This document shows, piece by piece, positions 1 through 64,000 of a stretch of 64,000 bases of DNA. Where the stretch lies: NCBI GenBank assembly GCA_963930775.1, contig OZ005706.1, positions 3,090,545 to 3,154,544 on the forward strand. Direction: 5' to 3'. The stretch's first letter is position 1, and each line of letters opens with the position of its first letter. The notes under the pieces are model-generated. The model saw only the letters and a list, made by a program, of their open reading frames with translations. It did not search any database and was not told the DNA's origin. The translations under genes and the position numbers were made by a program. The stretch comes from Cliona cf. orientalis (lineage: Eukaryota; Porifera; Demospongiae; Clionaida; Clionaidae).

Positions 1-22
1 CATTACATGTGTGTACATGTAC

Positions 23-514
23 CTGCATAAGGTTCCCACAGTGCAAGGTACGTTCCATGAGGTGAGAACTGGAGGTGCCTGGTCTTGGGTTTGGGAATGG
101 AACATCTTATCAATTCTGATTCCAAATCCATCACCTGCACTCTGAAGTGGTACAGCGTATGGCAATGACAGTATGAACTACTGTAGTTATCGAATACAAC
201 GTATGATCCAATTTAATGTAAGAAATCGAATTCTCATAACGTGCATATTATATGGAGTGATTGACGACCTTTACCAGAAAAGCGCGCGTTTTTCAAAATT
301 GAAATTATTTTTTTCCATACGTAGTATTAGATTAAGTACGGTAGCTACTACTAGGTCAGTTAAGCTTGGAAGCTACTTACATGTATGGGAGTGTACATCT
401 CCATTTTTAGCTATAACTCACATTTGATGTACATGTACGTACCTTGTTCCATCGGACCAGGCCAGGGAGGTTCCATTGGAACTGAACGCCACAACACGAC
501 AACCATTGGACTCA
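23..514 (-). CDS. eIF2A-like WD-repeat protein, partial 5' part (two exons)
   Basis: Two exons are visible on the minus strand: 443-514 and 23-141. The first encodes NGCRVVAFSSNGTSLAW, the second CSIPKPKTRHLQFSPHGTY followed by LALWEPYAG. This matches the start of the beta-propeller of eukaryotic initiation factor 2A, where blade 1 ends in a 'DGT-FAWGNGEKV' pattern and blade 2 has 'FSPKNTVLATWQPY'. Splicing is consistent: a TTTTTCAG acceptor at 515, a donor AAG|GTACGT below 443, and an acceptor TTCAG above 141, joined in phase 2 to read GTRVQVMDLE. A probable donor follows position 23 (CAG|GTACAT). The initiator exon was not found upstream, and the gene runs off the left edge. eIF2A binds initiator tRNA in non-canonical initiation in other animals; that role is inferred here only from similarity. 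A decayed copy of the upper exon lies near 15.1 kb. Confidence 0.6.
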
Positions 515-827
515 CTGAAAAATAAACAGTAGTGAGGGCTACTGCAAGTTAGATTTATTAATGCTAGTGTAGGTGTAGCAGGGATACCATGGGATGCAAT
601 CCCCATATCACTAGCGTTCCAGTTCTCTTGGCAGTGTTTGGACCCCAGTAGGCATCAAAGCACTAGGAGTATAGAATGCACTGCCCTAGTGATATACATG
701 TACATGTACATGTAGAGACCCTACACCAAGAAAATTAGTGAAGAAACCACTACAGCTACTCTTTGCTCTGTGTTGTTCGACTGTTTGCCCTGCTTGAGTG
801 TCACATTCTCATCAGAGATAGTGGATA
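515..827. other. Duplicated 5' flank of the eIF2A-like gene
   Basis: No open exon was recognised here. The stretch is closely matched at about 15.14-15.43 kb, including the 'GTAGGCATCAAAGCACTAGG' type segment, so it belongs to the same duplicated block as the eIF2A-like exon. Any missing first exon of that gene should lie here or further right. Confidence 0.5.
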
Positions 828-1528
828 TACGATGGCTGAGAAGGACACTGCCGCGGCGGCCGAGGCTGCGTTGGGGCCGCCCGAAAGCCACTGTTGGCCG
901 CCAATTTATTTGAAAATTTTTCTCTAGCTTATGATTGGTTAACTAGACCATTATTCAGCATGCATGCGCAGGGGTCAATTTGTCATGTCATCGTGTCCGC
1001 ACGATATGCATAGGCATCTGGGCACAGTGGGTTACATGTATAATGGCGATCAAATATAGCAAAGAAACAGGCTCGACCTCGTCGGATTTGATCGATACTA
1101 GCTACAGGGCTTGTTGGTCACGCCTATCAAGCCACGTGCTTTCTGCCCATGCATGCACAGTACTAATTTACCAGACCACGCCCACCGCAGCATTAAGCAT
1201 AAACTTTCGATCACCACTGATAAAGAAAGGGTAGTATACATTGTACATCACATATTAATGTTTTTCCTCTTGATACTTGTACTTGCACTGCAGTGTTTCG
1301 TTATTTCTGTAAACACGCAAGGGCTGAATCCAGAGAAAATTCAACAATCATAAGATCTAGACCACACCTAACATTGTCCAGTTAACCATTCGTGAACTGA
1401 ATATTAAAAGTTTTGGCGGGTACGGCTGAGCCGCAGCCGATAGGTGGCCCTTTAGCGGCCAACGGCGGCTTTCGGGTGGCCCCAACACGGCTTGGGCCGC
1501 TGTGGCAGTGTCCCTCTCGGCCACCGTA
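828..1528. mobile_element. 701-bp non-autonomous DNA element, TIR about 75 bp, TSD TGGATA
   Basis: The ends are long imperfect inverted repeats. The left begins TACGATGGCTGAGAAGGACAC, and the reverse complement of the right begins TACGGTGGCCGAGAGGGACAC; similarity continues through a GC-rich stretch of about 75 bp. An exact 6-bp direct repeat TGGATA flanks the element (822-827 and 1529-1534). The duplicate locus at 15.4 kb carries flanking sequence without the element, which supports insertion after the duplication. No transposase is encoded. The termini match those of the 51.85-53.18 kb element, so they are one family. Confidence 0.85.
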
Positions 1529-1534
1529 TGGATA

Positions 1535-2164
1535 GCTTGGCAAGCGAGTGTGAGCTAGCAATTCATACCCACACCTGTTTTAATCATGGCTTTGCATGTA
1601 AAGGAATGCAAGCACCAGAATCGGATCATAGCTACATGACTGTCGGCTGGCAGGCTGCAACACTATCAACAGGCTTGAGACACACCCATATGCTACGTCA
1701 GCATCTCACTGTCGACCAAATATATTATGCTGAAAGCACTTTTCGTGCTGGTTACATCTCACACATATGTAGTGCAAGGATCCCAATTTCCCCTCCAATG
1801 GCTCCAACCTTGGTCCCTAGTATGTGATACCTAGCTATTTGAGGATGGAAGAAGCCAATATTTTAATATACCATGTTATATATGTACAAAATATAACCTT
1901 AACTTTCTTCCACTTGGTGTTTCTAGATTCGAACCAGATAGAGGCAGTAACGATAATCCCTCGCTACCACGCACTGTTAAGAAGAAGGTGGATGAGTAAA
2001 TAGCGCCCTAAACATTAAAAATGCTCACCTGCTAGCGCTAGCGATAGAGGAAGGACCTCAACCATGTTCTGGCGACCCCGTACCAATCAGCTAGGCCCTT
2101 GGGCCTTGCGCGCGTGCATCATAGCCCGCGCATGCGCGTAGGATATAGGAGAAGCATGCGCACT
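1535..2164. other. Intergenic, no gene recognised
   Basis: The first 60 bases continue the block shared with 15.45-15.52 kb ('GCTAGCAATTCATA' region). The rest has only short shadow frames. The region 2090-2160 is rich in GCGCATGCGC-type palindromes. Confidence 0.4.
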
Positions 2165-2260
2165 AGTTCCAGATCGTATGGCGCGCTTTTTGTAACATAA
2201 AAATACCACTGTATAATAAAATAATAGGCATGCGCAGTCGTGGCCACGCATGCTCAGTAA
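2165..2260 (-). repeat. Dispersed promoter-proximal repeat (copy 1)
   Basis: The reverse complement of this stretch shares a nearly identical 36-base core (GTGGTATTTTTATGTTAC, then AAAAGCGCGCCATA and GATC) with 12755-12815. Both copies lie within about 150 bases of a plus-strand coding start and are surrounded by GCATGCGCA palindromes. It may be a transposon relic or a shared promoter module. Confidence 0.6.
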
Positions 2261-3314
2261 GTAATCACTTACCAATGAACCTTGGCCTTGACGAAATTAC
2301 GCTATGCGTTACAATGGACCCCACCATTGATTCAGATTCTGATGCTTCTGCCCAAGGAGATAGTATCGCGGTGACAGAGTGGAAAGAGCTATTTGAAGAA
2401 ATCTCTCGATTATTGTGTGACTGTGAAAGGAATGCAGAAGAGGTGGCTAACCAAGGGAGGGCTGAATACATATTATATGAGCAACTAAAGAATACTGTTT
2501 TGACAGTGAGACGATTGTATGCTTCCGTGCTGGACTATTTCTGTGATAATCCCGTGTGTGAGACAACAAGTGATTTAATTGACAAGCTTAGCACCCTTGA
2601 AGAGCAACTACTGACAGTTGAGCTACCATACTGGCAACAAAAAGTGGACCTACTTCCACTATCAATTGGTGAATTTGAAACTCCTTCAACTATCCACCAT
2701 GACCATCAAAGAGGAAGGCCACCATTCGATGTGGATACAGAGCAAATAATTTATCTAAGAGAAATCGGATTTACATGGAATGACGTGTCTATTATGCTAG
2801 GGATCAGTAGGATGACCCTCTACAGGAAGCGGAAGCAAGCTGGAATCTCTGATAACAATCGGTACTTTGTGGCATATGGCAATAATTAAGGAATGTCTTG
2901 AATTAGGTCTATCAGGTTAGCATACAGCCTTATAGGGCTTAATTTAGGGAATGGGAGTGGGCATTTGCACCCCCCCCCCAATAACTATACTCTCCCTGTG
3001 TAATCCTGCATTTAATCAGCTGTCATGTCTAACCCAATAATTGCAGGTTTTCTGACATAAGTGATGCTGACCTTCAACGCATAATTCTGGATATCAAGGA
3101 AAGTATGCCAGAGATCGGTGAAAGAATGACAATGGGGGCGTTACGTTCACGAGGTATAACAGTGCCACGTCATCGTGTTCGTCAAATAATTCACAAAGTG
3201 GATCCAATTAGTACTGCTCTTCGATGGCGTTCCAAAACTAAACGCAAACCATACTCAGTACCAGGACCAAACTCTTTATGGCATATTGGTGAGAATTTTT
3301 TGTCATAAATAATT

Positions 3315-3620
3315 ATAATGTCTATAATACAACGAAAAAATATTTTTGGACGATCATTTTTCTTATACAGTCCATGTACTAACCTAGAGGGCATAAAGAT
3401 GTGCTCTTCTACAAGTTCAGAAGGCCTACGATTGTTGCAGTGCCGTGTGCACAAACAAGGGAGGCCATAGAGATCTAGATGCATTCTCGAATGGTGCAAA
3501 TCGTTGTGCGTTTCAAGAAGCCTGCTCAGCAGGCCACCAAGCCTCGAGTGAAGCAAAGGACCAGGTTTGTTCTTTGTCATAGCCTGGTGGTAGATTCAAC
3601 AGAGTGAGAACGTTGCCATA
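3315..3620. repeat. Dispersed repeat family A, copy in intron
   Basis: This 300-base stretch matches the reverse complement of 40510-40865 over nearly its full length. Shared landmarks are ACAACGAAAAAATATTTTTGG, the GTGTGCACAAACAAGG and GATGCATTCTCGA segments, CCTGCTCAGCAGGCC, and GGTGGTAGATTC. It has no coding content and occupies the second intron of the integrase-like gene. Confidence 0.7.
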
Positions 3621-3762
3621 TTGCAGCGAGCAGCTGCTGTTGACCTCCATCGAGGAGTGTGGTCTATGAAGTAATACTAATAAGTTCAAAATTCGTGCTG
3701 CTGCTTACATGCACACTGTTACTAATGATTGACTCACATGTATGTACGGCTAGGGAGATGAT

Positions 3763-3932
3763 CAGGCGCTGATCCAGAAAATTTGCATGGGAGGTGGCTG
3801 CCCATAGTAACCCATACTGGTGCAAAGGGGGTGGCTGGTTAATAATGGTGGACATCTCCTACTACGTTGCATAAAAGAACTGGTGAAGCGGGGTGGCTAG
3901 CCACCCCATCCACCCCCCTGGATCAGCCCCTG
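3763..3932. mobile_element. hAT-like MITE (TIR CAGGnGCTGATCCAG)
   Basis: The ends are inverted: CAGGCGCTGATCCAG on the left and CTGGATCAGCCCCTG on the right, with ATGAT on both sides as a candidate target duplication. The inner sequence (GTGGCTGCCC, then AGCCACCCC) matches the reverse complement of 23.87-24.04 kb. Confidence 0.65.
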
Positions 3933-4834
3933 ATGATACTGTTTAAATTTTCTGACTATGTGAGTTTTAATACTGTAAGTAACTTATGCATATTAGCCAC
4001 ATTATTCCATGATTGTGACATCAAACATACTTGTATCCCCTTTATATATTTTATATAGATGGAAATCATAAGCTGGTGAGATGGAGAATGGTAATACATG
4101 GAGCAATTGATGGATTTTCCAGAATGGTGTTGTATGTACACTGATGTAGTAACAACAAAGCAACAACAGTACTGTCACTATTCAAACAAGCAGTGAACGA
4201 GTATGGATTACCATCTAGAGTGCGAACTGACCAAGGCTTAGAAAATGTTGAAGTAGCCAAGTTAATGTTGATGGAGCGAGGATTTGATCGTGGGAGTATT
4301 CTTGTAGGCGCAAGTGTACATAATCAACGCATAGAGCGACTCTGGCGTGATGTATTTAATGCAGTGTCCCAATTGTATTATCGTCTTTTTTACCACATGG
4401 AAAGTATCGGACTACTGGACCCCCTCGATTCCGTTCATCTTTATGCTTTGCATTTCGTATTTTTACCACGCATAAACAAGGCACTCAATGAGTTTATCAA
4501 AGGTTGGAATAAGCACACACTGAGCAAGACTGGTGGTCAGTCACCACTGAAACTGTATGCAAAGGAAACGATTCGCTTGCGTCAGTCAAACCTACCTGCA
4601 TTTGATTATTTTGATAGTATATCAGAATATTACGGTTCAGAAGAGGATGATGATGATATTGCAGTTTTGCCAATAAATAGTCTAGATATACCACCTATTG
4701 AGATTAACTTGACTGAAGATGGCTTAGAAATTCTTAAACTGATAGTAAATCCGCTCTCCCAAAGTGAATCATATGGGATTGATCTTTACGAGAGGACACT
4801 GGGTGTCCTACAAGAATTATTAATTATTCTTTAG

Positions 4835-6852
4835 TATAATACAGCTAGTGTCTTGTGTGTGTGTGTCTGCAATATAGATTGTGCACAAAGTAAAATTGTT
4901 CACTATTATGCTAGTATTCTTCCATGACCTTTGGGAAAACCATAACTGTTACATGCATGGGGGACTTAATCTGTGGCTGCAATCTATGTAGGCACTCCAG
5001 TAGACTATGTGAAGCCCATCTTTGCTGAGAGGGTCACGAATTATTCACGGAACATTGTCCCATAACCTTAAGACTAGATTGATCCTGTCTTAATAGCAGC
5101 TGCAGTCTGGATTTGTCACAACCACTTTAACAGTAAATTACTAATGTTAATAGCAGCAGCATATATAGTGGCTGAAGTTTGGTGTTTAATCTCATGCAGA
5201 CCATTGCACCAAATCCAAACCTTCTACTATCTACGATTACTCGATCAGACATACATGACATAGGCATAGGCACCTGCAGCTGAGGGTATACTATATAGCT
5301 GAAATAGGTCAGGCTCGACACAACATTAAGTAGCACTTGCCTCTCTCCAATTGCTCCACCAAGCTACCTACAGGAGGCTAAACTAAGCCTTTTGTGTGCT
5401 ATTTATGGGATCAAAGGCTAGTCCAGTATTCCAGTCCAGTGAATAGCTAGAAATTGCCATGAAACAAAGGTATTGACCTGGTTTACAGTACCAATATAAT
5501 TACCACTGAGTACACATAATATATGCTCATGCTCTCACACACACAAGTCACCAATACCATGTCACCTGTTTACACCACTCTAGAATTCAGACATGAGCTT
5601 GAGAACGACCTTTGAGTTTTTGTACCATGCAAGTTCCATAACTTAAGATGGTTATGTTGTTCTCACATTCTATCATACGTACGTATTTCCAGTTTGTCCC
5701 CATTAGAGGAATTAGGTGTAACATGACAGAACCTAGTAATTACATTAGGGGGGATCATGCATGTCGATGAAGCTGAATAATATATCCATGACATAACAAT
5801 AATGTGATGATTTAATAGTAATGTCACAATTAATCCCTGCATAGTATATACAGTATTATTATTATTGTAGTGCTTAGTTATGCTGATCCATGACTCAGAG
5901 GTTATTTGCTCTGATCTCAAGCATGCTTGCTTAAGCCACTAGCATGAGATGTAGAAAAGCCAAAACACTATTATTATAATCCTTACAATGTACTATACTG
6001 CTACAGGTCTCATTTCTTATAACTTGAGCCACATAATTTAGCCGAGTCAGTGGCTTAGATCATGCCAACATCAGTACGTGGCATAGATCGATCCTATAAG
6101 CTGCATGTGCTAAGCTGTCTCGAGAGAAGCTAAGTGTAAATGGAGTTTATATACATGCAGCTACCAAAATTAATGATTGTGTATGACAGTTCACAAACTT
6201 GAGCTAGCTTTTGAGATTGGTTTGGACAAAGTTTGATACATACTAATATAAGTATGAACGATTTTAATGCACCATAGAGGGTGCCTGGTGTGCATATGTA
6301 TTACTGTATATTATATCCATGCAGTAAATGTGTGAGACTGAACTTGACACGTTTCAAGATTAATTTTGGTACATTTTGGGATTCTCATCTCTGATCCATG
6401 AAGCTCCAATTGAACCTCAACTGCACCTTCGCATAGGTTGTTACTAGTCGTGTCCCCGACTTGAGTTTAGTGGCAAGGTGTGCCTTCCTTCAGAGCTATA
6501 CAATTGGGAGCCAAACACCTATAGCCTACTGACAGTGAATGTGCATGCTTGTACAGTTCACATAATGTGCACACATCCATGGGACATTATACTATCATTA
6601 TTAATGTTCACTCAACATGTACACAAAATTAAATTTGGATATAGCTAGCTACAAGAACACAATGTCATAATATTATATACATGACAGGATCGATTATAGC
6701 AGCTGCTACACTGTAGTGTGGTAATGAATATTATTAGCTAGCTATAGTGCACACACACACACACACACACAAGTTTGAAAAAGAAAACAAGAATGGGTGA
6801 TACTGTCAACTAGAATTGGCAAGTGATGAGGTGCACAATATGGAAACATTAG
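4835..6852. other. 2-kb intergenic, no gene recognised
   Basis: Only short frames without recognisable motifs occur on either strand. A (CA)n microsatellite lies at about 6752-6772. TAGCTAGCTA-type and ATTATT-type simple patterns are scattered. Confidence 0.5.
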
Positions 6853-9800
6853 TCAATTATAGCTATTGGAGAATTCTCCCTTCATTCGGGATTCAATGAT
6901 CCATTCGCAAAAATTGTCAACATCATGTATTGACATAGAAACAAACTTTTGGCCATATTTATTATGTACTGGAAAATATTTCTTCTCTGTTTTCATATAA
7001 TACTCCAGAAGCTCTTTATTAGGCAACTCAACATCTCCCGAGGTGAAGTTGGTGCTTTTGAAAGAATAAAACTGGTCCATTTCATCCATAGTCACTTCTG
7101 TGAAATCACCATGTTCCTTTAATCTTGAGAAACCTCTCTCTTGTCGCCACTTCAGCCACTGATAAACTTGGAAGTCATTGTGCAGTAATGTAGCTCCCTT
7201 CAACTTGATTTCCTCCATTTCTTGGTCCATCTGAGAACAACAGAGTATAATATATGTACAGCAAAATACTGAAATAATCATTTGCATAATACAGTGGAAC
7301 CCCGCTTAGCGGACACCCCTCAATGGTGGACACCTGCGATATAACGAACAATTCTGAATGTCCAGATTGTATTCCCACAGACTTCAATACATTCAAACCC
7401 CCTCAACAGTGGACACCCCGCTATTCCGTATAACGGACACTTACGTGGCTATTTTGGTCCCGCTCGAGCCTGCGCAAGAGTGAACAACCTCGCATATTAA
7501 CGGACAGTTAGGCCACACCCACCATTAAAATCGGTCGGTTCAAGTTTAGCGACACTAACTACAGTAAAGCCTAAATATGATGTCTCATATTCTTGTTTAG
7601 AAGCTGTCAGTTGCCACGCAGACAGATCTCTCATCAATAGCGACGGTCTTCATCGTCGTCCAAAGTAATGCTTTATTATAGCTGGCCACGATTGTAGGAG
7701 GGGCATGGTCAACCACTTACCCCTGAGCTAAGGACACCTCACTACAACGGATAAAATTTTTGGTCCCAATGGTGTCCGCTTTCTGAGAGGGGTTCCACTG
7801 TATAGCTAATGTCAATATACCAGAGCTATTAACTATAGGTACTTAAGCACTCACACTCACACTAGCTATATGCACATGCAGTGTCTAGGGTGTCTGGTAT
7901 AGGAGCCTGTTGGTCACAATTTTCATGGAATGATCACTGACACACCATATGCAATGTACTATATTTACTGACTCTGCAAATGCACTCTAATTAGAATATG
8001 TGCCCCTGCAACCTCCAGCTCTGGGTATTTAGAATCTAGTAATATTTATTATAATATGTAGAGGGTTACTGCACCCACAGTGAACACAAAACCTCAGCAC
8101 CAATGGTGTGAATAGCATAATAGCTACTCAACTAAGGATGGAAGGGAATAATATAGTGACATAGCTAGCTAGCTATTATGCATAGCATAATATATTATAG
8201 TTATAGCTATGTAGCTAGCTACATGTACATTGGTAAACATCGGGATACAATCCCTTGCACCATAGTATAGCCGGAAAATTTGGTGGGAATTAAATTTGGC
8301 GGTTTGGCACTGTAACCACCAAATTAAAATCTGTCAAAATTAATTCCTATTCACATAATATTATTATATACCATCGTATGGTGGTGATCCTGTACCGACT
8401 CTGATCGCCAAATTTAAATCCACTAAATACAGCATCAGCTGGTGGAAACTGTAATGATATGTATGAAAATGCTAAATATCGACTCAGCGGCCGAGTAAGG
8501 CATGGAATTAAATCAGGACCCAAGCCTTATAAATTGGTATAAGGGGGTAGCTATAGTCAGAGTGAGTGTTGAACTACTGTAGTAAACTTGGACTAGTATG
8601 GCAAGCCGTGCCATGGTGCCAGACGACCTTTAGCTACCTATATATTGTGGTGCGCATGAGCAGAAAGCACAAAGTGGGTAGCGTCCATAGGCGTGGCCAA
8701 GAAAATGAAGTATTTGTGACTCTTGTGGGCCTTGCCAAATGATTCGAAGCATACTGAAGCCCCCATAAAAAGAGAAACTACCGTCTAAAGTCATGCAATA
8801 ATTATATGCGTATGCTGTTTCCTCAAAAAGCATTATATAAAGCAAAGATGTACACATGTCCATTATAAATGCTAGTAACTTTTACCACTGGTGGATCCTC
8901 CTCTAGTAGCTCGGCAGTTCGACTCTGGTGCATAGCCGAGTGATCCCTCAGAAAATTGAACCATCTCTCATCAAAGAGTTGGTCTTGAAGCACACCTATT
9001 TGTTGCACAGATAATATATATATAAGGCTTTCCAGTGCTTACATATGCAAGTATAAAGGTGTATGCATGTGCATATGACAATTGTGTGCATTAACTTATA
9101 TATCACTAGAGCAAGTGCTATCATTATTGTATTGACTGATTAGATACATACAAAAACCGTGGATACCTTTGTTGAACTGCTTTGGTGTAGGTAGCACTGT
9201 TGCATGTACTCGGCCTATACCAACAAGAAATTGCTGGTGAACAGATGAGTCTGTTTGCTGGATAGCGTCTGGTGGCTGTCCTGAGCCCAACTGCTGGGTT
9301 ACGGCACTCTTGCCTGCCGTTTGCTGGACAGTGACTGGTGGCCGTCCTGAGCCCAACTGCTGGGTGGCACTCCTGCCTGCCGTTTGCTGGATAGCACCTG
9401 GTGGCCGTCCTGAGCCTGACTGCTGGGTGACACTCTTGCCTGTCGTTTGCTGGATAGCGCCTGGTGGCCGTCCTGACCCCGACTGCTGGGTGGCACTCCT
9501 GCCCGCCGTTTGTTGGATAGTGCCTGGTGGCTGTCCTGTATTTGAGAAAGTGGGTGGTGGCACCAGTGGTCCTGCACCATGCTCAACTGGTAGTGATGAC
9601 TGCACTGCACTAGAACCTGCATGTGAAGTGTGTTGAGCAGGTGGAGAGGCTCGTACATATAAATTGTTTCCTTCTGTAAGTTCTAGAATAGAATCTCCTT
9701 GAACATCCTCATCAGAGAAAGTTACTGGGAGGAGGTCCCTTGCACTGGTGGCTTTAAGAAACTGAACGTGGCTTGCTGTGTTGAATAGCTTTTTGATTTT

Positions 9801-12533
9801 ATCTGTAATAACAGATTTGGTTTCTGCTTTCCCAATATACATCTCCCTTATCTTTCCTTCTTCAACCAGTTTGTCCCTTATTTTTCTGGTGGGTATGGAG
9901 AACGTCTTATCATCTACACACACAACAGTCACCTTTTTTCTGTGAAGAGACAAAGGCTTCGATACACGATTCTTTTGTTTATTAATTGTGTGTTTCGGCA
10001 TTGGAGGATGCTTTCTTCCGAACAACTCCTTTATCTTTTCTCTTACTTTTTCATTTGGATTTGATAAATCTTGAGCAATTTGTCGACTAGAAGTAGTTCC
10101 ATGTACTGTTTCAGACGGTAGAGCTACTGCCTCCAGTCTCGCCATTTTTCTATGGTATCCTTCTTCTGTTAAGTCACCTACAATAAAAGTGAACTACACA
10201 TAATCAACTCTGAGACAAGAGATTTATTTATCCCAAGAATGTCATGTGATTACGCCTATGCTTCCGTGATATGATTGGCCACATAGGATTTTATAGGGAC
10301 ACAGTACAGCCACTCCTCCAAACCATGGATCACAAAAATACATATGCACGCCACACCAACACAATTATGGGGTAATGGCACATGTCTGCACAATTGTATA
10401 GCTGTCATATCACAATACCGTAAAGGTACATATTTCTGCGCGTGAATAAATTATGCGAATCGGTCAAAACAGGCCTCTTGAAAAATTTACGCGATTTTTA
10501 TTTATGTGTTTAAACGTTGCATGCATTACAAACATATGGCGCGATAATATTTATGCAAATACAAATTTATGCGATTGCCGCTTGACTCGCATAATTCTCA
10601 TAAATAAAACTCGCGCAGAAAGATGTCACTTAACGGTAGTATAATATAAATTTTTGTAGTATTAGCTAGCTAGGTGTATAAATTCTTTTGGAGGCCTGGG
10701 TGTTCTGTGTGTGTGTGTGTGTGAGAGAGCGAGAGAGAGAGAAAAAAACAATAATATTATAAAAATTCTAACAATATATCATAGTGTCCCAGGCAAGCGC
10801 CCATGTACCTCATTTCAAGGGGCCACTGTAGCAACTTCTATACAAACGTATGAAATTTAGGTAAGTGCCAAGGTAAGTACGGCCCAAAATTGCAATTTAT
10901 GTTTAAGTGCCCATGGGCGCTTACCTGGGACACTGCCATAATAATGTACCAAAGTAAATACATGCACAGCTATTGCCGGCAATGTCAGCAGCTGATAGAA
11001 ACTATCCCAGCCGTTCATATGGTCCCCGTGCATGTGCCCTCTAGAGGGAGGGGGGGGGGGCCCATATGAACAGCTGGGATGGTTTAAAGATGAGCATAGT
11101 TGGATCTGCGAGGCTACAAGTATCCAACTATGCTACTCTTATGTACACCCTAATAATAATATTATCAGCAGATACAGATATTATCTTCATTGGCTTGACA
11201 ATGCAATTTCCCACACATAAAATTATCATCAAAACCAATGCAGCTGGTAAAGACTTGCATATTCATAAATTATAGGACACCATCCTACAAGCACTGTACG
11301 CATTAACAACCAATCCTCCCAAGGTAAGACCTATTCAGCCACTAAGACTTCATACAGGATAGCCAAATGCCTTGATTTATGGCAACCTTGTCCTTGGGCT
11401 ACGCCTTAAGACTACGGTCAGTTTACTGCATAAATCAGAGGCAACTAAGGTCAGAGTCACAAATGGATTGAAATAGAAGTAGTTGCTATGGAGTTTGTCT
11501 AGCTTAAATAATTAAATTGCCCTATAAATAACGTTACAACTAGCTTAATAAGTAACGAAAACCTCATAAATTAGGATGATATTCTACCTCAGTGTTTATT
11601 CCCTGAATACGTAGTGGGAAACAAGCCATCACTCAAAACCCATATACATCCCACAGAATCATTGACAAACAATATCAACTCACTTTTTCATTCTTTGTAG
11701 CTATCCCTGTCAAGCGTTCTCCAATGCAAATCTGCACAAATCAATAACAAAAATCCATAATGTCATCTAGTTTTTTAAGGTAGACTACTCCACTTTTTGG
11801 CTAAAATGCAAGATTAATAGCTACATCCAGCTTACCGACATAACTTCATCCTGGGCAGTCAATAGTGCAGGATAAAAAACAGCCACTTCATCACAATCCC
11901 CTCTTGAGCCATCATACACACAGTGCCTGAAAGCAGCTGCCCATTCAACTGACCCTTCTTTAGCACGAGAGATAATCAAAAGCTTACTTCTATCAATAAG
12001 CATTTGTATTATGTAAGCACAATTAATGCTCTAGCAGCTTCATCATAAACACCAGATAAAAATCAGCCGTTATTTTGTGCCCTCACAGCAAGCAGCAGCG
12101 CATGCATGTAGAATGTATGGGCATTTTGTATACATATATTATTATGGCAATACGATGACATCACATGGTTTGGAGGAACGACTGGGTAGTGTGACCCTTT
12201 TCACCAGACTCTTTCAGGGTCTCCTTTTGCATAGGAGGGGCTGGCGTACAAGATTCGGGGGTAAAATACATCATTTTCCTTTGGTTTGGGATAAACTATC
12301 CAAGTATTAAAGTGTACTGATCATACCCTCTTCATAGTCCCTTTTCAAAATATCCTTTTCCAATCTGAGCTTTCTCTTTCTGTACCCACTTTCAGTCAGC
12401 TCTCCTAGTAGAAGATAAAACTATGTAAGACAATATCCCAGAAAGTTTCCACGGCGTTATTACTAAGAAGTGCCATTTTACCTGCCCTGTATTCCTCCTC
12501 CACTTCATTTAATTTCACTTCCAAATCCGACAT
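6853..12533 (-). CDS. Protein with doubled DMAP1-binding-domain motif and 20-residue repeats (5 exons)
   Basis: Exons are 12482-12533, 12327-12404, 9167-10177, 8886-8995 and 6853-7230. All borders are GT..AG and phases agree; the sum is 1629 nt, 542 aa. Exons 1-2 encode MSDLEVKLNEVEEEYRAG then ELTESGYRKRKLRL, the pattern of the DMAP1-binding domain found at the N-terminus of DIP2 and in GNPTAB. Exon 3 opens with a second half-motif, GDLTEEGYHRKMARLEAVAL, so the domain looks doubled. A charged region follows (KKVTVVCVDDKTFSIPTRK ... LTEGNNLYVRA) resembling a domain seen in invertebrate G2E3-like proteins (weak). Then come about five units of a 20-residue repeat (GAIQQTAGRSATQQ, GSGRPP). The C-terminus is unrecognised. 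The start is the ATG at 12533, which begins the domain; an in-frame ATG lies 75 nt upstream. It probably acts in the nucleus or cytoplasm; function unknown. Confidence 0.7.
7292..7800. mobile_element. Tigger/pogo-like MITE with TA target site
   Basis: The ends are CAGTGGAACCCC and GGGGTTCCACTG, the signature of pogo/Tigger (Tc1/mariner superfamily) elements, flanked by TA at 7290-7291 and 7801-7802. The next bases also pair (GCGGACAC with GTGTCCGC). At 509 bp it has no transposase. It sits in the last intron of the DMAP-motif gene. A truncated copy lies at 56.99-57.15 kb. Confidence 0.85.
8640..8770. repeat. Dispersed repeat family B fragment
   Basis: The stretch shares GTGCGCATG, a 'CGATAGGCGTGGC'-like segment and TATTTGTGAC with 42.2-42.3 kb. 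It lies in the last intron of the DMAP-motif gene and has no coding content. Confidence 0.45.
9238..9545. repeat. Coding 60-bp tandem repeats (20 aa units)
   Basis: About five degenerate 60-base units lie inside exon 3 of the minus-strand gene. Each encodes a Gly/Pro/Gln/Thr-rich 20-residue block. Unit length is kept in frame, apart from one extra residue in one unit, so selection for an open frame is likely. Confidence 0.8.
10416..10638. mobile_element. 223-bp MITE with 27-bp TIR
   Basis: The left end TACCGTAAAGGTACATATTT pairs with the reverse complement of the right end, TACCGTTAAGTGACATCTTT, and both continue into CTGCGCG. The terminal TA may be the target duplication. It is AT-rich and non-coding. 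Confidence 0.8.
10783..10934. mobile_element. Short MITE, family C (copy 1)
   Basis: Inverted ends AGTGTCCCAGGCAAGCGCCC and GGGCGCTTACCTGGGACACT. The interior (CATTTCAAGGGGCCACTGTA, then a segment about a path of TATACAAACGTATG) matches the reverse complement of 40.04-40.22 kb. Confidence 0.85.
11008..11084. repeat. Short inverted repeat around a G-run
   Basis: AACTATCCCAGCCGTTCATA pairs imperfectly with TATGAACAGCTGGGATGGTT across a loop containing about 12 consecutive G residues. Confidence 0.7.
11684..11970 (-). CDS. Possible extra or alternative exons in intron 2 of the DMAP-motif gene
   Basis: An open stretch from about 11836 to 11970 encodes EGSVEWAAAFRHCVYDG and further DEVAVFYPALLTAQDEV, ending at a good donor (TCG|GTAAGC). 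A 48-nt exon at 11684-11731 (ICIGERLTGIATKNEK) has an excellent acceptor and a GTGAGT donor, and the two join in phase 0. An acceptor at the CTAAAG before 11970 would fit exon 2 (phase 1). They cannot splice onto the 10177 exon (phase mismatch) but could reach the phase-0 exons further down. They may be mutually exclusive exons or part of another transcript. The product is not recognised. Confidence 0.35.
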
Positions 12534-12934
12534 CCCTACGTTTTGAAGATTTACAGAAGAGCTACTAGAGCCACCGTGTATTAAAACTGTGTGCCGCCAA
12601 CACTGCACTATACAACGCTGGAAACAGCGAGCCTAGCGAGCACGAAAACTCGTACGTACACATATGCATATTTAATAAATACGTACGTACCACGTGTAAA
12701 ACGTGCAGCGGCATAGCTATGGGTGCGCGCGCAGAATCATGCGCATGCCCATTCTAAATTTGTAAGTGGTATTTTTATGTTACTAAAAGCGCGCCATAAG
12801 ATCGCGCGTTGGGCCGGCTCGCGAGCGATGTGGGTGGGGCTAGGCATGCGCACATCTATAGCTTTCAGTGATTCCGCCCATATCAACAGAGAAAATCAGG
12901 GCCGTACTCGAATGATCTGAAATCATCAAAAATC
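12534..12934. promoter_or_regulatory. Shared divergent promoter region
   Basis: 401 bases separate the minus-strand start at 12533 from the plus-strand Kelch start at 12935. The region is CpG-rich with GCGCGC and GCATGCGCA palindromes, and it contains the second copy (12755-12815) of the promoter-proximal repeat also seen at 2165-2260. No TATA box is obvious. Bidirectional use is inferred from layout only. Confidence 0.5.
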
Positions 12935-14083
12935 ATGAGCGAGTCTACGTGTAAAGTGACGCTTACGAACTGGAAGCGAATATCCAACGCCCCAATTGAT
13001 CTTAGCAAGTGTTTTGCTGTGCAATGGCGACGTGAATTTATTGCCGTTTGCGACTCTGATGGCAACACTCTCCTTTATAACGTGAAATGGAATATGTGGT
13101 CTCAGCTGCCAAAGCTTCCAGGCAGCACGTGCACCATACCATGCAAGGGCTGTCCGCTTACTTGCTATGATGATAAATTGTTAATTCTTGTACAGGAAGG
13201 GAAGATATATGAATTATTGGCTGAGAAAAATGTGTGGAGGGTAAATCAAACTCTCACATCTGCTGATGGATTTGGTGGAAATTTGGATGAGGTTGCAGTA
13301 CTTGCAGCTGGAAGTGAAAACATGTTATTTGTTGTTTATAGTTCGAGAAGGTCCTATGGCTCAAATCTTCAGGTTTTCGATGGCTATTCCTGGTCTTATC
13401 CTGTCTCGCTGCAGCTAAATGTATTAGAACGGCATTTGGAATAGAAACATATATTTGTTGCTGTACACGAGATGACAATATTCGTAAGCAATGAAGATAC
13501 AATCTACAGTATTCACATTCCTGTAGAGAAGAGGGCACAGAAGGATCCAGAGGATACTTTGGCTCTAGGTAGCTCAAATGGTGAAGAAAAACCCGTAGCA
13601 CAAAATGTGCCAACATCACTCACTCCAACTAATGTACCCCTAAGAAAACGCAAAGTGAATGATGACCAAAACCTTAATTTAGGCACACCAGTTAAGATTC
13701 CAAAGCTTGATACCAACTCCCCAAATCTGCTCACACTAGAAGCTATGGATCTAGATAATGTAGTGACAACGAAAGTCAGTTGTCCTCTTCCTATGAAGAG
13801 TCCTCTGTGTGCAGTAGGTGGATATTTATTTGCTTTTGGTGGAAAAGATGAAGATAATTAGCCTTTTTCGAGTATTTATCGCTTCGTTGAAGAAACCAAC
13901 ATGTGGAAGGAAGCTGGGTATATGACCACTGCACGATATGGTGCTGCTGTAGCCACCTTTCAACACAAGGATGAAGATTTGGTGGATGTGTTTGTTATTG
14001 GTGGTTATCTCGGTGAAAATTCCAAGATGAAACTAGGTTGCTGCATTACTGATAAATGTGAACTTTCAGTTACCAAAAATTGA
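12935..14083 (+). pseudogene. Kelch-repeat protein ORF with two in-frame TAG stops
   Basis: One frame of 382 codons runs from ATG 12935 (MSESTCKVTLTNWKRISNAP) to 14083, interrupted only by TAG at 13442-13444 and TAG at 13859-13861. Kelch-type blades are visible: 'LLYNVKWNMWSQLPKLPG' near residues 47-65; CAVGGYLFAFGGKDE near 290-305; YRFVEETNMWKEAGYMTTAR after the second TAG, then VFVIGGYLG. The middle (residues about 190-275) is low-complexity, lysine- and proline-rich (PLRKRKVNDD, PVKIPKL, NLS-like). No introns. Coding similarity continues smoothly across both stops and no frameshift is needed. It is either a very young pseudogene or three short products or readthrough. Kelch propellers generally bind protein partners; the substrate is unknown. 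Confidence 0.65.
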
Positions 14084-15060
14084 TTTTCCTTAGGGGAAAA
14101 GTATGCTGAATTTTCTAGCTACACTATCATAAAAGTTTTGTGAAAGTTTGATCAAGAGTCTTGTTGGGAGGGAGTCATTGATCATTAAATTTTAGTGCTT
14201 GTATATTATGTGGGGTATTCATGTGTACAGCTGTTCTGAGTGCTAGTTATTTCTAAAGATTATTGTTCTTTTTTTCTTTGGTGGCACCACTTCTCCTCAG
14301 CAGCTGTTTGAGTAGTACTTTACTACTATTTACCTAAACTAGAGTAGTACTCTAAACAATGATAATCAGTATCTACAATGGAAGCCCAGCCAAATAAGGA
14401 GATAGACATGAAAGTTTTAATGCCGAGCTTTATAATGGCCAAATATTCTTTTTCAACTGACAGTCTGTGGAGTACTTGTCTTGGAGTCATGGGCTCTATG
14501 TAAGAACCTTCAACTATAATAACTATGCACCGGATGCTCAACACCCTCCTCGTTAATCAACCACAGCATGCACCATCATCTCTGTACACTGTCTGATGCA
14601 TCAGTTTATAACAAAGTCTTGACTAAAATCAGGTGCATGACATGGAGAGCTGCGAAGGTGATTGTAAGCTGATCAAACATACATTCATTGAATAGTGCAA
14701 CATAAGCCGTTTTATTTGTATCTCTCTGCAGTTGCCACTGAAAGTTACCAGTATCCTTTTATCAGATTAATGGTAGCAATTGCCGCTTATAATATTATTA
14801 TAACAAGTATAAAAAACAATTGAATAAAATTGAAGGATGAAGTAGGGATGGCAGTGCCAAAACAAGATTTATGGGGATAACGTATCACATCCACTATACA
14901 TCCCTACGCTTGCTTTTTGAGTAGCCGTGCACACGCATAATTATTATATATGGGGCACGTTCATGCAGGAATGGAAAATCAATACTGTATACCCATGGAT
15001 TTAAATATAGCGACACTTTACATACTGAATCAGAAGTGTAGCTATAATAATAATTAATTA
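14084..15060. other. Intergenic, no gene recognised
   Basis: Contains a repeat around 14.81-14.91 kb (GAAGGATGAAGTAGGGATGG, then ACTATACATCC) that recurs near 28.32-28.42 kb. Otherwise only short frames. Confidence 0.45.
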
Positions 15061-15520
15061 TTGAGAAAAGCAAGCGTAGGCCAAGGAGGTTCCATCAGGA
15101 CTGAACACCACCACACGACAACCATTCATTGGACTCACTGAAAAACAAACAGTAGTGAGGGCTGTGCTACACCAGGTGATACTATATGTATGGGATTCAA
15201 TCCCCATATCACTAGTATTCCAGGTTGTTCTCTAGCTTTGGCAATGTTAGGACCCCAGTAAGCATCGAAGCACTAGGAGTATAGAATGCACTGCCCTAGT
15301 GGTATAGAGACCCTCTATACACCAAGAAAGTCGGTGAAAACCATTACAGCTACTCTTTGCTCCATGCTCTTTCATTATTTGCCCTATTTGAAGGCCGTAT
15401 TTTCATCAAAGGTGGTGGATAGCTTGATGCATTAATTAGCACAGGTAGACTTACCTTGGCAAGTGAGTGAGGGCTAGCAATTCATATCCATACCCTTTTT
15501 AATCATGGCTTTACAGGCCT
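15061..15520 (-). pseudogene. Decayed duplicate of the eIF2A-like 5' exon block
   Basis: The stretch parallels 440-827 and 1535-1590. On the minus strand it still reads NGCRVVVFSPDGTSLAYA, the same WD-type strand as the exon at 443-514, but the following Trp and donor are lost and the lead-in frame differs by an extra CATT. It lacks the 701-bp TIR element present in the other copy. It is a non-processed (intron-containing) fragment of a segmental duplication. Confidence 0.65.
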
Positions 15521-15854
15521 GGAAGAAGCAATTTACATGTGGTCCGGCCAGCTTTAAGTCAGAGTGTGGAGCAAATGCGTGCGTAAGCACGCAAAAATAG
15601 CCTTGGGGGAGGGGATCTGGGGGCATGCTCCCCCAGGAAAATTTTGCAATTTACAACCTCAGAGATTGGTTCTGATGGCGTTTGAGACCACTTTCAATGG
15701 CCAATATGTAGACTTCATTGTAGCCCAAACCCCAAGGTTATCTATATAAGATTCATGCAGTGAAACAGAGAACTTTTGATAGCAGAAGGAAGCCTCATGA
15801 TTTAAACAATCCCTGCACTTATAAGAAATACACACTAAGTAGAAAAATTCACGG

Positions 15855-16000
15855 GGTTTGGGAGCACTTAGGGAGATAATTTTTACATGGGCACTCAGAA
15901 TGGGTTGAACTAGAGATTTGACCTTGGGGAATTTAGATTCACACCTTAGAATTAAAGTTACAGCCTTTTGAAGTTATCCCATATGTCTGTACATTATTAT
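15855..16000 (+). repeat. Dispersed repeat family D (copy 1)
   Basis: Shares TAATTTTTACATGGGCAC, CAGAATGG and TTAGAATTAAAGTTA with 22755-22900 in the same orientation, at about 80% by eye. Non-coding. Confidence 0.65.
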
Positions 16001-18080
16001 TATTATTATTATTTGATCAGCACTCCACAAAAGGAGCAACAGAGTACATTAGTGTAATAGTAAAGTAAATTATTAGTAGCTGCAAGAAAGCGTTAGAATA
16101 AGTTCATCTGGATTTCCGAGAATAGAAAGACTGTGATTTGATCTGATACTATGAATAATTGTTCTAATTTCAACATCTGCTTCCAGGTAAGTTTTTGCAA
16201 ATTTGTGACCATGCAGCCAACATGTTGTAGCCAACGGAGGTGTAGCAGAGAGCAGAGGAATGTTGGAAGATTGCTCTGACTGTGGCAGAAGAACATTTCT
16301 CAGCTGAGCGGAGCTGCTTGTATGACCGCAGAAGGATCTGACTGAACAGGCTGTGTAAACCAGCAATGCAATGGACTACAGCAGTGTGAGAGGCATGTGG
16401 GAGCTTCCAGGTTCTATGCAAGATTTTGTTGAAACTCACTTCCAGAGTACGCAGGGAACTGGAGGAGATGTTCCATAGTGCTGACCCGCGAAGAGAAAGA
16501 CAATAAGACTGAAATAGATTAGTGAGGATAGAGGGATCGAGATTGGGAAAGCAACTAAAAAGAGCATTAATATTAGAAAAGGCAAGCAGTGAACAACAGA
16601 ATTTTGTACTGGGGTGTGTGGATGAACCAGCAACATAAGCGGCTGGATAACTTGATAAATTGCATTTTGGCAGGGCTGAACTTTAAACCATGATTCATGA
16701 AGGCGAGCAAAACACTCACAGCATCTCAACGTTTGTCTGAGAGCAGATACAGAGGGGGCCAGGATTGCTAAATCTTCAGCATAATATCATAAGCACCACC
16801 AAAGTGAGAGTTCCAGTAACATCCAACACCTTGCTGCCTCAGTTTCAAAAGTAGCTTATCAATGTAAATAGTGAAGAATACTGCATGGGGAAAGCACACC
16901 ACCTTATCTAACACCATTAGAGACGCTAAAGTAGTATGATCTTTGAGAGTTCCACCTGACTGACAACTTTTGGTCAGTATACCAGTTTCTTAACAGGCGG
17001 ATAACACATACTGGTAGGCCTCTGTCAAGCAACAGTTGAAATAGAAGGTCATGGTTCACTAAATCAAATGCTTTACTAGCACCCAAAGAGCAAGCAAAGA
17101 TATAGTCTCGCTAGCCACACCCTTCTGCTATAGCTGTACTAGCCGTACTGGTTCCTCCGCCTCTGGAAGTAATGGGGAAATTGTAGCAGTAAGCACCACT
17201 CAAACAGTTTGCTGACCAGAGCAATAGCCCTGTAACTCTCCGACTGAGCTACGCTTGGGAATGGGGACAAGTGTGCAGTCCCTGATGGAAGCATGTCTCA
17301 ACATAGCAGTGAATAAAGGGCTAAGGGACTCTGAGATGGCCTTGGAGGCAAAAATCTGGTGATTAGAATCTAACTCAGAACCATCAGACTTATTTCGCTT
17401 AAGGTGTTTAAAAGCTTCCGAGACACACTCAGGAGTATTGCAATGCTGGAGAATATCAGCTGAGGAACAGTCAGATGAGGTGGACAACATACAATCAGCT
17501 TCAGCACGAAAATTTAATGTTCAAGGTCTTTGCAAACTGATCAGCAAACTAGTTTGCAACGTCTTGGTCATTAGACAAGTCATTGATGTGAGAGGAAGAA
17601 GGGTTTTGGTGGGTACGTATGCGCTTAATGTCCTTCCAGATCGAGGTCTTTGTTTTTAATAGCAGCCTGCAGGACAGCAATAAGTTGTTTGTTTTTTTTA
17701 TTTCGCAAATGATGCTCTCTACATTAAGTCTTCTCACCTCGTACTTAAACCTTGACTTATTTTTGACTTCTTGATAGAATGAAGTACACCAGAACTTAGG
17801 ACAGCCAGCTTCAATCCAAACTTTGTTATATTATACCAGAAGTTTGCCTGCGACTTGTCAGAACGAGCAGCATCATTCCAGCCTGTTTTGTTTCTTCCAT
17901 GTAGCTAGTAGAAGAGTTAAGGTAGGTAAAAGAGCTCTGACTATAGCAAAAGCAACTTGAGATATTGCTTGCTATCCCGAAGGTGAATTGGGATAAGGTA
18001 TCACCTGAGCAGCTCAACTGCTATAATGACTTTATTGCCAACAATCTCCCTCATCTCTCTCCTAACGTAATCTCTTGCAC
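15994..18080 (-). mobile_element. Non-LTR retrotransposon (CR1/Rex-like LINE), decayed 3' two-thirds
   Basis: Read on the minus strand: a pre-RT segment GWNDAARSDKSQANFWYN at about 17.88 kb (the 'PGWN' region of this clade), then SEAFKHLKRNKSDGSE and VPIPKRS at 17.3 kb, then the RT core SKAFDLVNHDLLFQLLLDRG and YFSVSNGVRQ at 17.0 kb. The catalytic box is YAEDLAIL at about 16.78 kb instead of YADD. A C-terminal 'SHTAVVHCIAGLHSLF' motif lies near 16.35 kb. Many frame changes and stops occur, so it is dead. It ends in an (AAT)n tail at 15994-16015, as does the LINE at 58.75 kb. About 17.96-18.11 kb holds a LINE segment in the opposite (plus) orientation. Confidence 0.8.
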
Positions 18081-18110
18081 TGATCCAACCTGTACGGCTC
18101 ACTTACCTGA
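17965..18110 (+). mobile_element. Inverted LINE segment (endonuclease-RT linker)
   Basis: The plus strand reads WDKVSPEQLNCYNDFIANNL and then SPNVISCTDPTCTAHLP. This is the linker that in LINEs of this type comes just before the GWND segment, yet it lies in the opposite orientation to the flanking minus-strand LINE parts. It indicates a local inversion of about 150 bases. Confidence 0.55.
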
Positions 18111-18297
18111 TCATGAGACAGATTCCTTCCCTGTCTCTCTCCAGCGTAGTCTTTTGGTTGCTGATAGAGGCAGGTGGTGGTGCACCAAGTATAATAATTA
18201 TCTGCACAGAGTGGGTGGTGATCAGAAAGATTGGCCCCATACAGCCGTTAAGCCAGCGGTCCAATTGTTGCAGATCCAGGAAGTGCATCCGGTGGCA
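18110..18297 (-). mobile_element. LINE endonuclease C-terminal remnant (copy 1; copy 2 at 19831-20018)
   Basis: The minus strand reads GANLSDHHPL, the 'N-SDH-P' signature at the end of the apurinic-type endonuclease of LINEs, followed by decayed sequence. It fits between the endonuclease part at 21.5-21.75 kb and the RT part below 17.95 kb. Confidence 0.5.
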
Positions 18298-18870
18298 CAT
18301 TCCAATGCATGCAATTTTTGCCGTTTTTTTTATCTATTTTTCTTACTTGTTCTATCTAGGCCATCTTTCACTTCTAGGACTCCAAACAAAGACCAGAAGA
18401 CAGAGCAACTCTTCTACTTTCTGCTCGTTCAAGTCCTATAACCCGGAGACATTCATGAGCTCCGCGGCAAGCGCTTCTGTGCATGCCACTCGTAAACGCT
18501 CACAAAAAGCGCCTCGCGCAAAAAGTGGGGCATTTAGGTTCCCTTAGATGGATTCCCATGATTCAAGTACCATTCAATAGCTCTTGTGTTGCTCTACAAT
18601 ATGAGACTGGAACGAAGTTTTTCCATCGAGCCGTTCCAGAGTTACACAGCATTGAAAATCACAAAATTTCAGTACAACCGCGTGGTATTTTCCATATCTT
18701 CTCGAAGGCTTCTGCCCAAGAACAAGTCGTAAATGACAAGAAATAGAGAACTCCTTGTGTACTTCCAAGTTTCTAAGGAGGAGGCATCGTCATCCAGATG
18801 GAGGGATTCCTTCTCTGTAGTCTAGTAAGTATTTATGAATGTTGGCAACGGTAAATAATATGAAGCGTGT

Positions 18871-18902
18871 TAGCCTCGTACCCAGGCCTGGGTACGAGGC
18901 TA
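18871..18902. repeat. Perfect 32-bp palindrome, foldback family E
   Basis: TAGCCTCGTACCCAGG followed by its exact reverse complement. The same sequence occurs in the second tandem copy at 20592-20623, and related hairpins lie at 40.35 and 53.92 kb. Confidence 0.9.
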
Positions 18903-19087
18903 GAAGCGTGTGTGAGGCGAGTGTATCAGCATAGAAAAAGTCCAGGGATGGGTGAGCCTTACCAGTGTAGTCTGGATACATCAGAGGAAGAGTCTGTGTT
19001 GTAAAGCAGCTTACATCAAAGCTGGAAATCCGAGCGTATACTTACAATTGAGGGTGGCTAACACTTCATTAGTGTTCTGGTACTTCA

Positions 19088-19202
19088 CCCCCCTCCCCTC
19101 CCCCCCCCCCTCTCTCTTTCCTTTCCTCCCTCTCTCTCGCTCTCTCTCCCTCCCTCCCTCCCTCCCCCCCCCCCCCCTCTCTCTCCCTCTCTCTCTCTCC
19201 CC
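19088..19202. repeat. C/T-rich low-complexity tract (second copy about 20809-20923)
   Basis: Runs of CCCTCTCTC and pure C. The two tandem copies differ in run lengths here. The long open frames across it on both strands are compositional artefacts. Confidence 0.95.
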
Positions 19203-20018
19203 ACTCTGACCCTGACCCCATGCACATACACAATAGGTGATGTTCAGATTTATCGAGTGTTGGAAGAGAGTAATTTCTGTCAACCATAGCTGTGATGATG
19301 GAATAGGAGACTGATTGTGAAAGCTCCAACAACCTTCAGCAAGAGTTCAAGATGGCCTTTGATAGTTTAATAGCAGCTATATAGCTAGCTTGTACTATGT
19401 AATATCATTGATTGTATGTAAACGTACACGGTGAAATAACAATTTTTTAATAGCGTGTAACTCTGGAATGGCTCGATGGAAAAACTTCGTTCCAGTCTCA
19501 TATTGTAGAGCAACACAAGGGCTATTGAATGGTACTTGAATCATGGGAATCCATCCAAGGGAACCTAGATGCCCCACTTTTCGCGCGAGGCACTTTTGTG
19601 AGCGCTTGCAAATAGCATGCACAGAAGCGCTTGCCGTGGAGCTCATGAATGTCTCAGGGTTATGGGACTTGAACGAGCAGAGAGTAGAAGAGTTGCTCTG
19701 TCTTCTGGTCTTTGTTTGGAGTCCTAGAAGTGAAAGATGGCCTAGATAGAACAGGTAAGAAAACATAGATAAAAACGGCAAAAATTGCATGCACTGGAAT
19801 GTGATCCAACCTGTACGGCTCACTTACCTGATCATGAGACAGATTCCTTCCCTGTCTCTCTCCAGCGTAGTCTTTTGGTTGCTGATAGAGGCAGGTGGTG
19901 GTGCACCAAGTATAATAATTATCTGCACAGAGTGGGTGGTGATCAGAAAGATTGGCCCCATACAGCCGTTAAGCCAGCGGTCCAATTGTTGCAGATCCAG
20001 GAAGTGCATCCGGTGGCA

Positions 20019-21521
20019 CATTCCAATGCATGCAATTTTTGCCGTTTTTTTTATCTATTTTTCTTACTTGTTCTATCTAGGCCATCTTTCACTTCTAGGA
20101 CTCCAAACAAAGACCAGAAGACAGAGCAACTCTTCTACTTTCTGCTCGTTCAAGTCCTATAACCCGGAGACATTCATGAGCTCCGCGGCAAGCGCTTCTG
20201 TGCATGCCACTCGTAAACGCTCACAAAAAGCGCCTCGCGCAAAAAGTGGGGCATTTAGGTTCCCTTAGATGGATTCCCATGATTCAAGTACCATTCAATA
20301 GCTCTTGTGTTGCTCTACAATATGAGACTGGAACGAAGTTTTTCCATCGAGCCGTTCCAGAGTTACACAGCATTGAAAATCACAAAATTTCAGTACAACC
20401 GCGTGGTATTTTCCATATCTTCTCGAAGGCTTCTGCCCAAGAACAAGTCGTAAATGACAAGAAATAGAGAACTCCTTGTGTACTTCCAAGTTTCTAAGGA
20501 GGAGGCATCGTCATCCAGATGGAGGGATTCCTTCTCTGTAGTCTAGTAAGTATTTATGAATGTTGGCAACGGTAAATAATATGAAGCGTGTTAGCCTCGT
20601 ACCCAGGCCTGGGTACGAGGCTAGAAGCGTGTGTGAGGCGAGTGTATCAGCATAGAAAAAGTCCAGGGATGGGTGAGCCTTACCAGTGTAGTCTGGATAC
20701 ATCAGAGGAAGAGTCTGTGTTGTAAAGCAGCTTACATCAAAGCTGGAAATCCGAGCGTATACTTACAATTGAGGGTAGCTAACACTTCATTAGTGTTCTG
20801 GTACTTCACCCCCCTCCCCTCCCCCCCCCCCCCTCTCTCTTTCCTTTCCTCCCTCTCTCTCGCTCTCTCTCCCTCCCTCCCTCCCTCCCCCCCCCCCCTC
20901 TCTCTCCCTCTCTCTCTCTCCCCACTCTGACCCTGACCCCATGCACATACACAATAGGTGATGTTCAGATTTATCGAGTGTTGGAAGAGAGTAATTTCTG
21001 TCAACCATAGCTGTGATGATGGAATAGGAGACTGATTGTGAAAGCTCCAACAACCTTCAGCAAGAGTTCAAGATGGCCTTTGATAGTTTAATAGCAGCTA
21101 TATAGCTAGCTTGTACTATGTAATATCATTGATTGTATGTAAACGTACACGGTGAAATAACAATTTTTTAATAGCGTGTAACTCTGGAATGGCTCGATGG
21201 AAAAACTTCGTTCCAGTCTCATATTGTAGAGCAACACAAGGGCTATTGAATGGTACTTGAATCATGGGAATCCATCCAAGGGAACCTAGATGCCCCACTT
21301 TTCGCGCGAGGCACTTTTGTGAGCGCTTGCAAATAGCATGCACAGAAGCGCTTGCCGTGGAGCTCATGAATGTCTCAGGGTTATGGGACTTGAACGAGCA
21401 GAGAGTAGAAGAGTTGCTCTGTCTTCTGGTCTTTGTTTGGAGTCCTAGAAGTGAAAGATGGCCTAGATAGAACAGGTAAGAAAACATAGATAAAAACGGC
21501 AAAAATTGCATGCACTGGAAT
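20019..21521. mobile_element. Foldback element (copy 2)
   Basis: Same structure as the copy at 18298-19799: inverted arms 20019-20371 and about 21161-21520 around a centre with the 32-base palindrome and C/T tract. The right outer flank is the LINE endonuclease part at 21522 onward, so this copy marks the original insertion border in the LINE. Confidence 0.8.
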
Positions 21522-21750
21522 TAGAAGCAAAGGTAGAGTTGGTTAAAAAATAGTCCGCCAAGAGGAGGTAGACTATAAGTCATCACGTTCATAAGCGTGA
21601 CCAATGAGGGGGTGGAAAGCAGTATCAATGGCAACTAAATCATGTTCCTCCATAAAGTTATTCAGTAAGGAGGTCCTAAAGGAAGAATTATTGAAGTCCC
21701 CACCAATGGTGATGTTATCATCCCATTTGCAATGTTTCTGCTCACGCGCT
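21522..21750 (-). mobile_element. LINE endonuclease N-terminal part
   Basis: The minus strand reads ITIGGDFNNSSFRTSLLNNF and then MEEHDLVAID. GGDFN is the conserved motif of LINE apurinic-type endonucleases. Orientation matches the RT part at 16.0-17.95 kb, so this is probably the same element split by the foldback insertion and its duplication. Confidence 0.65.
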
Positions 21751-22740
21751 ACGTGAGAGGCGGGGCTACGCGCATAAAAGTGACGACCTTAACCAACTTT
21801 GGTCAAAATTGAAGTTTTACTGCGGCTGCCTGCTTGCATTGTATGGGTCTATAATCCAGTATGTCAGGGGCGTAGCCAGGGGGGAGCACAGGGGGCATTT
21901 GCCCCCCCTTTTTTCCCAGAGTCATGTAATATTTATTACTTTTTACCGTATAAATGCCAGCACCAAGTTGTTACAGCAGTCTTCAGAGTCAAAAATCATC
22001 ACAGAAAAGCTGACTATAAAGCTATCTGTAAACAACTTTCGAGCTATGCCTCGATCGAGCATCTGGTCTGGAATCTCGAACGTTTGATGAGTTCAAAGGG
22101 CACAAAACGGAGCGCGTGATTTAATTAGTGGGTGTGGTTTCCGGTCTAAAAATTCTGGTCACGAAAAATTTCCTCACGAAAATTTAGTACTATTGTGGGC
22201 GTGGCTACGTTCTGTGTGCACATGCGCATTGCAAGCGCGATCGTGCGTACGTGTACGCATGCGATACTAGTCGGCTAATGAACGTATGAACTGTGAAATG
22301 AAACATTGAATCGCTGCTAACGATGTACAGACTCTGTATGCTTACTTTCAGAAAATGAGCAAAAGTTAATACCTACCAAGTCTGCAAGGAACTTTGTCCA
22401 AACAACATCCTTCGTCTTGTATCGAATCCGCCAACAACCACGTTGAAGAGATGGCCAAACAGACGGTCGCGACAGCAGAAGGCGCTTATAAAGGTAGAAA
22501 GAGGCCCGCATAAGTCTTGTCTAGTTTCTTTCACACCTAGCATGCTTAGCCTAGCCAAACGCCGAACCACGTGCAATTGTGGGCGGAGCGACAACGTGAA
22601 TTGATGCCGCGGCACGGTGGTAGTCACGAAAAAAATGTGACGATCACGAAATTTTATCACGAAAATTTTCAATAATGGGATTTTCAGCAATTTCACGAAA
22701 ATTCTGAGCTATACGGTAATTAAATAAATAAATAATCTAA
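21751..22740. other. Repeat-rich non-coding region
   Basis: Near 21.87 kb is a GGGGCGTAGCCAGG...GGGGGCATTTGCCCCCC segment typical of hAT-type terminal sequence in marine invertebrates. From 22.14 to 22.70 kb, repeated TCACGAAAAT-type words (GGTCACGAAAAATTTCC at the left, AATTTCACGAAAATTC at the right, partly inverted) suggest an AT-rich DNA element. No gene was recognised. Confidence 0.45.
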
Positions 22741-22743
22741 TTC

Positions 22744-22900
22744 GTGGGGGGGGGGGGGGGGGGTTGGGAGTACTTGGGGACATAATTTTTACATGGGCAC
22801 GCAGAATGGATTGAAATTAAAGATTTGATCTGAAAGAATTTTGATTCATGCCGTTGAATTAAAGTTAAGGCCCTTTGAAGTTTCCCCATACGTTTGTATA
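22744..22900 (+). repeat. G-run and dispersed repeat family D (copy 2)
   Basis: A run of about 19 G is followed by a copy of the repeat at 15855-16000 in the same orientation. Non-coding. Confidence 0.65.
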
Positions 22901-23869
22901 GGAAGCCATGCATTTGCACATAAAAAATTTACGGATGCGCGGAGTACGTTGATGACCCTTTACCAAACGTTGTATACGGCTATTTGGATGCCTGCTTGCA
23001 TTGTTTGGCTGCTCGACTGTGTGGTGGTTTTCGGACCATTTTTTCCTGCTTAGTGTGTGGTCCCCTTATTACATACTAAGTTACACCATATAAGATAAAA
23101 GAATTTCCGTATGAGTAATGTAATAATTAACTTATCTGCAACGGTTGGAACAGATTATATTTACATATACAGGGAGAGGAAGAAAAATCTTGAATAATGG
23201 TTGAATTGGAATTTTAGTTTAATTCACTTTCATATCCGAGAAAATGTGCGTTTTAGTGCTGAAACACGGAGGGAAAGTCCTGTATTCCACATACGGCCAT
23301 AGAGTCTTCTTGTCCCTTTTTTGTGTTTTGGGGGCAAGACTCGTCAGCCTGTGATTAGTTACCGAGCGTGCATGCGCAGCAGGAGGTGTAGCATTAACTT
23401 GCGGCAATCATATTGGCTTGTTCGTCTGCAATTCACCTTTCACCTTGTATTGAGGTCATGCCGAGTCAGTTGCTATAATAGGGTATGGCATAGAGAGAAC
23501 TGCCTTGGGGCATTTCTATTACATGCACATGTACTTTATGCTATTGATGCTGCAGCTAGCTATATCACTGTAAAAATAAAGGTAGGTAGCTAGATCCCAC
23601 CACTTTGTCTCCCACAGCACACCAAATGGGCAATAATTATTGGTGTGATAGGGGAGATAAAATGGTGGACACTACCCACCTAAGTTTTAGAGACCACTCC
23701 AGTGTGGGATTGCATCTATACATTAATATACAACACTATACTATGGCATGTATATTATTGTATCAATACATGGGTGTGGCTATTGGGATGCTGATGTGAC
23801 CATAAGTTCTGTGACTATGTACTTACATAGGTAGCTACAAAATCAGCTGGTGTAGCTAGTACACTCATG
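22901..23869. other. Intergenic, no gene recognised
   Basis: Only short frames on both strands. Near 23.4 kb there is a GCATGCGCAGCAGG palindrome-rich stretch. No recognisable domain. Confidence 0.4.
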
Positions 23870-24044
23870 TAGCCACCCCCCCCCCCCCCCCCCCACTAGT
23901 TCTTTATGCAACATAGTGTTGGAGACGTCCACCACTATAAGTTTATATCAATCAGCCACCCCTCTTGCACCAATATAGTTTACTATGGGTATATAGCCAC
24001 CCCATCAGCAACCTTCCATGCAAAAGTTCTGGATCAACACCTGA
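23870..24044. mobile_element. hAT-like MITE, truncated inverted copy
   Basis: The reverse complement of the right part (CAGGTGTTGATCCAGA, then TTTTGCATGGAAGGTTG) resembles the left part of the 3763-3932 element, and GTTCTTTATGCAACATAGTG matches its interior. A run of C at about 23878-23895 replaces the left end. Confidence 0.5.
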
Positions 24045-24235
24045 AAAGCTATAGCTAGTGTGTGCTTACAGCATAAAGCATATTTGAATAGGTCATGGGA
24101 TCAAGCATGTTTTGATAACAAAATTTTGTTTACTTCGATGTTTGAAACAATCGTGTTTCCCAAATAATAAATTTTGTGATAAATTTTGTATAGATCTTGC
24201 AAGGAATTGAGTTATACATTTGAAAAGAATCAATC

Positions 24236-27200
24236 ATGTACAGCTGGTACATTAATCTTGTCTTATTGGCCTCTTTGTTCTTGAGTGCAAGTGCACTTAG
24301 TGAGAACAGCACTGATGATCAATGGAGAATCACCTACATTATACCCGAAGACAGTGAATCATCACTTAGATGTCCTGTGAACTATTGCTACTATCTTCAA
24401 GACGTGTTCAGCAACTCATCCTACTTTTTTGACTCCTATACAACACTGGAACTGCTACCTGGTGAATACAACATCACCGAAAAGGTGGGTCAGTTGGTTC
24501 TTATCAATGTTACAAACTTCACACTTAGAGGCTCATCACCAAATGTAACCATCACTTGTCAACCAGGTACTACTTGGGGACTGATTATTATTGAAAGCCA
24601 GTATATTAAAATTTCTAATATTAAAGTCAACTACTGCTCAACAAAATTGCAGCCGAATGACCCAAATTTGGTATCTTACAACAAACTACTAGGGAAATAT
24701 TTGGGGTACAATTTAAGCTCTTGTGATGCAAATACTGATAGCTTTCCGGCCTGCTTTACTTTCTTTGCTAGCTTCAGCAATGGAAACCTCTCCTTGTACG
24801 AAACTGCTATACTTTATTCTAAAGGAGTAGGGATTTTTAGTCTTGATGACAATGGATTAGACATTCATAAGAGTATTTTGGCATACAATCAGATAAATTG
24901 CATCGCTTTCGTGCTGGACACTACAAATACCACCATTAACATAATACAGTCTCGAATAGAGTTTGGACAAATGAAATTGCACCGCTTCAACTTTGCATCA
25001 GGAGTGAATTTATTTGTGCAAGTATGCGAAGAAACCCATACTATACATTTAACAGACATTATGCTTAAGAATAACAGAGGTACATATGGAAATTTTTATA
25101 TGGTAGTAAGTGCTCTATCAACATCAGTAGACCATGAGAATATTTATGTGAATATAGAGATCATCAACTTGACATCTATCCATACATGGTCGGCATATGC
25201 ATATGGCTTGGTTGTAAAATACAAAATTAAGCTCGATAAATATGTAAGGATCAGCTTATCTCGTCCATTGAGTAGTAATTATTACGGTTCATGCTTTGGG
25301 TATTCACAATTTGACCCTGACTGTTACCCATGGCTCTCTTGGGGATTGCCCATCAGTAATTTGTTATTGAGTAACACTTTTAATCGATGGCCAAAACGTG
25401 TGGATATTGTATTACAAAACAGTCACTTTATAGGAAGCTGTGTGGTCATAAAGGATTCAGCATTATCCACAGAAGGTGAAGGCATGTGGTTCTTGTTTGC
25501 GATGAATAATATTACAATTAATCAAAGCTGGTGTTCAACAGCGTTGTCTGTGCTTAATAGTGATGTGAACAGTGTTGATGTACAATTATCAGATCTTACC
25601 ATCAGCAATAGCCACAGCAACGTTCTATTAGTTAACTTGGCAAGTGAGGGATCATTAAAAATAACTGGCTATACATCATTTTTATCTAACCAAGGATCCG
25701 TTACATTATTAAGTGGAGCAATTGAATTTGCGGATTCTATTCTGATTTCTAATAACACTGCACACAAACATGAAAGCATATTTCAAGTTAATGATTTAAG
25801 CAAGGTATATTTTCATGGAGAAATAAGGTTTATCAACAATACTGGAAGACAGGGTGGAGCCATATCAGCATACAGCTCAAATTTATACTTTGGTGGCAAT
25901 ATGACTTTTATCGGTAATTCAGCAGATAATGGTGGCGCAATCAGTTTAAAGGAGGGTGCAGTGATTAACTTAAATGCAGGTATATACATAATTTTTCAAG
26001 CAAACATAGCAGATATGTATGGAGGTGCCATCTATGTAGAGGATACAGCATTTTGGGCAAGAAGGAGGATAAAGTGTTTTGTTGGAAGTAGAAAATTTAA
26101 TGGATATGTAGAATTTGAAAACAACACTGCAGGAGTAGCTGGAGCTGACCTTTTTGGAGGATGGATCGATTTATGTGGACCAAGATATGGTACAAAGCCA
26201 AATAACATTTTTGATTTCGAAGAGAATAGTGTAGCATCAAATCCTACAGGAGTGTGCATTTGCACAAATTCGACACTAAACAAGCACAAGACAGAAGTTC
26301 ATATTAAGATATTTCCAGGCCAATCCTTTGAGATAGAAGCTGTAGCAGTGGGGCAAAGATTTGGAATGACTCCAGCATCTGTGAGAGCAGAAACACCCGG
26401 CACACATGTGATTGATCAGCTACAGAAGTTACAGGATACAGAAAATCACTGCACTACACTAAAATTTACTGTCAAGTCATCTAACAGAAATGAGACCATA
26501 CTACTGAACGTAGATGGACGGACTTTACCCAAATGGATCAATGGAAGTATACCTGATGAATTTCGTCAACTTAAAATACTTATTACACTAAAGGATTGTC
26601 CACTAGGATTTGAGTTTGACAGTAGACAAAATATTTGTTCATGTCACCCTTACTTGGATGCCTATGGAGTTAAATGTAACTTCACAGCCTACAAAATCAA
26701 CAGACATGCCCGGCAGTGGATTGGTGTACTAAATAAGCCCAAAATGTTTGTCATTCATCAGCACTGCCCTTATGATTATTGCAAACCTTATGCTCTTTTA
26801 CTCAACCTATCAACTCCTGATGATCAATGCTCCTCTAACAGATCGGGCATTCTGTGTGGAGCATGTCAACCAGGCCTTAGTCAAGTCCTGGGTACCTCAA
26901 ACTGCAAAAGATGCTCTAACGTATGGCTACTACTGACAATCATTTTTGCCTTAGCTGGTATATTACTGGTAGCAGGTTTGCTGATGCTTAATATCACTGT
27001 CGCCACGGGAACAATCAATGGACTTATCTTCTATGCCAACATAGTCAGAGCTAATACTGCAACCTTCTTTCCCAACAAGACAGCTAACACCTTCCTCAGC
27101 TGGTTCATAGCATGGCTCAACCTTGACGTGGGAATTGAAACATGCTTCTACGATGGTTTAGATGCCTACTCTAAATCATGGCTCCAGTTTGTGTTTCCTT

Positions 27201-28078
27201 TGTACATTTGGTTCCTGATAATGATTATTATCATTTCTAGCAAGTACTCAAAGAGAGCAGCGAGCATAATTGGAGTAAATGCAGTCCAAGTTTTGGCCAC
27301 CTTATTTCTTCTATCGTATGCTAAACTACTTCGACTGACCATAACAGTGTTTCAACCAACACATTTGTTTAATAATCACAATGTATGGTACTATGATGGA
27401 AACATCCCTTATCTTGGAAATTGGCATGCTCCACTCTTACTAGTTGCTCTACTATTTTTTGCACTCTTCCTCCTTCCATACACCGTGATCCTTTTTAGCA
27501 TTCAGTGGCTTCAGATGTTCTCCCACTACAAGCCTTTTCATTGGGTCAATAAGCTCAAACCACTCTTTGATGCCTATACTGGCCCTTACAAAGACAAGCA
27601 TCGATACTGGACAGGTCTCCTTCTACTAGTACGCATTGTCCTCTTCATTGTATTCTCTACCAACACTTCTGGAGATTCAACTATCAATTTGTTCGCTGTT
27701 ATTGTCATAGTTATGTGCCTATTTGCCTATCTTGCTATCTTCGGTGGAACCTACAAGAACTGGCTACTAAATGTATTAGAATATTCTTCGCTACTAAATC
27801 TCGCTATTTTGTCTGCTGCAATACTCTACACAACATCAGTAGCTGATAATCCAAACCACAATTTATCCCAAGTGTCCGTCAGCATCACACTGTGCACCAC
27901 CATGCTTGTCATTGCCTATCATGGCTTCATAACAATACTAAAAGCTTTAAAACTGGACAAGAAGATGTGGAGGAGCAACAAGACAGACCAAGAACTAGTA
28001 GATGAACACAATACGATTCTGAATCCTCAAGTCACACACTCAGTTATTGAACTGAAGGAACCACTTCTTGAATACTGA
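24236..28078 (+). CDS. Large membrane protein: beta-helix ectodomain plus multi-TM C-terminus
   Basis: Single exon, 1280 aa, ATG at 24236. A signal peptide is clear (YINLVLLASLFLSASALS). Residues about 25-700 form an N-glycosylation-rich ectodomain with parallel beta-helix character. Residues about 490-625 show Pmp-like GGAI and FxxN repeats (FINNTGRQGGAI, FIGNSADNGGAI, ADMYGGAIYVED). A cysteine-rich segment at 790-895 (CSCHPYLDAYGVKCNF; CGACQPGLSQVLGTSNCKRC) precedes eight or nine hydrophobic helices at about 895-1245. The short cytosolic tail ends IELKEPLLEY. Intronless tandem families with this layout are abundant in sponge genomes; they look like adhesion-type surface receptors, but no ligand or signalling is known. 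A shorter relative lies 1.5 kb downstream on the same strand. Confidence 0.8.
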   Translation: MYSWYINLVLLASLFLSASALSENSTDDQWRITYIIPEDSESSLRCPVNYCYYLQDVFSNSSYFFDSYTTLELLPGEYNITEKVGQLVLINVTNFTLRGSSPNVTITCQPGTTWGLIIIESQYIKISNIKVNYCSTKLQPNDPNLVSYNKLLGKYLGYNLSSCDANTDSFPACFTFFASFSNGNLSLYETAILYSKGVGIFSLDDNGLDIHKSILAYNQINCIAFVLDTTNTTINIIQSRIEFGQMKLHRFNFASGVNLFVQVCEETHTIHLTDIMLKNNRGTYGNFYMVVSALSTSVDHENIYVNIEIINLTSIHTWSAYAYGLVVKYKIKLDKYVRISLSRPLSSNYYGSCFGYSQFDPDCYPWLSWGLPISNLLLSNTFNRWPKRVDIVLQNSHFIGSCVVIKDSALSTEGEGMWFLFAMNNITINQSWCSTALSVLNSDVNSVDVQLSDLTISNSHSNVLLVNLASEGSLKITGYTSFLSNQGSVTLLSGAIEFADSILISNNTAHKHESIFQVNDLSKVYFHGEIRFINNTGRQGGAISAYSSNLYFGGNMTFIGNSADNGGAISLKEGAVINLNAGIYIIFQANIADMYGGAIYVEDTAFWARRRIKCFVGSRKFNGYVEFENNTAGVAGADLFGGWIDLCGPRYGTKPNNIFDFEENSVASNPTGVCICTNSTLNKHKTEVHIKIFPGQSFEIEAVAVGQRFGMTPASVRAETPGTHVIDQLQKLQDTENHCTTLKFTVKSSNRNETILLNVDGRTLPKWINGSIPDEFRQLKILITLKDCPLGFEFDSRQNICSCHPYLDAYGVKCNFTAYKINRHARQWIGVLNKPKMFVIHQHCPYDYCKPYALLLNLSTPDDQCSSNRSGILCGACQPGLSQVLGTSNCKRCSNVWLLLTIIFALAGILLVAGLLMLNITVATGTINGLIFYANIVRANTATFFPNKTANTFLSWFIAWLNLDVGIETCFYDGLDAYSKSWLQFVFPLYIWFLIMIIIISSKYSKRAASIIGVNAVQVLATLFLLSYAKLLRLTITVFQPTHLFNNHNVWYYDGNIPYLGNWHAPLLLVALLFFALFLLPYTVILFSIQWLQMFSHYKPFHWVNKLKPLFDAYTGPYKDKHRYWTGLLLLVRIVLFIVFSTNTSGDSTINLFAVIVIVMCLFAYLAIFGGTYKNWLLNVLEYSSLLNLAILSAAILYTTSVADNPNHNLSQVSVSITLCTTMLVIAYHGFITILKALKLDKKMWRSNKTDQELVDEHNTILNPQVTHSVIELKEPLLEY

Positions 28079-29606
28079 CAACACCATATATTGATAAGGA
28101 TTATCACCTGAATGCATTAATAACAAATTATAAAGTACTATACCGTTTCATGTAAAATCAATAGACAGCTACGTGTTGGACGCTTGTCAAATACTATGCA
28201 CTGTTTTTTTAACAGACTTTAATAATGATTATTATTCATTCCATGCACACTATATTGTTAGGCTATTTATACTGGTATTCTTTGATCCTGAAATACTCCA
28301 CACACATGTAGCTACAGGCCATAAAAGAATTGAAGGATATAAAGTAGGGATCAATGGCAGTTCCAAAAAGTACACAAACAATATATATATCCATGGACTA
28401 TACATCCTTACACTTGTAGTCTTTTCTTGATATCATACACCTTCTATCCTGTGTGTTTTTTGATGCTATATTATTATTCATGTACATGTACTGATTATAG
28501 TAGCTTCGGTATTATGAGAGTTAGCATGTAAGTATGGCATAATGTACACATGAACAGTGGGGGGGGACCGAATGCTGATGATGATGAACGATCAGGGAAC
28601 CTGCGAATATATAATAGTTATCTGCCAGTAATTGGGGTGCATGAGATGCATGGTCGAATGCACCCCAACTACTGGCAGATAACTATTTTGTTGGTAGTTG
28701 ACCTCTGTTCATCACTGGCCTACTTTATGATGACCCAACCCCTTCCCATAGCTGGCAAATTGCCTATAAAAACTTTGGTTGCTAAGCAACTACCAACAAA
28801 TAGTCATGCAGCTACCTCCAGCCAACTTTCCTCCATCTGATGAGTGGCTTCATGCCAGTGACGTCTCCAGGTAGTTGTTTAACTGGTTCCAAGTGACTGC
28901 TGGCTATGACAGTGTATGTGGTGGAACTTGCATACTGTGACAGGCTGTAGGTAAATAACAAATTACACGTGCAAAGGATGAGGTGCACAGGTGCATGCAT
29001 GGATTGGGTGCAGATGAATCCATATGCACTCCCCTGGCGATGCCACTGCTTCATACACTATTATATGGTGTGCATGCATGACATTGTCATTGTGGTTATC
29101 TATTTTTCGTTATGAGCCAGTTGCAGAAACATTATTAACCCTCGCCGCAAAGTGTAGGCAGAGAGGTTACTACAATCGTTTGGCAATTCAATATAATATG
29201 GTGTTACCCTAATTCCCCATGGAGTATAATAAGTACACTTTTAGGTGTTTGAGAGTCACCCAAAGGGGTGTATTGTACACATGCATGTTTACTTACACTC
29301 ATTACCAAAAAATGACATATATTTTGGGAGAGTTAAACATGCATTTGTGCTTACAATAGGGGGCACTAGTTATAATTGTGCTTTCTATTAATAATCGTTC
29401 ACTTCATGCTAGCGCTGTTGTTCACTAGGGAATCAATACGTTTATCATCCTACCACACATCTATGCTTGAATGCATGGGTAGCTTTAGTGTCAAACTAAA
29501 GTGTCAGATTTGGTGATCACAAACGTAGTAATCTATAGCTGCTCATCAGCATAGCTAGCTACTATACATTTGTACCAAAGATTTGATCGTAAGATCTTTT
29601 CAAGAC
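28079..29606. other. Intergenic between the two receptor-like genes
   Basis: Contains a partial repeat (28.32-28.42 kb) shared with 14.81-14.91 kb and a hairpin at 28612-28688. No gene was recognised. Confidence 0.5.
28612..28688. repeat. Near-perfect hairpin, about 30-bp arms
   Basis: AATAGTTATCTGCCAGTAAT pairs with the reverse complement of the right arm, one mismatch in the first 20, and continues through GGGGTGCAT. The loop is about 15 bases. Confidence 0.85.
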
Positions 29607-31490
29607 ATGGCATTTATACCATTTCTACTGTCGCTCATCACAGTAATTATTATAGGTACAGCTAATAAATCCAGCCAAAATCTTGTCATTTATGTGGATC
29701 CAATGAATGGAACAACGGACATCAATTGTTGGACCAGTGGACTGGAGCAGCCCTGTCAAAACTTGGAAATAGCATTGGAAGGAGCTAAACAAATTAAGGA
29801 TTCTGCTATCATGACTCTACAACCAACATCAATACAATCAAATCAACCACTCGTAGAGAGAGTTGACACTGATGATTGTCCGACTTGGATGAATTTCAAT
29901 GTGGCTTCAGATAGATGTGAATGTGGCAAGAGTATTCATGGCATAGTAAGATGTAATGATACGTTAAAAGAAGTCTCCATTTTGGACTGTTACCTGATGA
30001 CATTTGACGATGAACTGGGTCAGGTGATTGTTGGGCGATCGTTTTATGGTTGCGGTAGAGGTGCAGCAAATCAAGGTGATATAATATACCACCAAGTACC
30101 TAACAATAAGACACAAATCAATGACGTAATATGCAATCATTTCAACAGAGAAGGAAGACTATGTGGCACATGTAAAAGAGACTATAGCCCACTAATCTAC
30201 TCATACAAGTTATATTGTATACAGTGTTCAATTGTCGAGAGCCGAAAAAATTGGTTCAAAGCTGCTGCTGTGGCCTTCATTCCTCTGACATTTCTCTATG
30301 TATTTGCAATGCTATTAAATTTCAATGCCAACTCACCATCGTTGCATGGATTTGTTCTTTTGGCTCAACTATTTTCGTCACCTACCAATGTGAGAATGAT
30401 AGTATCACACGTACAACAGCACCACTATCCTCTCATTTACAGGCTAGCAGAGAGAGCTCTAATAACTCTATATTCAATTTGGAGCCTTGATTTCTTTCGT
30501 ATCTTGTATCCTGACATTTGCTTGAGAGTAACCACCCTTCAGGTATTATTCTTGGAGTATTCAGTTGCTATTTATCCTCCTGTGCTGATACTCTTGACCT
30601 ATTTTGCTTCAAAGTTACACTCTCGAGGCTTTCGAATTGTCATTTGGGCTTGGAAACCGTTTCAGTTATGCCTAATGAAAATAAGGGGAAAATGGGATAT
30701 TAACACTTCAATGATTGACGTTTTTGCAACTTTTCTTCTCCTATCATATCACAAGCTGTTAAGTGTCAACTTTGATCTCTTAGCATTCATAACACCAATA
30801 AACTCAACTGGAAATATGGTGGGTACATATCTCTATTATGATGCAAGCTATGAATATTTTGGTCGGGACCACCTCCCATATGGACTTGTAGCCTTACTCA
30901 TCTTCATATGCTTTAATCTTCTACCTCTCTTCTTACTGTTGCTCTACCCAATGAAGTGGTTTCAGAGATGCCTAAACCTCTTCAAACTCAGTCACTTTTC
31001 CCTGCACACATTTGTTGACTCATTTGCTGGTTGCTACAAGGACGGAACAGAGCCAGGAACACGAGACTACCGCTACTTTGCCGCTTTGTTTCTCCTACTC
31101 AGAATCCTTCTTTACATTGCTTATGAAGCAACATTAAATATCTACTTTTATGGATTATGTGCCCTTCTCCTTGGAATATATGCAATTGCGGTAACCATAA
31201 CAAAGCCATATAAGTCAATGTATAATAAGTATAATACTTTAACACCCACAATGCTCATCATCATGGTGATGATTGTTGTGTCAATAATGAATGTAAGTTT
31301 TGCACTGATTAAAGCTCGCCACCTGAGGACGCTTTCGGTTGTCATTACAATCATACTGATGTCATCACCTCAGCTTTACATCATTGGAATATTTCTCAGG
31401 TGGATACGTCGACAGAAATTGTTCAGATTTCAATTTTTAAAATCCAAATCTGATAGCGAAGTATCTCTTCTTACCGCTGCTGATGGTTGA
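29607..31490 (+). CDS. Short paralogue: signal peptide, Cys-rich stalk, multi-TM protein
   Basis: Single exon, 627 aa from the ATG at 29607 (MAFIPFLLSLITVIIIGTA signal peptide); the open frame extends eight codons further up but without an ATG. The stalk retains the beginning (YVDPMNGTTDINCW, EQPCQNLEIAL) and the cysteine module next to the membrane (CGKSIHGIVRC; CNHFNREGRLCGTCKRDYSP). About 600 residues of beta-helix found in the upstream gene are missing. Eight or so TM segments follow from residue about 225, with shared features such as FLLLSYHKLLSV, YGLVALLIFICFNLLPLFLL, LHTFVDSFAGCYKDGT and RYFAALFLLLRILLY, equivalents of LLSYAKLL and FDAYTGPYKDKHRYW in the neighbour. It is a paralogue with a deleted ectodomain rather than a decayed gene, as the frame is fully open. 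Confidence 0.8.
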   Translation: MAFIPFLLSLITVIIIGTANKSSQNLVIYVDPMNGTTDINCWTSGLEQPCQNLEIALEGAKQIKDSAIMTLQPTSIQSNQPLVERVDTDDCPTWMNFNVASDRCECGKSIHGIVRCNDTLKEVSILDCYLMTFDDELGQVIVGRSFYGCGRGAANQGDIIYHQVPNNKTQINDVICNHFNREGRLCGTCKRDYSPLIYSYKLYCIQCSIVESRKNWFKAAAVAFIPLTFLYVFAMLLNFNANSPSLHGFVLLAQLFSSPTNVRMIVSHVQQHHYPLIYRLAERALITLYSIWSLDFFRILYPDICLRVTTLQVLFLEYSVAIYPPVLILLTYFASKLHSRGFRIVIWAWKPFQLCLMKIRGKWDINTSMIDVFATFLLLSYHKLLSVNFDLLAFITPINSTGNMVGTYLYYDASYEYFGRDHLPYGLVALLIFICFNLLPLFLLLLYPMKWFQRCLNLFKLSHFSLHTFVDSFAGCYKDGTEPGTRDYRYFAALFLLLRILLYIAYEATLNIYFYGLCALLLGIYAIAVTITKPYKSMYNKYNTLTPTMLIIMVMIVVSIMNVSFALIKARHLRTLSVVITIILMSSPQLYIIGIFLRWIRRQKLFRFQFLKSKSDSEVSLLTAADG

Positions 31491-32447
31491 AATCAACTGA
31501 GATCAGCTCAGCAACACAAATTAAGACGAATAATATCTAACTATAGTTGTATAGGTGCATAGAGCATGGGCGATATGTATTTACATTCGCAAGTACTATT
31601 GTATTGGGTCAAGACACATATTGGACTAACTACAACAGTATACTTTTCCTACAAATTCATGTATTCCATACAATACACTGTATGACAATGTCATTGTAAC
31701 ATTTCCCTTGTTTTGTATAAAATTATTATTGCTGCTGAGGATGCACAGAGAAAACCACATACTACATTTAATTGTTTCATAATTATTATCAGTACACATG
31801 TATACTCCTCTTGAAGACCATACTTTTGTTATTAGCTTATGGAGATAGAGCACAGTAGGATCTTGCCTCAACCATATGACCATGCAGTGGTACACTAGAT
31901 TTGTGCATGTCATAACCACATGCACTCTCAACGGCATTATAGAGTTCCTATGCTGCAGCTCACCATAGAGCTCAGGGTCATTAGCTATGTTTATGTCATC
32001 CAATAAGAATGCTGTAGCATGCAACATTTGTAGCTACCTACTAATTGTTAGTAATTTGTGAGGAAGCTAAGGTGAGCTAAGTAGCTTCCTCTTGCATTTG
32101 ATGTCATATCTAAAACATCATGTATAAATTAGCTATATGCAATGAATGGATAAAGGGGATAGCAATCATAGTGTAGATAGGGTCAGCAAGGTTAAGTGAG
32201 GCTGTACTATACACTACCGGCATGATTGTGCAACATACTTGATATGCATGTATGGACTTTTAATTGTCGACACCCACACACTATTGTAGGTGACGTGCAG
32301 CTATGTCTAAGTCTGCCAGTTTAGAATAGATATCCTAGCTAGCTATATAAAGCCATGTTACTGGGACAAGCATAAATTTTATGAAAGGGACAAGCACAGT
32401 TATATCTCGAATAATTAAGCAGAAGGTTCAAGGTGCTAGTAACAGTG
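31491..32447. other. Intergenic, no gene recognised
   Basis: Has a segment near 31.90 kb (CATAACCACATGCACTCTCA) that recurs at about 56.88 kb, so it is part of a dispersed repeat. The 133-codon minus-strand frame across it lacks protein-like features. Confidence 0.5.
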
Positions 32448-33810
32448 ATGCTGAAACTGTTAGTCTTCAATGCCTGCATTCTGAGCATCAGCTGTGCAGC
32501 TTTTTTACTGCCAGAACCATCATGCAATGATTTGGAGCCACCGCTAATTCCTGAAACATTCTCTTCACTGGTATGTCAAAATTGTTATTGCATGCCATGC
32601 ACACAATCCTATAACAGTCACCACATGTATATGGCTTTAAGTCGACCAGCTGATTAGAATAGTCTTAGCTAGTGCATATTATGGTCTACCAATGACTGGG
32701 CGGAAGGGCTAGCTACTGTGGAATCTCTCTATTCCAAACACCAGCGCTTTATTGAAGTAAAATGTAACATTAATTATTCAGTTGTAGTCAATGAACACTT
32801 GTAGCTTGGACCATGCATGGTAGCTATCCTGATTAAGGGATGTCCTCACTTTAGGGGTAGCTATTCTTACAGAGGGGTTCCTAGCATTACGGCATCAAAT
32901 CTTGATGCAGCAGGCATGAACTGAAGGGTGAAATACTTATGTCCAATGAATTATCTTTAATTTCAAACTGAGTGCATAATAATCATTATTGTATATGTAG
33001 ATCCATAGCATCTATAATGGACAATAATAACAAACTTTATACAGGTAAAAGTGACTACCCCAAGGTACAATGCAATCGCGTACTGGGGTCGCAGCTCTTT
33101 TAGACAGGCTGCAAGCGTACTCACAATCTTTGGAGATGGAAGTACAAACCAACGTCAGATATTCTATGGTGCAGACAATCGAACACTCTACCTCAATAGT
33201 GTGTGAGTACACTATCACATTATCAGAACCCCGGCTTTGAGGGCTGCATGATCCTGTAGCTTCATAATTAAATCATTAAAATATGAATTAGTAGCTAATA
33301 TCTCATCAGAGTTCCAAGTTGTTCTTTTTAATTATAGGAGAAGTGGCATTGCAACTTGTGCAGCAATTCCCCTTAGAGATAGCAGTAATTTTGAATACTT
33401 TACCTGGCTGCCTCAAGGCCAAGGGAAGTGTCAGCAATACACAGAAGGAGCTGCTCATTTTGAAGTGTGGACTAGCATACCAAAGGTAAACTAATCATGA
33501 TTATTCTTGCTACAGGATACATTCTTGTAACAGTACTAGTGGAACCATGCATGGTCATGGCCATGGATACACCATTGAACCATGTAAAGTATCCTCGAAA
33601 TAATATGCATAAACTTTAAGGATGATTTTCCTACAGAGCGAAACTGAGAGGACTCGAGTTGTAGAGGTGAACAAACTTGATCGTTCAAAGCTTCATAAGT
33701 ATTCTGAGTATGAACCAAATGGTGATTTGTTCTATACTTTTGAGTTTGTCACATTCGAAGGAGTGGAGCCTGACTCTTCAGTTTTTCAAGTACCTACAGA
33801 GTGTTTATAA
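32448..33810 (+). CDS. Secreted ependymin/LVN1.2-like protein (4 exons)
   Basis: Exons are 32448-32570, 33045-33202, 33338-33485 and 33637-33810, with GT..AG borders in consistent phase; 603 nt, 200 aa. The N-terminus is a signal peptide (MLKLLVFNACILSISCAA). The mature protein has four or five cysteines (PSCNDLEPP, IATCAAIPL, GKCQQYTEG, PTECL), a middle YG-ADNRTLYLNSV strand and a C-terminus YTFEFVTFEGVEPDSSVF. The ending '-G-PDSSVF-P-EC' and the cysteine order resemble the ependymin-related/LVN1.2 group, secreted lipid-binding-fold proteins (LolA-like). Family assignment is moderate; the gene structure is strong. It probably acts extracellularly. Confidence 0.7.
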
Positions 33811-34435
33811 GCTGGCTATAATTTATAAGCAGAGTCATGAAATAAATTTTGTGTAGCCAATTACACTGCAAGCAATATTAAATAATAATTATTATACTGC
33901 TGTATACATAGTGTGATTAATTATTTTCTTCTTGTATGCATGCATGTAGACCTTTTAAATTAACGCCTAGCAATTTGAAAGCTATAATCACATGCATGCG
34001 TTTTGTTGTGGTTGGACTTCATGGTCTCAGTTCTAGAGTATAATAATATAATTATAGCCTTGTCCAATGGCCCTGCTTTTATTTTGCACATGCATACAAA
34101 TTGTTATTGAGTGCAATGTTAACACTGTAGCAATCTTGTACCTCCCTTCACACTATTCACATCCCAGTTCATATTGTTTCAGTGTAATAGAAGCTGAAGA
34201 ACTGAAGCGTACTATGTTAAGTTGGTGGATGTTTTTGTGTTTATTATACTATGTCTATGCTCAAGATTTACAATTGATCTTTTAAGCATATAGAAATATA
34301 GCAAGGAGGCTCTACAACTCAATTATTGTAAAAGCTGGCCTAGGGATGAGGCTATGTATACATTTAGATCATATACGCAATGCAAACTGATTCTGTGACT
34401 ATGCATGTAGACCTTTTAAATTAACGCCTAAATAA
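33811..34435. other. Region with a 30-bp direct repeat bordering 431 bp
   Basis: The segment ATGCATGTAGACCTTTTAAA continuing through TTAACGCCTA occurs at 33940-33969 and again at 34401-34430, immediately before the Penelope-like coding region. It is possibly related to that insertion. The enclosed 431 bases have no gene. Confidence 0.6.
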
Positions 34436-35863
34436 AAATATTTAGAGTACTTCCAAAAACATTTTGTTTTAGTTCCTGCGGATAAAGCGAGTAATAACGT
34501 CTTAGTCGTTTGCAAAAAATATTACCTCGATGTAGTATTAAAAGAGCTTAGCACGAAGAATGGGACTAGCCCACAAACTTACACACCTTGTGGCGCTCAC
34601 GTGGACCATCTAGTTGCGGAGCACATAGAATTTTTGATTAAACAAAATATTAGAATCCCAACGGATATGAAACAACTGCCAGCCTTTTACTGGCTCCCAA
34701 AAATGCACAAAAATCCGATAGGTAGTAGATTCATAGCAGCTTCTAGTGCATGCACCACCAAACCTCTATCACAATTGCTAACACCTAGTCTTAAACTAAT
34801 TACTATACATTTTAAACAGTATTGCGCAGGGATTGCTAGAAATACAGGTGTTAATTGTTTTTGGATCATTAATAATGCCGCGGAAGTCCTAAAAAAACTA
34901 AAGAAATTAAACCGTACCAAAGGAGCCAGACATTTTGATAGCTTCGATTTTTCTACTCTTTACACTAATATACCACACGATCTTCTTCTAGACAGCATCA
35001 GCCAGCTCATTAGTGAGGCATATAGAATTAGAGGGGCAAAATATTTAGTAGTGCAGGGCGATGGCACAGCGTACTGGTCAAACACAGTATTAACACGTGA
35101 ACATAGTATTACCGAGGACCAACTGGTCAAACTAATAAAATTTCTCGTGGATAATATCTACATTCAAGTCGGAAACAAAATTTTTAGGCAAACAATAGGC
35201 ATACCGATGGGCACTGACTGTGCCCCACTTCTAGCAAACCTTTTTCTTTTTTATTACGAGTACAATTTCATGAAAGAAAAACTTAAACATAATAGTCAAA
35301 TAGCAAAAATTTTTAGTAACACTTTTCGATACATTGACGACCTACTTACACTTAACAATCCAACTTTTGAGCAGGAAATTAGGAATATATACCCGCGACA
35401 ATTAGAACTAAAAAGGACCACGGAAACAGATAGTAGGCTTTCTTATTTAGACTTAGAAATAAACATTAGCGATAGGAGATTTACCACGGCAGTTTTTGAC
35501 AAGCGCGATAATTTTAGTTTTCACATAGTCAATTTCCCTCACATGGATAGCAATATACCTAGCAAACCAGCCTATGGGGTTTATATCTCTCAGTTAATTA
35601 GAATAGGGCGCATATGCGATAGTTACGAGAGTTTTTACACCAGACACCACAAATTAACCTGTAGATTAGTCAAACAGGGTTTTTTATACGATAAACTAGT
35701 TACTACTTTTAAAACATTTTGTAGCAGGTATCCTGAGATTTTTTCCAAATTTAAAATTTCCATTAGAAAGCACGTACAGGATGGTATTTGCCTTCCCACT
35801 GTAGCTATCAGTAGTCTGCCGAATAAAGTAAACATTAGATCTAGGTCTTCAAAAAAATCTTAG
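34436..35863 (+). mobile_element. Penelope-like retroelement reverse transcriptase, no endonuclease
   Basis: The frame is open from 34436 (KYLEYFQKHFVLVPADKASN) to the stop at 35863, 475 codons; the first ATG lies well inside, so the 5' end is truncated or uses another start. Motifs in order: PADKASNNVLVVCKKYYL (PLE N-terminal box), LPAFYWLPKMHKNP, SFDFSTLYTNIPH (first catalytic Asp), GIPMGTDCAPLLANLFLFYY, and FRYIDDLLTL with the two catalytic Asp. A thumb region follows (SYLDLEI, KPAYGVYISQLIRIGR). The GIY-YIG nuclease that usually follows is absent: the protein ends 130 residues after the thumb with a basic tail. The open frame suggests recent activity. Confidence 0.85.
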
Positions 35864-36527
35864 TTTAAGGGGCGCCAATAGTCTGACATCAAATTAGTTA
35901 CATCATAACACTAATTACCATACTGATAGCAACCTAAACGTATATAACTAGGGCCATTGGTTACAACAACTAATACAAAAAGTTCCAGAGCCTAAAGAAG
36001 TAGACTACTCCAGCTCCTGCATGAACACCCGGGATTCGTGAGTTAACCCCTACAAAATTATGTAGTAGCTAGTAACAATACTGACTGGAGATTCTGTTAA
36101 TTTCCCTGAATGTGTAATTATGGTCATATATGCATGCTGCCCGTGTCCATGAGCCACTTAGGTGGGTAGGGAGAGTTTCCATGGAACAAAAGAGCTTTTC
36201 AACCTACCACCCCTAGTTCTCAAGGCTAGGCACCTATGTGGCTCTGCCTTTTGCTTAAATTAGGTTTACCTGAGCAGGCAGTGAGATGGTTTTCCCCTTA
36301 GGTTTGGATTGGTAGTAGAAGATAAACCTACTGAATTTTCATGAAACATAATAATAATATTATTATAGGCATTGATGTGATTTCAATTCAGAATCTAATG
36401 GTATTGCTTTTATGATGATGAATAATCTGAGTGGTATTCGCAAGGGATGGCACTGAGAATTAATCATTAATTGTATGTGAGAAATGAATGGGTTTGTGTG
36501 AAGTGAGATACCAGCTTAATTTCATCC
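35864..36527. other. Flank of the Penelope-like element, no gene
   Basis: Probably contains the 3' untranslated end of the element. I looked for a hammerhead core (CTGATGA with GAAA) and saw none. Otherwise only short frames. Confidence 0.4.
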
Positions 36528-37276
36528 TCATGCAGTAGCATTTGCAAGTGATTGGAAATCTATCGCTTTCAGCTTAGTTCCTGAGGCAGTGTCTACCCAG
36601 ACGGCATTCAAATATTTAAATAGTACCCCCATAGCTGTGGCACTGAGGACAACCTCCAGCTCGTCAAGTTGTGGAAGAGAGAAAATGACCTTCCAAAGAT
36701 CTCGATACTCTTCTTCAGTGCATTTGCCAGGTGCTGCTTCATCAATGCGAATTCTTCTTAAAGGAGGCAAGCTGGATCGATACCTAAGACCTTGCACCAC
36801 CCCAGCCTTTGCTTCCTCATAGTGATCCCAGAAGGCAGCAATTGCAAACTCCTCAAGAGTGGGTATTCTCAGCAAGGCTACTAGATCATCTTGGACAGTA
36901 TCAAGGACATCTTGGTTTGTTTCATCGTCCATAACAATGACCAGCTTCATCACTTGCACGTTAGGATGAAAAGTACAAAGGTGAAGGTACTTGTAGTTTA
37001 CAATCACCAATTCATTCACTCGAACAATTGGCCACCGAAGGAGAATGTACAGGATCTTTGTTACAGTAATAATACTACCATACTGAGGAAAGACTTCCAA
37101 CCGGCAGTTTGTGGTATATTGCACAGTGTGGAAAACTTAGTTGTTCCATTCATGCTCAAAGTGGCCAGCTCTGCTATTGGCAACACTTTGGAAGGATAGG
37201 TTGCAGCTTTTTCCTTATAACAGAGATAAACAGCTGTTGAGTACCTGGGTATGCCGCTGTCAGGCCTTGAAAGCAA
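36528..37276 (-). pseudogene. Unrecognised protein fragment, leucine-rich-like, frame-shifted
   Basis: A 198-codon minus-strand frame (36528-37124) reads as a real protein (RVNELVIVNYKYLHLCTFHP, then LVALLRIPTLEEFAIAAFWD and LWKVIFSLPQLDELEVVLSA), with Leu/Ile spacing like irregular leucine-rich repeats. Just upstream, 37130-37276 continues it in another frame (PIAELATLSMNGTTKFS), so a one-base frame change near 37125 separates the two. No start or splice partner was found. It could be a broken copy or the last exons of an F-box/LRR-like gene. Confidence 0.4.
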
Positions 37277-37491
37277 AGACTGAGTAGCTTACCAAGGCTG
37301 GGTAGATATATACACATGGTGACACTTGTGCCATTCATGGCATGTTTTTGGGTATCCGAAATGTGCCAATACTGTTGGCTCTAAAACATAGCTCAAATTT
37401 TCACCTTGTTGTCGCCCAAACATTTCGCGTAAATTTGTCTAGCTGAAGCTAGGCAATTGCTAGGTAAAGGGTCGACAGCGTGACAGTCCTA

Positions 37492-37556
37492 TCATTCCAC
37501 CGTTCCATTCCATTCCACCATTCCAGTCCAGTCCATTCCACCGTTCCATTCCATCG
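37492..37556. repeat. CATTCCAC-type short tandem repeat
   Basis: About ten degenerate copies of CATTCC, alternating with ACCGTTC or AGTC variants, directly left of a TIR element. Confidence 0.85.
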
Positions 37557-37559
37557 TAC

Positions 37560-38402
37560 CAAGAGTAAATAAGGAGGGAAGAGAGTGTCGAACGCGCTTA
37601 ATATCATGACTTAGCCTTGTATCCTAGGTAACAGCCATGGTATAACTCCCATATACCCCAGCCTTCAGGCATTATAACTCCCTACCCCTGACAATAGTCC
37701 AATAACACAGTTGCACTGGCATACCAAGTTTGTATTGTAGCTACTAGGTTTTCACTAGCTATAGCCAGTAGTTCCCACACATAATACAATCACTAGGAGG
37801 GTTCCAGCTTGATAGACTATTAAGATTGTCATTATGATAGAATCTAGCTACCTGCTACTCCAACTCAAATACGAAAAAGTAAACAATCTGCTGATTACAC
37901 TAACCAATCATGGTCAAGATATTAAACAGATAAACTATGTTTGCCCAGGATACACCGTTCATATACCACCTTCGCTCTCGGGCTACGCCCTCGAGCTCAG
38001 GGTGGTATATGAACGGTATATCCTGGGCAACCATAGTTTATCTATATACCCCGTGTAATATGTTTTCGGCAAGTAACGTGACTTGCAGCCGTGCGCACGT
38101 GACTAGCCCAAGGCGCTAAACACTTGATTTTTCTTAGAACTGAGAAGAATAGAGGCGTTTTTCGTGAGTTTTATGCTAGATTCTTCATAAACGCTCGTTT
38201 TATATTGTGATCTGCTCGTGCTTTCGGTCGAAATCGCGCTCGCTTTAGCTTGAACTCGAGGCCACGCCCACAACGTACCATTTGAATCGAGCGCTCTGAT
38301 TGGTCAATTTTTGAATTCCTGGCGCGTGACTTTCCGAAAACATCTTGTACAGAGTATATAGCGCGTTCGATACTCTCTTCCCCTCCTTATTATTTACTCT
38401 TG
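37560..38402. mobile_element. 843-bp TIR element with nested foldback
   Basis: Left end AAGAGTAAATAAGGAGGGAA matches the reverse complement of the right end, AAGAGTAAATAATAAGGAGG, and pairing continues through GAGAGTGTCGAACGCGCT for about 40 bases. A hairpin with about 47-bp arms (37922-37968 with 38003-38049; TAAACTATG, GGTATATGAACGGT) sits in the middle. No transposase. Confidence 0.8.
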
Positions 38403-40040
38403 ATCATACGTACACAGAGTGTCAGATCGCAGTGCTAGTGGTGGACTGTGTTGGCAGCAAAGCCTGTAAGTTTAAATAATATTTAATATTATTATCAACA
38501 ATTACGTGAACTTGTGTGTGGCGCGCGAGACTAGACTCCAATAGCTATATGTTAGTTTCTGAGCTATTCCACTGCCCCTCCCCTTTGTATATTAGCTACC
38601 GGATATGTATTATTCCAATTCTCTATGATCAAGTCTAGCCTAAAGTATCTATGATCAGGCTTTCTTCGCACAAGTCTGCAAGTTTAATACTGATGACCTT
38701 TACAAAAGGTAGCAATATTCAATAATAGCTACTTGCAATTGTGGTCAAAAATTCAACAATGCTTGAAAACTGACCACGCCCGCAACACTTGATTAGCCTT
38801 AGTTTAGTGTTGATTATACTTCTGTGGCTATTGTGCATCTTTTGCTATTATGAATCAAGAAATATTGTAGACAATAAACCTGTATCAGTGGCCCCCACAA
38901 CACGCGATTGCTTCCTACCACTGGCCCGGCATCTACAGAAGCTTGCTCTTGTTTTTATCGGCCTCCGACACAGCAGCAAGAACAGCACTACCGTCACACG
39001 ATCAACTTAGCTAGGGGACACTTCCAAACCATTTTTTTTTAACTAGCGATATACAGCAACTACGTGTAGGGGCTTCCTCACTCAGTTCCTAATCATGCAT
39101 GGGTCCAGGGAGGCAGTGCACACGCGCAGTGACAATCAATGACATGTGTTTGCAGGGAACTCCCTTGCAGTACAGTGCCACAATGGGAGGTAAATAATTT
39201 TGCAACACATAGCCAGGTGCAACAAAAATGCTTATTAATAAGTGTGTCAGAATCCAAATACCTGAATTATATTGTAATGTTTCAGAGATCATAACTACTC
39301 ACTACAATGTGCTGTTAACACCAAACATGCGCCACAGACTTTAGCAAACACAGCACTACAACTGAAGTGTGCATTTAGATGTGCTATTTTCTTTTCTGAG
39401 ATCATCTGGAATCGGTGTAATTTAGTAAAATGGGCATGTTTCACTGGCATTTGTACAAACATAGATCCCCTTAATAGAATCCTGTGTCCACCACTGTCTG
39501 CACTGCCGGAAGTGGTTATATGCAATCCCCTATTGATCTGTTTCGGTCCAAAACTATGTTAAGGTGAGCCATAGCAAGTCTCTTAGTAATTAAATTTTTT
39601 CTAGGAAGGAAAGTCCATGGAAACCAACTAGGACAATAATAGATACCTTGACAAAACTATCAGGCACAAAGGGGGTTTCATTGAAACCCCTCTAAATCCG
39701 CCACTAGCTAAGCTTCAGGGAAACTCCATCAAAATTAATACCACACCATGTTACTATATGGGTTTATTCTTCTAGGGGTAAATCAAGGTGCTAATTTCAA
39801 ATTTTTTAGTAGTTCAACCATTTCTGAAGTGTTTGGTTGAAAAAATTCAATAAGCATTTCATTTTGGATAAAAGAACATTGTGTGAGAAAATGTAAAAAA
39901 TGGAATTTGGCTCCTAGCTAGATTATTCTGTCAAGACGTGTGCCACAGAGAAAGTGCACACACTTTAAACCCTTTGTTGCTTCTCAGGGCTGGTCTTACA
40001 CTTCAAGAGTAGATTCTACTTCAGAAAATTATTATGTGCA
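38403..40040. other. Intergenic, no gene recognised
   Basis: Short frames only. A hydrophobic stretch at about 38800 (SLVLIILLWLLCIFCYY) has no ATG and no partner. Confidence 0.4.
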
Positions 40041-40222
40041 TACCATAGTGTCCTGGATAAGCGCCCATGGGTGCTTAAACATAATTCACGATTTTGGCCC
40101 GCATGGGCGCTTACCCGGGATCAAAATCCCATACGTTTATATAGAAGCTGCTACAGTGGCCCCTTGAAATGCGGTACATGAGCGGTTAACCGGGAGTGGG
40201 CGCTTGCCCGGGATACTATGGT
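40041..40222. mobile_element. Short MITE, family C (copy 2)
   Basis: Ends TACCATAGTGTCCTGGATAA and GGGATACTATGGTA are inverted. The interior matches 10783-10934 in reverse orientation (TAGAAGCTGCTACAGTGGCC, CCTTGAAATG). Confidence 0.85.
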
Positions 40223-40350
40223 ACATATGTGCATGTGCAAGTGTGAACGTGTGTGTACCACTGTGAGAACTTTATATAATAATATAACAAGTATGTTTGA
40301 TGTCACAATCATGGGCCATGGGATAATGTGACTGAACACTACTAACAGCT

Positions 40351-40401
40351 AGTCTCGTGCCCAGCCCTTTTTGCGTAGGAGGGGCTGGGCACGAGACTAA
40401 C
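40351..40401. repeat. Hairpin, foldback family E
   Basis: TAGTCTCGTGCCCAGCCC pairs with GGGCTGGGCACGAGACTA across a 13-base loop; related to the palindrome at 18871-18902. Confidence 0.9.
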
Positions 40402-40509
40402 TAACAGCGCAGCATGCTATTGTACAATCGAGTGCCAGTTAGTACAATGCGCATGCGCAGATGAAGACCACACCCCTCACTGCAGGCCAATAGTAGCTGC
40501 TCAAACTCA

Positions 40510-40865
40510 CTGTGTAATGGCGTCGTTCTCACTCAGTTCGAACGTCGAATCTACCACCAGACCATGACAAAGAGCAGACATCGCCTCTCGCTTCGCTCGA
40601 GGCTCGGTGGCCTGCCGAGCAGGCCTGTCGAAACGCGCGGCGCTTGCGCCGCTCGCTCGAGCTCGAGAATGCATCTCTATGGCCCCTAGCCCTAGGCCCT
40701 GGCAACCTCGTTTGTGCACACGGCACAACAATTCTGACCAATCGTGAGTCTTCTAAACTTGTAGGAGAGCGCATCTTTTATGCCCTCCAGGTTAGGACAC
40801 GGACTATATAAGAAAATTGTCGCTCTGAAAAATATTTTTCGTTGTATATAGTATAATAATAATAT
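40510..40865. repeat. Dispersed repeat family A, GC-rich copy
   Basis: Reverse-complement match to 3315-3620. This copy is CpG-rich (TCGCTTCGCTCGAGGC, CGCGCGGCGCTTGCGCCGC), suggesting it is younger or less methylated. The open frames across it are compositional. Confidence 0.7.
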
Positions 40866-42189
40866 TATTATTACAAGCAGGGGGCTCACTTTGCTCGCCC
40901 CCTGCTGCACCTGACTGTTGTATATTTTTAGGAACCCACGAAGCAGGGGTCGTGTTACTTAACTAGTCTCAGTTGAACACTGTGCCACTAAGGGTGCGGT
41001 CAGAGTGCTAGTTTAATTAAGCAAGTCACTAAGACCACCCTTTACCTGCGTTCTGGAACATTCTATTGAGAATGCGCATTTATAGCATCCTGTACGTTGG
41101 AGCACATGGCCAACTGTCCAAAAAGTCGTTAGCTTGCTCGTAGCTCCCCTTGCAAGACTTGAGGACGCGAGAAGTCGAAGTCAGAATCTACTACCTCCGT
41201 GATGACCACTTTGACAATGTCTTCTCACGAATCAGGCTGCTTGCCTAACTGCAGGCCACTGAATGTGAGTCTCCATTTATTGCTTGGTTTTGTACAATCC
41301 GTCTAAGAAGCTAGTAGCTAGTGCCAAGGCTGGCACTCACAGAGATGGCCTTGTTGTAGCCTCTAGTGCTCGAAGGCTAGAGATATAGCCTATTGTGTCA
41401 CAGGGTCAATTCACTTCCGCTGACCTTCCATGGAGATGGACGGACACACAACTATAAGTTTAATACGCGGAAACTCATTATACATCAACAAAACCAAAGT
41501 AGGTTCTGCAATGAAGACATCTTCATTCGATATCAACAATTGCAAAATCAATCCCATGACCCATGACCCAACCCCAACGTGTCGCGACACTAACAATGTC
41601 TTGTCTGCTACTGCTAGCAATGCTGCTAACCACACCGCTAACACCACCAACGATGTCAGATCCACAAATGACGATCACAGTCAGAGGGCGCTAACAAGTG
41701 GGAGGCCTCACTCAAGCTCACCCCTGTCCACCAACCCCAACTGACTAGCGTCTCCTAACTTACATCCAAATTCCAATTTGTCCAATCACTCTCAAATTGA
41801 TCCAATAACAAACAAAACAATAACTAATTACAATCCTACAACTAGAGCTCTGTAGAGCACATACCCCGCGCGCACATTGCGCAATCTATAGAGTTGCTTT
41901 TGTGCGTGTGCATGGTCATAATTTTGTCATAGTGAACTTCAGAAAATTAGTGGAAGTGCTGCTTAATTGTATATAATATGTAGCTACTGGAGGTCCCGGT
42001 GACAAAAAGCACTCTCTCTGCACCAGATAGACAGATACTATTTTTGTTGAAAATTAATAGTATAGCCGTCTTACATTATGTTTTGGTTCCATAGGGCTGC
42101 AGATTTCAGCTCCGTCAGCGGATGTGGATAGACTTTATTTAACGAGCATTTATTAATTTCGACGATCTTTACCAGTCATATTCTTGGCT
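40866..42189. other. No recognised gene; possible LINE 5' part
   Basis: A 104-codon plus-strand frame at 41430-41744 (low-complexity, Asn/Thr/Ser-rich) ends 0.6 kb before a LINE endonuclease fragment and could be a relic of a LINE ORF1, but shows no motif. The rest has only short frames. Confidence 0.3.
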
Positions 42190-42736
42190 ACTTAGTTGTG
42201 CGCATGGGCACAAAATACAATGGGCATGCATTATGCATTGAGTGGGCACTGTCGATAGGCGTGGCTACGTTAGCCAACAAAAAAGCACTATTTGTGACGC
42301 CCGTGGACCGTGTCCATCGATTTGACGCACACTGAAGCTAGTTTTTCGCCGAATTCTATTAATTCGTTGTGCTTACGAGGCGCTTAGATGCCTACATCTC
42401 GAGATATGGCGATTTTTGTGCTCACAACAACGACACAACCGATTACTTTACCCCTTGCTGCGCATGCGCGCGCGGGGTAATCACCTGCTGCTACCTTAAT
42501 ATTCGAAGTCTAGTAAATAAATTATCATTATTCCAGTCTTACGTCTACTCTTCTGATTACGATATCATTTATCTTACAGAGACATGGCTAACAGACTCAA
42601 TCTTTGATCAGGAGATTCTTCCAACTAGTTACAATATATACCGTAAAGACAGACCCTCACGTGACAGACCCTCACATGGAGGAGGCATGTTGATTGCCAT
42701 AAAAGACTCCATTCCTGCTTTGGTTATCCCCTGGGT
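42190..42736 (+). mobile_element. LINE fragment: endonuclease N-terminus with 5' leader repeat
   Basis: 42472-42736 reads ITCCYLNIRSLVNKLSLFQS, DIIYLTETWLTDSIFDQE and GGGMLIAIKDSIP. The N (LNIRSL-NK), E (TETWL) and GGG motifs of the LINE apurinic-type endonuclease are present. It is truncated at about 42737. The leader (42190-42480; CGATAGGCGTGGC, CTCGAGATATGGCGATTTT, CCTTGCTGCGCATGCGCG) recurs in degenerate form at 8.64, 56.57, 58.12 and 63.8 kb, so it may be a separate repeat. Confidence 0.65.
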
Positions 42737-42919
42737 ATAACTATTTTAAAGCCTACTATGGCAACGTATCTGCTTTACTATGGCAACAGACAACTGTGTT
42801 TACGTCATTATTCATAGCTATGGTAACGCGTGATTTCCATAGCAACCTTTGACGTCATTGCAGCTGATTGTGCCATATATGGAAATCTGCATCAGCTGGA
42901 CATTTTGAATAGCTACAGC

Positions 42920-43198
42920 TTAGGCCACTCCAAATAAATTTCCTGTTTCCCGTCCACCGCCCGCATCCTTTTCTGGCATGTCACGAAATTTTCCATTATT
43001 AGTACTCTTGCATGTATGCAATATCCGCATTTACTTTTGTACACGTAGTATACTTGCCTCAAGTGAGTGATAATTAATTAGTTTAAGTGTCTCCTGTAGG
43101 CCTTGCTACTATGTAAATAATGGAATTTACCGCCCGCCCGCATACTACATTAGTTCTTTCCAGGACGGGAAACAGGAAATTTATTTGGAGTGGCCTTA
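42920..43198. mobile_element. 279-bp MITE with about 35-bp TIR
   Basis: Left end TTAGGCCACTCCAAATAAAT pairs with right end ATTTATTTGGAGTGGCCTTA; the match extends through TTCCTGTTTCCCGTCC. It lies 27 bases before the Crypton recombinase start. Confidence 0.85.
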
Positions 43199-43224
43199 GT
43201 AAGTGAGCACTTTGTCAGTACAGT

Positions 43225-44805
43225 ATGGATCGTCATGTAGTTTCTCCCTCTCTGCTAAAACTAGTAGATGAGAGGAAATCTGAAAGTAGATCTATTTCAA
43301 GTCTATTTTGTCTAGGATTGCCAGAATTTTGTAACTGTGAAAAATGTGTCTCTATAAACCGAGAATCCGACACAGCTACTGAAAATAGTGTAACGAGTGC
43401 CCCAGTAAAGCGCCTTAAACTATCACTGTCTAAGGAGAAGTCTCGTTTTGCCTGTCCTCTACCCGAAGATTCGATGACCGAAATTTCAAAAGGGAAAAAG
43501 TGCATCAACACAGAGCGGAGTACAGCTTGGGCTACTGGGGTCTTCAAGCAATGGATCGAGCAGCGCAATCAATTGTCGCCAGCTGACGCTTGTCCCGAAG
43601 ATTTTCTGGAGTTAAGGCACTCGGAGGACGTTGACAGGCTTCAAAAGTGGCTCTGTCGTTTTGTCGTTGAGGCCAGGAAACAAGATGGGCAATCGTACCC
43701 CCCTACTTCTCTGCAAAATTTGCTTTCAGGTATTCTTAGATACATGAGAAATGTTCATGGCGATACACCAGATTTTCTCTCAAAGAAGGACTGGCGTTTT
43801 CGAGAGCTCAGGGGCACGATGGAGCGAATTTTCTCCGACTTTCGCAAACAAGGAGTTGGGGCTGAGGTGAAACACACACCGATTATCACAAAAGAAGAGG
43901 AAGACCAACTGTGGAAGGCTAAGGAGATGGGTACAGAAACCCCCAAACAGCTTCTTCAAGCTGTTTTTTTTCTACGTGGGAAAAGTGTTCTGCCTTAGAG
44001 GAGGAGTAGAGCAAAGGGGCTTGAAGGTGTCACAATTTCAACGGCGTTATAGCCCTGACCACTACGTACGTGTATGTGGAGAATGGCTCGAAGAACAATT
44101 CTGGAGCTAATCTTAAAGTGCAAAACAAAGTGGTTCCTGTGTATGCAAACGTAGAGAGTGGTGCAAGGTGTGTTGTAGCTCTTCTAGATAAATACCTGTC
44201 CAAGCTCCCTCCTGTGGCATTTGAAAAGGATATTTTCTACATGAAACCTAAGGTATCTACCCCTGTTGATGCTGATTCTCCATGGTACGAGGGTGCTCCT
44301 GTAGGAAAAGAGACACTTCGAACCATGCTGGCAAAGATGTGTGAATGAGCTGGGGTGGAACGCAAGTCCAATCATTCACTGAGAGCCACTGGAGCAACTG
44401 AAATGTTCAAGAAAAACTTATACAGAAAAACTTATACAGTCGAGGACTGGGCACCGCTCTTTAGATGCACTTCGATTGTACGAGAGGCCATCACATGAGC
44501 AGCATCAAGCAGTATCAAATGTTCTAACATGTGCAATACCTCAGAGGAGCTTTGGAGATGAGCTAACAAATATTCAGTCCACAGCTGAACCCTCTGGTGT
44601 TGTGTCCATGGTTGGAAATCGTGCTCTGACTAAATCAACAGTTGTCCAATCTCAGTGCCCTCCCCGCTGGCAGATGCCTTCCCTCTTCGGCAGTATGAAT
44701 CAGTGTTCAGTCAATATCAACATTAACATGAATGCTCCACAATCAAGGAAGTCAGTGGAAGAAGAGTTTGACGATTTGGTTACCAATGTACACTTCCCAT
44801 ACTGA
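43225..44805 (+). pseudogene. Crypton-type tyrosine recombinase (DUF3504/KCTD1-ZMYM-like), decayed
   Basis: The frame opens at ATG 43225 and runs 257 codons, with NTERSTAWATGVFKQWIEQR, then DVDRLQKWLCRFVVEARKQ, then LQNLLSGILRYMRNVHGD and FRELRGTMERIFSDFRKQGV. This is the N-terminal SAM-like half of the metazoan Crypton/DUF3504 family (relatives: ZMYM2, QRICH1, KCTD1). The catalytic half follows in other frames: LRGGVEQRGLKVSQF just past 43990, then YVYVENGSKNNSGANLKVQN and DIFYMKPKVSTP (44070-44345), then SNHSLRATGAT, and TGHRSLDALRLYERPSHEQH around 44450-44510 carrying the late His/Tyr region. Frame changes fall near 43960, 44075 and between 44348 and 44460, plus a TGA at 44346. Inactive copy. 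Confidence 0.75.
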
Positions 44806-45550
44806 CTGTACTATTTCATTTGCATTATTGTTATTGCATTGTTGAGTATGTGTAAAGTGCTTCCTGGGTGATATTCATATTGCCCTAACCACATCCTGGG
44901 TAATATGAGTATTACCCTATGCGCGGCGGCGCGCGCGCGCTTATACGGGTTTTAACGGAAGTGCGGGGCACTTTGATCCACCCACGCAGTAGGCTTTAAA
45001 AAGTAGTAGAGTGTTCTGGTACCAGGATAATTGCAAAAGAAATCCGGGACTGTCTATCCCAAGAATCCAGGGAACCTATGCTTATAGTAGTAGAGTGTTC
45101 TATTTTTTTAAATAGCGTCATTATGACATTAAAATGATAGGTCATGCCTGGATTATGAGGTTAATTCTGAGCAAAACGAAGTTGACATCTATACTCGGAC
45201 TCAGACAAGGAAGTATGGCTTTACCCATATTCCTCACATTTCTTATAAATGTCGTTCTTGCTCACCACAGCGAGTCGTTCTCCATCACGTACTTTCACAT
45301 TGCCAAACATGGATGCCTATCTTTTAAAGAGTACAGAACAGCTACAAGCTAGCAGATTTGCCACATTTTACCTATCCTGCTCAAAACTTCATGTTGGCTT
45401 TAAATCATCGCCCATCTTCCCGATCATCTCTTGTTGCTTCCATGGCACATAACATATTGATTGCGTTGGAGACATAATATTGCAATGAAGCACTATTGCA
45501 AAACCCTCACCACATTAGCATGTTGCAATAACTGTATCCAAATTTGCAAG
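44806..45550. other. Crypton downstream flank, no gene
   Basis: Includes a CpG run GCGCGGCGGCGCGCGCGCGC at about 44920. The 14-mer AGTAGGCTTTAAAA at 44988-45001 is the exact inverse of TTTTAAAGCCTACT at 42745-42758. Otherwise short frames. Confidence 0.4.
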
Positions 45551-45551
45551 C

Positions 45552-45827
45552 TAAACTAGCAACACTGTCAGGGTTGTACCCAGAATTGTAGATCTTAGAG
45601 TAACCACAAGAATGCGGCAAGTACCATGTGTATGCCAGGTCAGCAGATTTGATACATGTTGAAAATAATTCATAGCCTACTGTGACGCTAAACTAGCAAC
45701 ACTGTCAGGGTTGTACCCAGAATTATAGATCTTAGAGTAACCACAAGAATGCGGCAAGTACCATGTGAATGCCAGGTTAGCAGATTTAATACATGTTGAA
45801 GATAATTCATAGCCTACTGTGACCAGT
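45552..45827. repeat. Two tandem copies of a 138-bp unit
   Basis: GCTAAACTAGCAACACTGTC begins units at about 45552 and 45690; the copies differ at a handful of positions. A piece (AGAGTAACCACAAGAA ... GATCAGTGATGA) recurs at 57.56-57.70 kb. Confidence 0.9.
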
Positions 45828-45898
45828 GATGAGTCATAATGTTATACGAACTATTGCTAGACCTATACACTACCTTTCTTGAAATGGAGCGATTTCTA

Positions 45899-46033
45899 TC
45901 CATCGAGATGTCATCAGGTGAAGAAGACATCAGCAAATATCGCGAGAACTTCTAAATGAAGCATTTTGAACAAAATCATATATCTTTTTAGAAGTTCTCG
46001 CGATATTTGCTGATGTCTTCTTCACCTGATGAC
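45899..46033. repeat. Foldback with about 48-bp arms
   Basis: GATGTCATCAGGTGAAGAAG and the following GACATCAGCAAATATCGCGA are inverted at the right (TCGCGATATTTGCTGATGTC, then CTTCACCTGATGAC), with a loop of about 40 bases. Confidence 0.9.
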
Positions 46034-46616
46034 AGAGAATTCACATTCCAGGACTTTTCATAATGTATATCTATGTGGATAATTGTGGTAGTTTTTACTA
46101 TTGACTTGTTATTATTATTATTAAACAACAGCCTTTACAACAACATGTATGCAGGATGACTTACACAGACTTGACAGGAAGTAGACTGACAAAAATACAA
46201 GAGATGGCACATTTTATATGCACACAACAATGACATAATCATACATACATCATGATATAAAAATAGAATAATAATCAATACTGCCACAATAATGACAACC
46301 TTTACCAGAAAATTGTGCGATAGCTTGTATTCTATTAGTGATTGGTAGAAACTCGCATGCGCAAATGCTACTCATGTACTAGGGATTGGCATAAATACTA
46401 ATTCCAACTTATGGATAATATATCCTTATGTACAGAATCAATTTGCAAATTGGAGTAACGGCTTGTAACTTGATACATGTGGTAGCTGAATCAGTGGCAA
46501 GGAAAGTCTAATCACACAAACAGTTAAACTGAATCAGTATTACAGTGGACAGCTATTTACATAGTTATTACTGTGTTCTGTAGCTATATACATCTAACTC
46601 AATTGACCCGTAATAA
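46034..46616. other. Upstream region of the ankyrin-vinculin-tail gene
   Basis: No gene. Begins after the foldback, includes ATTATTATTATT at about 46110 and ends with in-frame TAATAA directly before the ATG at 46617. No clear promoter element. Confidence 0.4.
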
Positions 46617-49600
46617 ATGGCAAGGGTGGTTACAAAAGACTCAATATTCGGTGAAGGTGACAGTTACAGTTTCCGTATAGCAATCAGATTGGGACAAATT
46701 GAACGTGTCAGCAAGTTCATCGAAGAAAGATACTCAACTGTCAACTTAGGTGGTCTCCTTCACTATGCTCTCTCCTATGACCAAATTGAAATAGTACGAC
46801 TGCTGATAACGAAATTCGAATGTTCTGTTGACTGTAGAAATGAGGCAAATGAAACACCACTCCATCTTGCTTGTAGAACAGGTGATCATGATGTTGTCAG
46901 AATGTTTGTCTCTGAGTACAAAGCTGATTTGCTTGCCCGTGATAACGATAACAACACACCTTTGAGTACAGCAGTCACCAGTGGGCATGATAGTGTTGTA
47001 TCATGCCTGATTGATGAATTTACATGTAGTCCAAATGTCAAAGGATTCAAAGGTCAGAGTTTACTTCACCAGGCTTGTGATTCCAGAAATGAAGAGCTAG
47101 CAAAAGGGTTGCTTTTGGACTATCACCTAGATCCATTGGCCGTTGATGATAATGGGGATACTGTTTTGCACACAGTGGCCTCTAATGGTAGTGAGGAAAT
47201 GCTCAACCTTCTCATCACTAAGTATAAGTGTCCTGTTGATAGCAAAAACAGCTGTTTTGAAACACCTCTTCACTATGCTTGCAAGGAAGGCAACGTAGCT
47301 GCTGTGAGAGTGCTTATATCTCAGCATAAAGCAGACATGAATGCCTTAGATAGTCAAAATTTTACACCACTAGATTCTGCAGCCAGGAGTGGTCAAACTG
47401 ATGTTGTGAAGTGTTTTATTGACAAATTCAATTATAGTCTTATTGGAAGTCAAGGTATAACCATACTGCAGATTGCTTGCTTTGCAGGACATGTTGACCT
47501 GGCAGAAACTCTGATAGCACATTATAATTTAGACCCAAAATCTGTAGATGATAATGGAAATTCTCCTCTTCATTTTGCTGCTACGATTTGTGATCAAGAG
47601 ATGCTAAGCCTTCTCATTACCAAGTACGAGTGCCCTGTAGATTGCAGAAACTGCACCAATGAAACCCCTCTTCACTGGGCCTGTCAGAAAGGAAATACCG
47701 GAGCTGTCAGGATTCTTGTATCAAAGTACAATGCAGACCTGACCGCTCACTGTATGGGTAACAGCACCCCTCTAAATGAAGCTGCCTTAAATGGGCACAC
47801 TGATGTTGTAAAATGCCTAATTGACGAATTTGGCTGTAGTATCGATGTGAAAGACGATCAAAATAGAACCATACTCCACAGTGCTTGTCGTGAAGGACAC
47901 ACTGATCTGGTAGAAACTCTACTATCACAGTACAGTCTGGATCCACTTTCTATTGACGAAGATGGAAACACTCCTCTCCATGCTGCTGCCTCAAAAGGTC
48001 AGGAAAAAGTGGTAAACTTGCTACTTTCTAAATACAACTGTCCTGTTGATCGTAAAAATAACACTAACCAAACACCACTTCATTGTGCTTGTAGCAGAGG
48101 TGACCTAGGCACTGTCAAAATGCTAATTACGGAGCACAAAGCAGATTTGTATATCCAGGATGAATATGGAAATACACCAGCAATGGTAGCAGCCTTAGAT
48201 GGAAAAAGTGAAGCTGTGAAAAGCTTGATTGATGAATTTGGCTATGATCCAAGCAGTAAAGGGTATGATGGTAGAACCCTCCTGCACCAAGCTTGCATTT
48301 CTGGAAATACTGATCAAGCTGAAGTACTCATAACTTGCTACAATCTTGATCCAGTGGCTGTTGATGATAGTGGAAACACACCTCTCCACCTAGCCACTTT
48401 GAAAGGCAATGAAGAGATGGTAAAAGTTCTTATTACCAAATACCAGTGTCGTGTCAACTGTAAAAATACGAATAATGAGTTACCGCTAGATCTAGCTCTT
48501 GTAAATGATCACCAGAATATTGTCGACTTGCTGAAGAAGGGAGAACTTGAAACTGACAAGGATCTATTACCTATGATACCACGGGAAGGATATATCTGTG
48601 CAGCTCGAAATTCAATTTGTATCGTTCAGACACCAAGTGATATACCAATCAGTGTCATCATCGACAGTGTTGATGATGTAACATTTCATCCTAAACTACA
48701 TGCAAGAGAATTCCTGTTAACGCCCATTGTACGTATCTCATCTGATACAAATGAATTTTGTCCTAATAAGCAAGCAGTAGTTGAGTTACTGAAAACAATT
48801 GAGCTTCAAGATTGTGAGAATAACCCCATTCCTATGTTCAGTGATACTCGTCCTTCACAACCCCCACGATGGAGGGATCTGAATCCTGATGATTTTGAAG
48901 TGCTTCAAGATCGTATTGTGTTCAACACAACTCACTTTAGTCTTTTCACAGTGATTGCTCGTCTTCCCACCCCAACTAATTCTGTCACAGTTACTCAAGA
49001 TGAAGAAGATCAAGAGCCCATTGAGCTCACTCTTTCAGAAGTGTCAAATGTTAAAGTAGTCATACCTCCTTGTAGTATCAAGAGTGAATCTGTGGAAACG
49101 GAAATAAAAATCACAGCTAATTTTGACCACCCTTCACTTTGCGATGAATCATTTGATGCTACTGCTTGCATCACTCTAGAGCCACATGGCCTAGAGTTTA
49201 AGGAGAGAATGTCAATCCGAATTCCTATTCCAGATTATGCACAGATCCGTGAAACATACAGTAATGCAAAATTGCAATTTTTGCATTCGAATGACTCCTT
49301 GGATAGCAAATGTGCCAGTTGGATAATTATTCCAGAAGGTGAATATGAGACTGTGAAAGAAGATGGTGAATATGTGGGAATTGTGTATTCTACACATTTT
49401 TCGAACCGAAAAGCTGTGTGGCTTAACATTCCAAAGAAAATCAAGAGGGAAATTCAAGGTCCTATTCATAAATTCCGTAGGTGCATCGCAAAAAAGGCTT
49501 TGAAACGTTTTTCAGGAAGATGCCAAGTATTTATGTCTAGCGAAGCAGTTATCGGGAGTCTTTTAAGTTTCAGCATTGCAGCTCTTTTGCATCCCCTTCA

Positions 49601-52600
49601 AGAATTTCACGAAATTCCAAAAAATTACTGTTATATGCTTTATGATAGTGAGAAAACACCAATAACAGTTAAGGGGTCCACTCTTAAGCTAACTGTAGAA
49701 TTAGCCGACTATTGTAGTAGCAAAAAATCGAAGATATATTGTAAAGAAGTTGAACTATCTGGAGATTTTAGCACTCGAGAAGAATTTGATATTGAATTAG
49801 ATTCCAGTACTCTTCTTGTTGATGGAGCTGTTCTTGGTAAGCTGTCAATCGAGCATGGACAAGGCAAAGCACACACAATGAATCTCATAAAGGTAAAATT
49901 AAAATTTATGACAATTATAATTAGTATAGGTAATCACATGAATTCGAGTGCAATTTGGGAAATAATTGCATGAGTTATGTATTAGAAGGAAAGTAATTGC
50001 ACGAGGTGAAGCCGAGTGCAATTTATCCTTCTAATACATAACAAATGCAATTATTTCCCAAATTGCATGAGAATTCATGTGATTGCATGTTAATCATATA
50101 GTACAGTTAGCAAAGGAGCTGTGGGGCAGCCACTGTTGTAGCTGAGGCACACTGGCCAACCACAAGAATGTTGCTGTAAGGTCAGTGTTGGTAAGTGGTC
50201 GACGAGTTCAACAGTCACAAGAAGCTATTGTGCATGCTAACTGAAGTCTTGACCACGCCTCACTGTCATATGCATGCACGAACGGTATGAGTCGGTTGCC
50301 GTTTCGCTCGCTCGTTCTAGAGCTCAGTATTCTGCCGGGCAGCAGAGCAGACGCATAGATACAAGCGAAGAGGAAGGGTCTAGCTCGATGACTTCTACAA
50401 AGCCTTCTGAGTTCTCTGTCGATCTCCACAACGCCATGGTGGCCAGCTCAGCTATCCGCCATTCAAGGACTCGTTCGCCGTTGCTGGGCTGGTGCTTGTT
50501 GCTATGATCGTACGAGCGATCTGATTGGTCCAGCGCGCGCCGCTGTCGGTCAGTAAGCTTAAGTGTGCAATTACTGCGCAAATAAGTGTGCAATTAAGAA
50601 AATAATTGCACACTTAATAGTCTATGGGACTTTTGTATAGAGACAAAATAACTATATGATTAAACTAGTTTTTGATTAGCTATCTAGTGCATTCACTTAG
50701 ATTTCACATGACAAATTATGCAGCCAAGGAAAGCCGCTATCATGAAGCATATCCCTGAAAACCAGTCTGAAGAAGGTATCACAACTTCATCGGCAAATCC
50801 TAAAGGACAAAAAGCAACAGCTGAGGAACCTGAAATCATAGTCTACGTTCCATCTTGTAAGAGAGCAGTTTGATCTTGAGTTGCATGATTGTGAATTTGC
50901 CTATGACCTTGAGTATGTATAGTATCACTAAACTACATTAATATAGATATAGTCATCACCATAATTATTTTTAATGCTTCATGGATTTTCTCAAATTTAA
51001 TTGTATCTCATTACAACTGTAGTGGATTCAACAGCTTTACTGAAGCCCAAAGACATCTCTTCGGTGAGCTCTCACCTCTGGCCAGCACGCCACAAATGGC
51101 GGAGAATTGGAATGGCTGTAGAGATTGATCCTACCACCCTCGAGGTGATTCAAATGGACAATCGTCGCACAGATGATTGTTTCAATGAGATGCTGACGAA
51201 ATGGCTAAGGAGTAACCAACCTTTGCCATGTTGGAAGAACTTAACAACTACTTTACAATCAGTTGAAATTAAAGTTTTAGGTATGTCACTAGTTTCTCGT
51301 TACCATTACACTGTATAATATTTTTGTCTCTATTACGACAGATTCAACTGTTTACTCGTCAGGGGAAAGTGTGAGTTGCTAACTTATGTACTATAAAAAT
51401 AGAGTCAGTAGACTCCATGAGTAGAAATAACACTCCCATTCACAAAGGACAAATAAACTCATCAGCTGATTTCCCATATAATCAGCCCAATTAAGACAAA
51501 TTAAGAGACTATCATAGACTTGGTAGACTCTGTAAGTAGGAATGGCGTGGATGTTACATAACATAATACATTACAAAAATGAAAATATCTCAAAAATGGA
51601 ACAGTTTCAGAACTTCTAACCTTGACCATCATGTTCTATGAGCTACATTACACCTAGAGAGTCTATTGATATCCACAGAAAGGGTCATTTACGTGCGGAA
51701 CCTGTGGGTGACAACAATAGCATTTTCTCCTTTCTTTTCACAATAGTATAACTCGGCACCACATCAACATCTTGAGCTACTTTTCATATCAATCAGTTCA
51801 GTTTCAGAAGTGATTGTGTAAAACCCAGCCATTTCATTCTTCATCATAAAGCTATGGTGGCCGAGAAGGACACTATCCGTGGTACACATCGACCCCGACG
51901 CGTGAACACTTCTTCCGACGTTCGTTTTCCGACGCACGAACTCCTCTCCCGACGTTCATCTTGCCCCGACATACGTTTTCCGACTCATCAACCCCTCTCC
52001 TGACGTTCATTTTCCCGACGCACGTTTCCCAATGCGTGAACCTTTCCCGACGTTCGTTTTCCCGACGCGTGAAACCCTCTCCCGACGTGCGATTTCCGAC
52101 GCGTGAAACTTTTGAAACTGTTACGATATGTGATAGCTACTGGTCTTTCAACGCGTTTTCCCAACATGTGAAATCTTCCAACATGCGTTCTCGATTTGTG
52201 AAACACTCCGATGTGCCACAGCGTGTACATACAAGCACTCTTTTAAAATAAGGGTTGCATGGGGTGTCACATATGCATCCTTGGCTAACGGTGCAGATGA
52301 GCAGCAGAGACAGTCACTAGCTATAGTTATATTCATTGTCCGCGTTACAGCCGAAACTTTGTAGTACGCATGCGCAATATTTAGAATAACGCACAATAAA
52401 TAATAATTATTATTTATTTAACTAAAAAGTGCAGAAGCATAGAAATTGCGCACTCTAGTTCATTTGTATTGCCAGTATAATATTAATATTCCTAAGTTGC
52501 AATTAAGTTTAGTAGGAAAGAGATGAACCTTTTGTTTAATAATAGAGAAGCGGTCATCCCGCCTATAAGCGTCTTTTGCGCGGCCACGCCCACATATATT

Positions 52601-55600
52601 TGTAGCCTCGAACTAGGCTCCTCCACCTCTACGCTTCTAGCGGCCTTATGATCTAGGCCTTTATTTAAGTGATAACCACTTACTTGGCTCTCAAATGTGA
52701 AGGCTTAATTTGGGAGACCACTGCCAACCCCCAAGACATATTATGCGCACGGCGCTCTGTTTACTGTACTGACATTTGCAAACCGCTGTATCCTTCGGGA
52801 GATAAACGCACATTGAGAGCTTGAACCATACCTCTGATAAGGCCAATGTGGAAAAGTACGAAGCGGGAAACGAACGACGGGAAAATGCATGTCGGACGAA
52901 GAAGAGTTTCATGCGTCGGGCCCGAAATGCACGTCGGGAGAGGGGTTCACGCATCGGAAAACGCACATCGGGATAGGAGTTCACGCGTCGGGAAACACAC
53001 GTTGGGGGATCAATGTGACAGTGTACCATGGATAGTGTCCGTCTCAGCCACCATAGTTTGCGCGTCGGGAAAACGAGCATCGGGAGAGGTGTTCACGCGT
53101 CAGAAAACGTACGTCGGGAGAGGTGTTCACGCGTCGGGGTCGATTCGTACCACGGATAGTGTCCTTCTCGGCCACCATATAAAGCAGTGAGCTTCAAATA
53201 CCTAAAACAAATCACCATTGCCATGCATATCACCAGTCTTAATCAATGCAGTAGCGTTTAGCTACCTACCAAGCTCAAACTAAGGACTAGGTCAGCTGCA
53301 TAATTATCATTGTTACAGATGGAGAAGCCTCCCATCCATTCTCCAAGGACAAGACTCCCAGTACCTCTGCCTGGAAAGATAGTACCAATGAAAAAACCTC
53401 CACTTCCACAGAAGCAGATATCCTTTTTGGCCAAACAAGCTATTGCTGTACGTTACTAATGTTTGTCCTGTGGTCACTGTGACAGTCAATGAATCAATAG
53501 GCTGCAGTTCATCAGCTCAACACATCACTAAACCAATGGGGAAGTAATGTTGTTACTGAAGTGGCTAAGACAATAGCTAACTATACTGAACAAATGGCCG
53601 AGTATGTGAGGTAAGTACAATCTATCATCATTATGCCACTAATTATTTATTTTGAGAATGTGATATTAAATTTGAATTTCAGAGATAATTATCAAGATAC
53701 AGATATAATTCGAGATGATTTTGCTGCCCTTGCTGAAAGCATTGTGTGTGAAAGTGAGAAGCTAATTACTGTAGGACATGAAGTAGCAAACGTATGCACG
53801 AATGAGATACTCAAAAAGGTATTGATAAGATCCAAAGTTATAATGAATAGCATATTTACTTGATCAGATGCTGCTCTTGAACAGTTGCCACACCTCCAGA
53901 TGTGCTGAAAGAAACTATTGCTAGCCTCGTCCCCAGTGTGTAACACTGAAAATGTGGAAGTGGCCTGGGGACGAGGCTAATTGTTGCCACCCTCGAAATG
54001 TCCCTGGCTACTTGTACAAGTTTGTGTGTAAATCTCATGACAACATACAAGCCAAGAGTAACGGTGATACAGAAAAAGTAGTTCATTCTCCTCTAGCTTG
54101 TCTTCATATTCTACATCAGTGAAGGGATTAGATTCCTCTGGCTACTATACAAGTACGTGTGCAAACTTCGTAAGTCGATGATAAAATATACAAGCCAAGA
54201 GTAACAGTGGTACAGAAAAGTATTTCATTCTCTTTTAGCTCATCTTCATAATATTCTACATCAGCAAAGGGGTTAGATTCCTCTGTGTGTCAAGTGTGGT
54301 CGTTTCTCTACGAATTGCCTCTCTGGCACCTACTGATATCAATAAACGCTGCTCTTGAATAGTCACCGCTCTCTAGCAGAAGCCGCACAAAATTGCATGT
54401 AATAGCTGCAGCATCTGATTGAGCGAATGTGGTACCAGAGGAAGTAGGACGGATGATATCATGTGTCACCGCACACTAATGAACATTCCACAGTCAATTA
54501 GCGTAAAAACCTACATAAAACTGTGCCGTTAGGACAGGGTGATGGTGAGATCATGAGCATTTCAGGCATGCTGGAGCTATGTGACAGATAAGGGCCTTGA
54601 CTAAAAGACTTCCTACCCTGTGAAGGGCATTTTTTAGGCTCATTGCTAAGGTATACCATAAAATTGACCCTATAGTTATAGCTTCGGCACGGCTAGAAAC
54701 CTCACAATCCCACCATGACCCCGTACTATAACTGCTGTTTATTTTTGTGTTAATTGACTATGGAATGTCTACATGTATTAGTGCGCAGTAATTGAAATGA
54801 CATGTCCTACCTCCTCTGGTGGTTAGGTCTGAGCTAATTATTCACTTAAATTTGCCTATTATTCAAATATTTTATTCACAAATTTACTCCCTATTATTCA
54901 ATAATATGTCCCTATTATTCAAAAATAATAGGTACCGTACGGCATTTTCCGACCTCTCGAGTAGATCACGGAAAGCGTCTAGTTTTGTGAGAGGGATGGC
55001 AGCACGCAAAAAAGTCTTCAAAACCTTGAGCCTATACACATACTGACTCATTGGCAGAGTTTCACCGACACATGCAGGGTGGTGCTCAGCATCATAGATC
55101 CTCAGACTGTCAATGATAGTTTGGTCTTTAGCTTTACTTGTCCTGACCTTCTCCTTGCTTGTCCAGTGCTTCTTGCAGGTGATATGATTGGTGATAATGT
55201 TCTTTCTCGGACTTAGCTCTTCCCTACAGGCACTACAAAATAGTTTTCCACCTCTACCAACAGTCAAGCACTCGTCAGGAAATTCATTCACTCGATCTTT
55301 TGCATTGACGGACTTTGGCTCACTAGAACCTTGACCTCTGGACCTCTTTTGGCCAACGGGCGGATTCGAGTCATTTCTTGTTAGGTCAGATGCTTGTGGA
55401 GCTTTGAGAACGTCTAGCAGTGATCGAGGACTGGCCATAGAGACTAGCAGAAGTTCAAAGTCTAAGGAAGCACGTGTTGACAGCACAGTCTGCGCATGCG
55501 CAGTACTTCGTTGAACACTTGAAGAGCCCATTATTCAACTTCTGCAAAAAGCTGCCTATTATTCAAAAAATTATTCCTGAATAATTAGCTCAGGCCTACT

Positions 55601-56154
55601 GGTGGTACGTTTAGTACATACCAGAATCATACTCACTCAATAATATTATAGGCTCTACAACAAGAGAGTCTTCCGAAAGTTGAGCCAATTTCCAAACAAT
55701 TTGAGTTACTTAAGAGGGTAATGGAACCTTCTCATGAAGCACATGGTGAGTTGATACAGTAAGGTACAGTATATTATACCTTAGTTATGCTGCATCACAG
55801 GTGATAAGGTCATAGGTTCACACAAGTCACATATTATAGGCCTACATGTTTGCCAATATAAGGCTAATAATATAATATTTGGGAGATACTTGTAGTAGAT
55901 ACTAGCTACGGTCCATTAATGGTAACTGGAAACTAAACTAGATAAGCTTGCTAATAGTATCAGATTCTGTAATCAGATTGACAATGTCTAGTCTATGCTG
56001 AAAATATTTTGTGCCTGATCTTGCAGGTGATGCTATTCTGGTAGATAATGCTGAGAATCTACTGTCAGCAGTTAAGGAGGTTATTGAGGCCATTCAAGCA
56101 GCCACTATTGAAATTAAAGATCGCAGTATTCGGGAGAGATTAGGACTCAAATGA
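46617..56154 (+). CDS. Ankyrin-ZU5-UPA-Death protein with C-terminal vinculin-tail domain (9 exons)
   Basis: Exons: 46617-49892, 50724-50856, 51023-51280, 51342-51370, 53319-53447, 53501-53610, 53683-53818, 55652-55745, 56027-56154. All are GT..AG and every phase agrees (0,1,1,0,0,2,0,1); 4293 nt, 1430 aa. The start is fixed by TAATAA directly before ATG. Residues about 45-650 are 18 ankyrin repeats; about 660-785 and 786-950 are ZU5-like modules (FNTTHFSLFTVIARLP; ACITLEPHGLEFKERMSIRI, YSTHFSNRKAVWL). About 975-1090 is UPA-like; about 1137-1222 a Death domain (RHKWRRIGMAVEIDPTTLEV, MLTKWLRSN). A proline-rich linker (RLPVPLPGKIVPMKKPPLPQ) leads to a helical end like the vinculin tail (LVDNAENLLSAVKEVIEAIQ; vinculin has LVHNAQNLMQSVKE). 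Likely a cytoplasmic scaffold linking death-fold partners to actin or lipid. Main alternative: two genes, the second starting at MEKPPIHSP (53319). Confidence 0.75.
46750..48560 (+). repeat. Ankyrin array with four-repeat (about 408-bp) higher-order period
   Basis: The 34-residue repeats cycle through four types: one ending TKYxCPVDCRN, one ending HKADLxARD, one ending KCLIDEFxCSxxVKG, and one ending YxLDPxAVD. The cycle recurs about four and a half times through exon 1, so the array grew by duplication of four-repeat blocks. Confidence 0.85.
49893..50723. repeat. Intron 1: foldback and CpG-rich insert
   Basis: 49930-50095 forms a long hairpin (ATGAATTCGAGTGCAATTTG, CTAATACATAAC and inverses). 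50205-50560 is CpG-rich with promoter-like ORF shadows and no recognised domain. 50560-50620 again carries GTGTGCAATTA and its inverse TAATTGCACAC, so the whole 49.93-50.62 kb may be one foldback insertion. Confidence 0.65.
51853..53179. mobile_element. 1327-bp TIR element, TSD TAAAGC, same family as 828-1528
   Basis: Left end TATGGTGGCCGAGAAGGACAC and right end are exact inverses for over 30 bases, and similarity runs on through GTACnnATCGACCCCGACGC. TAAAGC flanks both sides (51847-51852, 53180-53185). Subterminal arrays (51890-52110 and 52860-53150) are degenerate tandem CCCGACGTTCGTTTTCCGAC-like units of about 25-35 bases in opposite orientation. A third terminus-like sequence (ATAGTGTCCGTCTCAGCCAC) at 53030-53050 points to an internal rearrangement or nested copy. 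It lies in intron 4 of the ankyrin-vinculin-tail gene and encodes no transposase. Confidence 0.85.
53921..53979. repeat. Hairpin, foldback family E (intron 7)
   Basis: TAGCCTCGTCCCCAG pairs with CTGGGGACGAGGCTA across about 30 bases; same family as 18871-18902 and 40351-40401. Confidence 0.9.
54824..55598 (-). mobile_element. 775-bp hAT element with 8-bp TSD, carries a zinc-finger/hAT-like ORF
   Basis: Ends TAGGTCTGAGCTAATTATTCA and TGAATAATTAGCTCAGGCCTA are inverted, and the flanks are an exact 8-bp duplication CTGGTGGT (54816-54823, 55599-55606), as for hAT elements. A 215-codon minus-strand frame (55531 to 54884) encodes a C2H2/BED-like finger (GKLFCSACREELSPRKNIIT, then NHITCKKH) and a helical segment (MSQYVYRLKVLKTFLRAAIP), like the N-terminus of hAT or CGGBP1-type proteins; no catalytic domain. 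The frame starts inside the right end and stops near the left one, so it fills the element. It lies in intron 7 of the ankyrin-vinculin-tail gene, opposite strand. Confidence 0.85.
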
Positions 56155-56989
56155 GTAAAACGCGATGCCTGTACTGTGAATCAGTAATAAGTATATCTAT
56201 ATCAATAATTATTATTATGTTATGTGTGAAATTTTTTTTAAGTTCTGCCTGCATGATAGTCTTATTAGCTAGTATGTGTTCGGTACCTAGTGATTATTGA
56301 GCTTTGGATATTAAATTTGTACATTCACACGTTTTTGCAAGATGATAATAAATTATTATTTGTGCACCAACCACATTATAGCTAATAGAGGTTCATCCAT
56401 CCAACAACAATAACTACAATTTTCTTGTAGAGCAAGAGCAAGCATTGGCAATCAGCAGTCATCTCAGGAAGGAACTATCATTGTTGTAAGGTATAAACTT
56501 GACCTTTTACAGTCATGTCAAGTTTGTGAGCCAAAACAAATTTCTTTGGCCACTCCTTGTGTAGACTCCCCGTCAGCATCATGCAGCACCACCACTTATT
56601 ATATACCCTTCTTGTTGTTACCCTGTGCATGTGCACGCATACGCAGCAAGGGATAAAGCAATTAATGTCATCTGTTACACATCTGGGCCTCAAAGTCTAG
56701 CTCCTAAGAACAACTAGCAAATCCGTTGAAATAGTTGCTAGCTACGTACATTATGCTTTGAATCGTTGGTACGGATTTCTGTGCAAATAGTGCAGCAGGA
56801 TGCAGCATGCAAGATACCGTATTTATTCAAATACTAGCCGTGGCTACTATTATGTAGTCTACCAGATTTATACACATCATAACCACATGCACCCTCAACG
56901 GCATTATAATGGATGGATATAATATAAAATAGCAGAGGGCAAGCGATAGCTACCCCCCTTATAATTACCAGCCAAACTACTGGGATATA
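56155..56989. other. 3' flank of the ankyrin-vinculin-tail gene, no gene
   Basis: AATAAA-like AATAAATTATTATT at about 56347 may serve polyadenylation. 56.57-56.66 kb is an inverted fragment of the repeat with CCTTGCTGCGTATGCG, and 56.86-56.92 kb shares sequence with 31.9 kb. Confidence 0.4.
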
Positions 56990-56991
56990 CA

Positions 56992-57150
56992 GTGGAACCT
57001 CTCTAAAACTAGTCTAGTCTGGATGAAGGGGCTGGCACCCACCCTACTCTAAAGCGGACACCATTGGGACCAAAATTTTGTCCACTGTAGCTAGTTCGGG
57101 TTAGTGGTTGACCACACCCCTCCTACAATCGCGGCCAGCTATGATGGTCA
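56992..57150. mobile_element. Tigger/pogo-like MITE, one-ended copy
   Basis: CAGTGGAACCTCTC, then GCGGACACCATTGGGACCAA and CTCCTACAATCGCGGCCAGC, match the right end of the 7292-7800 element in reverse orientation. The other end is missing. Confidence 0.75.
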
Positions 57151-57804
57151 TTTGTAAAAGTAGGCAAATTGCCATGATTCTATCATGGGAAGACTTCTCC
57201 CTTGGATTAATCATGGGGAGATTTTATGTGATTTCTGCCATGATCTAATCATAGGAGGATTTTACATCACATGTAAAGTATACCCAGTGTTTACATTCGT
57301 TACTTTATATGGGAAGATTTTACGTAAGGTCAAAGTTTTTACATAAATCTTCCCATGTAATAGCTATAGACTGACTTACCAACACAATAATCAGGGGGTG
57401 CATGTGATTTATGTATGACCTCTGACCTCACGTAAAATCTTCCCATGTGATACTGACTTACCAGTGCAAAACCCTCGGCGCGCAAGCACTGAGCAGTACT
57501 GCATTAGTGCAGATGCTTACATGCATCCTATAGGCCTATGGGCTTCCTAGCACAATGTCAGAGTAACCACAAGAATTTACATTGCATGCGATTGCGTAAT
57601 GTCCAGCAGTATCACGTGTGTAATGCTGTGTCAGCATTTTTTAGCATGCAGAGATAGCCTAGAAGCTTCTCTGCCAGTGTGCTACGATCAGTGATGAACC
57701 AGTCGTGTTGTTGGATCTATAACTAACCATATATACTTTTCGAGCTGAAAAGAAGCCATCGCTGTCTCGTTTGGCCGTCGAAAGTTCGCCAGGGAGCGAG
57801 GAAG

Positions 57805-58120
57805 CAGGGGCGGCTGAGGGTAGGTCAGTTTGGGGGGGCAGTCAGGTACCCACAAATTTTATAACGAATGTCATATAGTACAGTTCGGTATACAGAGCTT
57901 GTAGCTAGCTAGTTAGGTCCACCTTCATCATTAGAATTTTGGTTCAATGAACTTGAATTGATGATAGCTAGTAGATGAGTTGCCAGAAATACAGTGTACA
58001 TGCATCATAATAATAATGTAGGTCTAAGTATAGCCATCCAGTTTGGGGGGGGCAAGGCCCACTGATCTTAACTTTGGGGGGGCGATTGCCCCCCCTGCCC
58101 CCCCTGTTCCGCCTCCCCTG
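57805..58120. mobile_element. hAT-like MITE (CAGGGGCGG ends)
   Basis: CAGGGGCGGCTGAGG on the left and the inverse of CAGGGGAGGCGGAAC on the right; G-runs and C-runs just inside the ends (CAGTTTGGGGGGG, GATTGCCCCCCC) are typical of this class. No ORF. Confidence 0.65.
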
Positions 58121-58350
58121 GGAACGAAGCGGTGACCAGCAAATGACGCCATATCTCTTGAACGAAGCGTTTTCAGGAAAAGCCAAACGGTGGAAACGTT
58201 GAAAATACCATAAAGAACCCTATAAAACTTTGTTTGCGAAGTAAAAACGAGGTAGGCAGCTGATTTCGTGGTAACAGACAGACAGACACACACACACACA
58301 CACACAGAACGACTACCGTAACCCTGCGGCGCATGCACCGAGGGTTAATT
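58121..58350. repeat. Dispersed repeat family B copy with GA/CA microsatellite
   Basis: CGCCATATCTCTTGAACGAA, AGACAGACAGACACACACAC and ACCCTGCGGCGCATGCACCG: the same order of 'ATATGGCG', 'GACAGACAGA' and 'CTGCGCATGCG' words as in the 42.4 and 63.9 kb copies. Confidence 0.55.
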
Positions 58351-58753
58351 ATCTCGGAATGATTTATGTGTGACCTCTGACCTCACGTAAAATCTCCCCA
58401 GATATAAAATTATACAATGTAGGTATGTTGGCTGATAATACTGCCATAACACACTGCTCGAACAGATGGACTTTTAACCTCACGTAAAACCTTCCCAGAT
58501 ATATAAACAATGAATGTATTATGGGATGACATTAATGTAAGTGATCCATATATAGGCTGACCTTTGACCCCACACTAATAGTACTTGTGGAATTTGAGTA
58601 TCTCATCTACTCCAACACTTCCGAAATCGATCGCTTGGTAGTAACATGCGGAGCTAAATTTCATGCACATCCTTCAATAATATTATCTGTTGGGGAAGTA
58701 GCTATGTTTGGAATTGTTTGACATCATGGCCTTGGATTAGCTATATAGTACTG

Positions 58754-58754
<1 letters not shown>

Positions 58755-58792
<38 letters not shown>

Positions 58793-59630
58793 GCTTTACA
58801 GCTGGCAGCTGAAGGACTGCTACAATATGTAACAGCCTGACAAGACAGTGTAGATTAAAATTACAAAGAATGAGATGATAAATAATTAAATGAGTTGATA
58901 ATTACAATGTGTGGTTCAGTTTAGCCGGAGTGCTGACACAACTACGTGAATCGAGATTTTGGCTGGGAGAAGCAGGATGGACACTGGCAGGAGTAAAAGT
59001 ATGTGCAATTGTTTTCAGGGTCAAAATTTGCCATAAACTCATTCCAGAAGATATCTTTTAATTTGGATCTGATGGTATTGTAGGAGAGACTCAGGTCGAG
59101 TGGTGGGAGAGAGTTCCATAGGTGTGGTAGCCTGTTAAAGTAAAACTGTTTATTTCTGTTATGTCTGATGAGTGGCTGGACAAGCTTTCTGAAACTTCCA
59201 GATCTAGTGTTGTGTTGGCTGAATGAGATGTAGCTATTTAGAGATGTTAAAAGAGTTGCTAGGTGAGATGTGTTTTAAGGATTGGATGAAAAAGCAAATG
59301 TCATTGAACTCTAGCAACATTGTGAGAGGTAGAAGATCGAGCTTAACAAGTCTAGATCTATAGTCAGATATGTAATCGTTGAGTATGTATTTGGTGGCAC
59401 GACGTTGGACAGACTCAATCGGATTGATGTCATTGAGGTGGAGTGGTCTCCAGATCTGAGACCCATAGAGGAGTTGTGATCTGACAAGAGAGATATAGAG
59501 TCTTTTTTTGGTGGTGATATCACTTGATGAGGAGAATGTGCGGCGGAGCAGGCCAAGTATTTTATAGGCTTTGGACGTTATCTTAGCAATATGGTGGGAC
59601 CACGATGTTCCACCACCAGTGTTAACCACT
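58755..59630 (-). mobile_element. LINE 3' end, 5'-truncated, with (AAT)n tail
   Basis: Minus strand: WSHHIAKITSKAYKILGLLR, TTKKRLYISLVRSQLLYGSQ, then IESVQRRATKYIL, a typical C-terminal domain after the RT of CR1/Jockey-group LINEs, open for 131 codons. Beyond the stop near 59234 similarity continues in another frame (NRNKQFYFNRLPHLWNSLPP, FYSCQCPSC). It ends in an (AAT)n run at 58755-58795. 5' truncation at about 59630 is normal for LINE insertions. Confidence 0.8.
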
Positions 59631-60051
59631 AGCTACTCCTAGACCAGAATATTTACTAAGTGAAGTCAGAAACTTGAGTCATGTATTCACAAATAATTGG
59701 GATGAACCGGCTCGAATTATCTGGGACAGCCTGTGATGCTGAGGTAGCTATGTGATCCAGTGCTGAGACTAGACATATACCTGGTCCAGTAGCTAATGAA
59801 ACACCTACTTACCAAAAGAAAATGATGTAACTGAGTTATATTTCCTTCATGATTTCAATACCTCAAGGAAGGGAGGAACATTGTTACTTATTGAATTTAT
59901 CATAATAATATTATTTGCCCCAAGAAGCAGCAAGTTTCATTAAGTAATAGCCACCTGTCAATACCCACGGGATGTCTCTTTAAAATTTAATGTTTCAGGG
60001 GAAGTATATTACATATTATTAAATTTTTATCTATCTGCGTGTACTCCATAG
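59631..60051. other. No gene recognised
   Basis: Short frames only between the LINE 5' junction and the possible TM exon. Confidence 0.4.
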
Positions 60052-60229
60052 GCATGTGAATTTCAACCCATCAGTAATTATAAACCATGGCCAATTAGTG
60101 GCAGATCATATATATCATACAGAATTTGAAATCACTATTGCCACATTTTCAGCAGCAGTAATAGTGCTGATAGCAGTAGCTATTAGTATTACATTGGTTG
60201 TAGGATTTCTCCACTGTAACAGTGTATAA
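60052..60229 (+). CDS. Possible terminal exon with a transmembrane helix
   Basis: After a good acceptor (TTTTTATCTATC ... CCATAG) the frame reads HVNFNPSVIINHGQL, then FEITIATFSAAVIVL and IAVAISITLVVGFLHC before TAA at 60227. The hydrophobic stretch of about 23 residues followed by a short tail resembles a single-pass membrane anchor. The upstream exons were not found, and its phase does not fit the Death-domain exon downstream. Low confidence. Confidence 0.3.
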
Positions 60230-60816
60230 AAATTACATAAGAGAACCACTCCGTATTGAAGAACAAGCATCACCCTTGGTTGTGAAACTGGAAGATATTA
60301 ATTTATTTATTTATTTATATAATTTCTGCAAAGCAGGGGTTACATGAATTAGCATAAAGCTAGTAGCTACAAAGCATGCAACCGAAAAGAGAAAGTAATA
60401 ATTAGCATTAGTATGATTTAAATAAAATTAAAGTCTCCTGAGAGCAGACTAATGATACCATTCCCCCCCCCCCCCCCCACCCACCCTGAATGAAACCCTA
60501 TTAAGTGTGGCAGATTGATAAACTCATATTTTCAATTGGACACCCTAACAAAGATCAACACTGCTAAGGAATGTAAAGGAGACTACCAATCGCGAGTAGG
60601 CAACAGCTAGGTAAAGGGTCGATGGCGATTAATAATACTGTCGTCAGACTTCAAATTGCGGGTTGGCCTACCGATAGGATAGGGGCTTTCCCTGGGGATG
60701 CCCCACGATTCTACTGGATCTCCACTATGGCTGAAGGTATCACTATCAGAATAAACATAATGATTTCACTTCGTTATGACGATATTATTGTAATAATTAT
60801 GTCCGATATTATGCAG
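60230..60816. other. No gene recognised
   Basis: Has TTTATTTATTTATT at about 60300 and a C-run at about 60464-60478. GCTAGGTAAAGGGTCGA at 60608 recurs at 37457. Confidence 0.4.
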
Positions 60817-61154
60817 CCAGTTCGCAGATCTCTCGGACGGGACTCAATGCAGCACTAGGCAAACATGACTTATCTGCCATACTGAATCAGTTGGCAAGTG
60901 TAGCCTCCAAGTGGCAGCTCATCGGAACGTGCCTGGAAGTAGAGCAATCAGAGATCGATGAAATCGAGAAGCGTAATCTATCACCCAAAGAAGCTCTCTG
61001 TAAGCTACTTTCCAGGTGGCTAGATACGACCAATCATACGGTAACCTGGGCTGATATTGTTGATGCCTTGAGGCAGCCTATTCTCGATGAAAAGCGTGTT
61101 GCTCAACAAATTGAAGATGATGTAAGAAATCGATCAAGTGAGAATTTTAATTAG
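60817..61154 (+). CDS. Death-domain exon (C-terminal end of an adaptor-like protein)
   Basis: After a TTATGCAG acceptor the frame reads SSQISRTGLNAALGKHDLSA, then SVASKWQLIGTCLEVEQSEI and EALCKLLSRWLDTTNHTVTW, ADIVDALRQPILDEKRVAQQ, with stop at 61154: 111 residues. The order of six helices with the W-LG-LGI, 'LLxxW' and 'TWxxLxxAL' signatures is that of a Death domain. The usual continuation is short, so this is the last exon. The first exons were not identified; an ORF at 60622 overlaps in another frame. If a full gene exists it would join receptor or ankyrin/ZU5 proteins in death-fold signalling, like the gene 5 kb upstream. Confidence 0.65.
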
Positions 61155-62005
61155 TATTAATTTTTATTGAATGCCAGTGGGTGACTTTAGTATGATTGAG
61201 CACGAGAAAAAACAACATGGCGTTTCAACGGCTCACTATGTTTGTAGTGGATCTTGATCTAGGATATTGCAGCCTATGAACATGCAGAGATAAAACGATT
61301 CCATGATCTTTTAATTTTTGATCGAACCGAAATGAATGGTTTGGGACGTTTACCGCACGGTACTATGCAGTTACTGTGCAATAATTTGCGAGCGATAACT
61401 ATACATTCTTGGCAGGTTATTTGCGTGTGCTCACGGTCCTTCCCACCTGGGATGCTGCATGAAATGTTGCTCAGAATATCTGGGAATGGGCCTTGGAGTG
61501 AACTTGTGACTAGGGGCTATTTTATTATTGAGCTACACATACGTATCCTTTCTAATATAGGCGACGCTAAAAACATAATTACAGATCCCGCAGGGGCCTC
61601 CAAGTAGCACCAAAAATTCAAAGGCGTCTAAACTGGGGAGGCGCCTAAGAGCTGCAATTAGAAGGCCATGGAAGTTTTGCAAGAAGACAAGTGCTTTCAC
61701 TGAATGGTACTATTTAGTGGCAGTGAATATGATAGTGGCGAAAACAACTAAAATATGGCAGTTCTTTTTGGAACTTTTACTCTGATAGCTGAATTATGCT
61801 CGAGTTGCTGGTACTGTAGCCATCTGGCAGAATGGTTGTCTATAACTCCAGAAAGACATCAAAGCAGTAGGTAAGTGGGCATATATATGTAAGAGACAGC
61901 CTAGTTAGACATCTAAATCACTAGCTCGATAGATCAATCAGTATGCAATATTGCACGTGGCAATATTATTATTATTCCAATTAAATAGATACTGCCTAAA
62001 AGTAC
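61155..62005. other. No gene recognised
   Basis: GGCGTCTAAACTGGGGAGGC at about 61622 is mirrored by GGCGCCTAAATTAGGGTGGC at 63199, outside the TIR element described next. Otherwise short frames. Confidence 0.4.
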
Positions 62006-63131
62006 CGTAGGTCGGGTTTTGAATGCGTAGTTAACGATTGCGAAAGGTGCTAAACAAGCCAGATTACAATTCTAATGATTGTGAATTGCCAAACAAGAAG
62101 CCACATGCACCCTGAAACTTAGCTATAATTGGGGCGAGCCAAAGCGAGCCCCACACAAGTGATGTCAATCGAGATTTTCCGTTTGTATGTATGTATATAT
62201 ATATATATGTATATGTGCCGTCCGTCATTCCGTATATATCTGTCTTCTGTTTCAACGATATGCAATATTTCTTCCATTACGCGCATGCGCACACGACGTA
62301 GGGGACACGGGAGCGAACACTTCAATGTGGAGGAAGAGGGCAAGCTCTGTGACATCGAGCGACTAAAAAAGAAGGAAGACTGAGAAAATACAGAAACAGA
62401 TATACATCAGAAATTTCACAAGTAGAGCTGCAGAAACTCAGACTGAGGGGGCAAGGTTGCAGAGAAAAATTATGTTGTTCTAGGCAGGCAGAGTGAAATA
62501 TTTTGAGTGCAGAGATGCGAGACTCCAAATTCAAGGCCCTAAAAACAAGTGACTGTTGCTAGCAAAAATTAATGATCATCGCTATGAGGCTACGCTGAAC
62601 TATGAGGCCACTAGCCAAGTAGCTAGAGACGCAATCTAACCATAGTTTCCACTCCCTCGAGTCAATTCCTATCTGTATATATACCAAATCATTTGTACTT
62701 AGTCTTGTGTGGGGTTCGTGGAGGCTCGCCCCATTGATGTTAAAACATCGTCTCTAGTATTATATAGACGTGTGGCTTGTGAGGCTGCAAGTGGGGTGGG
62801 CTGACACCATACTGCTCCTGCTCGAGCATAGATTATGGCTCGACCGATAGTTGCATTTGGCTTGGTGTTGGCAGGTTGGCAGTTGGCTTAAAGAATCAAA
62901 GAAGACTCATTCTCACGCTCGATGATCGACAGCTATACGTACATGCATGCAAGTATATCAAACACACGTGCGATCGATAACGCATGCATGTTGGCAACTA
63001 CAGCATGTGCACTTGAGCAAAAGGAGTGTGGCACGTGGAATATTATTCATTGCGTATTCTTTTGATTACGTCTTATATAAAGACTTGCAATTTACAATCA
63101 AAAGAATCTTGCATTCAAAACCCGACCTATG
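62006..63131. mobile_element. 1.13-kb inverted-repeat element with a nested MITE
   Basis: CCGTAGGTCGGGTTTTGAAT at the left pairs with ATTCAAAACCCGACCTATGG at the right. Inside, GGGGCGAGCCAAAGCGAGCC and the following CCACACAAG (62131-62159) pair with CTTGTGTGGGGTTCGTGGAG, GCTCGCCCC (62706-62734), marking a 604-bp nested element. No transposase. Confidence 0.7.
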
Positions 63132-63239
63132 GTGACTGATGTCCGGAAAGGTACCTTAAATTACGTAGAATCGAAAAAAAAATTATGCAGGTTTCAAGGG
63201 CGCCTAAATTAGGGTGGCACCTATATAAGCACATATATA

Positions 63240-63680
63240 TAAAGTATTTGAGCACGATAATAGCCTTCCTGGATGAAGAGTAAAATTAGCATAAATTATG
63301 TTCATTACTGAGATGTAGATAAGGGATCAGATGGTGGCTAATACTGTGCAGGCCACAAAAGTTTTGTTACTGTAGCTGGAATAGTAGCTAGCATACATTA
63401 TGGTAGAGCATTTTATGGTGTATATATTGAACATACTTAGCATGCAATATCTTGATAGTACTGAGGATACTATACAAATAGTGCAGGTACGTACTTATGT
63501 GATGTAGCGCTCCTCAGAGGTGGCCTGCGCTCGCCATGCTTTCTCAAGACAACTTACTGACTATACATTCATAGCAGAGCGCAACTCAACTGAGAGTTTG
63601 CACCTAACAAGAACTTTTAGAGCATAGTTACTGTATTCCATCACTCCACTGTAGAGTTGTTGCTATGATTTGATGACCCT
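63240..63680. other. No gene recognised
   Basis: AT-rich; short frames only. Confidence 0.4.
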
Positions 63681-64000
63681 TTCCATCGCTGAGCTCGAAC
63701 ATTTGCAGTCCCATCAGCATATGCTAGTAGGGTGGGTGTGGTCGATAAACCACCGGCATACTGAACAGAAATTAATGCATGATTTGTAGCGCTAGTAAGC
63801 CATTTTCAGCAATTTGAAGCATGTAGAAACCAGTTTTTCACTGATATCTACCAATTTGTTGTGCTCACAGCAAGCATAAATATCTAGAACTCAAGATCTG
63901 GTGATTTTCATGCTGATGACGACAATGGACGGACATCTGGACAAACTGATTGCTTTAGCCTTTGCGCATGCATGTGGGGTAATAACGATTATGTCATAGA
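63681..64000 (+). repeat. Dispersed repeat family B copy, cut by the window edge
   Basis: GTTGTGCTCACAGCAAGCAT, TCAAGATCTGGTGATTTTCA and CTTTGCGCATGCATGTGGGG align in order with 42367-42482, at about 65% by eye. No coding frame is kept here. Confidence 0.55.

What the first reader, a model, noticed from the sequence alone, without database searches (positions are those of the whole stretch)
46617..56154. A single gene appears to fuse ankyrin-ZU5-UPA-Death architecture to a vinculin tail
Nine exons have matching phases and an in-frame total (4293 nt). The small fourth exon (51342-51370) ends in a strong GTGAGT donor, so the transcript must continue past the Death domain. The next acceptor in the right phase opens the proline-rich and vinculin-tail exons. 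There is no vinculin head nearby. Vinculin tails bind F-actin and acidic lipids; ankyrin/ZU5/Death proteins scaffold signalling. A single polypeptide with both would tie death-fold signalling to the cytoskeleton; I do not know such a protein.
Basis: partly seen in the sequence, partly recalled or inferred. Interest (0 to 1): 0.88.

Follow-up and report, generated by a model that had tools for sequence, protein, structure and literature searches.

The report
Death-domain scaffold with vinculin-like tail
A probable sponge gene seems to join a cell-death adaptor that may cut itself to a tail like that of the cell-adhesion protein vinculin, but whether the two halves are really one gene still needs RNA evidence.

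Summary
The nine exons exist at the stated coordinates and read as one open frame of 4293 nt (1430 aa). The last 198 aa are a real vinculin tail: PF01044 E 3e-10, just above cut-off; 51.8 bits against at most 7.2 in 2000 shuffles. The Death domain is supported by an ungapped match to a clear Death domain 9 kb away and, by profile, to FADD. ANK repeats are certain; ZU5 is marginal; UPA was not detected.

New here: the two ZU5-like units each end in THFS (two THFS in 0 of 20,000 shuffles). HF/S after each ZU5 is the PIDD self-cleavage site (PMC3210808, passages). The front half therefore looks more like PIDD with ankyrin repeats than a spectrin-binding ankyrin. The tail is acidic (pI 4.9, human 9.7), which argues against lipid binding.

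The junction is unproven. Exon 4 read through stops three codons on, 70 nt before an AATAAA, and the tail ORF opens with ATG. I put the single-gene reading at 0.58. No relative was confirmed in the viral and prokaryote collections; no genome or transcript data were available.

The parts
46617..49892 (+). Exon 1 (aa 1-1092): ankyrin repeats (about aa 1-640), then two ZU5-like units and a UPA-like region
   Evidence: open frame; Pfam Ank_2 E 1.8e-125, Ank 15 stretches, ZU5 marginal
48930..48941 (+). First THFS motif (aa 772-775), predicted self-cleavage site F|S at the end of the first ZU5-like unit
   Evidence: motif meaning from PMC3210808 passages
49041..49226 (+). ZU5 match (aa 809-870)
   Evidence: PF00791, 19.7-20.0 bits, cut-off 21
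49392..49403 (+). Second THFS motif (aa 926-929) at the end of the second ZU5-like unit
49464..49892 (+). UPA-like region (aa 950-1092), assigned by position only
   Evidence: no Pfam hit; only a low-confidence colinear hhalign alignment
50724..50856 (+). Exon 2: linker
51023..51280 (+). Exon 3: Death domain
   Evidence: Pfam Death 20.7 bits, cut-off 22.6; BLAST 5e-9 to the neighbouring Death domain; two-sequence profile hits FADD, E 1.3e-4; alone by phmmer no significant PDB hit
51342..51370 (+). Exon 4 (29 nt), the hinge of the fusion claim; may instead be part of a terminal exon ending in TAA at 51382
51849..53179 (.). 1.33-kb inverted-repeat element (MITE-like) lying in the intron, or gap, between exons 4 and 5
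   Evidence: inverted arms 51853-51965 / 53067-53179, 88%
53319..53447 (+). Exon 5: proline-rich basic linker and start of the vinculin tail; begins with ATG directly after an acceptor
53501..53610 (+). Exon 6: vinculin tail
53683..53818 (+). Exon 7: vinculin tail
55652..55745 (+). Exon 8: vinculin tail
56027..56154 (+). Exon 9: end of vinculin tail, stop codon
   Evidence: AATAAA at 56347

Best explanation
One host gene encodes a 1430-aa scaffold: ankyrin repeats (target binding), two PIDD-type ZU5 units each ending in THFS, a UPA-like region, a Death domain, a short basic proline-rich linker and a vinculin-type tail. Proposed working: the ZU5 units cut themselves at HF|S, as in PIDD. The ankyrin part stays bound as sensor or inhibitor. 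When it is removed or rearranged, the C-terminal piece (UPA, Death domain, tail) is freed. The Death domain then recruits partner Death-domain proteins, while the tail fixes the assembly to a partner such as F-actin or vinculin-family proteins. Shown by sequence: the exon chain, ANK, Death, vinculin tail and the two THFS motifs. Inferred: the splice from exon 4 to exon 5, the ZU5/UPA folds, self-cleavage, partners and function.
For: The nine-exon chain is in frame. The vinculin tail scores 51.8 bits against at most 7.2 in 2000 shuffles, and 21 of 24 PDB sequences listed are vinculins. The Death domain is supported by its neighbour and by FADD. Two THFS motifs occur, against 0 of 20,000 shuffles (two or more HFS: 15 of 20,000). 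The local hhalign score to an ankyrin+PIDD tandem profile is 30.1, with a maximum of 22.05 in 60 shuffles. For the join: exon 4 is the best of 129 in-phase candidates; of the two phase-0 donors in the exon-4 read-through stretch, the one at 51370 has a GTGAGT core and fits exon 5; exon 5 has a good acceptor (top 3.3%) directly before it, whereas none of the three other assumed starts printed (24236, 29607 and this gene's own 46617) is directly preceded by AG, though 29607 has one two bases off; intron 7, inside the tail itself, is of similar length (1833 nt, from the coordinates), so a 1948-nt intron 4 is not out of place.
Against: No transcript or related genome was available. Exon 4 read through stops after 3 codons, with AATAAA 70 nt further on. 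The tail frame begins with ATG and has an in-frame stop 18 nt upstream. A mini-exon as good as exon 4 appears in 150 of 400 resamples of the gap, and codon usage does not favour the reading frame in exons 4 and 5. ZU5 is below the Pfam cut-off and UPA was not detected; phmmer of aa 641-1092 finds no ZU5 or UPA structure. hhalign to ankyrins alone did not beat shuffles (23.8, maximum 27.35). The better score has a stated probability of only 8.4%, uses a recalled PIDD sequence that no call checked, and fails in global mode (2.1 against a shuffle maximum of 10.6). THFS was picked after seeing the sequence. AlphaFold models were useless (pLDDT 31.5 and 42.7). Acceptors of exons 2, 3 and 6 score only average under the same splice weights, so those weights discriminate poorly here.
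Confidence: 0.58

Rival explanations
1. Two adjacent genes on the same strand: an ANK-ZU5-(UPA)-Death adaptor ending in exon 4 (...SSGESVSC, stop) with a polyadenylation site near 51452, and a small separate vinculin-tail protein of 198 aa starting at ATG 53319.
For: Stop ending 12 nt after the exon 4 donor and AATAAA 70 nt after the stop. The tail frame opens with ATG, with a stop 18 nt upstream. The gap without the inserted element is only about 0.6 kb. Spliced-leader addition, which could use an acceptor just before an ATG, is reported in a glass sponge (PMC10282587, passages).
Against: A GTGAGT donor in the right phase three codons before that stop, and a good acceptor abutting the tail exon, would both be coincidences. 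None of three other assumed starts abuts an AG. The inverted-repeat element would leave about 140 nt upstream of the ATG. AATAAA is at chance frequency.
Confidence: 0.32
2. Both forms occur: alternative polyadenylation after exon 4 gives a Death-ended protein, and splicing to exon 5 gives the vinculin-tailed form.
For: Both a usable stop plus AATAAA and a usable donor are present within 100 nt.
Against: No expression data; neither end is shown.
Confidence: 0.1

Closest known systems
PIDD (PIDD1): LRR - ZU5 - ZU5 - UPA - Death
   Same: two ZU5-like units each ending in HFS, then a UPA-like region and a Death domain; PIDD's cleavage right after each ZU5 at HF/S is from PMC3210808 passages
   Different: ankyrin repeats instead of LRR; extra vinculin tail; cleavage untested
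Canonical ankyrins: 24 ANK - ZU5 - ZU5 - UPA - Death
   Same: order of domains; ANK repeats
   Different: 15 stretches of PF00023 detected; no HFS in the ankyrin-1/2/3 stretches printed; no ankyrin with a vinculin tail is known to me; one survey found no ANK + ZU5-ZU5-UPA gene in nine sponges (PMC5135030, passages)
Vinculin, including VIN1 (PDB 6bfi; that it is the sponge Oscarella protein is recalled)
   Same: proline-rich linker and tail, 29% and 27% identity to the two tails compared
   Different: no vinculin head found in the part tested; tail acidic; possibly joined to a Death-domain protein
NLRP1 / CARD8 FIIND (ZU5-UPA with SF/S cleavage)
   Same: self-cleaving ZU5-UPA placed before a death-fold domain (PMC3210808, passages)
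   Different: one ZU5, CARD not Death, no vinculin tail

Membership tests
Vinculin family (tail) | PF01044 match above cut-off | tested here: met
   39.5 bits, cut-off 38.1, profile 673-834 of 852
Vinculin family (tail) | basic tail (acidic-lipid binding) | tested here: not met
   pI 4.94 against 9.71 (human stretch) and 9.55 (VIN1)
Vinculin family (tail) | hydrophobic actin-site positions (human I997, V1001; roles recalled) | tested here: inconclusive
   aligned as L and V, but K996 aligns with E (numbering counted from the 1tr2 row)
Vinculin (whole protein) | N-terminal head bundles | tested here: inconclusive
   no Vinculin hit among 19 of the 43 window ORFs of 110 aa or more (listed) given to Pfam; 24 were not given
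PIDD-type self-cleaving adaptor | HF/S at the end of each of two ZU5 units | tested here: met
   motifs at aa 772-775 and 926-929; two THFS in 0 of 20,000 shuffles; that they end ZU5 units rests on a marginal ZU5 call
PIDD-type self-cleaving adaptor | ZU5 fold | tested here: inconclusive
   20.0 bits, cut-off 21; local hhalign above 60 of 60 shuffles with recalled PIDD included, probability 8.4%, global mode fails; ankyrins alone not above shuffles
PIDD-type self-cleaving adaptor | UPA domain | tested here: inconclusive
   no Pfam hit
PIDD-type self-cleaving adaptor | Death domain | tested here: met
   Pfam alone below cut-off
PIDD-type self-cleaving adaptor | N-terminal LRR | tested here: not met
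   ANK repeats instead
PIDD-type self-cleaving adaptor | actual self-cleavage | not testable with these tools
   -
Canonical ankyrin | 24 ANK repeats then ZU5-ZU5-UPA-Death | tested here: inconclusive
   15 PF00023 stretches; ZU5/UPA as above
Canonical ankyrin | spectrin binding by first ZU5 | not tested
   -

The most novel reading that the evidence does not exclude
A single polypeptide in which a PIDD-like, self-cleaving ankyrin-repeat/Death adaptor carries a vinculin tail, so that cleavage could release or anchor a Death-domain assembly on the actin or adhesion machinery. Eight full-text searches aimed at this architecture in one open-licence library showed no such protein in what they listed; two searches listed only 10 of 85 and 12 of 78 papers. 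My odds for this joint reading went from 0.55 to 0.45 on re-checking, because the PIDD-type fold support is weaker than I first wrote.
Probability: 0.45. Interest if true: 0.8.

Novelty: new variant of a known kind. Interest (0 to 1): 0.6.

Why it matters
If the join is real, an early-branching animal links death-fold signalling and cell adhesion or cytoskeleton in one chain, with a possible self-cleavage step between sensor and effector. It would also put an ankyrin-like ANK-ZU5-ZU5-UPA-Death order in sponges, if this is a sponge, where a survey of nine species found none (PMC5135030), and show the vinculin tail used as a movable module without its head. If these are two genes, an ankyrin-repeat version of PIDD with two HFS motifs and a headless vinculin tail would each still be unusual, as far as I know.

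Tried and rejected
Rejected: vinculin tail as a chance helical match (2000 shuffles). Set below the PIDD model: plain spectrin-type ankyrin (THFS motifs; ankyrin-only hhalign no better than shuffles). Set aside: lipid-binding tail (charge). Led nowhere: relatives in viral contigs and genome contigs, none confirmed; these hold viruses and prokaryotes, so absence says little about sponges. phmmer of aa 641-1092 and of the Death stretch alone against the PDB: no significant hit. NCBIfam: nothing relevant. AlphaFold on aa 641-1092 (pLDDT 31.5) and on the Death exon (42.7) gave useless models, so no fold search was run. No whole genome is held. The sponge vinculin paper was not held.

Full report
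What was checked. Phases agree, and the spliced frame is 4293 nt, 1430 aa with one final stop. Exon 1 alone is a 1092-aa open stretch.

Domains. Pfam gives ankyrin repeats (E 1.8e-125; 15 stretches of PF00023), ZU5 (19.7 bits, cut-off 21), Death (15.4 bits, cut-off 22.6) and, for the last 198 aa, Vinculin PF01044 (39.5 bits, cut-off 38.1, E 3.2e-10, profile 673-834 of 852). Scanned alone, the Death stretch reaches 20.7 bits and the ZU5 piece 20.0, both still below cut-off. The first ZU5-like piece and the UPA-like piece give nothing. By phmmer against the PDB neither aa 641-1092 nor the Death stretch has a significant hit.

The vinculin tail is solid. In the PDB 21 of 24 listed sequences are vinculins, best VIN1 at E 1.3e-10, and the other three have E of 0.5 or more. 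A model built from two known tails only, without the window, scores the spliced tail at 51.8 bits; the best of 2000 shuffles scores 7.2. Among 1556 window ORFs of 25 aa or more, the four best are those holding exons 9, 7, 6 and 5, though only the first is significant alone (E 3.8e-6, 0.057, 1.2, 4.6); exon 8 is not listed. Identity is 29% and 27% to VIN1 and human. The tail is however acidic (17 K+R, 26 D+E, pI 4.94; human stretch 9.71, VIN1 9.55), with a short basic proline-rich linker in front (pI 11.2).

The Death domain is supported by a second route. A neighbouring ORF (60780-61151) is a clear Death domain (36.2 bits). It aligns to this one over 76 aa without gaps (E 5e-9; 39.3 bits unadjusted, against at most 19.6 in 100 shuffles). 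A profile of the two finds FADD first (E 1.3e-4).

Tandem ZU5 of the PIDD kind. THFS occurs at aa 772-775 and 926-929. No shuffle of 20,000 had two THFS; 15 of 20,000 had two or more HFS. The motif was chosen after seeing the sequence. The literature gives HF/S after each of the two ZU5 domains as PIDD's self-cleavage site, and SF/S for CARD8 and NLRP1 (PMC3210808, passages). hhalign against ankyrin-1/2/3 alone is not above shuffles (23.8, maximum 27.35), and with UNC5B added to a ZU5C-UPA profile it is barely above (25.79 against 24.46). With PIDD added, from recall, the local score is above all 60 shuffles (30.1 against 22.05), but hhalign's own probability is 8.4% and in global mode the score is below the shuffle maximum (2.1 against 10.6). 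A loosened, low-confidence alignment runs colinearly and brings both THFS sites near the ends of the two ankyrin ZU5 domains. I take tandem ZU5 as likely, resting mostly on the motifs, and UPA as probable by order only.

The junction. Mini-exons as good occur in 150 of 400 Markov resamples of the 2-kb gap, or 10 of 400 of its first 301 nt. Other facts that favour the join are the GTGAGT donor in phase, a good acceptor abutting exon 5 and the lack of an abutting AG at three other assumed starts, one of them this gene's own. Facts against: exon 4 read through ends in a stop after three codons with AATAAA 70 nt beyond; exon 5 begins with ATG, with an in-frame stop 18 nt upstream; and codon usage prefers the reading frame in only 6 of the 8 exons 2-9, not in exons 4 and 5. 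A 1.33-kb inverted-repeat element (51849-53179) fills most of the gap. Spliced-leader addition is reported for one glass sponge (PMC10282587, passages) and could make 53319 a gene start. I weigh the single gene at 0.58, two genes at 0.32 and both forms at 0.10; this is judgement, not a computed posterior.

What is in print. Of ten searches, eight aimed at the architecture, one at spliced leaders (37) and one at PIDD-type cleavage (56). No ANK-ZU5-Death-vinculin protein appeared in what was listed. Listings were capped. Beyond listings and abstract starts, I saw passages of PMC5968619, PMC6040629, PMC9145010, PMC5135030, PMC8195603, PMC13245172, PMC10282587 and PMC3210808, and no paper in full. 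One survey reports no ANK + ZU5-ZU5-UPA gene in nine sponges (PMC5135030). Another reports 357 TRADD-N proteins in Amphimedon, up to half with unique architectures, mostly with Death-like domains (PMC8195603), so odd fusions of death-fold proteins in sponges are expected as a class.

Mechanism. Most likely: a self-cut adaptor whose ankyrin part senses and restrains, and whose UPA-Death-tail part signals and is held in place by the tail. Only the motifs and domains are shown; cleavage, release, partners and the actin link are inferred. The acidic tail makes lipid binding unlikely.

Noticed in passing
window 60780-61151 (+): A second, clear Death domain (Pfam 36.2 bits, E 6.5e-9) 4.6 kb downstream of the last exon, related to this gene's own Death domain (BLAST 5e-9); possible small cluster of Death-domain genes.
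   Followed up: partly
window 51849-53179: A 1.33-kb element with long, repeat-rich inverted arms (88% over 113 nt) in the gap between exons 4 and 5; no copy elsewhere in the window among the 14 of 19 match rows shown.
   Followed up: partly
window 49932-50084: Self-inverted 150-nt sequence (84%) inside intron 1.
   Followed up: no
window 54004-54285: Direct repeat of about 150 nt (78%) inside intron 7.
   Followed up: no
window 24236-28075 and 29607-31487 (+): Two long ORFs that by eye start like secreted proteins; the first has Chlam_PMP repeats (E 3.9e-6), the second no Pfam hit.
   Followed up: no
window 4145-4831, 34436-35860, 43207-43995 (+): Likely mobile-element remnants: integrase core (E 3e-53), reverse transcriptase (E 2.3e-6, below cut-off), and an ORF with QRICH1 (E 5.8e-8) and DUF3504 (E 2.5e-6, below cut-off) matches.
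   Followed up: no
window 60100-60228 (+): By eye, a membrane-spanning helix just before a stop, suggesting the end of another same-strand gene between the vinculin tail and the second Death domain (sequence).
   Followed up: no
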